From: Antedon mediterranea
Lineage: Eukaryota > Echinodermata > Crinoidea > Comatulida > Antedonidae
NCBI RefSeq assembly: GCF_964355755.1
Contig: NC_092671.1
Coordinates: 40,858,304-40,922,303, forward strand
Length of the DNA: 64,000 nucleotides
Direction of reading: 5' to 3'
Shown: positions 1 through 64,000 of the stretch, piece after piece
How positions within the stretch are numbered: the first letter of the stretch is position 1
Layout: each line of letters starts with the position of its first letter
The notes under the pieces: model-generated
Told to the model about the DNA's origin: nothing
The model's input: the letters and a program-made list of their open reading frames with translations, nothing else
Database searches by the model: none
Position numbers and translations under genes: made by a program

Positions 1-25
1 ATCTATCCAAGTACTATTATGTAAG

Positions 26-45
26 TTCAATTCAATTCAATTCAA
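26..45. repeat. (TTCAA)n pentamer run, possible inverted LINE tail
   Basis: Four tandem TTCAA units lie just inside the left edge. On the minus strand they read (TTGAA)n, the same tail that ends the CR1/L2-like LINE at 54702-54727. This could be the 3' end of a related element on the minus strand. The neighbouring sequence does not clearly match, so the link is an inference. The rest of 1-134 is intron sequence before the first visible DNAH1 exon. Confidence 0.4.
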
Positions 46-134
46 CTTAACATTTATTTCTTCCTCAAGAAAATGAGGTAAACATAATAAATCCATTGTA
101 GACATTTTTTAAACAAATTTTAAATCTTTTGTAG

Positions 135-3100
135 GTGAATGTGTGCGTTGATATCCATCAATCTGTTGCTACAAAATCTATCAAGTATCTTGCTGAGTTG
201 TCCAGACATAATTATGTTACACCAACCAGCTATCTTGAATTACTTGGCATCTTCTCAAAGCTGATTGGACTCAAGACCAATGAGCTAAGAACGGCAAGAA
301 ACAGAACAAAGACTGGTCTTGATAAGCTGTTGCGTACTGCTGATGAGGTTACCAAGATGTTAGAAGAACTTGAAACAATGCGACCAATGTTAGAGGAAGC
401 TGCTAGAGAGACAGAGGTTACAATGAAACAGATTGCAGAGGATAGTGTGATTGCTAATGAGACTAAGGCTGTGGTACAAAAGGAAGAACAGCAGGCAACA
501 GTTAAAGCTAAAGAAACACAAGCTATTGCAGACTCTGCACAGAAAGACTTAAATGAAGCACTTCCAGCCCTTGATGCTGCTCTTGCAAGCTTGAAATCAC
601 TTAACAGAAATGATGTTGTTGAGGTACTTAATTACAATATTTTTTATATTTTGTATAGCCTTACATTATTACACAATACCACTTAAAGCACAACTGATCA
701 TTGTTGGCTATCATTAAGTACATTATTAAAGCACAACTCATGTTTATCTCCAGGTACGAGCAATGCAGCGCCCTCCTGCAGGTGTGAGGATGGTGATTGA
801 AGCTGTGTGCATCATGAAAGGTGTTAAAGCAAAGAAGGTTGCTGGTGAGAAACCTGGAACCAAAGTGGATGATTACTGGGAACCTGGCAAGAACTTGCTG
901 CAAGATCCTGGAAAGTTTTTAGATGGCTTATTTACATATGATAAGGTCAGTCGTAGATGGCTAATATTTACATATTCATTCATTCATCTTTTATTTCGGA
1001 AAAAAAAAAAAATTCTCCATAGTTCAGTAACAAATTAGTGTACATTATTGCAAATATAACAAATATATATATATATATATGTAGATATATAAAAAAAACA
1101 AAAACCTACGCTACATAGTCACATGGTTAGAACAATAGCTTCATCCATCTACTATGTAGATTGGATGAAGGAAAAGCAAATTCATGAATACATTTTATGA
1201 CAATATTGCCTGACCTCCCTAACCTGCACAACATGCCAAATACCACCTTACGTTGTAGTTCGTAGAACGAGCAGATGTGGTTTTCTACAAACATGGTGCT
1301 GGCACTGCATGACCTAGGTTTATTAAGGATCAGGCGTAAGGCATTGTTGAAGCACACCTTTAGTGCTTCCATAGATTTTACATTAAAATTTGCCCACAAA
1401 GAAGCACAGTATAAGTTACTACAATATGTTTTAAACAAAAAACACTTTATGTTTTTAGAGCATTTTGAGAAAGTTCTACATAGTGTATTAGCTCTAATGC
1501 ACAATGACCTGTACTGTCGTTTGATATCCGTATCATCTTTCAAATCGGGTGTTAAAGTGTGACCCAAGTAATTAAAAACTCTAACAAAGTCAAGTTCCGA
1601 CTCAAATAAGTTTAAAGTGGGAAGCTTTGACAATCCTGACTGTAGGACAGAATAACATACATACAGATTTTTTCTTGTTATACAATATATCATGCGTTAA
1701 TGAGTATTTTTCACACATATGAATTAGATGTTGTAATGCGGAGGCAGATGGTGCAATAAGTACCATATCATCCGCGTAACTAAGGTTGTTTAGTTTTATA
1801 CCGTGTAATTCGCATCCATTGCGAGACATACTGAGATTGACAATTAAATCATCCATATAAATATTAAAAAGTAAAGGAGACATAACTCCACCTTGTCTAA
1901 CACCATTGGTAACTGAGAAGTCTCTAGACAATGACTTTCCCCAGCGAACATGAAACCTTTGATTGGTATACCAAGACACAAGAACTCTAACTACACATAA
2001 GGGGGTTCCCCTATAATGATTAATACGATCAAATGCTTTGGAGGCATCTAAAAAACAGGCATAAATCGGGCTACCATTTCTATTATAAAATTCGATTGTC
2101 TGTTTGAGAATAAAAATACATGTTTCAGTTGAATGACCATTTTTAAACGCATACTGTCGGTCATTTGATTTGAGTGTATCACCACACATATAAATCAAAA
2201 TAGACTCACAAACACTTTAGACATCACGCATTCAAGCGCAATAGGATAGATTTCACAATTGGTATGAGCACAACTTTAGATATCTCTTTTGTCACATGAC
2301 CATGAGATATCATGGCATTAAAGCATATACTGAGGACTACAGAAATTCGCTTACTCGCATACATAATGTGTTCGCCTGTCAAACCATCAAATCCAGGGGA
2401 TTTACCCATGGGGAGTTTATTAATAAAATCATTAACTTGCAAAGAATTAGTACATAAACAGTCATATGCATGTGTATATAACGAATCATTAACAAACTTT
2501 TCATTGGAGACATCAGAGATACAATTAAATAATGATTCATAATGATTAGCCCATTGTTCACAAATTTCATCTTCACCTTTAGCCTGATCAATTGAGTTGG
2601 AAAGTATGTTAGAGTTGGTTTTAGATTTCTTAATCTGTTTCCAAAAAGATTGATAATCATTTTGAGTAAACGATTGGGCCATAGAATCTGCTCTGAGTTG
2701 ATTTTCATTAGCTTTACAAGTTCTAAGAGCTAATTTGAATCTAGAGCGAGATGTTTTCATTGCTTCATATAATGGATCATTTCTAGGTTTACCATTCTCT
2801 TTCCAAAACAAGAAGGCTTCTCTAGCAATACTGTGTAAATCCGAGACATGGTCATTCCATCCAGGAACGATATGTGCATTAATATTATTCTTTCCCCTTT
2901 TTGAGTTACTCAAGGCAATATCAGATGCTTGTTGAAGGCACTTAACAACATCATTGTACAGCTTATCTATTTTATTGATATGCTCCTCATTCGAACATTT
3001 GTCATGAGAGCAAGTAAAACCTTCACTACTTACATTAAGTCTACTCAAAAGTTGGTCAGTAATCATACAATATTTATCGATATCATTTGTTGATACTTTG

Positions 3101-6100
3101 TCCCAGTTTACTTTTACATAACAGTCAGAATTAATACTACAGTGTGGATATAGGTCAGTGTTAAATGGCTTATTTACATATGAAAAGGTGATCAGTTTTG
3201 GTAGATGTCGTATCTACAATGTTAAATTTCCTGTGAAAAGAGATGATCAGCTAGTAGTAGAGTGCTCAGGCAAATGGAATACACAAGTTATAATTCTTAT
3301 GTGAAAAAAAGATAAATATTCTACTGGTGGTTGGTTGGTCATAATATGCACATTAAACTGTACTATTATTTTTATTGTATAGGATAACATAACAGATTCA
3401 ATAATTAACAAGATTCAGCCATACATTGACAGCGAAGAGTTCACACCAGCTGCCATTGCTAAGGTGTCCAAAGCATGTACATCAATCTGTCAGTGGACAA
3501 GAGCAATGCACAAATACCACTTTGTTGCTAAAGCAGTTGCACCTAAGAGAGTAAGTCTACTTGGTTACATTACTAGAGTAATGTAAGTATCCATTATAAT
3601 TCAGATTTATTCAGTAAAAACATTGTACATTGCTAAACCCTCAAACTTCACTTTCTTTCATTGTTAAGGAAGATATATTGGAACATCAGGTATTTTGATA
3701 TGTAATATTGTTTAATTGTACTAAATAATGTACTGAAGCAGTTAACTATCAAAGGTCAATAATGTCATCTCTTAATGCTTTATTAACATTTTCTTGGTCC
3801 ATGTATAACATTTTAAAATATTATTTGTGTATCAATTTAACTATTTTAAAATGGTATGTATTTTAACAAGTATAATTGCTAAATGTATGTATAGGTGTTG
3901 TGCTGCAAGTCATGTGATATGATTCATGTTTAATATATGCAGTACATTGTTATGTATTTTGATTGTTATTAGTATTATTATTAATTGATACTTATAAATT
4001 TTCTTTTTGATATGTTTTAAGGAGACACTGATTTTGTCACACTGTGATTTATGCAAAAGTAATTTCAAAGACGTTTAGTTCAGTGTGAAATGTGCTTTTA
4101 AACAAAATATTTTTTACTACAATATTAACATTTTTAATGTTTTTTATATTTAATTCATAAATGTATTATTGTACTGTTTTTCATTTTAGTAATATATCTG
4201 ATATATTATTTCAAAGCCAGTTTATCTACAGTCCAATATTGTTGATTTATTGTTACTACTCCATCTGACTAAGTTGTTTAACCTCACCAGGAACAATTGC
4301 GTATAGCTCAAGCAGATTTGGCAGAGACTCAGCGGGTGTTGGATGCAGCACGAGGCCGTCTACGTGAGGTTGAAGATGGTATAGCTACACTACAAGCCAA
4401 ATATAATGATTGTGTTGCTAAGAAGGAAGAGCTTGAAATGAAATGTGAACAATGTGAAGCTAGATTAGGAAGAGCTGATAAGGTAATACACAGTATAACG
4501 TGAGACTAAATGTATTGCAATGAATTACATACTGTACATCATTATTGCAGTATGAAATGTGAACAATGTAAAGCTAGATTAGGAAGAGCTGATAAGGTAA
4601 TACACAGTATAACATGAGACTAAATGTATTGCAATGAATTACATACTGTACATCATTATTGCAGTATAAAATGTGAACAATGTAAAGCTAGATTAGGAAG
4701 AGCTGATAAGGTAATACACAGTATAACGTGAGACTAAATGTATTGCAATGAATTACATACTGTACATCATTATTGCAGTATGAAATGTGAACAATGTGAA
4801 GCTAGATTAGGAAGAGCTGATAAGGTAATACACAGTATAACGTGAGACTAAATGTATTGCAATGAATTACATACTGTACATCATTATTGCAGTATAAAAT
4901 GTGAACAATGTAAAGCTAGATTAGGAAGAGCTGATAAGGTAATACACAGTATAACATGAGACTAAATGTATTGCAATGAATTACACACTGTACATCATTA
5001 TTGCAGTATGAAATGTGAACAATGTAAAGCTAGATTAGGAAGAGCTGATAAGGTAATACACAGTATAACGTGAGACTAAGTGTATTGCAATGAATTACAT
5101 ACTGTACATCATTATTGCAGTATAAAATTAACATTCCAATGAGTTGAAAACTTTACATCAGTTACACTATAGTGTACGTTCTCTATATGCCATGAACTTT
5201 TTTAATGTTTTTATTGATATTCTGTTTTATAATCAGCAATCAATTTTGCTTTTATACCTGTTTGTGAAAACACAATAATGATAAAACTTGAACACCTATA
5301 GACTGAATGTATTGAACCTTGCTATATTATCATTATTGTTGCAGATCATTTACATATTCTCCTTAATTGCTTGTACCTAAGTTAAAGACAGCTAAATTAT
5401 TTAACATTTCTTTGTGTTGTAGTTAATAGGTGGCTTAGCTGATGAAAAGGATCGATGGCAGGAATCTGTATCTAAACTGAATGAGATCATAGACAGTATT
5501 GTAGGTGATGTCCTCATATCTGCTGGTTATGTGGCGTACCTTGGTCCATTCACTGTAAGTTATTAAATAATAATATAATATGTTGTGTTATGTACCTGAC
5601 AACCAGCAGTTTACACAAATTGATTTTAAAGGATTTAGGCTTCTGTTTTAATTTTTCATACAACTGACCGATGATAGGAATATGCATCATCATACCCTGT
5701 ATGAGGTTTAATCTTTTAATTTATCAAATTGACTGAGATAGTATATATTTAGGTATATTTATTCATAAAAAGACATCAAAATACAACGGCAGCCAAAAGG
5801 CTGAAAAGTAGTATTTTACAAAATTTGATAAAAATATATACATTCTTTCTTCTATTTTGCAGGGAGAGTACAGACTTTCAATGGCTGAGGAATGGATAGC
5901 TGCATTAGATGCACATCATGTACCTCACACCAGTGACTGTAATTTCCAGAACACTTTTGGTGACCCAGTCAAAATCCGTACTTGGCAGATTGCTGGCCTC
6001 CCTCGAGACAATCTATCAGTAGAAAATGGTGTAATTGTGCAGTTCTCACAACGATGGCCGTTGTTCATTGACCCTCAAGGACAGGCTAATAAATGGATAA

Positions 6101-9100
6101 AGACTTTAGTAAGTTCATTTCTCAGTTTTTCATAATGATTTAGGAAAACTTGTAATGGTAGTTGAGTTACTTACTTACTTTAGACTTACTTTAGTGGATT
6201 TGTTTACCAGATTCCCTCAATTTAAGTCTTTGGTTAAACTATAATACAAAGCATACACTTTGATTACAGGAAAAGGACAATGGAGTTGATGTGATAAAAT
6301 TAACAGACAGGGATTTCTTGAGGAGTCTTGAGAATGCTGTAAGGTTTGGTAAACCTTGTTTGTTGGAGAACATTGCAGAAGAACTAGATCCAGCTCTTGA
6401 ACCTATACTACTTCGACAAGTATGTTGGTTTTAATTCAATAAATATACCGTATATACATGGTATTTAACATCCATCCTTGATATACTCATCACATGTCAC
6501 ATTCCTATTCTACTTCGACAAGTATGTTGGCTTCACTCCAATAAATATATATACATAGTATTCAACATCCATCCTTGATACGCACATCACATGTTACCCT
6601 TCTATTCTCATAGACTCTTCAAAGGTTCTCATTAATCAATTAGCAGTAAATTTGATTTATTTGTACATTTTATTCTAGACATTCAAGCAGCAAGGAAGCA
6701 CAGTAATCAAGCTGGGAGATGCTGTTATACCATATCATGATGACTTTAAGTTTTATGTTACTACAAAGTTACCTAACCCACACTATACCCCAGAGGTATC
6801 CACCAAAGTCACACTGGTTAACTTTACTCTGTCACCAAGGTAAATGCCAAATAAGTACACTTTTACAAAATAAACATATAAAATATAAAAACATAAATTG
6901 TGCTGTATAAGAACAGAAATTGTTAATGTTGTTTTTTTCATAAAGGTCTTTTAGATAATAAGGAATAGTGCCCTCTATATTGAAAGTTGGAAACTTTAAT
7001 ATGTTGTTTTCACTTAGTGGTCTTGAGGACCAGCTTTTAGGTTTGGTGGTAGCTGAGGAACGACCAGATCTTGAAGAAGCTAAAAACCAGTTGATTGTAA
7101 GCAATGCGAAGATGAAGCAAGAATTGAAAGAGATTGAAGACAAGATTCTGGAACGACTAAGCAATTCAGAGGGCAATCCTGTAGATGACATTGATCTCAT
7201 TGCTACTTTGGAAGCATCAAAAGTCAAAGCTCATGAAATTCAGGTTAGCAGCTCAAATCCTTTTGAATATTTGTTGTCAGTATGATTAAGATGTTCATTT
7301 TTACTTGTTCTTTTTTACTTGTTCTGTTGCTTTTGTTCTTAATAGGCTAAAGTAGTGGTTGCTGAGCAAACAGAACGTGAAATAGATGAAACTCGTTCCC
7401 AGTACATTCCTGTATCAATCCGTACACAGCTGTTGTTTTTTTGTACAACAGATCTTGCAAACATTGATCCTATGTACCAGTACTCACTTGAATGGTTCAT
7501 CAACATCTTCTTGGCTGGCATTGCAAACTCTGAAAGAGCAGGTTTGTTTTTATCTGCTATATTAGTAGAAACACATTTTACAAAGCCAAAATAATGTAAA
7601 GCTAGTCTAAGTACAGTTGTTAGTTGTTTCTGTCACCTATAATGTATCCACCTATGTTTCCCCAGAAAACGTGGCACAACGTATTGTGAACATCAATGAA
7701 TACTTCACCTTCAGTTTGTACAGCAATGTCTGTCGCAGTTTGTTTGAGAAACACAAGTTGCTCTTTGCATTCTTGCTTTGTACACGAATTATGCAGAATG
7801 ATGGACAAATTAATATGGTGAGTTGTAATGATTTAATATGGTGAGTTGTAATGATTTAATATGGTGAGTTGTAATGATTTAATATGGTGAGTTGTAATGA
7901 TTTAATATGGTGAGTTGTAATGATTTAATATGGTGAGTTGTAATGATTTAATATGGTGAGTTGTAATGATTTAATATGGTGAGTTGTAATGATTTAATAT
8001 GGTGAGTTGTAATGATTTAATATGGTGAGTTGTAATGATTTAATATGGTGAGTTGTAATGATTTAATATGGTGAGTTGTAATGATTTAATATGGTGAGTT
8101 GTAATGATTTAATATGGTGAGTTGTAATGATTTAATATGGTGAGTTGTAATGATTTAATATGGTGAGTTGTAATGATTTAATATGGTGAGTTGTAATGAT
8201 TTTTAATTGTATTTTAAGATGATTACTTTGTTTTAGTGGTGCTGTTTATACAAACAATACTTCTAAGACTTCAGGCCACAGTTTCAAGATGTTAGGAAAG
8301 AGGGACAGGGGAGAGGTATAACAAATTTCCTAGAATACATTTTTTTCTCTAAATTCACATCAAGACGGTAGAAATACATAATTTTGGTTTATCTTTAGGA
8401 TGAATGGCGTTTCTTATTGTCTGGTGGAACTACAGTTCCAAAAGAGCTTCCAAACCCAGCTAAGGAATGGTTGTCAGAAAGAGCTTGGAAAGAGATCCTG
8501 TCAATGGCATCACTGGTAAAAGACATGACATTTATTTATTTATTCTGTCTCAATACTGAATGACACTTTCAGTGCTAAGGCATTGATTTCTAAAGTGGTT
8601 CAGTAGAAATAGAAAAAAAAGTAATATTTTTAGAAAATTGTCTTTCTTTGCAAGATAGGATATAAAATGCATTTAAAATACTAAAATACGATAAAAAATA
8701 CAAATATGCTAATTTTGTATTGGTTTTAAGAAAACATGTCATTAATACTCTTAGGCAATTACTAGATACATTCCCTTCATCATTGGTTGTCTCATTATTT
8801 ATTGTTTCTTGTATAGAAAACCTTTGAAGTGTTTGCTGAAGACTTTTCAAATCACCTTGATGGATACAAGAGGATCTTTGACAGTGCAGACCCCCACCAA
8901 GAGGACCAGCCTGGAGACTGGAACACCAAGCTTGATAGCTTCCAAAGGATTCTTGTATTAAGGTGTATACGTGCAGATAAAGTTACCAATGCCATGCAGG
9001 TTTGTTTTATTTCAAGACTTAATTTACAAGTTAACAAACCACCAGCCAATGATTTTACACATTTCAATTTGTTTAACAGGACTTTGTATCTACCCACTTG

Positions 9101-11820
9101 GGTCAACGCTTCATTGAGCCACAAACTGCTGATCTTTCAATAGCATTTAAAGAGTCTTCTCCAGCATCACCTCTGGTGTTTGTCTTGTCTGCTGGTACTG
9201 ATCCTGCAGCAGATCTCTACAAATTTGCTGAGGAAATGAGATTTTCTAAGAAACTGACTTCTATATCACTTGGACAAGGACAGGTAGAGTAATTTCATTA
9301 TCTAAGTCAATGTCTAATTGTGTGTCTAACCCTAAACAAACACATTATTTCAAACTATTCCATATAATCCTATTAATTATGTTTTCTTTTCTGTAGGGAC
9401 CTCGTGCTGAGGCATTGATGCGAAGTGCTATGGACCGTGGTAAGTGGGTATTCTTTCAGAATTGTCACTTGTCACCAAGCTGGATGCCATCATTGGAGAG
9501 ATTGATTGAAAATATTGACACTGATAAGGTAATAATAATAATAATGTGGATATTATAAGGCAGAAAATCACTCAACTCATTTATGAAACTCTTCATTCCA
9601 AAGATCATTTTTATTGATTAATTAAATCAAATTGAATGGATTGTGGAATAACAATTTCAATAATGGCAAATTTATTGTATTATTTTTTTTGTTGCAGGTT
9701 CACCGAGATTTCCGTTTGTGGTTGACAAGTCTGCCAAGTCCTAAATTTCCAGTTGCAATTTTACAGAACAGTTCAAAGATGACAATTGAACCTCCCAGAG
9801 GAATAAAAGCTAATCTTCTGTCAGCCTATGCAAATCTTAATGACGACTTCCTCAATTCTTGTGGAGAAAAGGTAATCTAGTTTGTAACTCCTTTGTTTAC
9901 CAAATCATATTTCATCAGTTAAATTTATATTTTTTTTATCCAGACAATAATAAAAATTACAATTTATTCAGGTAAATATATATTATGATGATTATACATC
10001 TAACAATCATGAAGTTACAGTAACTATGTGTGAATCAATTACTACTACTTAGGCATTACATGTTTGATTTCATAGTGAAGTAACCACTTCTAAATCATTA
10101 AGGAGTACTTTTTCATATACTTATACCAACATGAAGAATAACAAGGGCCCTGAAATAGAGCGACGTTCTAGTTGCATACCTACATTTTCATTTTCATGTT
10201 ATTTAGACTCCTGCATTCAAAACTCTTCTTCTGTCTCTGTGTCTCTTTCACGGTGTAAACATTGAAAGGCGTAAGTTTGGTGCCCTTGGCTTCAACATCC
10301 CATATGAATTTACAACAGGTGACATGCGTATCTGTATTAGCCAACTCAAGATGTTCTTATTGGAGTATGACACAATTCCATTTAAGGCAAGTTTATTTCT
10401 ATGCTTTTTATTATTACTAATTCCAGTCTACTTTGTAAAAAGTTGTCAACTACAAATTGAAATGTTATTTATTTTCTTGAATGTGATTTGTATTTAGGTG
10501 TTAAAATATACTGCTGGACACATAAATGTTATTTATTTTCTTTAATGTGATTTGTATTTAGGTGTTAAAATATACTGCTGGACACATAAATGTTATTTAT
10601 TTTCTTGAATGTGATTTGTATTTAGGTGTTAAAATGTACTGCTGGACACATAAATGTTATTTATTTTCTTTAATGTGATTTGTATGTAGGTGTTAAAATA
10701 TACTGCTGGACACATAAATGTTATTTATTTTCTTGAATGTGATTTGTATTTAGGTGTTAAAATATACTGCTGGACACATAAATGTTATTTATTTTCTTGA
10801 ATGTGATTTGTATTTAGGTGTTAAAATATACTGCTGGACACATAAATGTTATTTATTTTCTTTAATGTGATTTGTATTTAGGTGTTAAAATATACTGCTG
10901 GACACATAAATTATGGAGGCCGTGTGACTGATGATCAAGATAGACGTTGTATTATGAATATCTTGCAAGATTATTATAATAAAGATGTTTTAAATGAAGA
11001 TCACATCTACTCACCTTCTGGAAAATACAGACAAATACCTACCAACATGGATCACAATGTAAATATGTTCTTTCTATTTGCCATACAGCCTCTGTTTTAG
11101 TAAATCTAGAATTATACAGAATATAAATATAGATGAAATCCCATGAAATAAAACACTGTGTAGAGTATTTTTTGTTTATTTTGACTAGAAATTAGTGATG
11201 ACGTATTAGCCAAATATAATCACAGATTTAGTTGAGACACTCTCAATAACTCAAGGGGATTATCTATTTCCTTGTTAAATTGTCTAGCCATTATACAGTC
11301 TAAGTAAGTCAAAGCCACATGTCTATTGAACAACAACATATATATATTTAGTGTGACATAGCATTCTTTAAAAACAGAAATTTAAAAAAAATAGGAAAGT
11401 AAATTATGAATGAATTATTATTATTATTAGCTTTATTGGATGGTTTACAATTGAATTCAATCTGTAAACATAGCATATTGCTATAAGAATGTTTTTATCA
11501 ATTGTTCAACAAGCATAAAACTTCTACTGATACTATTATACCATATTTTAATGACCTTTATGACTGTAGGAAATGAGTACAAGTTTGTTAATTATTAAAC
11601 TCTTGCAAAGCATGTGTTGTTTTTACTGAGATTGTGAGAATAAGGACATCTGTTGAATTGCTGTATCTTATACTATAATTCAAATGGATAAGATAATGCT
11701 TTTATGAAGTAAGATATATATATATATTAGATTATAGTCTCCTGATGAGTGAGTTGCACGACTCACGAAACAAGCCTGAAGAGACCAAACTGTAGTTTTT
11801 ACTTCTTTTCCAGACTTAAC

Positions 11821-11866
<46 letters not shown>

Positions 11867-14800
11867 TACTACATAAAAGCATTACTGTATATATATCTTA
11901 CTACATAAAAGCATTATCTTATCCATTTGAATTATAGTATAAGATACAGCAATTCAACAGATGCTATGACTTTATCCAAATTCCCTCACTTGCACTGATG
12001 AAGGGCTAGTCACTTGCCCGAAAGCTCTGCTAACTTTTCTGGCTGTTTACTTTATCGTTTTGATTTAGCTTTTCACTTTTTATTTTTGTATCTCCATTGA
12101 GATCCAGCCACTGATACCAACAGCATTGTCATTTTTTTCAGTTTGCAAAATATATATATATAAATACAGTACCCTTTCTTTGTTAAAAAGTATATCAACT
12201 GCTATGTTAAGATTTATAATATATATTTTTTACCAATTATATACTGATATTGATTATGATTTTGTTAAAGGGTTACATTTCCTACATCAAAAGCTTACCA
12301 ATTAATGATACACCTGAAATATTTGGACTTCATGACAATGCCAATATCACATTTGCTCAAAATGAAACATTTAGTCTACTGACTGGCTTGCTCAAACTGC
12401 AACCAAAAACAGCATCAGGCTCAGGACGGACACGAGAAGAGGTAAGTGCTTTTTCATTTTAATCACATTATATTATGGACCAGGTGGTCATAAATTATAA
12501 TGATAATCTCTGTCAATCACCAACCGACTTTCTAAAATATAAATTTTACCTAAGATTGATGTTTTAATCAAATGTCATTTATACAATGAGAACATTGAAT
12601 GTTGCGGTATGTAGGTCACTACGACCTTAGGAAGTAAGCCTCACACCGGAATATGTACAGTACTTACTATATAGTATATTTTTGTTCTGTAGTAGGCCAG
12701 GCTATATGTACAGTACTTACTATAGTATATTTTTGTTCTGTAGTAGGCCAGGCTATATGTACAGTACTTACTATAGTATATTTTTGTTCTGTAGAAGGCC
12801 AGGCTATATGTACAGTACTTACTATAGTATATTTTTGTTCTGTAGTAGGCCAGGCTATATGTACAGTACTTACTATAGTATATTTTTGTTCTGTAGTAGG
12901 CCAGGCTATATGTACAGTACTTCTATAGTATATTTTTGTTCTGTAGTAGGCCAGGCTATATGTACAGTACTTTACTCAGATAGTATATTTTTGTTCTGTA
13001 GTAGGCCAGGCTATATGTACAGTACTTACTATAGTATATTTTTGTTCTGTAGTAGGCCAGGCTATATGTACAGTACTTACTATAGTATATTTTTGTTCTG
13101 TATTACGCGGCCAGGCTATATGTACAGTACTTACTATAGTATATTTTTGTTCTGTAGTAGGCCAGGCTATATGTACAGTACTTACTATAGTATATTTTTG
13201 TTCTGTAGTAGGCCAGGCTATATGTACAGTACTTTACTATAGTATATTTTTGTTCTGTAGAAGGCCAGGCTATATGTACAGTACTTACTATAGTATATTT
13301 TTGTTCTGTAGTAGGCCAGGCTATATGTACAGTACTTACTATAGTATATTTTTGTTCTGTAGTAGGCCAGGCTATATGTACAGTACTTACTATAGTATAT
13401 TTTTGTTCTGTAGTAGGCCAGGCTATATGTACAGTACTTACTATAGTATATTTTTGTTCTGTAGTAGGCCAGGCTATATGTACAGTACTTACTATAGTAT
13501 ATTTTTGTTCTGTAGTAGGCCAGGCTATATGTACAGTACTTACTATAGTATATTTTTGTTCTGTAGTAGGCCAGGCTATATGTACAGTACTTACTATAGT
13601 ATATTTTTGTTCTGTAGTAGGCCAGGCTATATGTACAGTATTTACTATAGTATATTTTTGTTCTGTAGTAGGCCAGGCTATATGTACAGTACTTACTATA
13701 GTATATTTTTGTTCTGTAGTAGGCCAGGCTATATGTACAGTACTTACTATAGTATATTTTTGTTCTGTAGTAGGCCAGGCTATATTTACAGTACTTCTAT
13801 AGTATATTTTTGTTCTGTAGTAGGCCAGGCTATATGTACAGTACTTACTATAGTATATTTTTGTTCTGTAGTAGGCCAGGCTATATTTACAGTACTTACT
13901 ATAGTATATTTTTGTTCTGTAGTAGGCCAGGCTATATTTACATGACACAAAATGTTTGATAATAAATAGTTATTTCTAAGGAAAGAACAATAATTAAAAC
14001 CACGAGCCGCGTTTCTTTTAAGAAATATATCTTGTTTTATATATGATAATAAAATAAATTAAAATTCTATGTTTAGGTGATTGAAGAAATGGCGAAAAGG
14101 ATTTTGGATGTTGTACCAAACGCAGTTGATATTAACATGGTAATTGACAAACACCCAGTTAGATATGAAGAGTCTATGAACACTGTCTTAATACAAGAGG
14201 TTATTAGGTATGTAGTACCACTAACAGTCATTTCATAATTATTAGTGTATAATAGTAACTGCACTGTAATTAATTTGCCAATGCTGCCTCTCATACACCG
14301 TATTGAGTATGGTAGTAGTCAGCCAAAACAATGTTTACAATCTGCATACAAATTTATGTTCAATCTGTTAAATTGATTAAAACAAGTTATAAAGTATAAT
14401 ACAAATACGTATCTTCAGGTTTTTTTTTCATATTCTTTACATGTTTTATCCACAGATACAATCCTCTGTTTGTTGATATAAAATATATGTTTTTTTTCAT
14501 ATAATTTACATGTTTTATTTATCTACAGATACAATCGTCTATTGGTTGTGATCCACAAAGGATTACATGATGTCCTGAAAGCTTTGAAAGGTTTAGTTGT
14601 AATGTCAGAAGAACTAGAGACAATGTCAAACCAAATGTTTAACAATACAGTTCCAACAATGTGGGCTAATAAGGTCAGTACTGGGTCAACCAACCAAGTT
14701 TAAACCACAGTTCTTTTGTTATTTTACAAAGTACCATACTTAAATGTAAAAACAAAAGAAATCCATTCTACTCACTAGATCACTTCCTGTAGTCTGTACA

Positions 14801-17800
14801 AATTGTTTTATATAATAATATTTTAATTTGTCTTACATATGCCAGGCATATCCTTCTCTGAAACCACTTTCATCATGGGTATCAGATCTGGTAACCAGAA
14901 TGGATTTTGTACAAGATTGGATTACAAAGGGAATTCCAAGTGTATTTTGGATCTCTGGATTCTTCTTTCCTCAAGCATTCTTAACTGGTACTTTACAGAA
15001 CTATGCAAGGAGAGCTGTTATCTCAATTGATACCATTACATTTGATTTTAAGGTTTGTTATTTTAAATTCAAGAGAAGAAGACTTCTTGAGTTTTTTATT
15101 TTGCAGGGTCCATAACTTTGTTAAAGTTGCATGAAAATATATGGCTCTTAAGTTTTTTTTTAATGTAGAAAGCTTTAGAGAGCGCATTCAGTAAGTTTAT
15201 TTTTTATATTTAGGTGATGAGAGAAGCCGCTTCAGAGTTGACAGAAAGACCAGAAAATGGCTGTTATGTAAGAGGCTTATACTTAGAGGGTGCTCGCTGG
15301 GATTATCATAAACATGAATTAACTGAATCTAGACCAAAGGAATTGTATACAGATATGCCAGTTATTCAACTGATACCTGTTGCCAACAGAGTTCAACCGT
15401 CCAGTGGCATCTATGTATGTCCTGTATATAAAACACTTACTAGAGCTGGTAAGAATTACTGTATTATTGATAGAATACAAATTGTTTTCATTAAATTAAA
15501 TCTTTCTTCCTTAAAATGGACCTGAAGTGGATTTTCGATTTTTTTCATTTTAGAATGATGTTTTGGGGGCTATTAGGTGTTGCTAGAATGTATATTGTTA
15601 CAAAATATAAATTGGCCCTTTTGGGGAAAGCCCCATTTGAAAATCAAAAAAATTCGCAGGTGACGTCACTTTGCGAATATATTCCTATCCCTCCAATGGA
15701 CAATTTGCAGTTTTTTGGCTATAACTCTTGAAATCTATGGAGTATTTTCTAAAAAATGCTTGTGCATTTGCAGAAACGTATTTAGAATTTTTTTAGATAA
15801 AATTATTACCGTATAAACGGTTATTCATCGAGTAAATGACGATTTAAAATCTTAAAATCAACGTTTTTTTTCTGGCAATACCGAAGTTGGCCTGGCAACG
15901 TTGTCCGGGATACAGCTCCGTGCGCAATGATGCGTATCCATATTTTCCGTTCGTGTATTTTTGTAGGTGTCTGATCATTTCGGCCGCCGGTTATGGAATT
16001 GCCAAATTCATGAAACGCCAAAAAGGACAAAATATGTATTGTTAATTTCGGCCGCCAGAATTGTAATTATTCTTGAATATGTATGACACGCCATGTGTGT
16101 TAAAATGTTAATATTTTACTAGGCCTAAATACTGTATTATTAAGCCGCATCGGCGGTCTTCAATTCCAGAAACAGCAGATTCATATTAAAAGAAACACAT
16201 TTTTACAAAGCACACGCATCTTCGGGACTTCGGGAAAATAAATAAAAAAATAAACATTAAATCAATATTCATTTTGACCAAAATATTCAGACGGTAATAT
16301 ACCGTAACTAATATAACTTTAAATCTATGCCTACGGCAAAAACAAAATGTATTTAGCCCATTGCACAACTGATCTCTAGTTTAAATGACCATAGTTCTCT
16401 GTGACGTTCCATAGACTTGATAAAGTTTTTTTTTTCACTGTAATACTGTACAGTTAATGAGTTATTTCTGGCTATTTCAATTTGGCGCGCCATACCTGGC
16501 GGCCGAAAAGATCATGCCATATTTTGTCCTTTTTGGAGTTTCATGAATTTGGGCGTTCCATAACCGGCGGCCGAAGTGATTGGCGGCCGAAATGCACTGT
16601 GACCTTTTTGTATATCGTTCGTAATTTATACTGCTAAAATGTGTTAGTTTCTTTAGTTTTTAGTTTAGCAGAATTAAATTAGTAATACTAGAGGGTGAGC
16701 TCGCTTCGCTCGCTCCCCCTCTAGGAAGTGTAGACGATGGTTCTCGGAATGATAATGTTCTCCTTATACGTTTTCTGTCGGTTACCATTATTGAAAATGC
16801 TTGACATTCGTAAAACTAAACTACTTTGTTTCACAGTGTTTTAGATGATTAATAACATTTTAAAGTACAGTTTTTATTGTTTGGTAGGGCCCTTTGGGGA
16901 GGCGGAGGTCATTTGAGGGAGGTACTTATTCGAGGGATATGTTAAATTTTGTAGTTTTAATATGGTAACATTTATAATCAAATGAAATCCTCTAATAGAT
17001 ATGAAAAGTGCTAAAAAAGAATAACAAATGCTTGGTAAATTGTAAATAACAGTGCGGTGAATTCTACTACAAATAGTATAATTGTGTTGTTATAAATATG
17101 TGGATGGACGGTTATTAGATAGTTGGATTGGGGGGGGGGTATTATTCAAAGTGATGTTTTATTGGAGAGGCGTTTATTCAAATGAATACCATCCTAATAA
17201 TTATTAATACATTATTTAATTTAATCATCTTTTGAATTTAACTGCCGTGACAGAGTGGGCCCAAGAAAGAAGACATTACGGCTTGCAACGTGGGCAGACA
17301 TCTCGGTCCTAACGGGACACAGGAAGATAGCCTACAGTTATTCCTGCAAGCTTACTCAATAAAACTCAGCTATCGGGATTTCACTCGAAAAAAGTCTTAT
17401 CATCAAATCTCCCTATGTAATTTTATAATACTATTCCCCACAATATATTCTGATTCTTTATGGCGTATATTTAATTTGATCTTTATTAATTTGCAGTATA
17501 ATTCCTATTATTTAACTACTGTACCTTCACACACGTGCGGTATGTTTTAAAATAAACAAAAAACTGAAATGGCTATGATTAATGGCCAAATATATCTGAT
17601 TTTTTTTTCGTCTTCCAAAGGGACACTGTATTGATTGATGGAAAGTGCCTGTTTCCAGTCACCTTTAGGGTCAAATCTATTATTTTAACTGCTCCCTTGT
17701 GTTTAAAAGAGAGAAAATATTTGAAACTAAGGTTGTTGCAAGGTGAACTTATCTTAAACCCGGAAATTACTTTGACCGGGAAGAATTGAAATTGAGAGGA

Positions 17801-20800
17801 AAATCCAATGTTGAAATCATAAATGTTGTTAAAAAACTCTTTATAATATCTTCCTAAGATATAAATATTGAACAATAGCGTCGGCGTGCACACTAATGTT
17901 ATCAAATCTACGTTTCGCGGTACATCTCGGATAAGGTAGGTATCCAAGGCGGAGATTTGTACCGAAGTTTTTGCATTGTGCTCGCCTATGTCAGAATTAA
18001 CCATAATTTATATATAGATGAGATAATTTATTTGTCACGAATCAGGCAGTTCGAAAACGAATTTTATTTATATTTTACTTTGGCTTGACAATGAGCGCAG
18101 CAAGTTTTTGATATCGCTTTGGTCCTTGGATGCACATGAAACGGAGCCTCGCCGCATGATGTGGGTGGTGGATCGACTCCGCGCGCTGGATTGGGGGCCT
18201 AGGCCTAGTAAAGGTTTGGGAGGTAGGCCTTCTAAATTCGGGTTTTAGAACAAACAAAGTACATTTTAGGAACCTAGGATCAGGTGCCGTTTTCGGCCAC
18301 CTCGACTTGTATGGACTATACCATTATAAAAAGATGGGAAAATAGGGGTGTCCCATTTATTAATTGAGTGTGTTAAAATACTGCTGCTTTTGTTCTTTTG
18401 TTTTTCTTGTTGTTTCAGCAACAAAGGGAAAACAACTACGCCCTGCATGCTGTAGAATTAATTTCAGTTTTCAAGTTAATGCAGTATATTATGGCTCTTT
18501 ATTTCTATATAATTTTTACAGATTTATAGATACAGAAAGTATATAATTTATAAAGAAAGTTTTTATTCGAGTTACAAATAAAAAATATAATTTACCTAAC
18601 GATAACACAGTAGTACATTTAATAAAGATGACAGTAGTATATTTATCACATACTGATTATTAGGTAATCAGTAAAACAAATAAATATTATAATTTTGTCA
18701 ATGAATCTGTACCATTTTGTTCCCAGAAAACACAGCGTTTGACATTGCATGTTTTTAGGTTTGGTCTTTCTAAAATGTTTTAAACACGTTTTTAAACGTT
18801 TCTGTGTAGAAATACATTTTATTTACTTATATGTTCAAGTGCATTGGTGTCTTCCAATATAGCATGGAATACATCGGCAAGCCGTTCGCTGTAGAACGAG
18901 TCAAGCATTTGCATACTAGACAAACCAATTACTTTCCCCGCTCTACCTAGCACCTTCTCAATTCGGTCTTTATCCCCTTACATTTCCTTACTGATATTCA
19001 CAGCCCAATATACAACAATATGCCCAAATAGAACATCACTGATTAGTAAAACATAAACATTCTATAGTACAAATATCCTGCTTTACCCCAAAGAACCGAG
19101 TTTCCTCAAGCAGTACAGCCTTGTAATTAACTTCTTAACTACGATCATGTCTACCCATTTAGCTTTAGTCAAACACTACTGCCAGATACTTATAATTGTT
19201 AACAATCTCTACTTCCTTTACTTTAATTAATGTATACTGTCAGACCAATTATGTTTTCGAAAATCAATCCTTATTTCTTTCGTTTTATTTATGTTTAGTT
19301 CAAGAAAATAAAATATATGATTTATCTACCGATAGGATTGGGCCGATAACTGATAACTCTAGTAACCCATGCTTTCATTAAATATTTGTTACAATAAAAA
19401 TCAAAGATTTTTCTTAATGTTTCATTTTCAGTGAATAAATTGTCTAGCATAAAGTGGTGTTTTAATTCCTGAGGTCCACAATTAAAATTATCCCGGTACA
19501 TACTTAATTATTGTCTAACAGAGTTTAATGAAGGACATTTAAATAAAAAATGGTTTACTGTTTCTTTTTCGTTAGTACTGTACACATCTTACATAATCCT
19601 GTGTTATGATTTGACCAGGATTGTCTACGACCTTCTATTGTATTGTCTTCCCATTCAATAGACACCCTTCTCTACATAAAACATAATACACCACACCCCT
19701 ATCATAATAATGGTATAGTCCATATAAGTCGAGGTGGCCGAAAACGGCACCTGATCCGGGACCTATATTTCAACGACATTAGATATTGAATAAATTAGTA
19801 TTAGTGTCAACGCTTCGCATATCTTTCCAGGCCGTCGATCATTCACTGACTATCGGGCGGCATACACGCTCTCCATATCATCGTGTGTATATGTGACGTC
19901 GTGAATATAGAGGCTTCTGACGGCCGTTGAAATAGAATATTGCAATGGCGTGAATAATTTTCGCTAATTTACCATGGTATCTTAAAATTTCGTTTTTACT
20001 TAAAATACTATACATTTTTTTTTTATTTGTATGGGTTTGTGTTACTTTGATACATTTAAATAACATGTGTGAATTTCTTGAAAATCAAAATTCCATTTCA
20101 GGTCCATTTTAACCAGTGTAGTCTCATCCAGACATCATTATGAATTAAATTACTAATAACTGTGAAAATGATATTTGTTGGCATTTATTGATTTGGTACA
20201 TTAAAAAGTTAAAGCCCTATCCTCAGATGTAAAAATTAAATATTTTATTCATAAAAGTTTGCATGTACTGTATATTGTCAACCTTACTAACAATAGTACT
20301 GTAGTACTTCATTAATAGTTTGAATGTACTGTATATTGTCAACCTTACTAACAATAGTACTGTAGTACTTCATTAATAGTTTGAATGTACTGTATATTGT
20401 CAACCTTACTAACAATAGTACTGTAGTACTTCATTAATAGTTTGCATGTACTGTATATTGTCAACCTTACTAACAATAGTACTGTAGTACTTCATTAATA
20501 GTTTGAATGTACTGTATATTCTCAACCTTACTAACAATAGTACTGTAGTACTTCATTAATAGTGATAATGTAATAACAACGAAATGTTATTGTTTACAAA
20601 AAAATAAATATGCCAATAATCTAACTTCAGTTACAGAAAGCGAATTTGTTGGTTTAGGGTTGTAGTTAGTAATATCTCATTCAGTTCAAAATTAATTGTT
20701 CTGATCTAAACCTTTATAATTTAAATAATATTGCTGGTTTCATGTAGAGGATTCTTCAATTCTCCCATGCACTGGATACACGCTCTATATTATGATTATT

Positions 20801-21054
20801 TTCCCTTTGAAAAATATACAAAATGTTTTTATTAAGCACTTTTGCCTTCATAATCTATAGCCTGCCACACATGTACGCTACATAAAATACCATGTGTTTC
20901 TCTATTGAAATAAATAAATTTATCTATTTCAGGTACACTTTCAACTACTGGCCATTCAACAAACTTTGTGTTCTTTGCAGAGGTAACATCATCAATGCCA
21001 CAGTACCATTGGATAAAAAGAGGTGTTGCACTTATTTGTGCATTGGATTATTAG
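135..21054 (+). CDS. DNAH1: Axonemal dynein heavy chain 1 (DNAH1 type), 3' part, 24 coding exons
   Basis: This is the ATPase motor heavy chain of a ciliary inner-arm dynein; the window holds its last 1,493 residues and the 5' part lies outside. Exons: 135-623, 754-945, 3383-3550, 4291-4482, 5423-5554, 5863-6108, 6270-6419, 6679-6839, 7018-7243, 7346-7541, 7666-7817, 8399-8515, 8817-8999, 9080-9283, 9397-9528, 9698-9871, 10207-10386, 10882-11058, 12271-12441, 14077-14207, 14529-14673, 14846-15052, 15214-15448, 20933-21054. All join in phase and end at TAG. Exon 1 is the rising stalk coiled coil, exons 2-3 the microtubule-binding domain ([25 protein letters not shown]), and exon 4 the returning coiled coil. 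AAA5, AAA6 (ISLGQGQGPRAE, FFQNCHL) and the C-terminal domain ([15 protein letters not shown]) follow. The text [18 protein letters not shown] and QANKWIK fits DNAH1 better than DNAH3/7/12, from memory. One donor is GC (10387). No frame is broken, so the gene looks functional. Confidence 0.93.
976..3166 (-). mobile_element. 5'-truncated CR1/Jockey-group non-LTR retrotransposon (decayed)
   Basis: Minus-strand reverse transcriptase in three overlapping or adjacent frames: 3066-2224 (pre-RT linker and first RT blocks, [12 protein letters not shown]), 2198-1602 ([25 protein letters not shown], catalytic [12 protein letters not shown]) and 1693-1127 (post-RT region). At least two frameshifts separate them. 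The endonuclease domain is absent, so the copy is 5'-truncated near 3160. The 3' end lies near 976-1010, where the minus strand shows AATAAA followed by short (GAAT)n. The element sits inside the DNAH1 intron between the two microtubule-binding-domain exons, in the antisense direction. ATGGCT..TATTTACATAT-like sequence flanks both sides and may be the target duplication. Confidence 0.8.
4441..5125 (+). repeat. 114-bp tandem repeat of an exon 3' end plus intron, about 6 copies
   Basis: The last 42 bases of the coiled-coil-2 exon (to 4482), its donor and about 70 bases of intron are repeated at 4441, 4555, 4669, 4783, 4897 and 5011, each 114 bases apart with few differences. Every downstream unit carries an acceptor-like ATTATTGCAG before a 46-base pseudo-exon and a GATAAG|GTAATA donor after it. 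Entered in phase 0, the pseudo-exon reads TAT GAA ATG TGA, so its inclusion would terminate translation. Confidence 0.95.
6404..6607 (+). repeat. 102-bp tandem duplication of an exon end and donor
   Basis: CTTCGACAAGTATGTTGG at 6411 (true exon end and donor) recurs at 6513, followed by diverged copies of the same intron text (ACATCCATCCTTGATA). Two copies only, with about 15% divergence by eye. The second copy is a decoy donor. Confidence 0.85.
7811..8201 (+). repeat. 23-bp minisatellite, 17 copies, each with a 5' splice site
   Basis: The unit TAATATGGTGAGTTGTAATGATT begins inside the exon ending at 7817 and is repeated exactly 17 times with no visible variation. Each unit carries the exon-end ATG|GTGAGT, so the true donor (7818) is followed by 16 identical decoys 23 bases apart. 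Using a later donor would add 23 bases per unit, shift the frame and soon meet TGA. Confidence 0.97.
10387..10392 (+). promoter_or_regulatory. Non-canonical GC 5' splice site
   Basis: The exon 10207-10386 ends AAG and is followed by GCAAGT. There is no in-phase GT alternative that keeps the conserved reading into [12 protein letters not shown] introns are a known minor class of U2 introns. This one is followed by the multi-acceptor array at 10498-10882. Confidence 0.8.
10453..10910 (+). repeat. 64-bp tandem repeat of a 3' splice site and exon start, 7 copies
   Basis: The acceptor TTTGTATTTAG and the exon start GTGTTAAAATATACTGCTGG recur at 10498, 10562, 10626, 10690, 10754, 10818 and 10882, exactly 64 bases apart. 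Only the last continues into the conserved exon. Each decoy exon start stays open for a whole unit, but 64 is not a multiple of three, so upstream acceptor use would change the frame. Confidence 0.97.
11415..11480 (-). mobile_element. Possible LINE/SINE 3' tail, minus strand
   Basis: On the minus strand the sequence reads as a CAATAAAGC-containing 3' end followed by (AATAAT)n, a common form of LINE or SINE tail. No coding part is visible. It lies in the 1.2-kb DNAH1 intron 11059-12270, most of which is repeat-derived. Confidence 0.35.
11647..11963. mobile_element. Fold-back element with about 75-bp terminal inverted repeats
   Basis: The left arm (11647-11725, starting CATCTGTTGAATTGCTGT) is the near-perfect reverse complement of the right arm (11889-11963, ending CAGATG). 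The right arm contains an extra partial copy of its inner end. Between the arms lie a hammerhead-like core (11742-11771) and a (TA)n run (about 11820-11864). No transposase and no clear target duplication are visible. Confidence 0.85.
11742..11771 (+). ncRNA. Hammerhead-ribozyme-like core
   Basis: CTGATGA, then a perfect 6-bp stem GTGAGT/ACTCAC closed by TGCACG, then GAAAC. This is the catalytic core and stem II layout of a hammerhead (CUGANGA, stem II with G-C closing pair, GAAA). A GTCTC upstream and a GAGAC downstream could pair as stem I, but I cannot place a convincing stem III and cleavage site, so activity is unproven. Penelope-like elements and retrozymes are known carriers of such motifs. 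Confidence 0.5.
11995..12024 (+). ncRNA. Second, weaker hammerhead-like motif
   Basis: CTGATGA followed by GGGC/GCCC pairing and GAAAG. An extra A precedes the stem, so the core is not canonical. Motifs of this shape occur in Penelope-like element ends. It is probably a remnant of such an element in the DNAH1 intron. Confidence 0.3.
12656..13942. repeat. 51-bp minisatellite, about 25 copies
   Basis: The unit contains TAGTAGGCCAGGCTATATG then TACAGTACTTACTATAG and TATATTTTTGTTCTG; the spacing (12695 to 12746) is 51 bases. Copies are nearly identical, with a few small indels (12921, 12970, 13105, 13234, 13795). Because 51 is a multiple of three, long repetitive open frames appear on both strands; these are not genes. 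It fills most of the DNAH1 intron 12442-14076. Confidence 0.97.
14426..14545 (+). repeat. 73-bp duplication of a 3' splice site and exon start
   Basis: ACATGTTTTATCCACAG|ATACAATC at 14440-14463 precedes a diverged second copy whose acceptor (14527-14528) is the one joined to the conserved exon. The first copy reads AG|ATACAATCCTCTGTTTG, similar to the true exon start for about 20 bases before diverging. Confidence 0.8.
15974..16580. repeat. Inner inverted repeat with GCGGCCGAAA motifs
   Basis: The arm 15974-16036 (CGGCCGCCGGTTATGGAA, CAAAAAGGACAAAATATG) is inverted at 16517-16580 with about 90% identity over 63 bases. The motif GGCGGCCGAAA or its complement occurs further near 16043, 16500 and 16583. 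It spans about 600 bases of otherwise unrecognised sequence and is probably a nested MITE. Confidence 0.8.
18271..19765. mobile_element. Nested inverted-repeat pair (about 55-bp arms) around a LINE remnant
   Basis: The left arm 18271-18327 (GGATCAGGTGCCGTTTTCGG ... ACTATACCATTAT) is inverted at 19707-19765 with only a few mismatches. The 1.4 kb between the arms includes a decayed minus-strand reverse transcriptase, so either the arms belong to a MITE that later received a LINE or the whole moved together. Confidence 0.75.
18840..19345 (-). pseudogene. Decayed LINE reverse-transcriptase C-terminal fragment
   Basis: Minus-strand translation in several frames gives text typical of the post-catalytic RT region of CR1/L2-like elements: [18 protein letters not shown] near 19320, [20 protein letters not shown] near 19150, then [20 protein letters not shown] near 18950. 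Stops and frame changes interrupt it. The YADD block is not visible. Confidence 0.6.
20258..20562. repeat. 61-bp minisatellite, 5 copies
   Basis: Units of GTTTGAATGTACTGTATATT then GTCAACCTTACTAACAATAG and TACTGTAGTACTTCATTAATA are 61 bases apart (20261, 20322 and so on) and almost identical. They lie between the right end of the TTAA element and the last DNAH1 exon. Confidence 0.95.
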
Positions 21055-22380
21055 TGACATTTAATCCCAATTCTTGGCATCATCATGATGCAGTACCGCT
21101 GAATACAAATGTTAATTCAATTAAATTAAACTGATTTGTTTGTATATTAGAGAATTAATATAAAAATTAAAGATTTATATAATATGATAAATTGATTTTT
21201 ACCTGTATGAATGTATTAAATTGCAAGAATGCTAACTTATGTGTGTTATAATATTTGTACAGTATTTGACTTGACTTGACCAAAACAAAACTTTATTAAT
21301 CAGACATCATCAACTTGATATATTTTGCATTTGTAATCCCTTCACCAGCTGTGTACAGCTATCTGCTGTAGAATTTATTTAAAACATTTACTAATAGAAT
21401 TAATGATTAATTAAGATTATTGTTTGAATGGTAGTTTTGACGACATGTGTAGAATTGAATAGAACTATACAACCTGTTACACACACACTTAAGTATTGAG
21501 TCAACGCTTACTGGAACAAAGTGCAGGTAGATTATAATGTCTCATGGCAATGGCCGCACATCTTATTCATATTCCTAATTACTTAATAACAGAATTATTT
21601 GTATTTTTAAAATCTTTCTTAAATAAGGTTGAATTCTTAAAATTGAAGTGCATGATTTGAAATTTATTTATGAAATGTTATTTAGTGTTGGTTGCTATTG
21701 TTGTTGTTAATGAAGTGTGAATTCACAATGTTACCTGAGTTTAATTTGTTTAGTTTTAGTTCAATCGCTCACTTCTTAGTTTCCCTGGTATTATATTATT
21801 ATGTTGGTGATGAATGATTTAAAGCCAGAGTTGAATCCGTCCAGTAATTTAATTTCTTAAAAATATTTATTTGCTATAAATTATCTTGTATTTAGATACT
21901 AGAATCTTATTCCTTGTCATAACTAAATTACAGTTTCCATCAAACAACCTCTTAATATTAGCATTTTGTAATTGTATAATTATATTTAATAAATTGTGTG
22001 TTTTTTTTTTTTTTTTTTTACTTAAGCCTTTCCTTTGTAAAATTCTAGTGAAATATATATATTTAATGAACAATAAAATGTTAACATCAGGTAATATTTG
22101 ATATTTTTATATTGCGTTTTTTTTTAATTAATTAAAAAATGTTTCTTGAATTTGATTACCACTATAAGCTGTAACTGAGCTTGCAACATTGTTTTAATTA
22201 AACTGATTGTAATTGGGAACAATTGTTGCGGTGACCCTAAGTTAGACCATTGAGGTATAAAAATACTATACCTCCATGGTTAGACATGGTACGTAAATAA
22301 ATAAATGATGCAACATTAACTAAACCCGTAATTAAACGAACATGTTTTCACTTTACAAATAAAAGCACGGATTCCCTTAA
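21055..22380. other. DNAH1 3' UTR and intergenic spacer
   Basis: No gene seen. A weak poly(A) signal ATTAAA is at 21166-21171 and an AATAAA at 22072-22077. A TTGACTTGACTTGACC block with following CAAAACTTTATTAATC (21267-21300) resembles an inverted LINE tail. A T-rich run lies near 22003-22019. Confidence 0.5.
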
Positions 22381-22403
22381 TTCCAAAGTTACTCATCAAC
22401 CTG

Positions 22404-22485
22404 TTCACGTCACAGCTGAGAACCTACTTAACGTTGCTAAGCTTTGTAAACTCGAATCTGATTGGCTAACTGACTGCGACGTGGC
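22404..22485. promoter_or_regulatory. Candidate CREB3L promoter with CRE/UPRE-like and CCAAT elements
   Basis: About 390-470 bases upstream of the CREB3L start codon lie TTCACGTCA (22404-22412; minus strand TGACGTGAA), an ATTGG CCAAT-type box (22461-22465) and GACGTGGC (22478-22485). OASIS-family bZIPs bind ACGTG-containing CRE/UPRE sites, so autoregulation is possible. The transcription start is not visible. Confidence 0.35.
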
Positions 22486-22873
22486 ACTTAACAGTGGTTG
22501 TGAGCAGGCAAGTGGTTAGTCTTACGCCGTCGTTTATTCCCTTCAAACTCACTATTTGAGTTATTATTCTTGCACATTTGTTTTTCATTTTCAGTTTAGA
22601 TTTATATAATAACTGATTTCATTACGTTTTTTTTTAAATTAAAGAGACAGCGAATAAATACCATTCGAACTATTTAATTACACTCGATACTATTAAGTTG
22701 TGCATTGCCGGCTAGGAATTACCAAAGGATTCCCCATTTGACCTCAAAGTTCGTGTTGATCATTCGCTTTCAGATAAGTGATAGAACAGGACAGAACCGA
22801 AGGTAGTGGATTGCTTCACCACCAGAAACCGACCGGACCCTGACCAAGACCCTGTGCAGACCCCCACGATAAA

Positions 22874-25800
22874 ATGGAGGCCCTGCTCAGCGATAGCAAA
22901 CCCATGGACATGATTGACTCCGATTTCAATTATTTGTTTGACTCTGATGTTTTTCACAATGTTGTAAGTAGCGTATCTTATTACTAACTGTTTGGTATTT
23001 ATATTAGTGGGCTTAGCGAGTGGGAGGAACCATATGGAGCCGATCCAGTCTATTATTTATTACCCAAAACCTTAAAATGGTCTTCTGATAACCGATGACC
23101 ATCTATTATTATTTATGATGTTAAACATGTAATATATAATTAAAGTAAGCTAGGACTATCGTATGTTTTATGATTTATCTTAATTTTTCGTAGCACTAAA
23201 ATACTACTAGTAGTACTGTAAATAATGCCAGACAGTCATAACTTGATGGCATGCTTTTCTAATATTAAATAATATTAGCTTAAATATATAATAATAAATG
23301 GTTTTACAGTACTATAATCATGGACCTCTAATTTATATAGGTCCATACTATAATAACACTTCCCTCATTAAATACAGATCATTAAAATTAGTTGTTTCAA
23401 ATCGGTCATGTGTGTTAAATAAAGTCAGTGTGACTGAAATGATAATTTTCAAAATTGGATCTATGCTTTTATAGTTTATTAATAATATTTAAATTATTGA
23501 GAGTCTGATTAATAAAAATCCTCTTAAAACCATGTTTATTTTTAAGAAGGTTCCCGGCACCTCATCCTTATCAGCTTCACTGGTGGTGTGTTGCAGACAC
23601 ACCCACTAGAATCCTTGAGGTTTTTCCATATTCATTCAATTCACTATTGTTATAAATCAACTGTTTCATTTAAGAGGGTTTCCTTTATTTAAAATAAAAT
23701 ACTTGAATTGAATGGTGTTTTGTCCTCGGACTAAATCTGTTCTTATGAATTGAGAAGAATACATAAGAATTTTCATTGATAGATTTAAAGAACGCTTATT
23801 AGTTCTATTCCAGTTGGCATGCATTCACATAAATGTGTATAGCATTCCTCAAACTTATTCACTAGTGAACAAACTTTTCAGAATCTTTTTATCTCATCAA
23901 TGATTTCTTGAAGAAAGCATTTGTAGTGTTGTTATGTTTAACTGACCATGTCCAACAATATTTGTGCATATGTTTACTGTTTCTTAAACAAATATCAAAC
24001 CATATGGTTACAGGTTTACTAGATTAAATAACAAATAAATCTGCATACTGCACCTTTTACATAATTGATGATATTATTGGTTGGTTTGTATTGAAAATAA
24101 TTATAAAACCAAAATGCATTTCTTTTTCTCAATATTCAAAGCGAAATGACAAAATAAATAATACCATTATTGATTTAAAAAAAAAATTAATCTGGATTTT
24201 TTAACCAAGTAAAATAATAATTTCTGTTTCCAAAAATATTGTTACTTGAGTTAAATTCTGATGCAATGCCGAGACAGGAAGTCATGTGTCTGCATTTTAC
24301 AGGAAACTTGTCTACCTAGAAAAAAACAAGCTTGCAATAAAGATATTTAATTATAACTTTCTTGTTTGGCATTTGTTAGGTAATAACAAATAATAAACTT
24401 GCAATATGTTGTTTTATTTTCAACTTTATGTTAATATGTTTACAGTTATAATAAGATATTTAGATGGCACAGTTATCACAAGTAAAGTTGGAATTGTGTG
24501 CATTTAAAAAATAGGTTTACCTATTCAACAATCATATAAAACCTCTATTGTGGATTAATAGAAAGAATAGAAATTACTGTTCTAGAGTAAACTTTTAATA
24601 ATGTGTTGTTTCCCTATCAAGCAATATTCAGGCCTACCCAATTGCAAAAAAGTTTACAAAAAGTTGTCTATTTAATAGTACCTTCAATCGTGGGAGAAAA
24701 TAATGCATGATAGAGATACAAAATTTACTATCTAATTTCAAATACACAATTACTTATGACATAACCAAAAACCAATGGTATAGCCTGATTTTAAATCAAC
24801 CAATCAGATGCTAGAAACCTTTTGATTTACTAATCCAAATATCCTCCATTTAACAATAGTGTGTTTCACAATAACTTTTAAAGATAATCAGTGCAGATAA
24901 TTACTTGTGTAGGTGCAGTTCTATTGATTTTTATCTTTAGAAGAATGTCCAACAGGTTGTAAGGTTTTACTATCTGTGATTTATAAGTGCTGTAAGAAGA
25001 AGTGATTGATACTAAAAGATGTATCCATGGATTAAGTATCTAATCACTAGATTTACTAATAAAAGCTGGGCTATAATATAATTATATTCATGAGACTTCT
25101 GTATATGTTATAGATATTTCTAGGTATATTGTACAACAATCCTGGGACCAGGGCATTGAAATTCAGATCTAAAAGCAAATTAAATAATGTTTTAAAATTT
25201 AAAAACTACACAAATTTATAACTTATGTTTCAATAAGTATCTTTAATTGTTTTTTATAGCTAGCAGGTAACAATTCAAGATTTGTAGCGGATCGGCTTCA
25301 ATTTATTTAAAAACAACATATGAACCTTCATTCACAATGTGATATCATATTGTCTATTTTAAGCTTGTGTACTGTAGTTCGGTATTACAATGTGAATCGG
25401 CAACAGAATAGTTGACTTTTGATTCTTATTTTTTTACAATGTTTATTCCCATCTTCTTTACCAATATTGAACTTAACCTTCAACTCTATTCATTATTGGC
25501 CAAGGTAATGTTGGTTGAATAGTTTATTTTTTCATCTCAAGTCAAGAAAAATACTTGTTTAATTTAAAGCTTCAACCTCTGAATGCAATTTTTTTTAATT
25601 GTTTTTTTTCTTGATGTACTAAATAGGTCATTGACATTGCTTTATGCTACCAATACTATTTTGAAATAAACCGACACCAATTCTTTAAAACATAAAAAAA
25701 TAAATTAACCATACATTTTTAACTTAAAAGAAAGCATTGAATACAATCAAATTTTACCTGTACACTTGTGATAATTTACTGTTAGTTACGATTTTATTGT

Positions 25801-28800
25801 ATTTTTAGTTGTTTTTTTTTCCTCAAAGGCATACAACAAGTTGCAGTTGGATATACCATGCGGTTTGCATGATTTCATAAACTTGTGTTGGCAAGACAAG
25901 GGAGGGAATCATTCAACTTGTTTAAAAAGTAGAAAATCTTTCTTCCTCCTTAAATTGAATAAAGGTCCTTGGTGTTTAATAATATAACTGGGTGTACCGG
26001 TTAAGCCTAGGTGTATTATTGATATTGTAAACTATACCATTGTAAGTCACTATATCCACATGTATCAAGCTATTCATGTGTAACGTTGGCATTTATCTTG
26101 AATCTGAATTGAGTATTTTCAATAGAAGGCGTGTCAATTTGTCTAGAATATGAAAGGATCTGTTCAACCAACTAGTTTGTGACATGACTGAAATACTTAA
26201 TTTTGTACCAGGTGTATGATTACTACCAACAGTTGTTAATAGGCTTTAAAATTCCATACATTATTTTTAAACCAAAAAATATACAGTAGTATATTTTATG
26301 ATCTTTTTCTTACAATACAATGTCTGCTATTAGTTTGTTTTGATTTATAATGCCTGGTAACAATTATTTCTAGACTACATATTGAAGCTTCATTGGGTTA
26401 ATAATGATGAGAATATAAAGTCACAAAGCATGTGTTTTCAGTTAATACCGTAATCAATATTTCACATAGAATGCTGTTGATTCCCACAACTGTATCAAAA
26501 GTACTGTATTGATAAATTATGAAGATAAATAATGTACAATAAATCTAGGCTAATATTGCAATGAGTAACATGGCCTAAGTCTAATGGGTTTATTTACAGT
26601 AGGTGTAGGATAGATTGATTAGTCGTTTTTTATATTTTATCAAATCATTAAAAAGTTTCTGTAACGAACTTGTATAAATCTATCCAACATATGTAAACGA
26701 GGAATGGAAATAAAGCAATGCAATATCTGAATGTAATATACTGTATAATTTGTTTTGAATAGACTTGTTGATTTTTGACATGTCAAAGAAGGCTAGAGAG
26801 GAAATTAGTTTCCAGATGCTAGTCATTCAACTAATCTGATTGGTTTTTTGCAACAATGTTACCAGTGATAAGAAAATTGACCTTGGGTTAGGATTTGGTT
26901 ATATTTAACCAAGGATTTGTTAGCTACTGTTTTCAGAAAAGTTCCATCCAGGTCTTCATGTTGAAAAGGTGAAAGAAAAATTATTTAAAACACTATTTTA
27001 ATGCAATAAAATGATTCCTGTACACTTGACAATAATCAAATGTTTTTATAGTATAGGCTTTTTTAGTGTTTTTTTTTGGTCGTCCGCCGGGTAGGGTGGT
27101 GATGCTTAACAAGTATACATTATTATATATATATTTGGGGGATTTCCTCATCTTATCGTTTCAAATTAATTCATTAAATTTCAATATATCAACAGGCGGT
27201 TTAGTTTAGAATTAATGTTCTTTGCCTGTTGTGTTATAAAATATGTATAATATATAATTGGCCTTTCTCTTAGCCTTATGTGTTGTTGTTATAGTTCTGT
27301 TTCTGTGACCACCTTGGCTTTTTAATATGTCATGTCATGTTAAGACATGCATAAGGCCACTTTATGTGTGACAAAAACAATCCAAACTGCAAATTTGACT
27401 GTTATAATTAACTCTGATATAGATATGAGCACATACATTTATTTCTGTTAGTTGTTAAGTATTAACGATTGTATAATAAATCCTACAAGTCTTAAATCAT
27501 GTGTTCTGGTACCTAGGTCTGGTGTTACTACTAGCTACTGTTATTGATTAATGAAGAAGTTTATTTGCCACTATCCCATGATAATCCATAATTAAATCTG
27601 TTTTTCCATTAAATCAGAGAGAAATTTTCACAATTTATATTCTGAAATTATAAACCTTGTTTTGACATTATTGCTTCCCTCTTGTTTAAATCTATCATGT
27701 ATTGTAAGCTTTGAACAAATATAGTATTTGATGCATTGTGTTCAATGTTGAAATATCTATCTTGTTTAAATCTATCATGTATTGTAAGCTTTGAACAAAT
27801 ATAGTATTTGATGCATTGTGTTCAATGTTGAAATATCTAAGTTTATCTGACTTTATTGATAACTGTTGCAGTCTACTAAACAAAAATAAAAAATGTTGAT
27901 AAATGATAAGCATGTTTAAACAATATGCATGTTTCTGATGTGAGCAACCATGGAACTATAGTTCCATGGAGCAAACTGATTAAATAGCCTGTCAATAAAT
28001 TACTGTACCTCCATTTGATATTTGCAGCAATATGTGATAAAAGTTTTATTTATCTATTTATATTATGGTTTTTAGCTGTAATGTAATATCAGTTATTTCG
28101 TTTACACTGAGGAACATTTTCACTTATTTTGGAGTGAACCACACAATGAAGTAATGTTGTTTATTATTATTATGCCCGATTGATGTATTTAACATAAACT
28201 AGGTAGATAAATACTGTAGATGAAAGTATAGCAAGAAATATCAAAATCAAATCTAATATGAAGTGATCTGATACAACAAGTAGAAGTGATTTTATTTTGA
28301 CCTTGTGTTGGGAAGCTTTGCACATAAACCATATGGGACATATGGTACCTAGGCCACTTAACTTGATAAAGCATTTCTTTACCCAGTTACAGACCCATCT
28401 GTACAAAGGTGTTCATAATGATTAATTATTGTATACAAAACATACTTTCTCTTGTTAACTTGATAATTATTAACATTTAACTTAAAACCTGCAGTAAATA
28501 TTGAGAGTATTGACTGTAATAACATTACATTCAGCAAAGTTGATACCAGTCAATCCAATTTTGATATTTTCGCAAACTTGACACTTGACCGCACATTGCA
28601 GTACTGTACCAGATTGCCAATAGATTTGTACCATATGTACATATGAAGTTCTGTGATTGGCTGAATGTCAATGATACATTTTTGTGTTGCTATGTTGTAA
28701 GGATCCCAGCTGTTAAGAGGAATCAAATTGCATGCTGTTTTTCATAGAATGAAACTTGAGTTTTTTTGTAATTATCCGATTTTTAGATTGTTTTTCTATT

Positions 28801-31800
28801 AAAGAAGTTCAGCATAAACTAATAATATGCCTACCAACAGAATTGTATGAAACATTATTTTCTGTTCATTAAACTTGGTTTATATTAAATCAAACCATTT
28901 TCATACATGTATTTTATGTTGGTTCCAAAACAGACTGGGCATTTGTCGCAACATCTGTCTAAGTGAACATTTATAAGAAATTAAGGTTGAAACATAGAAA
29001 AAGTAAACTTCATTCATTTGTGCCTATAACTAAAGGTAAATAAAAATCAATAGTGAAAACATTTCTTCTGGTTTCGATAGTATATTGATATGTAGTTCAT
29101 TGATAGTAAACCAGTAATGTAAACTTACGTTTGCTAGGAGACCAATGGACGTCATAACGCATAGCAACTGAAGAAGTCAAGCTGACAGGTAGACGAAACT
29201 GTCTTGCAACGTAAGTTTACATTAATGGTTAGGGTTAGGGGCCGCTGGAAAGGAGACCAATCGACGTCATAACGCATAGCAACTGAAGAAGTCAAGCTGA
29301 CAGCTAGACGAAACTGTCTTGCAACGTAAGTTTACATTAATGGTTTACTATCAAGGACTACATATCAATAAATAAAAATCAATTGTGCCACCAAAGTGTT
29401 GGTCCATGTAATGCTTAATTTGTAGTTTAAATGGTTGAAGTTGATGTACTAAATCCAAATATTTTACCATCAACAACTTGGTAATTAGTTAATTTTAAAG
29501 ATATAATTTTAATGTAGATCAGTAAATTTAAATATTGTTTTTTAGTCTTGTTTATTATGTTTATGGTATATTAATAACTTGTATACTCTGTTTCTTCCTG
29601 GATGAATGCCCTCCCTTCAATTTAGTTTTATATGCTAAATTTGTTGCATTTAAAAATAGCCGAGAACATCAATTGATATCAAACTGAGAACACTACACTG
29701 CATATGTTTCTACAATATTATAGTGAACAACACTGGTTGTGGTAAAATGACAGCATGATCCATAATATATTAACAATATGGTTCATATTTCATGAGTAAC
29801 CTTATTCCACAGAAAAAAATATTGTTTACAAACCTGTACCATATGTTTCTCTGTGAGAGATGAAATGTGGTAGATTAATGCCTATTGGTGTTGGAATTAG
29901 ATTGCATTCATATTACTTTTGGTTTTTAGCAGTGTATTACAATTATTTGATTAATTTATAAATAATTTTTTCAACATATATTTGTTTATGAAACTTTCTT
30001 AACAATGTTAGTTTACATGTTTGTGTATTCACAGTCCTGCAGCAAATGTATGAAGTATAGTATTAACTACGAGTAATGCAGGGAGGTGGTGGATGGTTGA
30101 CTCTCTACAGTTTCTACATTTTCCTTTGCCCGTGTGGAAATTTTCTATTTTAATTGTGTAAAAATATAAAATAGTAAAAATTGTGTATAGATGTAATTAT
30201 TGGCTGTGATAACCCATGATCGTGGTCAACTTTGGTAACGCCTTGAGCACTTCTAGTGGATGTGTGCTTTATAAATTATTATTATCATTATTTATTATTA
30301 TATTGATTGTCTGACTGGACAATAGTAAAAGAGCAATTGTTTTTTTTATGTCTTGCAGCCTCTATCAGAACATTTAAGTGATTTGCCATCAGATCTCTTA
30401 CATAACCTTTTTGATGATGACCCGCTGCTGTCCAGTAAGTGTATTGGTGAAGATGGAAGTCTTTCACCAAATCCACATATCCAGACAGATCACAGCTACT
30501 CCATGACAAACGAATTAGGCCTACAATCACCACTGATGAAAGATATACAACTCCATGGTATGAATCAAAGAAACATTTTTTAAGTTTTTAGAGAAAAAAA
30601 GCTCTGGATTTGATGAAAACTGGGCCACTATTCAACATTAATAAACAGATATGTTGATGAGACAAAAAGCACACTAATCTGCTAATCTTAGTAAAGCTTG
30701 TGTACGGTAATGTATACAATACCGTACAGTACTAAATTATTGAATATCTATGTCTTTTAATTTTGTTAATCATAGTGTAAAAAATGTATTAAGTGTCTTG
30801 GTTACTGACAGGATGTAGTAATGATGTTATCTATTAACCACTTGCCTACCTTTTCCTGTAGACTTTGAATCTGGTGAAATCAATGTTGAAGTACCATCAT
30901 TGGAACAGGAAGTTCCATTAGCCATCCCTGAATTTAAGCAAGAACAAACCAGTGACATCAGATACATTCTCAGAGAAGCAGTACCTATCACAACGTCTGC
31001 CGTACAACTCACAATTCAAGCCAAGCCACAAGACATCTCAAATCTCAAACTCGAACCACATAACCAAATTTGCAGAGAAACAGGTGTAATATCAAGAATA
31101 ATTCTAAATTTTGAATTTAATGAAAGTGCATTACATATATTTAGAAATATATTTTTTGTATGAATTTTAAAATATGAATACATTGATTTATTTTATAGTG
31201 AACATAATTGATCAAGTGCAACTTCCACCGAGTCCTCCCAGTAGCAATAACAGTGATAGTGATGGTGGTGCCAGCCCTGATAGATGCAGTTCCATTTCAT
31301 CAGATTGTCCCAGCCCAACATACATCTCACCTCTACCAAGGAAACCATTAGCTACAACCAGAACAATTACACAGCCTATGTTTACCAATGTACAGGTTGG
31401 TACAGTCACAAAATATTTAATATTATACTACAATAGGCAATACTGTATTTATTTTTTTAATGTACATTTTTTATATACAGTAGTTCTCTCAGATAAAAAC
31501 AGATATTGACTGTCAGGAATGTTTGCCCATACTGGGTTTCAATTGATATGACCTTCTGATCTACTTCCTGTTAGAATTTAGAACTTTATAATGCAAGGTC
31601 AATGAAATGTGGGTACTGTAGGTTTTGTGACTGAACTGTTGCTAATCAAATTAAGTTTCATTTAGGGAATAACAAATGTAAAATTATTCAATCACATAAG
31701 TCGATCATCTTCTTTAGCTTTTGTCTACCCATGTTTTATTTTAATTTACTCTTTCAGAGATTACCACAATCAGGACCACTTATTTTAACAGAAGAAGAAA

Positions 31801-34800
31801 AGAGAACATTAATTGCAGAAGGCTATCCTATTCCAAACAAACTTCCACTCTCAAAGTCAGAAGAAAAATCACTAAAGAAAGTCAGAAGGAAAATTAAAAA
31901 TAAGGTCAGTTATTAGAACATGAGTCTACCTACTTTAATAGTATAAGTTTTAACCATTCTTTTATCTTGGTAATTCATTTTCATCTCCTCTTAAGTAACT
32001 ATATTTTGTTATATACAGATTTCAGCACAGGAAAGCAGAAGGAAAAAGAAAGAATATGTTGAAGCTTTAGAAAGAAAGTAAGTGGCCATGCTTATGTAAC
32101 TCTCATCATAGAAGTAACATTTAGTAACTGTCTCGCTCATCCAAATCAAAACTACCTCATTAATTATTGTTATGATAAATAAAGGAAGAGTGAACTTCAT
32201 ATAATTGCAGATTTGTCTCGTCTGCTGGTGTAACTAATATAAGATATTCTTGTTTGTTAATAGAATGGAACAGTACACACAAGAAAACACAGATTTAAAA
32301 AAGCGAGTAGACTCATTAGAAAGTAACAACAAAACACTCGTCACACAACTTACAAAACTACAGTCTATTGCAAATAAGATTTCCAAACCAATCCGAGCAA
32401 CTTCAACCCAGACAGGAACTTGTTTAATGGTAAGTCCAGATTTTTAACATTAATTCATTTTTTTAAATAGTTAGTCATATCTGTTAAGATCTTTAAAGAC
32501 ACTTTCCCTATCATTTTTATAATAAAAAGAGAAAAACTATGCACTAAGTAACTCGTGTCGAATAAAACTATGCACTAAGTAACTTGTGTCGAATGTCCTT
32601 TTTTTGACTGCCTTATAGGCCTAGGTAAGATTAGTTTTGTAGGCCTAGTGGTAAAACAGCAGTAACGTACGAACATTGTATGCCAGCTATAGGCCTAGGT
32701 AAGATTAGTTTTGTAGGCCTAGGTGGTAAAACAGCAGTAACATACGAACATTGTATGCCAGCTATAGGCCTAGGTAAGATTAGTTTTGTAGGCCTAGGTG
32801 GTAAAACAGCAGTAACGTACGAACATTGTATACCAGCTATAGGCCTAGGAAAGATTAGTTTTGTAGGCCTAGGTGGTAAAACAGCAGTAACGTACGAACA
32901 TTGTATGCCAGCTATAGGACTAGGTAAGATTAGTTTTGTAGGCCTAGGTGGTAAAACAGCGGTAACGTACGAACATTGTATGCCAGCTATAGGCCTAGAT
33001 AAGATTAGTTTTGTAGGCCTAGGTGGTAAAACAGCAGTAACGTACGAACATTGTATGCCAGCTATAGGCCTAGGTAAGATTAGTTTTGTAGGCCTAGGTA
33101 GTAAAACAGCAGTAACGTACGAACATTGTATGCCAGCTATAGGCCTAGGTAAGATTAGTTTTGTAGGCCTAGGTGGTAAAACAGCAGTAACGTACGAACA
33201 AATTGTATGCCAGCTATAGGCCTAGGTAAGATTAGTTTTGTAGGCCTAGGTGGTAAAACAGCAGTAACGTACGAACAAATTGTATGCCAGCTATAGGCCT
33301 AGGTAAGATTAGTTTTGTAGGCCTAGGTGGTAAAACAGCAGTAACATACGAACATTGTATGCCAGCTATAGGCCTAGGTAAGATTAGTTTTGTAGGCCTA
33401 GGTGGTAAAACAGCAGTAACATACGAACATTGTATGCCAGCTATAGGCCTAGGTAAGATTAGTTTTGTAGGCCTAGGTGGTAAAACAGCAGTAACATACG
33501 AACATTGTATGCCAGCTACAGGCCTAGTTCCTGCATTAATTGTTTTTTTGTTCTATTTGTTTTGCTTTAAAGATCAATCAAAAGTAGGTGCATCGCAGAA
33601 ATAAAACAAAAATATCAATCAATGCACCCTGGTATTTATAGTGGGCCGCTTAAATCATTATAATCGAATTATTTAAACTTTTTTACTGTTTAAAGATGAA
33701 AAAATTATCGCAAGAGGCCCAAATACATTATAGTAGTATTTATTTTTAAATAAAATGCAGTTTTTGAACCTTAAATTAGATAGAAACAAATGTAGGTATA
33801 AGTGTCTTTTGGTTATGTCAAATGTAGCCCATACATAAGTGCAACTGTAGGTAAAGTGTCTTTTGGTCATGTCAAATGTAGCCCATGCATAAGTGCAACT
33901 GTAGGTAAAGTGTCTTTTGGTCATGTCAAATGTAGCCCATACATAAGTGCAACTGTAGGTAAAGTGTCTTTTGGTCATGTCAAATGTAGCCCATGCATAA
34001 GTGCAACTGTAGGTAAAGTGTCTTTTGGTCATGTCAAATGTAGCCCATACATAAGTGCAACTGGTAATTTCAATTAAATACTTGATTTGTATTGCTAAAA
34101 ATATTTTTGTATTAATTAACTGCATGTAATGCCTGTATAATACCATTTATTTTACCTTACCTAATGCATGATGAAACAGCACATTTTCATAAAACTTTTA
34201 AAAACATTCATTCAATTCTATTACTAATTCAGATATAAAAAGGAATTTTATTTCACTTGGACAATCTAATGAACAGACCGTTACAAATTCTGAGGTGTAG
34301 ATAATTTATAACGCACTACACTGATTTGTAATATATGTAACAGATGCTACGGACGTATATTGATTTTATAGAAATCCTCCCTCGCACTTATGTACATTGT
34401 ATTTTGTTGCTGACATCTGCAAAAACATGACTTATTCCCACTGTGGAATATAATCCAATTGAATATTGATTGCCTAATTACTATCTGCTATTTGAAATAT
34501 TTATAATTTAGTTTTCTTTTTAATACAATTAATATGTATTTCTTTGCTAATATTTTGATTTAAATCACCGCATGTAAACTTATTTCTATTCAGTATCGTT
34601 TACGGTGTAAAAGCAGAAGGTGACGAGATTGATGAGAAAGCCAGCAAGAAATCCCCCGCTTCTTTCACCCTTGACCTCAGGTGCAGTATGCAAATAACGC
34701 TGTTTTCTCAATTCCTTTTATATTTTAAAACTTTTTGTGTAACTTTTCTTCTTTTGGATTGAGGTAAAGGTATCTCTGCACCTGAATACTATATTATGTC

Positions 34801-36467
34801 TTTCTTTCACAATTTATTTTGTAACGGGTTTTGTTCTAATATTATTAGCAAAATTTGCATACTGCATCATAGTTTTTCACTATAAATAATATTGCTAACT
34901 GATATTAATACTATTTGTTGTAATGGGTTACTAACACTTTATGTGCTGTAAAACTATGTTTGATATGACCATGACTGAATAATATAGGCCTCCCAACTCT
35001 CTCAGTAGATGCAGGAGTTTCGTGAAATCCCCTGCTAAAAATACAATTTTTACCAGATTTTATTCTGATAATGACATACAGTAATAATTAAACATTTCTA
35101 ATACAATTAAGAAAATCGAAAACGCACTACTGTATATCAGTCTGTAAGATGTTTATAAAACATTTATACATTGTTTAATAAGTAAAATAACACTGCGTCT
35201 TTAGATGCCATGTTGGCTTTTACAGGTTCTCCCTGTTTTTGTGATTTTTTGTTTCACTTTAACATATTTGACAATCTTAGCATGTTCATTGATAGACAAT
35301 TGTACTACAATATTTTATTTCTATTGAATACACTTTGTAAGCTTATGTAAACCTTTTTTAACTTTGTTAGCATAAACTCATCAATTCATCCATTTAAATC
35401 TGTCAATTCTATTGTGATGATAATTTAACACATGTGAAAGTAACATGTGTGTAACCTTTTAAATTGATTCAAAATATCAATTAAGAACTAATATTTTCAC
35501 TGTTGCTACAGTATGGCGCAGTTGAAGTTTCAATATCGCTATTAATTATTATAACTGTTTTTTTATATTTTAAATACTGTAATACAATTATGCTTACATG
35601 ATTTTTTTTTTAAATTAAACACTGTAATCATAATATTTAAGTATTTAATTTTATATTATATTTTATCTTAACAGGTATTTGTGTTATGTTTTGCTGTTTT
35701 TCTTGGGAGCTGGTCTCCGTCTGTGTTATTTTATCGTCCTAGTCATTCCACTATTCTTCCTCCCAATCAACCATTAATGAAACATGCTCACATGAAACTA
35801 CCATATGGACCTGATCCGCCTCCGTCGTCGTCGTTTGGATATGACCCATACTCGACTCCAAACAGTAAGTTATCAACTTATCATGTAGTATGATAAAACA
35901 AGTTAGGGGTGCAATGGTTAGCATGCTGCAAGGGCTAATGGTCAATTATAAAAAGAGGCCTACCGTAGCCTTTGAACTCTGATGGACAAATTGGCAGTTT
36001 ACATATTAATAAATCAAATGCTATACGGTATATCAATCGGTAAGTATATTTGTTATTGCAAGGGATCGCCAGAACCATAAAAGTAAAAACAAATAATTTT
36101 TCATTTTATTTTAATACTTCTGTTCACTTTTTCAGTGAATTCCAGAATGCTTATGTCAACAGATGAAGATAGCAACAGTGATACATATAGTGAAAACTTT
36201 CCTTACATGACTCGTCTTAACACACTCGACAAAGTATTACAAGAGTCTGCTTACAACCATCGCTCCACTTCACAAAAATCGGCTGCAACTATCGAACCTC
36301 CTGGTTTTCCGACTTTAGAGGTCATCCTCCAAGAAAAGGTCACAAACGATGACAAATATACGATCAATGGCTCCAAGTCCCATTTCAGTGTTCATCAGGT
36401 GGTCAACCCTGATATAGAAGCTGATGTCATCTCTGTAGAAACAAGGGTGAATGGTTCCTCTCAGTAA
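22874..36467 (+). CDS. CREB3L1/CREB3L2-type (OASIS/BBF2H7) membrane-bound bZIP transcription factor
   Basis: Nine coding exons: 22874-22963, 30359-30557, 30862-31083, 31199-31395, 31758-31904, 32019-32077, 32264-32429, 35675-35864, 36136-36467. All are in phase, giving 533 aa (human CREB3L1/2 are about 520). Domains: acidic activation region with [17 protein letters not shown] at the start, a serine/proline-rich stretch near 176-215, the family block [17 protein letters not shown], basic region [20 protein letters not shown] near 280-299, leucine zipper to about 335, the TQTGTCLM block and a single membrane helix at about 356-376, then a luminal tail. The family sits in the ER and is freed by site-1 and site-2 proteases in the Golgi during ER or secretory stress. 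A relaxed site-1 sequence, RMLM, is at 427-430. One invertebrate gene may be co-orthologous to CREB3L1 and CREB3L2, so I give no single symbol. Confidence 0.93.
27195..27239 (+). repeat. Dispersed repeat shared with 60453
   Basis: GGCGGTTTAG..AATTAATG, then TTCTTTGCCTGTTGTGTT and an AT-rich run, is found again at 60453-60490 beside the (TA)n hairpin in the BEL element. Two copies in one 64-kb window suggest a common family. Confidence 0.7.
27680..27839. repeat. 80-bp tandem duplication
   Basis: Two apparently identical 80-base units beginning TCTTGTTTAAATCTATCATG at 27680 and 27760. Non-coding, in CREB3L intron 1. Confidence 0.95.
29085..29368. mobile_element. MITE with about 48-bp TIRs and TA target duplication
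   Basis: The left end TTGATATGTAGTTCATTGAT and the right end (inverted TTGATATGTAGTCCTTGATA) match over about 48 bases and are bounded by TA on both sides (29083-29084, 29369-29370), the Tc1/mariner target pattern. Inside are two near-identical units of about 116 bases (29139 and 29253), each with CTGAAGA...GACGAAAC, separated by GGTTAGGGTTAGGGG. No coding capacity. Confidence 0.85.
30195..30303 (+). mobile_element. SINE-like 3' end
   Basis: AACGCCTTGAGCACTTCT, GTGGATGTGTGCTTTATAAA and then (TTATTA)n match the form of many invertebrate SINE/LINE 3' tails (GCGCCTTGAGCAC ... CTATATAAAT, (ATT)n). It ends about 55 bases before CREB3L exon 2. The head region is not recognised. Confidence 0.6.
32620..33525. 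repeat. 75-bp minisatellite, about 12 copies, with donor-like sites
   Basis: The unit (CCAGCTATAGGCCTAGGTAA, GATTAGTTTTGTAGGCCTAG, GTGGTAAAACAGCAGTAACG, TACGAACATTGTATG) repeats every 75 bases from 32681, with two 2-base-longer copies. It begins about 190 bases after the CREB3L exon ending at 32429. Each unit contains CTAG|GTAAGA, a good 5' splice-site match. The 75-base period leaves a repetitive open frame that is not a gene. Confidence 0.96.
33796..34065. repeat. 54-bp minisatellite, about 5 copies
   Basis: The unit GTAGGTAAAGTGTCTTTTGG, TCATGTCAAATGTAGCCCAT, ACATAAGTGCAACT repeats every 54 bases (33847, 33901 and so on). Copies alternate between CCCATAC and CCCATGC, pointing to a two-unit (108-base) step of amplification. 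It lies in the same CREB3L intron as the 75-bp array. Confidence 0.95.
34594..34680 (+). other. Exon-like block in the CREB3L intron before the membrane exon
   Basis: TTTCTATTCAG precedes and GTGCAG follows an 87-base block that is richer in G+C than the intron around it. Joined to the preceding exon (which ends in phase 0 at ATG), it reads nine codons and then TGA at 34621-34623. Another frame is open across the whole block. It could be a stop-containing alternative exon or a remnant of unrelated coding sequence. Confidence 0.3.
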
Positions 36468-36985
36468 GGAGTATTTCAACCTTGATTTGTACCTATTTAC
36501 TACCAACTCAGTAATTAATATCAATTTAAAAAGAGAGAAAAATAGTCTGTATTGTGATTTATTCTTAAAAAAGTTCTTACACTTTATGTTTATTTATGCA
36601 TGCATTATTAATACTGTTTTAAAAAATTTATTTGTGAACATTTTTTTTAGATTATATTTTTCTCAACTTTTTTTCATGTATGTAAACTTTGTAAATACTA
36701 ATGTCTTCCACAATTATTATTGATTTGGAAGGGACTAAATATTGAAAAATGTAAATTGATATTCTTTAAAGTCTAATTACATTTTAGCTAATTTAATAGC
36801 AAATATATATTGTGCTACTGCATTTAATATTTTGTAAAAAGGATTTAAAAAAAAGTTATACATTGGCCAATGTAACTTTAAATCGATTTTTCTAGACGGT
36901 ATCAGTATAGAACATAACATTTATAAAAAAACCATTTATGAACTGTCTATTTGTCTTTGTAAATAAAAGTATACAAATCATGCTG
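36468..36985 (+). terminator. CREB3L 3' UTR and poly(A) signal
   Basis: An AT-rich 3' UTR follows the stop. AATAAA at 36962-36967 is the first good poly(A) signal on the + strand. Cleavage is expected 10-30 bases later. Confidence 0.6.
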
Positions 36986-38100
36986 TTATAAATCATTATT
37001 TCCTACTACTGTACAATTATTAATTTAAATGTCTACTCTTGCTTTTAATTTTATAAAGGCGTGTGAGTTTTTAGCGCAGATCCGTTTTTAATAGTGTGGG
37101 GACGTTTAAAAATGGATGTATAAATAATAATACGTCATTAGACTGGGGGGGGGGGGGGGAGGGAATCATACAATCCTGCTATGAAGGATGACAAATAATA
37201 TATTTATTATTTGTCATACGTCAGGGCAGGTTTCCGGAATAGTAGGCATGATTAGTTCATTTACGATGATTCTCCTTTTTCCTACAGCATAAATATAACC
37301 CGATTATGATCTATACTATCTTTTTCAACTGCTGCAAATGTTTGGTACACTTTCATTTCATGTGTATTAGCCTATATAGCTGTGGGATGGTATGGGAAAG
37401 CGATATATATTTATTAGAATGTACGTAGTCTGGGCTCCAGACGGAGTTTTGTCTTAATATTAGTAAAAATATAAATATTTTTGCACATATGGCGTTTCAT
37501 ACGTGTATTACTTGAGTTTGGATATGATATTTTCAGACAAAAATCGCGGTCGAAATAGAAACAAATAAATTTAAAAAAAAACAATAAATACAGACTTGGG
37601 GCAAGTCTAAGTAATACGGTATAAAATGAAATAGCGATGTGCGAGTAAATACTACATGGCCGGACCGCAAATAAAATACGATATATATATGATGACGTAT
37701 TAGATATCTACACATGCGTAGAAGAACTCCTGGATTGGTACGACGGTGAAGCGCGCCCCCCCCCCCCCCCCGAGAACTGTTGTTGTTATGGAAACTCACA
37801 ACAACAACATTGAGGGCGTAAAATATGCCCATTATTATTATTATTATTATGCGTGGTGGTTGGGGTGGCGTGGATTAAATCTGTGATGGGAGGAGGGAGA
37901 GCGAAACCGCCGATCGACTCTGTGGTGTGTGACCGGCCTAGCCTATATAATTTTAAACCATCACCACCGCAAAAAGAATATTTTGTGACTGAACCTGCTA
38001 AATCTACGCCTAGTTACTAGAGTATCAATACTTTTAAAGGTACTTCATTCAAGCAAGCGTTCAATCAAGTACTTACAAAAATAAGAAGAAGAAGCCTGCC
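36986..38100. other. Intergenic spacer with homopolymer runs
   Basis: No gene seen. It contains a G run at 37145-37158, a C run at 37757-37770 and a GTTGTTGTT...AACAACAAC inverted repeat around 37780-37807. Confidence 0.6.
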
Positions 38101-38103
38101 TGA

Positions 38104-38440
38104 AAAGGAAGGCTAAATTAGATTAGTTAGGCCTACACTACAGGCTAGGTAGGGTCTAGCCTAGGCTATATACTAGACTAGAGCCTAGGCCTGTAGACAT
38201 ACGAGGCCTAGGCTAGGAGCCTATATATAATTATATAGGCCTAGGCCTACTATATGACCTAGGCCTAGCTAAGCCTATAGGCCCTAGTAGGCTAGTAGGC
38301 CAGGCTTAACTAGCCTAGCTAGGCCTAGCGCCTAGGCCTATAGCTAGTATTGTTATTATTAATTTTAATAATAATAATAACAGGCGCGCCTGCGTTATGG
38401 TAGGCCTAGCCTAGCCTCTAGGCCTAGGCTACTAGGATTA
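38104..38440. repeat. AGGCCTA/CTAGGC-rich low-complexity block
   Basis: About 330 bases built largely of overlapping TAGGCCTAGG-like words in both orientations, including many CCTAGG and AGGCCT palindromes. The same words occur in the 75-bp minisatellite (32620) and near 39830-39880. No coding frame. Confidence 0.8.
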
Positions 38441-39825
38441 CGGTCGAAGCGGCCGCCAACCAATTAACCAAATAAATTTATTTATTTAATATCCTAAATT
38501 ATTTATACCTTCAGATATATAAATATTGATCAATTTAAAATGAGTTTTAAATACTAAAATAAGATGCAAGTGTCTGTACGGTACGGTAATTAATTACGCG
38601 AATTTCTGCTAATAACTACATGGCCGGCTGTAGAAGGTCGTGTTTTCGTCCCCATGTTGCTTTATTGAAAACACAAACAATGTATTACAATGGAATAACA
38701 CTTAATGTATAACACACCCTATTACTAATCAATAAAAAAACAAGATTCGATAGTACACAGTGTAAATGAGATATAAAGATTCGGCAATACCGTACGTAAA
38801 TTATTATTGCAATACTGTATGAAGATTCGATAGTATGTAAATGAGATATAAAGATTCGGCAACCCCGTACGTAAATTAGTATATTGCAATACTGTATAAA
38901 GATTCGATAGTAAAGTAAACGAGATATAAAGATTCGGCAATACCGTACGTAAATTATTATTGCAATACTGTATGAAGATTCGATAGTAAAGTAAACGAGA
39001 TATAAAGATTCGGCAATACCGTACGTAAATTATTGCAATACTGTATGAAGATTCGATAGTAAAGTAAACGAGATATAAAGATTCGGCAATACCGTACGTA
39101 AATCATTATTGCAATACTGTATGAAGATTCGATAGTAAAGTAAACGAGATATAAAGATTCGGCAATACCGTACGTAAATTATTATTGCAATACTGTATGA
39201 AGATTCGATAGTAAAGTAAACGAGATATAAAGATTTGGCAATACCGTACGTAAATTATTCCAATACTGTATGAAGATTCGATAGTATGTAAATGAGATAT
39301 AAAGATTCGGATTCGTACGTAAATTATTAATGCAATACGTATGTATAAAGATTCGATAGGAGAGTGCTCGAGAAACGTCGGGTTACTTCAACGTTATTTT
39401 TTCACTTCAACGTTATTTTTTCCCTTCACTGCCAATATTTAAAAAAAAAGAGATATAAATAAATAAATAGTAAATGAGATATAAAGGTTCAATAGTACGT
39501 AGATTATGATACAAACGTAAATTATTAATGATTCGATAGTATATGTAAATATATTTAGTTAGTTAATATTAAAATACAAATAAAATATACATTAATTTAT
39601 CGGCAAACTTAATTTTTATAGAAATATAAAGATTCAATAGTTCATGATTTGGCTTATATTTATTGGTTTGACCATACATACAGCTGTAACTCAACTGGCC
39701 ATAGGCCATGGTGTTGACAACGACAATCAAAGATTAAAGCGCACATGGCGTTCCATACAAATGACGATATTAAACTGGCGGCCGCTTTGCTTGGCGGCCG
39801 CTTCGACCATACTCCGGCTACTATA
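38438..39825. mobile_element. Putative inverted-repeat element with GCGGCCGCC ends
   Basis: TACGGTCGAAGCGGCCGCCAA at 38438-38459 is found inverted near 39787-39810 (TTGGCGGCCGCTTCGACCAT), giving an inner span of about 1.35 kb that includes the 77-bp minisatellite. Target duplications are not clear. The ends resemble the GGCGGCCGAAA motifs in the DNAH1 intron. Confidence 0.5.
38745..39365. repeat. Minisatellite of about 77 bp, about 8 copies
   Basis: The unit GAAGATTCGATAGTAAAGTA, AACGAGATATAAAGATTCGG, CAATACCGTACGTAAATTAT, TATTGCAATACTGTAT. Copies vary in length by a few bases and the outer copies are the most diverged. Non-coding. Confidence 0.93.
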
Positions 39826-40544
39826 CTAGGCTAGCCTAGATATGATGCCTGGACCTGGTGCACACCTAGGCCTAGAGCTATTAATGGCTGAGCCAAAGTA
39901 ACACTTTGCTCACAGTGTGTTCCGGGGATTTCATGAAAAAAAAAAATCATGTTTTCACTTATAAAATGACAAAATAAATGGTTAAATTCAACCAAAAATC
40001 TATTGGCTGGCAGACAATTTGACCATTTTTTGCTTTAAATGACATTTTTAAAGGTAAATACATTTTTTTTTTATCCATTAGTCAAAGTGGATAACTATTA
40101 TATTACATTAAAATTGAATATACAAAAAAAAAATGTTTTAAGAATTATTTTTTTAGGGGACAATACATCTTTAAATAAAACATTAAATTTTAAAGTTACT
40201 ACTGTATTTGTTTTCTTTATTATTTTGCAGAATTTTAATGATTCTTCCATTTTTCGATACCTTTTTCATTGACGCGTACGTAACTAAAGTTTTTGTAATG
40301 CTTGAGCACTCGTAGATCGATTTGTTTACAAATTGGGTAGTTGCGTTAAAAGTTAATGTCTGCACGGTACTGCAAAAACTTCCTATTATTTACTTTTATT
40401 GCACTTTTTTTAATCGAAGAGCATTCATAGCTGCTAAATACCTAGCTTGTATTTATCATGAAATCAAATTTACAATACTCTCTGGACATTAAAAAAACAA
40501 ATAATTGGTAAATATTTTGAAATAAGATGGGATGTAGCTGTCGT

Positions 40545-40790
40545 ACCAATGCCAAGGATACATTCATTCTGGTATCATCCAGTACAACAGGAAGTCGAGA
40601 AGATAATAACTTATTTTGAATTTTTTCGGCGTTTCCAAATAATTATACTTTTTGATGTCTTTTTGATGTTTTTATATGAATGGCTGTTCTATCTTTTTAT
40701 TGTATTTATATTGTGTATACATTTTCTATGACGAGCAATGAATTCCTTTTTGAGGTTCAATAAAAGTTATCTTATCTTATTATTATATTC
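40545..40790 (+). mobile_element. Likely LINE 3' UTR remnant
   Basis: CAATAAAAGTTATCTTATCTTATT ends the block at 40759-40782: a poly(A)-signal-like hexamer followed by short (TTATC)n, as in CR1/L2 tails. Upstream sequence has no RT frame, so only the 3' end remains. Confidence 0.4.
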
Positions 40791-41133
40791 AAAATAAGGG
40801 GGAAAATGATGTAGTGTAGGGAGTTTAGTTAACAATGCCTAGTTCACATGGTGTAGGTAATAAGCCAAGCTATCATAACAATAATGATTAATATATCTAC
40901 TGTAGGCCTATCTAGTAGTGGTACTAGAGGCTATAGCAGGTCTGGTATAGTAATACATATTACTTTACAATATCATGATTTAACAGAGTTAACTAACCAT
41001 GTAGTACTTTTTATCCGCTTTCAGTGAGTGGCCTACTGATTTTGTTTGGCTAGTAGTAGGCCTACTAACCCATAGGTAAATTTTATTATATAATAATTTA
41101 ATATTATTTTTATCAACATAGGTTAAAGTCAAA

Positions 41134-43664
41134 ATGAGCAGTTCATCGTCTGTTTCCGTTGAAAATGGAATCAAAACACCGATAGACAAAACTATACCTT
41201 ACCATCTGACAGATAGGCCTGTAAACACAGAAATACAACAACCGCAAACAGACATTACCGTTGTTTGTAAAATGTGTGAAAAACGTATCAAAATTAGAAA
41301 ATTACAAGAACATCGTACATACCATAATGCATTGTTAACACTAGGTTACCATGAAAACAAAAAACCACCAAATGTGGAATTGCTACTAAGACGTCGGCAG
41401 CATTTAATCAAGAAATTGTCGAAATATTCTAATATGATCACCATACAGAGAATAAATGATGCTTTTGAATTTGTAAAGTCAGTAATGCAGGGTACATATG
41501 ATAATCTACGTGAAGTGACAGAGCCAGTTGTTGTAGATTGTGTAGGCCAGCCTTTAAACTGTAGTGCATCATGCATACATGCTATGAGTTTCTGTTCTGA
41601 TGCTAATGAACGTTGGAAGTCCAAAATGGAAGATACTTGCATATTCCAAGACTTCTTTGGGAATGATATGAATAAGTGTTTTTTTGCAGTTTATGATGGT
41701 CATAATGGTAGATTTGCAGCTGATATTGTAGCATATGATTTTCATCATTTCCTTTTGAATGAAATGATTCGATTTGATCCTAAAACCACTTGCAGGTGTA
41801 CTGTAAACCATGCTGGAAAAATTGAAATTGAAGAATATGATAGAAAGCCATTACAAAATATTCGGAAGGATAGTATAAGGCACATTCTTCATGAAGAAGG
41901 TGTAAATATTATCCAGCAAATTATGCACACCTGTGATGAAAATATTCAACACTTAAAAAACATTGATAGGAGGATAAAACGTTCTAAAAAGAAGTGTGTA
42001 AAAAATCCATTTGCAGAAAAGATGGGGTTAGCTTTTAACAGAGCCTATATCCACGCAGATGACATGTTAAAGTTTGGTGTTGATGAAATGTCTCGTGTAA
42101 GATGGAGTGGTTGTTCAGCTCTAACTTGTGTTATTGAAAGTACATCAGAATTGGATGAATTAACAGATGTAGATAGTCCACCTGGAATGCCACAGAAAAA
42201 GGGAGTCATATATATTGCAAATTCAGGTTTATTTATTTTCTTGGTTATTATTATAGTATTGAGTAGTTGGTTTGTTTGGTTAAGATTTGGGGGGTTTTTT
42301 TTTTGCTGCTGTTACTTTAAGATTTAGCATACATAAATGCACTTGATATCAAGCATTAAAAAAAGTTATTTTTTTGTTTTGAATTTATGATAAATCTTAG
42401 AATTATATAAAAACATGCAAGTTGTTATATATGATGTCATGCCGATGATAACCTAAAAAGCTTCTTAATTTTGGCAAATTCTGTGCTTGATATTTATACT
42501 TTCAAGTTCAGTTTGTTGTTTATTTGAGCAGATAATTTATACCAAGAAACCCACATTTTTTTACATTTAATTTGTTTAGGTAATGTACATGCAGTTTTAT
42601 GCAGGAATGGTAAAGCATACAAACTAACAAGAGACCACACATTAAATAATGCAAATGAAATAAACAGAGTTAAAAAAGCTGGTGCTGAAGTTCATACTAG
42701 TCAAAAAGGTGCTAGAGTGAATGGTATACTGGAGACAACTAGAGGTTTTGGTATGTATACTCTAATTATCGGGTGATTGCAGAGTGGGTGAGGGCGAGCA
42801 TACCCCTTCTTCCCCAAACTTACTATATTAGAATCTATAATACTAACATGGGTACGGTAAGCTTGACATGCCAAAGGTCGAAAATGTATCTAAAATGTAA
42901 TTATGTATTAAATATCCGGAAATTTGCACATTTGCTATTTCCAAAGGCATGTGTAAATATTTCTTGAGTGAGAATTGTCTATTTTTTTAGGGTGACCCTA
43001 TTGCACTGTCTCCAGGTACTGTATGGTTACTTTTGTTGTAATTTTAAAGTTAATAATTGTAATTTCAGGAAATCATGGCGACCAAGAATTAAAAAAAGCA
43101 GTCATAGTTGATCCATATACCACCTCCGTCACAGTCGACCAGTATGCAGAATTTCTAATTATAGCTAGCAATGGTTTATGGGAAGTTTTGTCAGAAGATG
43201 AGGCTGTCTCTATTATCTATGAAATGATGCCAAGTGCTGAAATGTCTTGCTCACTACCTGATCATTTGAACAAACTTACAAAGTCTATGAAATCAACCAT
43301 GCAGTTATTTTCCAGTAACAATGAACAGTATACAGAAAAAAGCGATAGAAATGAAAACCATGACAAATTGGCTACATTGGAAAATAATATTATTGATACA
43401 TGTTTAGAAGAAGATGTAGGCACAGATTTTGGAAGTTTAATGTCTACACTGACGACGGAAAATGATAGAATTGAAGCAGACATTGCGACAGTGACAGAAA
43501 TGCAAATGATGTATGCTCAGTCACATATGTATCTTTCAGAAGAAGAAAGGTACAGAGATCTTTCCAAGAACATGAGTGAACGACTTGTAGAAGCTGCATT
43601 ATTAGCTGGTAGTCGTGATAATATTACAGTTATGCTGATTCTTCTTCCTGGCTGTAAAATATAG
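41134..43664 (+). CDS. PP2D1: PP2D1-type PP2C-like domain protein, probable pseudophosphatase
   Basis: Three exons, 41134-42226, 42580-42750 and 43069-43664, join in phase to give 619 aa (human PP2D1 is about 630). Residues 45-64 form a C2H2-like motif (CKMC ... H60, H64). The PP2C-like fold follows: KMED (164-167), VYDGHNG (186-192), RWSGCSALTC, HAVLCRNGKAYKLTRDHTL, TTRGFGNHGD, IIASNGLWEV (452-461) and SRDNITVML near the end. The metal-binding Asp of the usual ASDGLWD motif is Asn456, the GD of the RAIGD motif is also replaced (GFGN), and DGHGG is DGHNG. Other core acidic residues remain. Catalysis by the normal two-metal mechanism is therefore doubtful. The start is the first ATG after an acceptor-like CATAG at 41117-41121, so a 5' UTR exon may exist. 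Cellular role is not known to me. Confidence 0.9.
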
Positions 43665-44057
43665 AATTTGTGTGTTATGCTGCATTAGTATAAAATAATA
43701 CATAAAGTGTTCTCACAAAAGAAGTACGTTAAAGTGTATATACATGTGCACATGATATAAATTTGACACTGTTTGATTTTAAATGAAATGATGTATATTA
43801 TTATAAATTAGTTATAATGTATTAAATTAAATAATGCAAAATATGCTACACTGTGATGATGTTATTTATTCATTTGAAATCTACTTTGTTTGGCTATTTA
43901 TAGCATTTAGGTATACTTTTTGACACAAAACATGAAAGTGCACAGAATAGCCTAAAATCGCATTTGATTTCATTTCAGGCAATTTTTAGCATTTCGATAA
44001 CACTTAAGTTGACAAAAAAACACAGAACATGGTAATTCGATACATTTTAGGCCATTT
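43665..44057 (+). other. PP2D1-like 3' UTR and spacer
   Basis: AT-rich sequence with an ATTAAA at about 43821 as a possible poly(A) signal. No other feature is seen before the satellite begins at 44058. Confidence 0.4.
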
Positions 44058-47000
44058 TGGAAACTACTCGGAACTACACGGAACTACTCGGATCTTCTCG
44101 GAACTTCTTGGAACTTCTCGGTACTTCTCGGAACTAATCGGAACTACTCCGAAATACTCCGAAATACTCGGGACTACTCGGAACTAATCGGAACTAATCG
44201 GAACTACTCGGAACTACTCGGAAATACTCTGAATTATCGGGACTACTCGGAACTTCTCGGAACTACTCGGAACTTCTCGGAACTACTCGGAACTTCTCGT
44301 CACTACTCGGAACTACTCGGAATTACTAGAAAATACTCGGAAATACTAGAAAAATACTCGGAACTACTCGGAACTACTTGGAACTGCACGGGACTACTCG
44401 GGACTACTTGTAACTACTCGGTACTACTCGGAACTACTCGAAACTACTCGAAACTACTCGGAACTACCCGGAACTTCCCGGAACTTCTCGGAACTTCTCA
44501 GATACTACTTCGAACTATTCGGACCTACTCGGAACTACTCGGAACTTCTCGGAACTACTCGGAACTACTCGGAAATTCTCGGAACTATTCGGAACTATTC
44601 AAAACTACTCGTCAAAATTCGGAACTACTCCGAAATACTCCGAAATACTCGGGACTACTCGGAACTACTCGGAACTAATCGGAACTAATCGGAACTAATC
44701 GGAACTACTCGGAACTTCTCGGGACTACACGGGACTACTCGGAAATACTCTGAATTATCGGAACTACTCGGAACTTCTCGGAACTACTCGGAACTTCTCG
44801 GAACTACTCGAAACTTCTCGTCACTACTCGGAACTACTAGAAAAATACTCGGAAATACTAGAAAAATACTCGGAACTACTCGGAACTACTCGGAACTGCA
44901 CGGGACTACTCTGGACTACTTGTAACTACTCGGTACTACTCGGAACTACTCGAAACTTCTCAGATACTACTTCGAACTATTCGGACCTACTCGGAACTAC
45001 TCGGAACTTCTCGGAACTACTCGGAACTTCTCGGAACTATTCGGAACTATTCAAAACTTCTCGGAACTACTCGTCAAAATTCGGAACCACTCGGAACTAC
45101 TCGGAAATTCTTGGAACTATTCGAAACTACATGTCAATATTCGGAACTACTCGGAACTTCTCGGAACTATTCAAAACTTCTCGGAACTACTCGTCAAAAT
45201 TCCAAACTATTCGGAACTACTCGGAAATTCTTGGATCTAATCAAGACTACTCGGGTTTATTTGGAACTACTCGGAACTACTCGGAACTTCTCGGGACTAC
45301 TCGGGACTTCTCGGGACTACTCAGGACTTCTCGGAACCACTCGGAACTACTCGGAACTTCTCGAATCGGAACTTATCGGAACTACTCGGATCTACTCGAT
45401 ACTACTCGGAACTACTAGGAACTATTCGTAACTTCTCGGAACTACTCGGAACTACTCGTAAATACTCGGAACTTCTCGGAACTACTCAGAACTTCTCGGA
45501 ACTACTCGATACTACACAATACTACACGATACTACTCGGAACTACTCGGAACTTCTCACCACTACTCGGAACTTCTCACCACTACTCAGAACTACTTGGA
45601 ACTACTCGGAACTACTTGGAAATACTCGGAAACACTCGGAACTACTCGGAACTACTGTGAACGTCTAGGAACTACTCGGAATTACACGGAACTACTCGGA
45701 ACTTCTCGCCACTACTCGGAACTAATCGGAACTACTCGGAAATACTCGGAACTTCTCGCCACTACTCGGAACTACTCGGAACTTATCGGAACTTCTCGAA
45801 ACTTCTCGGAACTCCTCGGAACTACTCGTCAATATTCGGAACTACTGGGAAGTACTCGGAAATACTCGGAACTTTTCGGAACTACTCAGAACTTCTCGGA
45901 AATATTTGGAACTATTCGGAACTACTCGGAACTTCTCGGAACTTTTCGGAAATACTCGGGACTACACTGGACTTCTCGGAACTACTCGGAAATTCTCGGA
46001 ACTATTCGAAACTTCTCAGAACTTCTCGGAACCTATCAGAACTTATCGGAACTACTCGGAGCTACTCGATACTACTCGGAACTTCTCGGAACTACTCTAT
46101 ACTACTCGGAATTGCTCGGAACTGCTCGGACCTTCTCGGAACTACTCGATACTACTCGGAACTACTCGAAACTACTCGAAACTACTCGGAACTACTTGGA
46201 AACTACTCGGAACTACTCGGAAACTAATCGTAACTACTCGTAGCTACTCGTAGCTACTCGGAACTTCTCGGAACTTCTCGCCACTACTCGGAACTGATCG
46301 GAACTACTCAGAACTTCTATGAACTACTCGGAACTTATCGGAACTACTCGGAACTACTCGTCAATATTCGGAACTACTGGGAAATACTCGGAAATACTTG
46401 GAACTTTTCGGAACTACTCAGAACTTCTCGGAAATATTCGGAACTATTTGGAACTACTCGGAACTACTCTGAATTACTCTGAACTTCTCGGAACTTCTCG
46501 CCACTACTCGGAACTTCTCGGAACTATTCGTAACTATTCGTTACTTCTCGGAACTACTCGGAACTACTCGTCAATATTCGGAACTACTCGGAACTACTCG
46601 GAACTACTCAGAACTTCTCGGAACTTCTCGATACTACACGATACTACTCAGAACTTCTCGGAACTATTCGAAACTTCTCGGAACTACTCATCAATATTCG
46701 GAAATACTCGGAACCACTCGGAACTACTCGGAACTTCTCACCACTACTCGTTACTACTCGGAAATACTCGTAAACACTCGGAACTACTGGGAACGTCTAG
46801 GAACTACTCTGAACTACTCTGAATTACTCGGAACTTCTAGGAACTTCTCGCCACTACTCGGAAATACTCGGAAATACTCGGAACTACTCAGAACTACTCA
46901 TCAATATTCAGAACTACTCGGAACTACTCGGAACTACTCGTCAATATTCAGAACTACTCGGAACTACTCGTCAATATTCGGAACTACTGGGAAGTACTCG

Positions 47001-49168
47001 GAAATATTCGGAACTATTCGGAACTACTCGGTACTACTCGGAACTACTCTGAACTACTCTGAACTTCTCGGGACTACTCGGAACTACTAGGAACTACTCG
47101 GAAATTCTCGGAACTTCTCGGAACTATTCGTAACTTCTCGGAACTACTCAGAACTACTCGTCAATATTCGGAACTACTCGGAACTATTCGTAAATACTCG
47201 GAACTTCTCGGAACTTCTCGGAACTAATCAGAACTTCTCGGAACTACTTGATACTACACGATACTACTCAGAACTACTCGGAACTTCTCAGAACTATTCC
47301 AAACTTCTCGGAACTACTCATCAATATTCGGAACTACTCGGAAATACTCGGAACCACTTGGAACTACTCGGAACTTCTCACCACTACTCGGAATTTCTCA
47401 CCACTACTCAGAACTACTTGGAACTACTCGGAACTACTCGTTACTACTCGGAATCACTCGTAAATACTCGGAACTACTGGGAACTACTCGGAACTACTCT
47501 GAATTACTTGGAACTTCTCGGAACTACTCGGAACTACTCGGAAATACTCGGAAATACTCGGAACTACTGGGAACTTCTAGGAACTACTCGGAACTTATCG
47601 GAACTTATCGGAACTTCTCAGAACTACTCGATACTACTCGGAACTTCTCGAAACTGCTCGGAAACTACTCGGAGCTACTCGGAGCTACTCGTAACTACTC
47701 GGAGCTACTCGATACTACTCGGAACTACTCGGAACTTCTCGGAACTACTCGGAACTTCTCGAAACTGCTAGGAACTTGCTCTGAACTAATCGGAAACTAC
47801 TCGGAACTACTCGGAGCTACTCGGAGCTACTTGGAGCTACTCGTAGCTACTCGTTGCTACTCGGATTTACTCGGAGCTACTCGATACTACTTGATACTAC
47901 TGGGAACCTACTCGGAAACTACTCGGAACTACTCGTAGCTACGAGAGAGCTACAAGATACTACTGGGAACTACTCGGAACTACTCGGATCTACTAGGAAC
48001 TACTCGGAAATTCTCGTAACTATTCGTAACTATTCGTAACTACTCGGAACTTCTCGGAACTACTCGTCAATATTCGGAACTACTCGTAAATACTCGGAAC
48101 TTCTCGGAACTTCTCGATACTACACGATACTACTCAGAACTTCTCGGAACTATTCGAAACTTCTCGGAACTACTCATCAATATTCGGAAATACTCGGAAC
48201 CACTCGGAACTACTCGGAACTTCTCACCACTACTCGGAACTTCTCACCACTACTCGTTACTACTCGGAAATACTCGTAAACACTCGGAACTACTCGGAAC
48301 TACTGGGAACGTCTAGGAACTACTCGGAACTAATCGGAAATACTCGGAACTTCTCAGAACTTCTCGCCACTACTCGGAACTACTCGGAACTAATCGGAAA
48401 TACTCAGAAATACTCGGAACTACTCGGAACTTCTCGGAACTACTCAGAACTACTCGTCAATATTCATAACTACTCGGAACTACTCGTCAATATTCGGAAC
48501 TACTGGGAAGTACTCGGAAATACTTGGAACTTTTCGGAACTACTCAGAACTTCTCGGAAATATTTGGAACTATTCGGAACTACTCGGAACTACTCGGAAC
48601 TATTCGGAACTTCTCGGAACTTCTCGGAACCTATCGGAACTACTCGGAACTTCTTGGAACTACTCGATCCTGCTCGGAACTGCTCGGAACTACTCGGAAA
48701 CTACTCGGAAACTACTCTGAAACTACTCTTAACTACTCTTAACTACTCGGAGCTACTCGATACTACTGGGAACTACTCGGAACTACTCAAAACTACTCAG
48801 AAATTCTTGGAACTATTCGTAACTACTCGTCAATATTCGGAACTACTCGTAAATACTCGGAACTTCTCGGAACTACACAGAACTACTCAAAACTACTTGG
48901 AACTACTCGGAACTATTCGGAACTACTTGGAACTTCTCAGAACTACTCAAAACTTCTCGAAACTTCTTGGAACCTCTCGATACTACTCGGGACTTCTCGG
49001 AAATACTCGGGACTACTCTGGACTTCTCGGAAATACTCGGAAATACTCGGAACTACTCGGAACTACTCGGAACTACTCGGAACTTCTTGGAACTACTCGG
49101 AACTTCTCGGAACCTATCGGAACTACTCGGAGCTACTCGGAACTTCTCGGAACTACTCGATACTACCC
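44058..49168. repeat. 10-bp satellite (GGAACTACTC), left block, 5.1 kb
   Basis: About 500 tandem decamers, mainly GGAACTACTC and GGAACTTCTC, with GGAAATACTC, GGAACTAATC, GTCAATATTC and GCCACTACTC variants. Higher-order blocks recur (for instance the TCGTCAATATTC-GGAACTACTGGGAA series). As 10 mod 3 is 1, each + frame cycles through the same ten codons (reading like YSELLGTTRN) and stops are rare, giving long but meaningless open frames of up to 215 codons. On the minus strand GAGTAG supplies frequent stops. Confidence 0.97.
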
Positions 49169-49572
49169 TGGTCAGCCTGGGAAACAATGCCAAGCATCAA
49201 GATAACTTATATACTTTTTGAATGGAAAATAATAACAATTTAACACTCCATCATTTTCAATTTTAATTTTTTTAAATTTTTTTTGCTGTTTTCATTCATA
49301 ATGTCATATTTTTTTTTATCAATATCAGTTAACTTAATTTTAACCAAATGTTAAATTGCAATTTTGATTCTTTTTTTTTTCCTCTCTTTTTTAAGTACGT
49401 TAAGTCGTAGTTTTTTGTTTTTGTAACACATATATTTTTTTTTTTTTTGGTATGTACTATGATATAGACTCTAGCACCTCGGAACATGACCGACTAACCA
49501 ACCTAATTTTTTCACCCTTTTTAAATGATTCTGACAATTTTACTACTAATATTGATCCTGATACACATTTTT

Positions 49573-50287
49573 AGTCGCGTGGAAGCGACTCTATAGTTCA
49601 CTATGTCGGTCGGTCGGTCTGTCTGTCGGTCGGTCCGGTATCACTATGCGTTTTATTGCTTTTCTGTACTTTTTGAACTGTTTTGATGTCAACATGTGGG
49701 CATTTACGTGAAATTGTGCTATTGTGAATGACGTTAGAGTTGCGCAACGTGATTTACGCGCGATTTAACGATTTTCTCGTATTTAACATAGGTCAAAAAC
49801 CAAATAACATTTGAAATTGAAACTTTGCAAAAGTTTCATTTATATCAGGCGCTAACTTTCTGTTGAAAAAAAATGTGTGTTTTACACAAAGTTACGCACG
49901 CACGCGCATTTAAAATTTTAAAATGCGCAAAATTAATTTTTAATCAACTTTCTACGCGTTTCTTATCATTTTGAGCATGTCAAAAATTCCCATACGCGCG
50001 CAAATTTTTACGCGCGCGGTGCGCACGTAGCATTAGATACATACTTTTTTCACGTGATTTATGTTTTTGCAGCCTTTTCTAATAATTTTTCCAACTTTTA
50101 AACAATTTCGACTTAAGATTACGTCATACGAGCACGTCGAATTGGATAATTTACGCACGTTTTTGATGAAAAAGTTTGAAAATTCGTCAAAATTATGCCT
50201 CTATAGTTCAATATGTCGGTCGGTCTGTCTGTCGGTCCGGTATCACTATGCATTGTAGCACGCGACTTAATGGCTGTTGGCCTTGTT
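49573..50287. mobile_element. Helentron-like non-autonomous insert, copy A (715 bp)
   Basis: Begins AGTCGCGTGGAAGCGACT (a hairpin) and ends GCACGCGACTTAATGGCTGT TGGCCTTGTT; AGTCGCGTG and CACGCGACT form a 9-bp end inverted repeat. A block TATAGTTCACTATGTCGG with (GTCT/GGTC)n and CCGGTATCACTATGC is present near both ends. It sits in a T run, with no clear target duplication, consistent with T|T insertion of Helentron/Helitron2-type elements. No protein coded. Confidence 0.65.
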
Positions 50288-50934
50288 TCTCTAACGACCA
50301 AAACTTATCTCAATACTACTACCCCAACTCATTCCCGAATACTAAATCGGACTGCTTTTCTACAATTCATTTTAACTCTAGAAGTATCCTTAAAAACATT
50401 GATCAAATTAAACAACTCTTAGAAGCAACAAAGCATCAATTTGATGTCATTGGTGTAAGTGAAACCTGGCTTAAATATGATAACCCTCTTGTACAGCTCC
50501 CTAATTACCATTTTACTGCAAATCACAGAGACCATAAAGTCGGTGGTGACGTTGCCATGTATATTCGTGATAGCCTTCAGTATTCCACAAGAAATGACTT
50601 GACTCTACACCCCTCCACATGCGAATCAATTTTTATCGAAATTACCAGACCAAATTTAAAAAACATCGTTATTGGAACAGTATATAGGCCCCCCCCCCCC
50701 TCTTTTGACCCAAACACATTTTCAGATGAATTAGATTTTGTTCTTTCCACATTATCCAAAGAAAACAAGATTATGTATATCCTTGGCGATTTCAATATTG
50801 ACATTCTCAAATATGAATTTGATAATGAAGCCCGCCATTTTATAAATTCACTGTTTAGTAACCATTACCTTCCATGTATTCACAAACCATCCCGTATATC
50901 TAAAAACACTGCTACTCTGCTTGACAACATTTTT

Positions 50935-51727
50935 AGTCGCGTGGAAGCGACTCTATAGTTCACTATGTCGGTCGGTCGGTCTGTCTGTCTGTCTGTCGGT
51001 CTGTCTGTCTGTCTGTCGGTCCGGTATCACTATGCGTTTTATCGCTTTATGACCTTATCTTGATATCAGTTTAATCTAGCTAAGTCAATTTTTCACAGAA
51101 TATTCCTTATGGCCAGGAATCGATGTGGTTATGTTTTCACGGTGCGCAATAAAGAATTACGCGGTCTACGCACGATTTAACGAAATCACGTTTGTAATCA
51201 TATCTTAACAACCATGAATCACAATTAAATAAAATTTGGTACTCATAAATTTCAGGGCATAAATCATCATATGGCAATACAATTATGTGCGTAGCGCATG
51301 TAACGCATGCGTACGCGCGCTTAACATTTTCAAAATGTATTTTCGATGAAATAAGAGTACGTTTCAGGCAATTTTAAGCGTTTACAAAATTGCCATGAGT
51401 GCGCAGATTTTTGCGCGCGCACTGCGCGTTAAATGTTATTGCGCACTCTTTTTGCCCGATTTCTCTTTTCTTGACTTACTTTTCAACTCGAAATTACGTT
51501 ATACGAGCACGTCAAAAGTGACAGGCTACGCACGTGTAAATTAAAAAAATATAAATGTTTTTTAACATTTCAACATTTTTAAACATGTTCAGTAATTTCG
51601 GTCAGTATAGTTCACTATGTCGGTCGGTCCGTCTGTCTGTCGGTCTGTCTGTCTGTCGGTCTGTTTGTCTGTCGGTCCGGTATCACTATGCATTGTAGCA
51701 CGCGACTTAATGGCTGTTGGCCTTGTT
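50935..51727. mobile_element. Helentron-like non-autonomous insert, copy B (793 bp)
   Basis: Same ends and same subterminal blocks as copy A (AGTCGCGTGGAAGCGACT ... GCACGCGACTTAATGGCTGT TGGCCTTGTT), with longer GTCT runs and a diverged middle rich in ACGCGC words. It is inserted between the fourth and fifth bases after a GACAACA word, in a T run of the LINE endonuclease; the flanks read on in frame without it. Confidence 0.65.
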
Positions 51728-51911
51728 ACAAATCAGTTCGATCATCACAACATAAGTGGTTTACTGTATTGTGATATCTCTGATCATCTTCCTGTTTTCA
51801 ATATTTCTTTTATTAATAATATTCCAACTGGCTCAAATGGGGAAGAAATTCATGAGTTCAGAAAAATAAACTATACATCCCTGGAAAACTTTCGCATTGA
51901 TGTGGCTTCAC

Positions 51912-52389
51912 AACAATGGCTTGAAGTTATAAACACTGACGATCCCAACACTGCATATAACAATGGCTTGAAGTTATAAACACTGACGATCCCAACACTG
52001 CATATAACAATGGCTTGAAGTTATAAACACTGACGATCCCAACACTGCATATAACAATGGCTTGAAGTTATAAACACTGACGATCCCAACACTGCATATA
52101 ACAATGGCTTGAAGTTATAAACACTGACGATCCCAACACTGCATATAACAATGGCTTGAAGTTATAAACACTGACGATCCCAACACTGCATATAAACACT
52201 GACGATCCCAACACTGCATATAAACACTGACGATCCCAACACTGCATATAAACACTGACGATCCCAACACTGCATATAAACACTGACGATCCCAACACTG
52301 CATATAAACACTGACGATCCCAACACTGCATATAAACACTGACGATCCCAACACTGCATATAAACACTGACGATCCCAACACTGCATAT
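51912..52389 (+). repeat. Tandem expansion of LINE coding sequence: six 47-bp then seven 28-bp units
   Basis: AACAATGGCTTGAAGTTATA with AACACTGACGATCCCAACAC and TGCATAT repeats every 47 bases at 51912, 51959, 52006, 52053, 52100 and 52147, then shortens to a 28-base unit (AAACACTGACGATCCCAACA, CTGCATAT) for seven copies. The original sequence is LINE ORF text (VINTDDPNTAYNN); the expansion brings in-frame TAA codons. Confidence 0.96.
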
Positions 52390-52479
52390 AACAATTTTGA
52401 CAATAAATTAAAATCACTTTATAATAAACACTTTCCCCTCCAAAAATCAAAAAAATAAATAAATAAAATAAAATCCTGG

Positions 52480-54438
52480 ATGTCTAATGGATTGCTAAAT
52501 TCAGTTAAATATAAACACAAACTTTATTCTAAATTCCTCCACTGTCCTTCTGTCGCCAATGAAAAAACATACAAAAAAATTCGCAATAAACTAAATACTT
52601 TGGTCAAACTGGCTAAAAAATTACATTACAAGAAGGACACTTTCATTAAACATAAAAATAATATCAAAGCAACCTGGAAAACCCTCAATTCACTACTCAA
52701 AAACCCCAATAATCGAAACTCTGATATCTCTATCAACTGTAAACGGTGAACTGACTAAAGATCCCAATTCAATATGTAATGCTTTTAACAAATACTTTGT
52801 AGAAATCGGTCCCTCCCCTTGCTAACAAAATTCCCCATGTCAACAACTCATTTAAAGACTTTCTGCCAAATCCAACTCATAATTCTTTATTTCTTAATCC
52901 AGTTGATGAGACGGAAGTTATAAAAATTATCACATCCTTTGAAACAAACAAATCCCCTGACATTGACGATTTTAAAACTAAACCCAATAAATATGTCGCC
53001 AATTTGATCTCCTTCCCTTTATCCCATATTTTTAATCTTGTTTTAACTAATGGTGTGTTCCCAGACAGGATGAAGATAGGGCGCGTTACTCCTATTTATA
53101 AGTCCGGAAACAAATCTGATCTCTCCAACTATCGTCCTATCTCAATTCTTTCAATTTTCTCGAAAGCCTTGGAGAGAGTGATTTATGAACGTACGTCCTC
53201 ATTCATAAATAAATACAACATTCTCTACAAAAAACAATTTGGATTCAGAAAAAGCCACTATACTGCATCCGCTCTAATCGACCTAACTAATAAAATTGTT
53301 GATGGTTTCGAAGACCGTCACCTCACATTAGGAATTTTTATAGACCTCTCCAAGGCTTTCGATACAATTGATCACAATATTCTCTTATTCAAATTATCTC
53401 ACTATGGAATCCGTGGCCCTGCATTAAATCTCTTCAAAAGTTACCTCTCTAATCGTGTCCAATGCACAAAACTCTCCAATTCAATCTCTAACTTCAATCA
53501 TGTAACTTGTGGTGTTCCCCAAGGCTCCTTACTCGGTCCCCTTTTATTTATTCTGTACATTAACAATATCTATCTTTCTTCCCCATTACCTGATTTTTAC
53601 CTATACGCTGATGACACAACTGTCACTTATTCTCACCCTGAAATCCAAACTCTGTTTAATACTACCAACTCCCAACTAGAGATGTTGTCCCAATACTTTG
53701 CTGCTAATAAACTTTCTATAAACCATAAAAAATGTAACTTCATCCTGTTTGGGACTCCCCAGAAGTTAAAAAATGTTGACCCACCACCATACAATATTAC
53801 CATTGAAAATATAAACATCCCCTCTGTTCAATCAGCAAAATTCTTAGGTGTCCATCTTGACTCTGGCCTGACGTGGAAAACTCATTAGTGTAACTGAAAA
53901 CAAGATTTCCAAAAGCCTTGGTATTATTTTTCATTTGTCTTCATATTTACCCCCTAATATCCTACGCATCCTGTATTGCTCTATGATTCTTCCCTATTTG
54001 AGTTATTGTAATATTGTTTGATGCAACACATACCCCACAAACCTTAATGAATTGCATAACCTCCAAAAGAAGGCTATAAGAATTATATCTGGCGCGCCTC
54101 CGCTTTCCCATTCCTCTCATTTATTTTCAAATCTTAATCTCATCAAACTTAATGATATCAATTTAATTCAACAAACCATTATTGTGTACTCTGCCTTAAA
54201 CAACATCCTTCCTCACCATCTTTGTTATCTATTTACTTCCAATTCCTTCTATCATTCCCATCACACACGTACTAAAAATAAATTATCTATACCCTCCCAT
54301 AGAACAAATTCTTTCCAACATAACATTCGATACTCTGGACCCACCCTATGGAACAACCTACCACCCTCCATTTTAAAATCTGCTTCCCCTAAGATACTTC
54401 TCTCAAAATTAAAAAAATACACCTTTTCTACTTATTAA
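52480..54438 (+). pseudogene. LINE reverse transcriptase and C-terminal region, broken
   Basis: Pieces: 52480-52749 (pre-RT linker), 53004-53888 (RT core) and 54052-54438 (C-terminal region). RT motifs in order: YRPISILSIFSKALERVI, GFRKSHYTASALIDL, FIDLSKAFDTIDH, CGVPQGSLLGPLLFILYINN, FYLYADDTTV (catalytic) and KSAKFLGVHLD-like SAKFLGVHLDSGLTW. The C-terminal GPTLWNNLPPSI is typical of CR1/L2/Rex-type elements. A frame change at about 52745-53000 and further breaks after 53888 inactivate it. Confidence 0.9.
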
Positions 54439-54701
54439 ATTTTTATTATTCGGTCATGTCTCGATCTGCAGTACCAACAGATTTTTTTTTTTCTGTTATT
54501 CATATTTTAGATTACGAAATTTATTATGATTTTCTTCAATGCATTTCTTTTCTTTTTTATTTGTGTTAAGGCTCGCCCAACACAAGATGTTACAAAATCT
54601 TTCAGGGCTTTTGCCTTCATTTTCTGATATACTTTACAATTCTGTACAATCCTGTTTCTTGTTTTCCTACTGTATGTATTCAGATTTTGTAAATAATGTC
54701 T

Positions 54702-54727
54702 ATTGAATTGAATTGAATTGAATTGAA
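54702..54727 (+). repeat. (TTGAA)n 3' tail of the LINE
   Basis: ATTGAATTGAATTGAATTGA ends the element and abuts satellite decamers. CR1/L2-clade elements end in short tandem repeats rather than poly(A). Confidence 0.85.
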
Positions 54728-55363
54728 CTGCTCGGAACTCCTCGGAACTACTCGGAAACTTCTCGGAACCACTCGGAACTTCTCGGGACCACTCGGAACC
54801 ACTCGGAAATTCTCGGAACTTCTCGGAACTATTCGTAACTTCTCGGAACTACTCGGAACTACTCGGAACAACTATTAAATACTCGGAACTACTCGGAACT
54901 TCTCGGAACTACTTGGAACTTCTCAGAACTTCTCAGAACCACTCGGAGGTACTCGGAGCTACTCGGAACTACTCGGAACTACTCGGAACTACTCACAACT
55001 ACTCTGAACTTATCGGAACTACTCGGAAATTCTCGGAACTTCTCGGAACTATTTGTAACTTCTCGGAACTACTCGTCAATATTTGGAACTACTCGGAACA
55101 ACTCTTAAATACTCGGAACTACTCGGATCTTCTCGGAACTATTCGATACTACTCGAAACTACTCGGAACTGCTCGGAACCTGCTCGGAACTTCTCGGAAC
55201 TACTCGGGACTACTCGGAACTACTCGGAACTACTCGGAGCTACTCGGAGCTACTCGGAACTTCTCGGAACTTCTCGGAACTTCTCGGAACTACTCGGAAC
55301 TTCTCGGAACTACTCGGAACTACTCGGAACTTCTCGGGACTACTCACAACTACTCGGAACTTT
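54728..55363. repeat. 10-bp satellite, right block
   Basis: The same GGAACTACTC/GGAACTTCTC array as at 44058-49168 continues here for about 640 bases to 55363, then gives way to a short unique stretch with a TTAATTGG/CCAATTAA hairpin (55362-55382) and the BEL LTR. Confidence 0.95.
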
Positions 55364-55391
55364 AATTGGTTCTACCAATTAAGTCAGCTGC

Positions 55392-55851
55392 TGTTGATTC
55401 CTTGTTTTAATGTACGCAGCCCTAACAACATACAGAAATTAAAAGAGTAAAATTAATGTTTAAAGTACTTCCTTTAATATGCACCATCCACAATGATGTC
55501 AACATTTGCAAAGTAAGTCCAAAACAAAGTAAAATCCCAGAAATATCCAATAGTAATAAAGTGTAAATAATAAACTGTAGAGCAGAGCTGGTAAAAGAAA
55601 AATAATGGCTCTTATGCACTTGCACAGACCTGTACCCTTGCACAGGCAAACAACAACTGAGCAGAACACAAGAAAATCAGGACAAAGGAAAACAAAGGAG
55701 AAACAGCACACTGTGCACACTTGGCAAATAATATGTAAATGAGAATGCAAATAAGAAATTAACAGAATAAATGAATATTCATAGGGCAGAACCTTCTAGA
55801 ATAATAGGAACTAAAGTAATATAAAATAAATACATGCACTCTGCAGTAACA
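55392..55851 (-). repeat. BEL/Pao 3' LTR (about 460 bp)
   Basis: On the minus strand it begins TGTTACTGCAGAGTGC directly after a purine-rich tract and appears to end ...GGAATCAACA, giving TGTT/AACA inverted ends. A CATATTAAAGG stretch may serve as a TATA-like box. The end is inferred, since the 5' LTR is not available for alignment. Confidence 0.65.
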
Positions 55852-56094
55852 TTGCTCCCTCAAGGACGTAAAGTAATTACATTAACATTGAAATCCTTGT
55901 AAATTAAATATAAAAGTTCTTGTTGAAATATAACATAAGTTCTTCTCAACAAAAAAAGTTCATTGTTTACAAAATACTCAAAAGTTCTAATGCATATCCA
56001 AATAAAACGTTCATATGAAAATTAACAAATTTCTTGATTCCATTTTCTCAATACGCATCAAACGGTTGGCTGCCTGACTGGGATTGGACCACTT

Positions 56095-56273
56095 CAAGAA
56101 TCACTAGCCACTAACAAGATCAACTTGTGAATAGGTCGTTCGTAATGACCACTCTGATGACGAAGTTTGACCTTCCTTACGAGATCATCCTTGCTCTTCA
56201 TCACTTCCACAATTCGACCAAGCTTCCAATCATTGCGTGGTGCATTTTCATCCTTGATTATTATACTGTAATT
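56095..56273 (-). pseudogene. BEL/Pao integrase C-terminal tail (separated exon-like piece)
   Basis: Minus-strand text KDENAPRNDWKLGRIVEV, DDLVRKVKL and RPIHKLILL is the conserved end of BEL/Pao polyproteins. It is separated from the preceding GDIVII by the insert at 56274-56500. Confidence 0.8.
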
Positions 56274-56500
56274 TTTTATCCTAAATTATATAATTATATA
56301 TTCTAGGTTATTTTTATTTTTTTAGTAATGTGTTTTGTTGTGGGTCCCTACGAGACAAGTTTTTAACTTCTAGAAGGGATCCATGATAATAATGACTACC
56401 AATTACTGCTTTATCTATGTTCACTTTAATATCTTTTTTCTATTTTGTATATATTCATTCATTATTATCTAAAAATAAATATTATCTGAACTTATCTGAT
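56274..56500. mobile_element. Unidentified 225-bp insert in the BEL integrase
   Basis: AT-rich sequence interrupting the BEL frame at the GDIVII codons. It contains GTCATTATTATCATGGATCC and TTGTCTCGTAGGGACCCAC words (minus strand) and no open frame. Flanks show TTATC/ATAATC similarity but no clean duplication. Confidence 0.6.
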
Positions 56501-57659
56501 GATAACTATGTCACCTATACAAAAATTCCTTCTAGAGACGTTCCACGTTTGTCTGGTTTGAAGAGTGCTGAGATACTTGTTACGCCACCGATGCCAAAAC
56601 TGATTGGCCATAAACTGGACCCGCCGCCATCTACTTCGGCAATATATATCACTTGCCTGGAATTCGCCTGGTGGTGGTAACAGAATATTTGACTTCATTG
56701 TCAATAAGTGATTCGGTGTGAGTGCTTCTGGAGCTGTAGGATATGAAAGATTGTTTACAGTTAAAGGACGTGAATTTACAATACTCTGTACCTCACACAA
56801 ATATGTGCGAAAAGTTTCGTCACACAGATGATCTCCACAGCTATTCAATAATGGTGTCAACGCACTGCGCACAGTCCTTATTTGACGCTCCCATATGACT
56901 TACTGAGGGAACATTAAGTATCCATCTGCATTGCCGGTCACGTAGAAAGTTTTGCACTTTAGAGAACTCGTTGATCGCCCCAACAAAATTTGTTCCCTGG
57001 TCTGATCGCATCTGGTACACAGGACCTCTTATGCTTAAGAAACGTCGTAAGGCGTTTATGAATGAATTTGTTTCTAGTGAGTTGACTGATTCAAGATGTA
57101 TAGCCCTAGACGCCATACAAGTAAATAATACACCATATCTCTTGACTCGACTCCTTCTCTCTTTGATAATAAATGGGCCAAATAAATCAACTCCACAATA
57201 TGTAAATGGAGGCGATTCCGACAGTCTATCAATAGGTAAGTCGGCCATTTTTTGGGCACCTAGTTGACCTCTGGATCGTCCACATGTCACACATTTTCGT
57301 AAGTATTGCGAGACAGCGGATACTGCGCCGATCAACCAGAAACCACATTGTCTTAGACTGTTTAACGTGGCACTTATGCCCATATGGTTTACTTTCTTGT
57401 GCAGGTGGTGATCAACAAGAAGAGTCATTAAAGGTGAGTATTTTGGTATGATTATAGAATGTTTTATTTCCATAGGCATAGGTGAATAATGTTTTTTTGC
57501 TGCAGTCATTAATCTTGTCTTAACTTAAGGTTTAAAAGTCGAGCAATCACTATCTTTACCATTTTCCATTTGGAGAACTTCTTAATTTTCTACCAATCAC
57601 ATCATTCTGACTTGTAATTACAGCTGTGACAGCAAACGAGCGTTTAAATTCTGAGGAAA
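56492..57659 (-). pseudogene. BEL/Pao integrase, frameshifted
   Basis: Minus strand: H2C2 zinc domain (VDHHLHKKVNHMG ... CVTCGR), catalytic core with VDLFGPF (first Asp), SDQGTNFVGA (second Asp) and PSVSHMG, then the C-terminal region NSRPLT, ALTPNHLLTMKSN and FWHRWRNKYLSTLQTR. Around 56880 the reading moves from the frame at 57509-56841 to the frame at 56872-56492, with loss of the short block that normally carries the third catalytic acid. Integration of the polynucleotide by this copy is therefore not possible. Confidence 0.85.
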
Positions 57660-57674
57660 CAAGTTTTGTTGCTT
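57660..57674. repeat. Penelope target-site duplication, left copy
   Basis: CAAGTTTTGTTGCTT here and at 59651-59665 is an identical 15-base direct repeat flanking the Penelope-like element; joining the BEL text across it restores a continuous frame. PLE target duplications are commonly of this size. Confidence 0.85.
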
Positions 57675-59650
57675 ATATTGAAAATATTCTTTTTTCCAAA
57701 TCAATAATTAGTAAAAACTAACCTTGACAGTTTCGGACAGCTTCAGAAATAATGACGATCTATCATCGAACAGACTGACCTCTAGAGGGCCTATTCTGTT
57801 TAATGACCGGTTCATACACGTGACTGAGTTGGTGGGTGCCCTCGTCTCTGTTGATGATTTTGGTTTCCTCGTCTGCGGATCCAGATGGCTTCTCTGATGC
57901 GTCGGTTGTTTGTATCTGGTTCCCTGTCGATGATTTTAGGTTGTGTCCAGTCTATTATGTGATTTAACTTGACGGCATGATCTGCTATAGCTGATTTGCT
58001 CAGTTCATTTTTTGATTCTCTATGTGATTGACGAGTGAAGTTCTTTCTCTGTTGGGTTATCTTTTCTGTTTCTTTTCTATGTTCTTTTAACCTTGTGCCA
58101 AAACAACGACCCGTTTCTCCAATGTAGGTGTGATCACAATTAGAACATGAGATTTCGTAGACGCAATTAGCCACTTTCAATTTGTCAACTTGGTCTTTTG
58201 GGTGGACAAGTAGTTGGCGTAATGAAGTGTGGGGTTTCATAGCTGTGTTGATGCCAAACTCCTTAAACACTTTGCTAACTCGCTCCGAAAGTCCTGCTAC
58301 ATAAGGGACGACTACAAATCCTTTGATTTCCGTGGTGTTTTCTTTCTTCTTGGATGTTACTTTTTTATTTTCTTTCATTTTTTTCTTTACTTGGTTGAAT
58401 GACCACTTAGGATAGCCACATCTGGAAAGGGCTGATGTTATATTGGCCTCTTCTGTATTACGATCTGCATCCCTAGTGACAATGGAATTCATACGGTCAA
58501 ATAGTGTTCTGATTATTCCCAGTTTTTGATGATGTACAGGAGGATGGTGAGAATCAAAATGTAGGTACTGGTCCGTATGTGTCGGTTTTCTATATACTAA
58601 AAGTTTGACAGATCCATCTGGTTTTCTAATGATGAGAGAATCGAGGAAAGGGATCTTGTTTTCATATTCTTTCTCATAGGTGAACTTTATGGTGCCAGCT
58701 GGGTCAGATGAATTGAGATGTTGTGTGAGATTTTCAACTTGGTCTTGTTTAACAATTTCAAGAACGTTATCCACGTAGCGTTTCCATAACCGAAGTTTAC
58801 ATTCTAAGGGTACTGACGCTATAGCTTTCTGTTCTAGAAATTCTAAATACAGGTTCGCTACAATGGGAGAGACTGGGCTCCCCATGGCTGCCCCAAATAT
58901 TTGTTGGTAAATAATCCCTCGGAATGTAAAATAGGTGGTAGTTAGGACGAACTTTAATAACTCCATGATGTCATCTATGTCCAATAGTGTTCTGTTTTTA
59001 AGGTCATTATACTCTTGTAGTCGAGATGTTACGACGGTCAGGGAATCTTCTATTGGAATGTTGGTAAACAGAGAAACAACATCATGGGAATTGAAAATTT
59101 CATCCTCCTCTATCATGACTTCCGTAAGTTCTTGAGCTAAATGTTTTGAGTTGTTATTGTGATGTTGTGTGCTTCCTACTAAGGGGGAGAGAATATCAGC
59201 AACGGCTTTAGCGGTTTCATATGCTATGGATCCTGTATAGTCCACAATAGGTCTAACTTTTTTACCTTCTTTGTGTATCTTAGGTGTAGCGTAAATACGA
59301 GGGATGTTTTCTACCGTAGGAAATAGCAAGTAATACTGTCTGTTATTGATCTTATGCTGCTTTTTTAACCTAGTAAGAATGGATACCAACTCACTTTTAT
59401 ACCGGCGGGTAAGATCCTTTTTTAAAACTTCATAGGTTCTTTCATCTGCAAGCATCGTTTTTACAATCTGCTCATATTCTTCTTTATCCATTATGACAGT
59501 GGCCTTTCCTTTATCGGCTGGTAAAATAAGAATAGAATCTTCTTTTTTAAGTTGAACAATGGCTTTGCGTTCTTCCTTCGTGATGTTAGGCTTCGGTGTT
59601 TTAGCACTACGGAGAATGTTAGCCATACAAACCAGATGAACATTTTCAAT
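57675..59650 (-). mobile_element. Penelope-like element, 5'-truncated, inserted in BEL
   Basis: About 1.98 kb bounded by a 15-base duplication (57660-57674, 59651-59665). It carries one long minus-strand RT/GIY-YIG frame and a 300-base 3' part. The 3' part has CTGAAGCTGTCCGAAAC (57730-57746, minus), the hammerhead-derived word common in PLE ends. The 5' end begins inside the protein, so the copy is truncated. Confidence 0.9.
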
Positions 59651-59680
59651 CAAGTTTTGTTGCTTCCTTGTCAACGGCAT
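57812..59680 (-). CDS. Penelope-like reverse transcriptase with GIY-YIG endonuclease (defective)
   Basis: 622 codons. RT motifs: ILPADKGKATVIMDK (52-66), IPRIYATPKIHK (126-137), PIVDYTGS, SHDVVSLFTNIPI (198-210), AMGSPVSPIVANLYLE (265-280), then RYVDNVLEIV (301-310), where the usual YVDD is YVDN. The GIY-YIG module follows: VYEISC (507-512), HTYIGETGR (517-525) with R530 and H534, and REAIWIRR near 596-603. After that a one-base frame change removes the normal C-terminal NRDEG-type ending; the conserved text continues in the next frame to about 57795. The ATG and first ten codons are BEL flank, not PLE. Predicted inactive because of the Asp-to-Asn change, the truncation and the frameshift. 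Confidence 0.88.
   Translation of the reverse strand: MPLTRKQQNLIENVHLVCMANILRSAKTPKPNITKEERKAIVQLKKEDSILILPADKGKATVIMDKEEYEQIVKTMLADERTYEVLKKDLTRRYKSELVSILTRLKKQHKINNRQYYLLFPTVENIPRIYATPKIHKEGKKVRPIVDYTGSIAYETAKAVADILSPLVGSTQHHNNNSKHLAQELTEVMIEEDEIFNSHDVVSLFTNIPIEDSLTVVTSRLQEYNDLKNRTLLDIDDIMELLKFVLTTTYFTFRGIIYQQIFGAAMGSPVSPIVANLYLEFLEQKAIASVPLECKLRLWKRYVDNVLEIVKQDQVENLTQHLNSSDPAGTIKFTYEKEYENKIPFLDSLIIRKPDGSVKLLVYRKPTHTDQYLHFDSHHPPVHHQKLGIIRTLFDRMNSIVTRDADRNTEEANITSALSRCGYPKWSFNQVKKKMKENKKVTSKKKENTTEIKGFVVVPYVAGLSERVSKVFKEFGINTAMKPHTSLRQLLVHPKDQVDKLKVANCVYEISCSNCDHTYIGETGRCFGTRLKEHRKETEKITQQRKNFTRQSHRESKNELSKSAIADHAVKLNHIIDWTQPKIIDREPDTNNRRIREAIWIRRRGNQNHQQRRGHPPTQSRV
59651..59665. repeat. 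Penelope target-site duplication, right copy
   Basis: Identical to 57660-57674; see that entry. The BEL codons DKEATKL span it. Confidence 0.85.
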
Positions 59681-60330
59681 TTTGTCTCAAACATTTTAAT
59701 TCACCATCCTGCCTCAGAAAATCCGGTCCACCGATCCACTTTGAAGTTGTGAGTAATTTGAGAGTTGTCAGCCCTCGGCTTGCCTCATCACTTGGGTTAT
59801 CTAAAGAATTGATGTAGTGCCAATCATCAACATTAGTTTGGTCATGAATTTGTTGCACTCGATTACCAACAAACATTTGATACCGTGTAGCTACATTCTC
59901 TATGTAACCTAGTACAACTTTACTATCGGTCCAAAAGTAATTCTATTATTGGTACTTTAATATCCATCTCATTCTTCAGGATATGACTGACTAGAGCTGA
60001 TACCGCTGCTGCATTCAGCTCAATGCGAGGTATCGTAATCTTCTTATTAGCAGGAGTTACCCTGGCCTTGCCAAGCAAAAAGGAGACAACTGCTGCCTTC
60101 CCATCTCCATCAATTAATCGCAAGTACGAGCATTGACCGTACGCAGCTTCACTTGCATCTGAAAAATGATGAAATTCTGCGGTCACTGCTTTAAAATTGA
60201 TTGGTTTATAACAACGTGGTATGCTTAGTGTATTTAAGTTCTGTATGTCTTCGCACCATCTCTCCTATTTGCTCTGCTCGTCGGGACCCAAAGGATCGTC
60301 CCAATCAAGATTCTGTGCACAGACACTTTG
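59666..60330 (-). pseudogene. BEL/Pao RNase H-like region and linker
   Basis: Minus strand: LDWDDPLG and RWCEDIQNLNTLSIPRCY near 60310-60205, AEFHHFSDASEAAYGQCSYL (60186 on), ARVTPANKKITIPRIEL, then DDWHYINSLDNPSDEASRG near 59820. This is the segment that follows the BEL/Pao RT. A stop near 60280 and a frame break near 59900-59920 show decay. Confidence 0.85.
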
Positions 60331-60334
60331 CAGA

Positions 60335-60727
<393 letters not shown>

Positions 60728-60757
<30 letters not shown>

Positions 60758-61737
60758 AACCATCTCTGCAACAATGAGGACAGGAGCGATAAATCCTAAC
60801 GGATCGTAAATGGAGCATACGGTCTTGAGAACATTTCGTCTGGTAGGGAGATAATTTAGTTGCACCCTAAATTTGAACTCATCACTTTCGATGCACCACG
60901 ATACGCCTAGCACTCTTTCATTAGGTAGAGTGTCAGACTTTACATTGATGTTATATAATGACTTGCCTCGTTGTCCTTCTGGAATACAGCTGAGAACTTT
61001 CCTATCATTTGAGATCCATTTATGCAGTCTCAAACCGGCTTTAGCACATATACCTGTACTATTTTGTATTAAGCTTATTGCTTCATCAGCTGTAGACAGG
61101 GACCATCATCGACGTAGAAGTCATTCTTTATGAAGTTTGCTTCTTCTTTTCCATAACATTTTTCGCCATCTTCAGCTGCTCTCTTCAAACCAAAATTAGA
61201 GCAACCTGGTGAGCTAGTTGCTCCGAACAGATGAACCATCATTCTATATTCAATTACTTCATTGTTTGGATTATTGTCTTTAAACCACAGGAACCGCAGA
61301 AGTTCTCTATCCGCATTAGCAAAAAAGAATTGATGAAACATCCCCTTGATGTCAGCCATTATTGCGACGTTCTCCTGTCTAAACCTCAGCAAAATTCCAA
61401 GTAGACTGTTAATTTGGTTCGGACCGGGCAACAAACGTTCATTCAATGATGTACCTTGATACATGGCAGAACAATCAAATACCACTCGTATTTGACCAGG
61501 TTTTTTTGGGTGATATATTCCCGTGTGTGGTACATAGTTTATTCTTCCGATAACAGGCTTTGTGTCTTTAGGAACTTCTTCCACTACATCCGTCAGTACA
61601 TCCTTCATGAAACCAAAATAATCTCTCATGAACTCTGGTTGCTTTGTAAATCGTTTCCTCAGACCGTTGAATCGTTTAACAGCCAATGGTTTATTATCAG
61701 GAATATTTACATTTGGTGAACGGAGTGGTAATGGCAT
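60728..61737 (-). pseudogene. BEL/Pao reverse transcriptase
   Basis: Minus strand: NYVPHTGIYHPKK, RVVFDCSAMYQGTSLNERLL, AIMADIKGMFHQFF (first catalytic Asp), VHLFGATSSPGCSNF, then NDFYVDDG (catalytic YVDD) near 61100, and after a small frame change near 61075-61033 RVQLNYLPTRRNVLKTVCS and YDPLGFIAPV. RT and connection motifs are all present, but the frame is broken and then cut by the hairpin insert at 60757. Confidence 0.9.
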
Positions 61738-61876
61738 CTCGTAATTTCCGTCACTTCTCTGACGAATATTATCAGTTAGGATGTTGAGAAACCTCTTTCG
61801 TCAACTGACATGGAAACGCCAACACCTCTATCTGGAAAATCAACTTTCATCATTTTTTTAATGTGAATTGGTGATA

Positions 61877-62500
61877 TTATTTCTTTGTGTAGGAGACCAA
61901 ACGAAGAGACGTAACATCCTCCGGTTTACAAATGGTGCCAATTATTCCCCAGCCAAGTATAGATTGTTGAGCATATGGATGGTTTTCTTCACCAGCAATA
62001 ATGTTCCGAGGTCGTAGTACACAGGGCACATTATTTCCTATCAACAAAGCAACTGGAACATCTTGCATATGAGGAACAATTTTATCAGCAATTTGTTTTA
62101 GGTGATCCCACTTGCTCGCTACCTCTGGTGTCGGTATCTGTGACCTTTTAGCTGGTATGCTGTCTCTCGTGTAGACGGCTGGTAGAGGTATTACTTCTTT
62201 CCTGTCAAAGCTTACTATTTCAAGATCAGCTACCCTCATACAATCTATTAAGGAACATGAAGCATGCATGGTAGAAAGTTTAAGTTGTGCGGGATGAGAT
62301 TTCACACCCAGTTTACCAACCATATCTTCTTTAATAAAGCAGGTATTGCTTTGTGAGTCTAAGATACAGTAAACCAGTCTTTCGGATATACTACCTCTAC
62401 CTCTAACCCACACCGGTAAAATCATAGAGTTATCATTGCATACGGTTTCATCTCCGCATACGGTTTCATCTCTGCATACCACAGTGCATTTGCCATCCAC
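61877..62500 (-). pseudogene. BEL/Pao aspartic protease region
   Basis: Minus strand: VYCILDSQSNTCFIKEDM near 62370-62320 holds the protease active-site region (here LDSQS where retroelement proteases have D-S/T-G-like text), followed by HASCSLIDCMRVADLE, VPVALLIGNNVPCVLRPR and ILGWGIIG, the usual BEL/Pao sequence between protease and RT. It is in a different frame from gag, joined near 62505. Confidence 0.85.
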
Positions 62501-62513
62501 ACTCGCTAGCTTG

Positions 62514-63998
62514 TCAAAGTGAAGACAGGATAATTATATGTCCTTTGCTATTACAGTGATGGCATTTCACCTCAGTCTTGCAGTGCGCTGCAAAATGACC
62601 ACCAGTACCACACTTGAAGCATAATTTTAATGCAAAGATAAATTTCTTCTTTGTATGCACTGGCTGAACTTTAAAGGAATCACATTTGTCTAATGAATGC
62701 GAGGACTTACAAAAGGGACATGTAGTAGGTGCCTCACTCTTCTTTTGGTCTGTTTTGATGTTCTCAGTTTCCGTCGGTACATCTGTCTTCAAAGTCAAAT
62801 GGCTGGATTTTCTCTCTTTGTGGTCTTCCTTTGCATAACGAGAAGAATCCTTCATCTGTCTCGTAGTTTCCAGCATAGGAAGATTAGCTTCTTCTGCCTT
62901 ATTTGTCAAAAAGACAGCAAATTGCGCAAAGGATGGACATATTTGATTCTTTTGACATGAAGCCCCTATCCCTCTCCATTTGGTCTCAATGTAAATTGGC
63001 AACTTATTAAGAATCTTAACATTCTCCGCAGAATAGTTAAGTATGCCTAAATCTGGGATTGTTGACTGAGCAGTTACAATTTCATTGATGTAGTCAGAAA
63101 AGTCGCGTAACCCTACGTGATCTCTTCCATTAATCTCGGGCCAGGAATCCAACTTCTTCAGGAACGCCTGTGCTAAAACGGAGCTGTGACCATATCTATT
63201 GCGCAACTCTTGCCTAGCCTTCAAGTACGCATTTTCTGTTCCAAGTAACAAGTAGTTCTCCACCAAACTTTTTGGTTTACCATCCAGATGTTGTCTCAGC
63301 AGATACAATTTTCCATTAACTGAAACCGCCTTACATTCTATCAGGGAAGAGAATGCTGCTTCCCACGTAAGAAACTTCAGTGGGTTTCCATCAAATTTCT
63401 CCACTACAACAGGCGGTAGCTTAAATGAATCGGTAAGTTGACGTAAAATGTTAGTGTCATAAATGGATACTTGATCTGGTCGCACATCAACTGCAGGCCC
63501 ACCTACAGTAGACGACTGAATAGATACTACAGGTACACTCTTAGAGGATGATATAGAATTTGTGTTAATTGATGAAGTATACATATGTGTCGAAGGTGTA
63601 CTGCCAGATGACATACACACCGGAACAGGAAGGTAAGTCATTGGTACATTCACTGGTGCTGCACTAAATGGCACGTAAGTACTAGGTACTTCTGACGACG
63701 CACACATTGGAACGTAATTTGACGTGGGCTGTATACTCACTGATGCTGTACAAACTGGTAAGTAATTCACAGGTACACCAACTGACGACGCACTAGTAGC
63801 GTAAGTTGATGTCGCACACACAGGCACGTAGGTAGAGGTGTAAACTGGAACGTACAGTGATGGTACATCAGTATAAATTGAAGTTGCAGGAACTGTGTAC
63901 GTCTGAGAAGCTGTAGAATTAATATTGAAATTAGTTGCAGGCATTGCATTTAGAAGCACTAATATTTGGGACCCTGGTAACAGTAGTGTTGCGTACAT
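62514..63998 (-). pseudogene. BEL/Pao gag with zinc knuckles (start outside window)
   Basis: Minus strand, 494 codons in view. The N-terminal 150 residues are Ser/Thr/Val/Pro-rich with repeated STYVPV-like words. A DUF1759-type capsid region follows (KFDGNPLKFLTWEAAFSSLI, YLLRQHLDGKPKSLVE, ARQELRNRYG). The C-terminus has CPFCKSSHSLDKC and the zinc knuckle CFKCGTGGHFAAHC and begins another, CHHCNSKGH. The frame is open across its whole visible length, so this part is better preserved than pol. Confidence 0.88.
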
Positions 63999-64000
63999 CT

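Follow-up and report, generated by a model that had tools for sequence, protein, structure and literature searches.

Tandem arrays of splice sites at exon edges of DNAH1 and DNAH3 in Antedon mediterranea

Introduction

Do the edges of exons attract tandem repeats, or do they only tolerate them? The question is raised by a 64,000-nucleotide stretch of the crinoid Antedon mediterranea, here called the window (C2:40858304-40922303; NC_092671.1), in an assembly that totals 354 Mb across 18 contigs. Several exon/intron boundaries of one of its genes, coding for axonemal dynein heavy chain 1 (DNAH1), lie inside tandem arrays. An earlier note on this DNA held that random minisatellites should rarely cross exon edges. 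It proposed that either a mechanism initiates at junctions or selection puts up with copies in which a splice site still works, perhaps with noisy or buffered splicing as a result; the absence of a genome-wide excess of junction-crossing repeats was named as one outcome that would count against it. We describe the arrays, compare the number that cross junctions with a random expectation in five dynein genes, and weigh the explanations.

Materials and methods

The 23-exon DNAH1 model in the window was anchored by hand, with GT/GC-AG introns. We extended the sequence upstream by 60 kb, which hold the rest of DNAH1, and took in four more of the about 15 dynein loci suggested in this genome, three with 60 kb of sequence around the gene and one represented by 50 kb. 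Contig coordinates of the upstream and DNAH3 arrays were converted from concatenated coordinates.

Exons outside the window were predicted by our own gene finder, for which the 23 exons of the window served as the training set. On a first run 20 of these came back exact and 3 partial, along with many false short exons within arrays. Predictions outside the window were filtered by similarity between dyneins, a procedure that misses small exons. Five spurious DNAH1 predictions, one in dyA (23614-23684) and those inside the DNAH3 array were dropped before counting, and DNAH1 predictions upstream of concatenated position 34469, which were without similarity support, were left out. The sample is thus five genes of one family, and in dyB only a few exons were found (24 over 57 kb).

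For counting, an array is a Tandem Repeats Finder (TRF) call with a period of at least 20 and a score of at least 100, which gives 29 arrays in the five genes and leaves out the 73-bp pair described below. Under the null model each array is collapsed to one unit and placed at random, conditional on not being wholly exonic.

Results

The window begins within DNAH1:

135..15448, plus strand: DNAH1 (axonemal dynein heavy chain 1), 23 exons in one continuous frame of 1453 amino acids

This is the 3′ third of the gene, its final exon or exons not located. Residues 1-1453 of the model align full length to solved DNAH1 chains (2446.7, 2440.7 and 2435.5 bits), and the next-best solved chain, labelled DHC2, scores 1818.3 bits. 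The genome stretches sampled have a G+C content of 33-35%. Five edges of these exons are duplicated in tandem, and two further arrays lying wholly within introns serve for comparison:

4438..5128, plus strand: exon 4 donor array, 114 bp x6 (TRF x6.1, 97%)
6402..6608, plus strand: exon 7 donor array, spacing 102 bp x2 (TRF period 97, x2.1, 82%)
7810..8202, plus strand: exon 11 donor array, 23 bp x17 (TRF x17.1, 100%), copies identical
10460..10911, plus strand: exon 18 acceptor array, 64 bp x7 (TRF x7.1, 97%)
14417..14562, plus strand: exon 21 acceptor pair, 73 bp x2, degenerate (local alignment)
11822..11916, plus strand: TA run and 32 bp x2 repeat, wholly within intron 18 (TRF)
12651..13942, plus strand: 51 bp x25 array, wholly within intron 19, no junction crossed (TRF)

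The unit of the exon 4 array consists of the last 45 nt of the exon, the donor and the start of the intron; the true donor follows position 4482, and five extra donors recur every 114 bp. It also includes an acceptor-like ttattgcag, which creates pseudo-exons of 46 nt, and because this length is not a multiple of 3, their inclusion would shift the frame. At exon 7 the unit joins 18 nt of exon end to the donor, with the true donor after 6419 and an extra one after 6521. The exon 11 unit has 8 nt of exon end followed by the donor gtgagt, with the true donor after 7817 and 16 extra donors. The exon 18 unit is the acceptor with the first 30 nt of the exon, whose true start is 10882, and six extra acceptors lie upstream. 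At exon 21 a decayed copy at 14456 stands 73 nt before the true exon start at 14529; TRF did not call this pair as a 73-bp array, and its local alignment scores 67, where the highest of 500 mononucleotide shuffles reached 33.

TRF and local alignment agree with the five tandemly duplicated edges of the earlier note and with their spacings. Its statement that the unit crosses the exon edge each time is borne out as well: the protein alignments to solved dyneins are gapless across all five true junctions (RADK/LIGG, LLRQ/TFKQ, QINM/DEWR, PFK/VLKY and EVI(R)YNRL; a slash marks the junction).

Beyond the window, TRF found four junction-crossing arrays in upstream DNAH1 and one in another dynein gene:

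C2:40837154-40838320: upstream DNAH1 donor array, 61 bp x19
C2:40845015-40845229: upstream DNAH1 acceptor array, 77 bp x2.8
C2:40846690-40847194: upstream DNAH1 donor array, 50 bp x10
C2:40850115-40850686: upstream DNAH1 donor array, 57 bp x10
C1:19363227-19368802, minus strand: DNAH3 exon end and donor, 82 copies over 5.6 kb

DNAH1 thus has nine junction-crossing arrays in total, eight called by TRF and the 73-bp pair. The best solved chain at the 82-copy locus scores 706 bits and is labelled malate dehydrogenase 1B, and the second, at 700 bits, is DNAH3; the gene looks like DNAH3 and is taken as such, the label of the best chain being apparently wrong. Alignments are gapless at the four upstream DNAH1 junctions (MPQTN/YDKL, TTK/DLGK, LSSQ/DHYD and THEW/TDGI) and at the DNAH3 junction (VAK/VVGP). 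Two arrays searched genome-wide as possible dispersed satellites matched at their own place only, in a search that passes over simple repeats and words of very high frequency. A 57 bp x11 array in upstream DNAH1 (concatenated 54194-54826) was considered as exonic, its frame being open throughout, yet it is intronic because solved DNAH1 runs gapless from the preceding to the following exon (PKE/GDRP).

We now turn to whether junctions are crossed more often than random placement predicts. Junctions are crossed by 9 of the 29 arrays in this dynein sample, where 7.99 are expected (P = 0.40); by gene the counts are 8/18 for DNAH1 and 0/1, 0/5, 1/4 and 0/1 for the others. When a doubtful DNAH1 exon (concatenated 47159-47245) is removed, the outcome is the same (9/29 vs 7.90), and DNAH1 alone then has 8/18 crossing vs 6.0 expected (P = 0.21). 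Three other thresholds gave overall P values from 0.16 to 0.68. The expected crossing share across the 29 arrays is about 28%, since coding sequence makes up 30-37% of four of the five genes once arrays are collapsed. Random minisatellites are consequently expected to cross exon edges quite often in these genes, contrary to the premise of the earlier note, and the count it proposed, made here in five genes and not in the genome, shows no excess.

The window itself stands higher, with an excess that is suggestive, though post hoc. Four of its six DNAH1 TRF arrays cross a junction, compared to 1.85 expected (P = 0.066, and 0.036 to 0.11 over all four thresholds), whereas outside it the share is 5/23, against 6.14 expected. 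An apparent enrichment in in-window permutations (P = 0.005 and 0.020; 5/7 units, including the 73-bp pair) was set aside as post hoc and not replicated outside.

Nor does the junction keep to one place within the unit: the exonic fraction of the unit ranges from 0.18 to 0.96 in the nine arrays, in agreement with a uniform distribution (KS P = 0.61). The crossing arrays called by TRF involve seven donors and two acceptors, a lopsided split that is not significant (P = 0.18). What does depart from expectation is the interior of exons. None of the 29 arrays is wholly exonic, compared to 5.55 expected (P = 0.0017), and therefore purifying selection shapes the array pattern. In this sample, junctions tolerate arrays and exons exclude them; junctions do not attract them. 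This deficit accords with the second alternative of the earlier note, tolerance by selection of copies in which a splice site still works.

The extra splice sites themselves show little sign of being maintained. In the in-register copies of all nine TRF arrays, GT is intact in every donor and AG in every acceptor. Counted by alignment cells, extra copies vary in 3/1284 cells of the splice motif, 55/5756 exonic cells and 42/1851 intronic cells, 33 of the last 42 being one position of the 82-copy array. This apparent conservation, considered as evidence of selection on the extra sites, vanished when distinct variable positions were counted instead: 3/67 in the splice motif, 10/230 exonic and 6/140 intronic, in seven of the nine arrays (the other two have too few copies) and with modest power. 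The extra copies look neutral. Moreover, the nine TRF arrays contain 147 extra copies, and not one would yield an in-frame, stop-free product. The suggestion of buffered splicing finds no support in either result, as the extra motifs vary like other positions and none would be in frame.

If the gene works, the site in use would be the first donor or the last acceptor, because no extra copy is in frame and the alignments are gapless at all ten junctions. Choosing the first donor or the last acceptor gives the shortest exon in both cases.

Discussion

The arrays are very probably minisatellites of the ordinary kind, born through local tandem duplication and later expanded, the exonic ones being purged and the edge-straddling ones surviving as mirages, the name given to such boundary minisatellites in lancelets. 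Birth would be through slippage or microhomology, and growth by unequal exchange; in the seven arrays for which it was computed, array length beyond whole units is 0-8 bp, which may reflect such a birth. Units would land regardless of gene structure, in a gene region with an unusual propensity for minisatellites, and selection would remove those arrays that lie wholly inside exons. Arrays at exon edges may survive because one intact junction is always left on the exon-core side, whether first donor or last acceptor. All other copies would then turn into intron and drift, and the exon-core-side site would be the one used, in the simplest case because exon definition prefers the exon that is shortest.

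Some observations count against this explanation, namely the high in-window share of junction-crossing arrays (four of six TRF arrays, and the 73-bp pair besides) and the cell-level conservation of the extra splice motifs. The concentration of arrays in DNAH1 is also unaccounted for.

A mutational mechanism that starts at exon/intron junctions, by R-loops, splicing-linked breaks or template switching at the exon's nucleosome edge, would explain that in-window share, the predominance of donors (seven of nine crossing arrays) and the low post hoc permutation values. It would also predict an excess outside the window, in the whole of DNAH1 or overall, none of which is seen, and the position of the junction in the unit fits a uniform distribution; the junction-initiated mechanism of the earlier note, faced with nine crossing arrays where 8.0 are expected, is on these grounds very unlikely. 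Misassembly, with repeats collapsed or over-expanded, deserves a hearing for any array whose copy number is hard to assemble, above all the 23-bp array with its 17 identical copies, and the accessible part of PMC3087553 records one lancelet mirage that was misassembled in a genome draft. Yet six of the seven arrays examined have internal variants, several common to only some copies, and two arrays are decayed (the 102-bp pair, with 82% matches, and the 73-bp pair), so that we regard artefactual arrays as very unlikely, though copy numbers may still be wrong. The third possibility, that arrays are kept as sets of identical splice sites that buffer or tune splicing, draws on the low cell-level variability of the motifs and the intact GT and AG of in-register copies; with per-position variability equal in motif, exon and intron and with no extra copy in frame, it is hardly credible.

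Similar structures are known from other animals. In the accessible part of PMC3087553, lancelet boundary minisatellites are termed mirages and described in Adh3 (10-72 bp) and in the globins BflGb6 and BflGb9 (157 bp); the BflGb6 mirage is 150-160 bp, with 6 and 3 copies on two haplotypes. The same part of that source reports RT-PCR suggesting normal splicing for the globin mirages, and somatic instability for Adh3, and further lancelet mirages are found in troponin C and PGBD5 in the accessible part of PMC3902484. Our literature search, with most subscription journals outside its reach, returned only these two papers on mirages in this sense. Three of the traits of mirages recur here. The unit spans the intron/exon boundary in nine TRF arrays and one degenerate pair; both 5′ and 3′ boundaries are involved (seven donors and two acceptors by TRF, and the 14456/14529 pair); and AG or GT is kept in every in-register copy of all nine arrays. 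Undisturbed splicing would accord with the reading frames and with the gapless protein alignments. The G+C content of the stretches sampled here compares with about 41% in lancelets, and a search for the GFP family gave no match in this genome, nor in any control genome. The boundary arrays are the same phenomenon as lancelet mirages, and as such already known. Unlike the lancelet cases, nine arrays occur in one gene and 82 copies in another; unusual here are the array load of DNAH1 and the choice of a splice site among up to 82 nearly identical donors.

Two other systems are related in part. Human genes in segmental duplications carry internal tandem repeats at exon-intron boundaries that affect splicing (PMC2812944, accessible part). 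Minisatellites spanning an exon edge are common to both, whereas half of the human repeats are located in coding exons, where they alter the protein, and no array of the present sample is wholly exonic; some human repeats form new introns according to transcript evidence. As in intron gain via tandem genomic duplication (PMC4974935, accessible part), the 114-bp unit puts a donor and an acceptor side by side. A new intron restoring the old frame, as expected for intron gain, was not found, no extra copy being in frame and stop-free.

The counts supply a null model for mirages: in exon-dense, minisatellite-rich genes, about a quarter to a third of arrays would cross edges with no special mechanism. 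The arrays also lend themselves to testing how the spliceosome picks one of several identical sites, and whether such copies can serve as a source of new introns. One rule, shortest-exon pairing, would select the first donor where up to 82 nearly identical ones follow each other, and likewise the last acceptor in a row of seven. Among identical donors the intron-proximal one is preferred, according to classic splicing work. If RNA confirms faithful splicing of these genes, exon definition would override that preference. A wider proposal, that tandem splice-site arrays are a neutral by-product, probably present beyond lancelets and usable as natural splice-choice experiments, and that DNAH1 sits in a regional hotspot of minisatellite birth, is one we put forward tentatively, as somewhat short of an even prospect.

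The load of DNAH1 can be stated in numbers. Its 31.7 kb, after collapsing, carry 18 arrays, compared to 11 in 142 kb for the four other dyneins, or 0.57 vs 0.077 arrays per kb (sevenfold, P = 2e-7), in a comparison for which DNAH1 was picked for its arrays and in which 12 of its 18 arrays lie outside the window. Minisatellites cluster near chromosome ends. No telomere array was found in the last 600 bases read, and the window has a single TTAGGG pair, at 29229. The end of the window coincides with the end of contig C2, and a subtelomeric position as the cause of the array load in DNAH1 is one guess.

Additional repeats in DNAH1 introns

The part of DNAH1 upstream of the window contains an intronic array of 11 copies of a 57-bp unit, and its reading frame stays open from copy to copy. 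The array occupies C2:40852497-40853129, contig coordinates that we converted from positions 54194-54826 of the concatenated sequence, and it is assigned to an intron because of the alignment of the flanking exons. Within the window, intron 18 carries an inverted repeat (11647-11963) with 76-nt arms that are 99% complementary and separated by a 165-nt spacer; it resembles an insertion of the foldback or MITE type. Judged by eye, minus-strand frames within intron 2 (1602-3213) resemble reverse transcriptase.

Repeats and gene-like regions elsewhere

A LINE-like reverse transcriptase region includes two adjoining arrays (window 51912-52391), where six copies of a 47-bp unit continue into eight copies of a 28-bp unit that is itself a portion of the 47-mer. 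The arrangement is a nested amplification. Close to the contig end, minus-strand frames at 57812-62533 resemble, by their motifs, Penelope-type and BEL/Pao-type retroelements.

The 10-bp unit AACTACTCGG forms a 5.1-kb array at window 44062-49159, with about 509 copies and 77% matches. It recurs 5.5 kb away, at 54725-55361, in another array that is shorter. By eye, donor-like AGGTAAG/AGGTAAAG strings occur in the units of a 75-bp, 12-copy array (32614-33527) and a 54-bp, 5-copy array (33787-34063), and frames resembling a bZIP gene lie nearby.

On contig C1, two dynein MT-domain regions (C1:2221329-2223931 and C1:2606393-2609449), about 385 kb apart, have almost equal scores for each exon, and are perhaps a recent duplicate.
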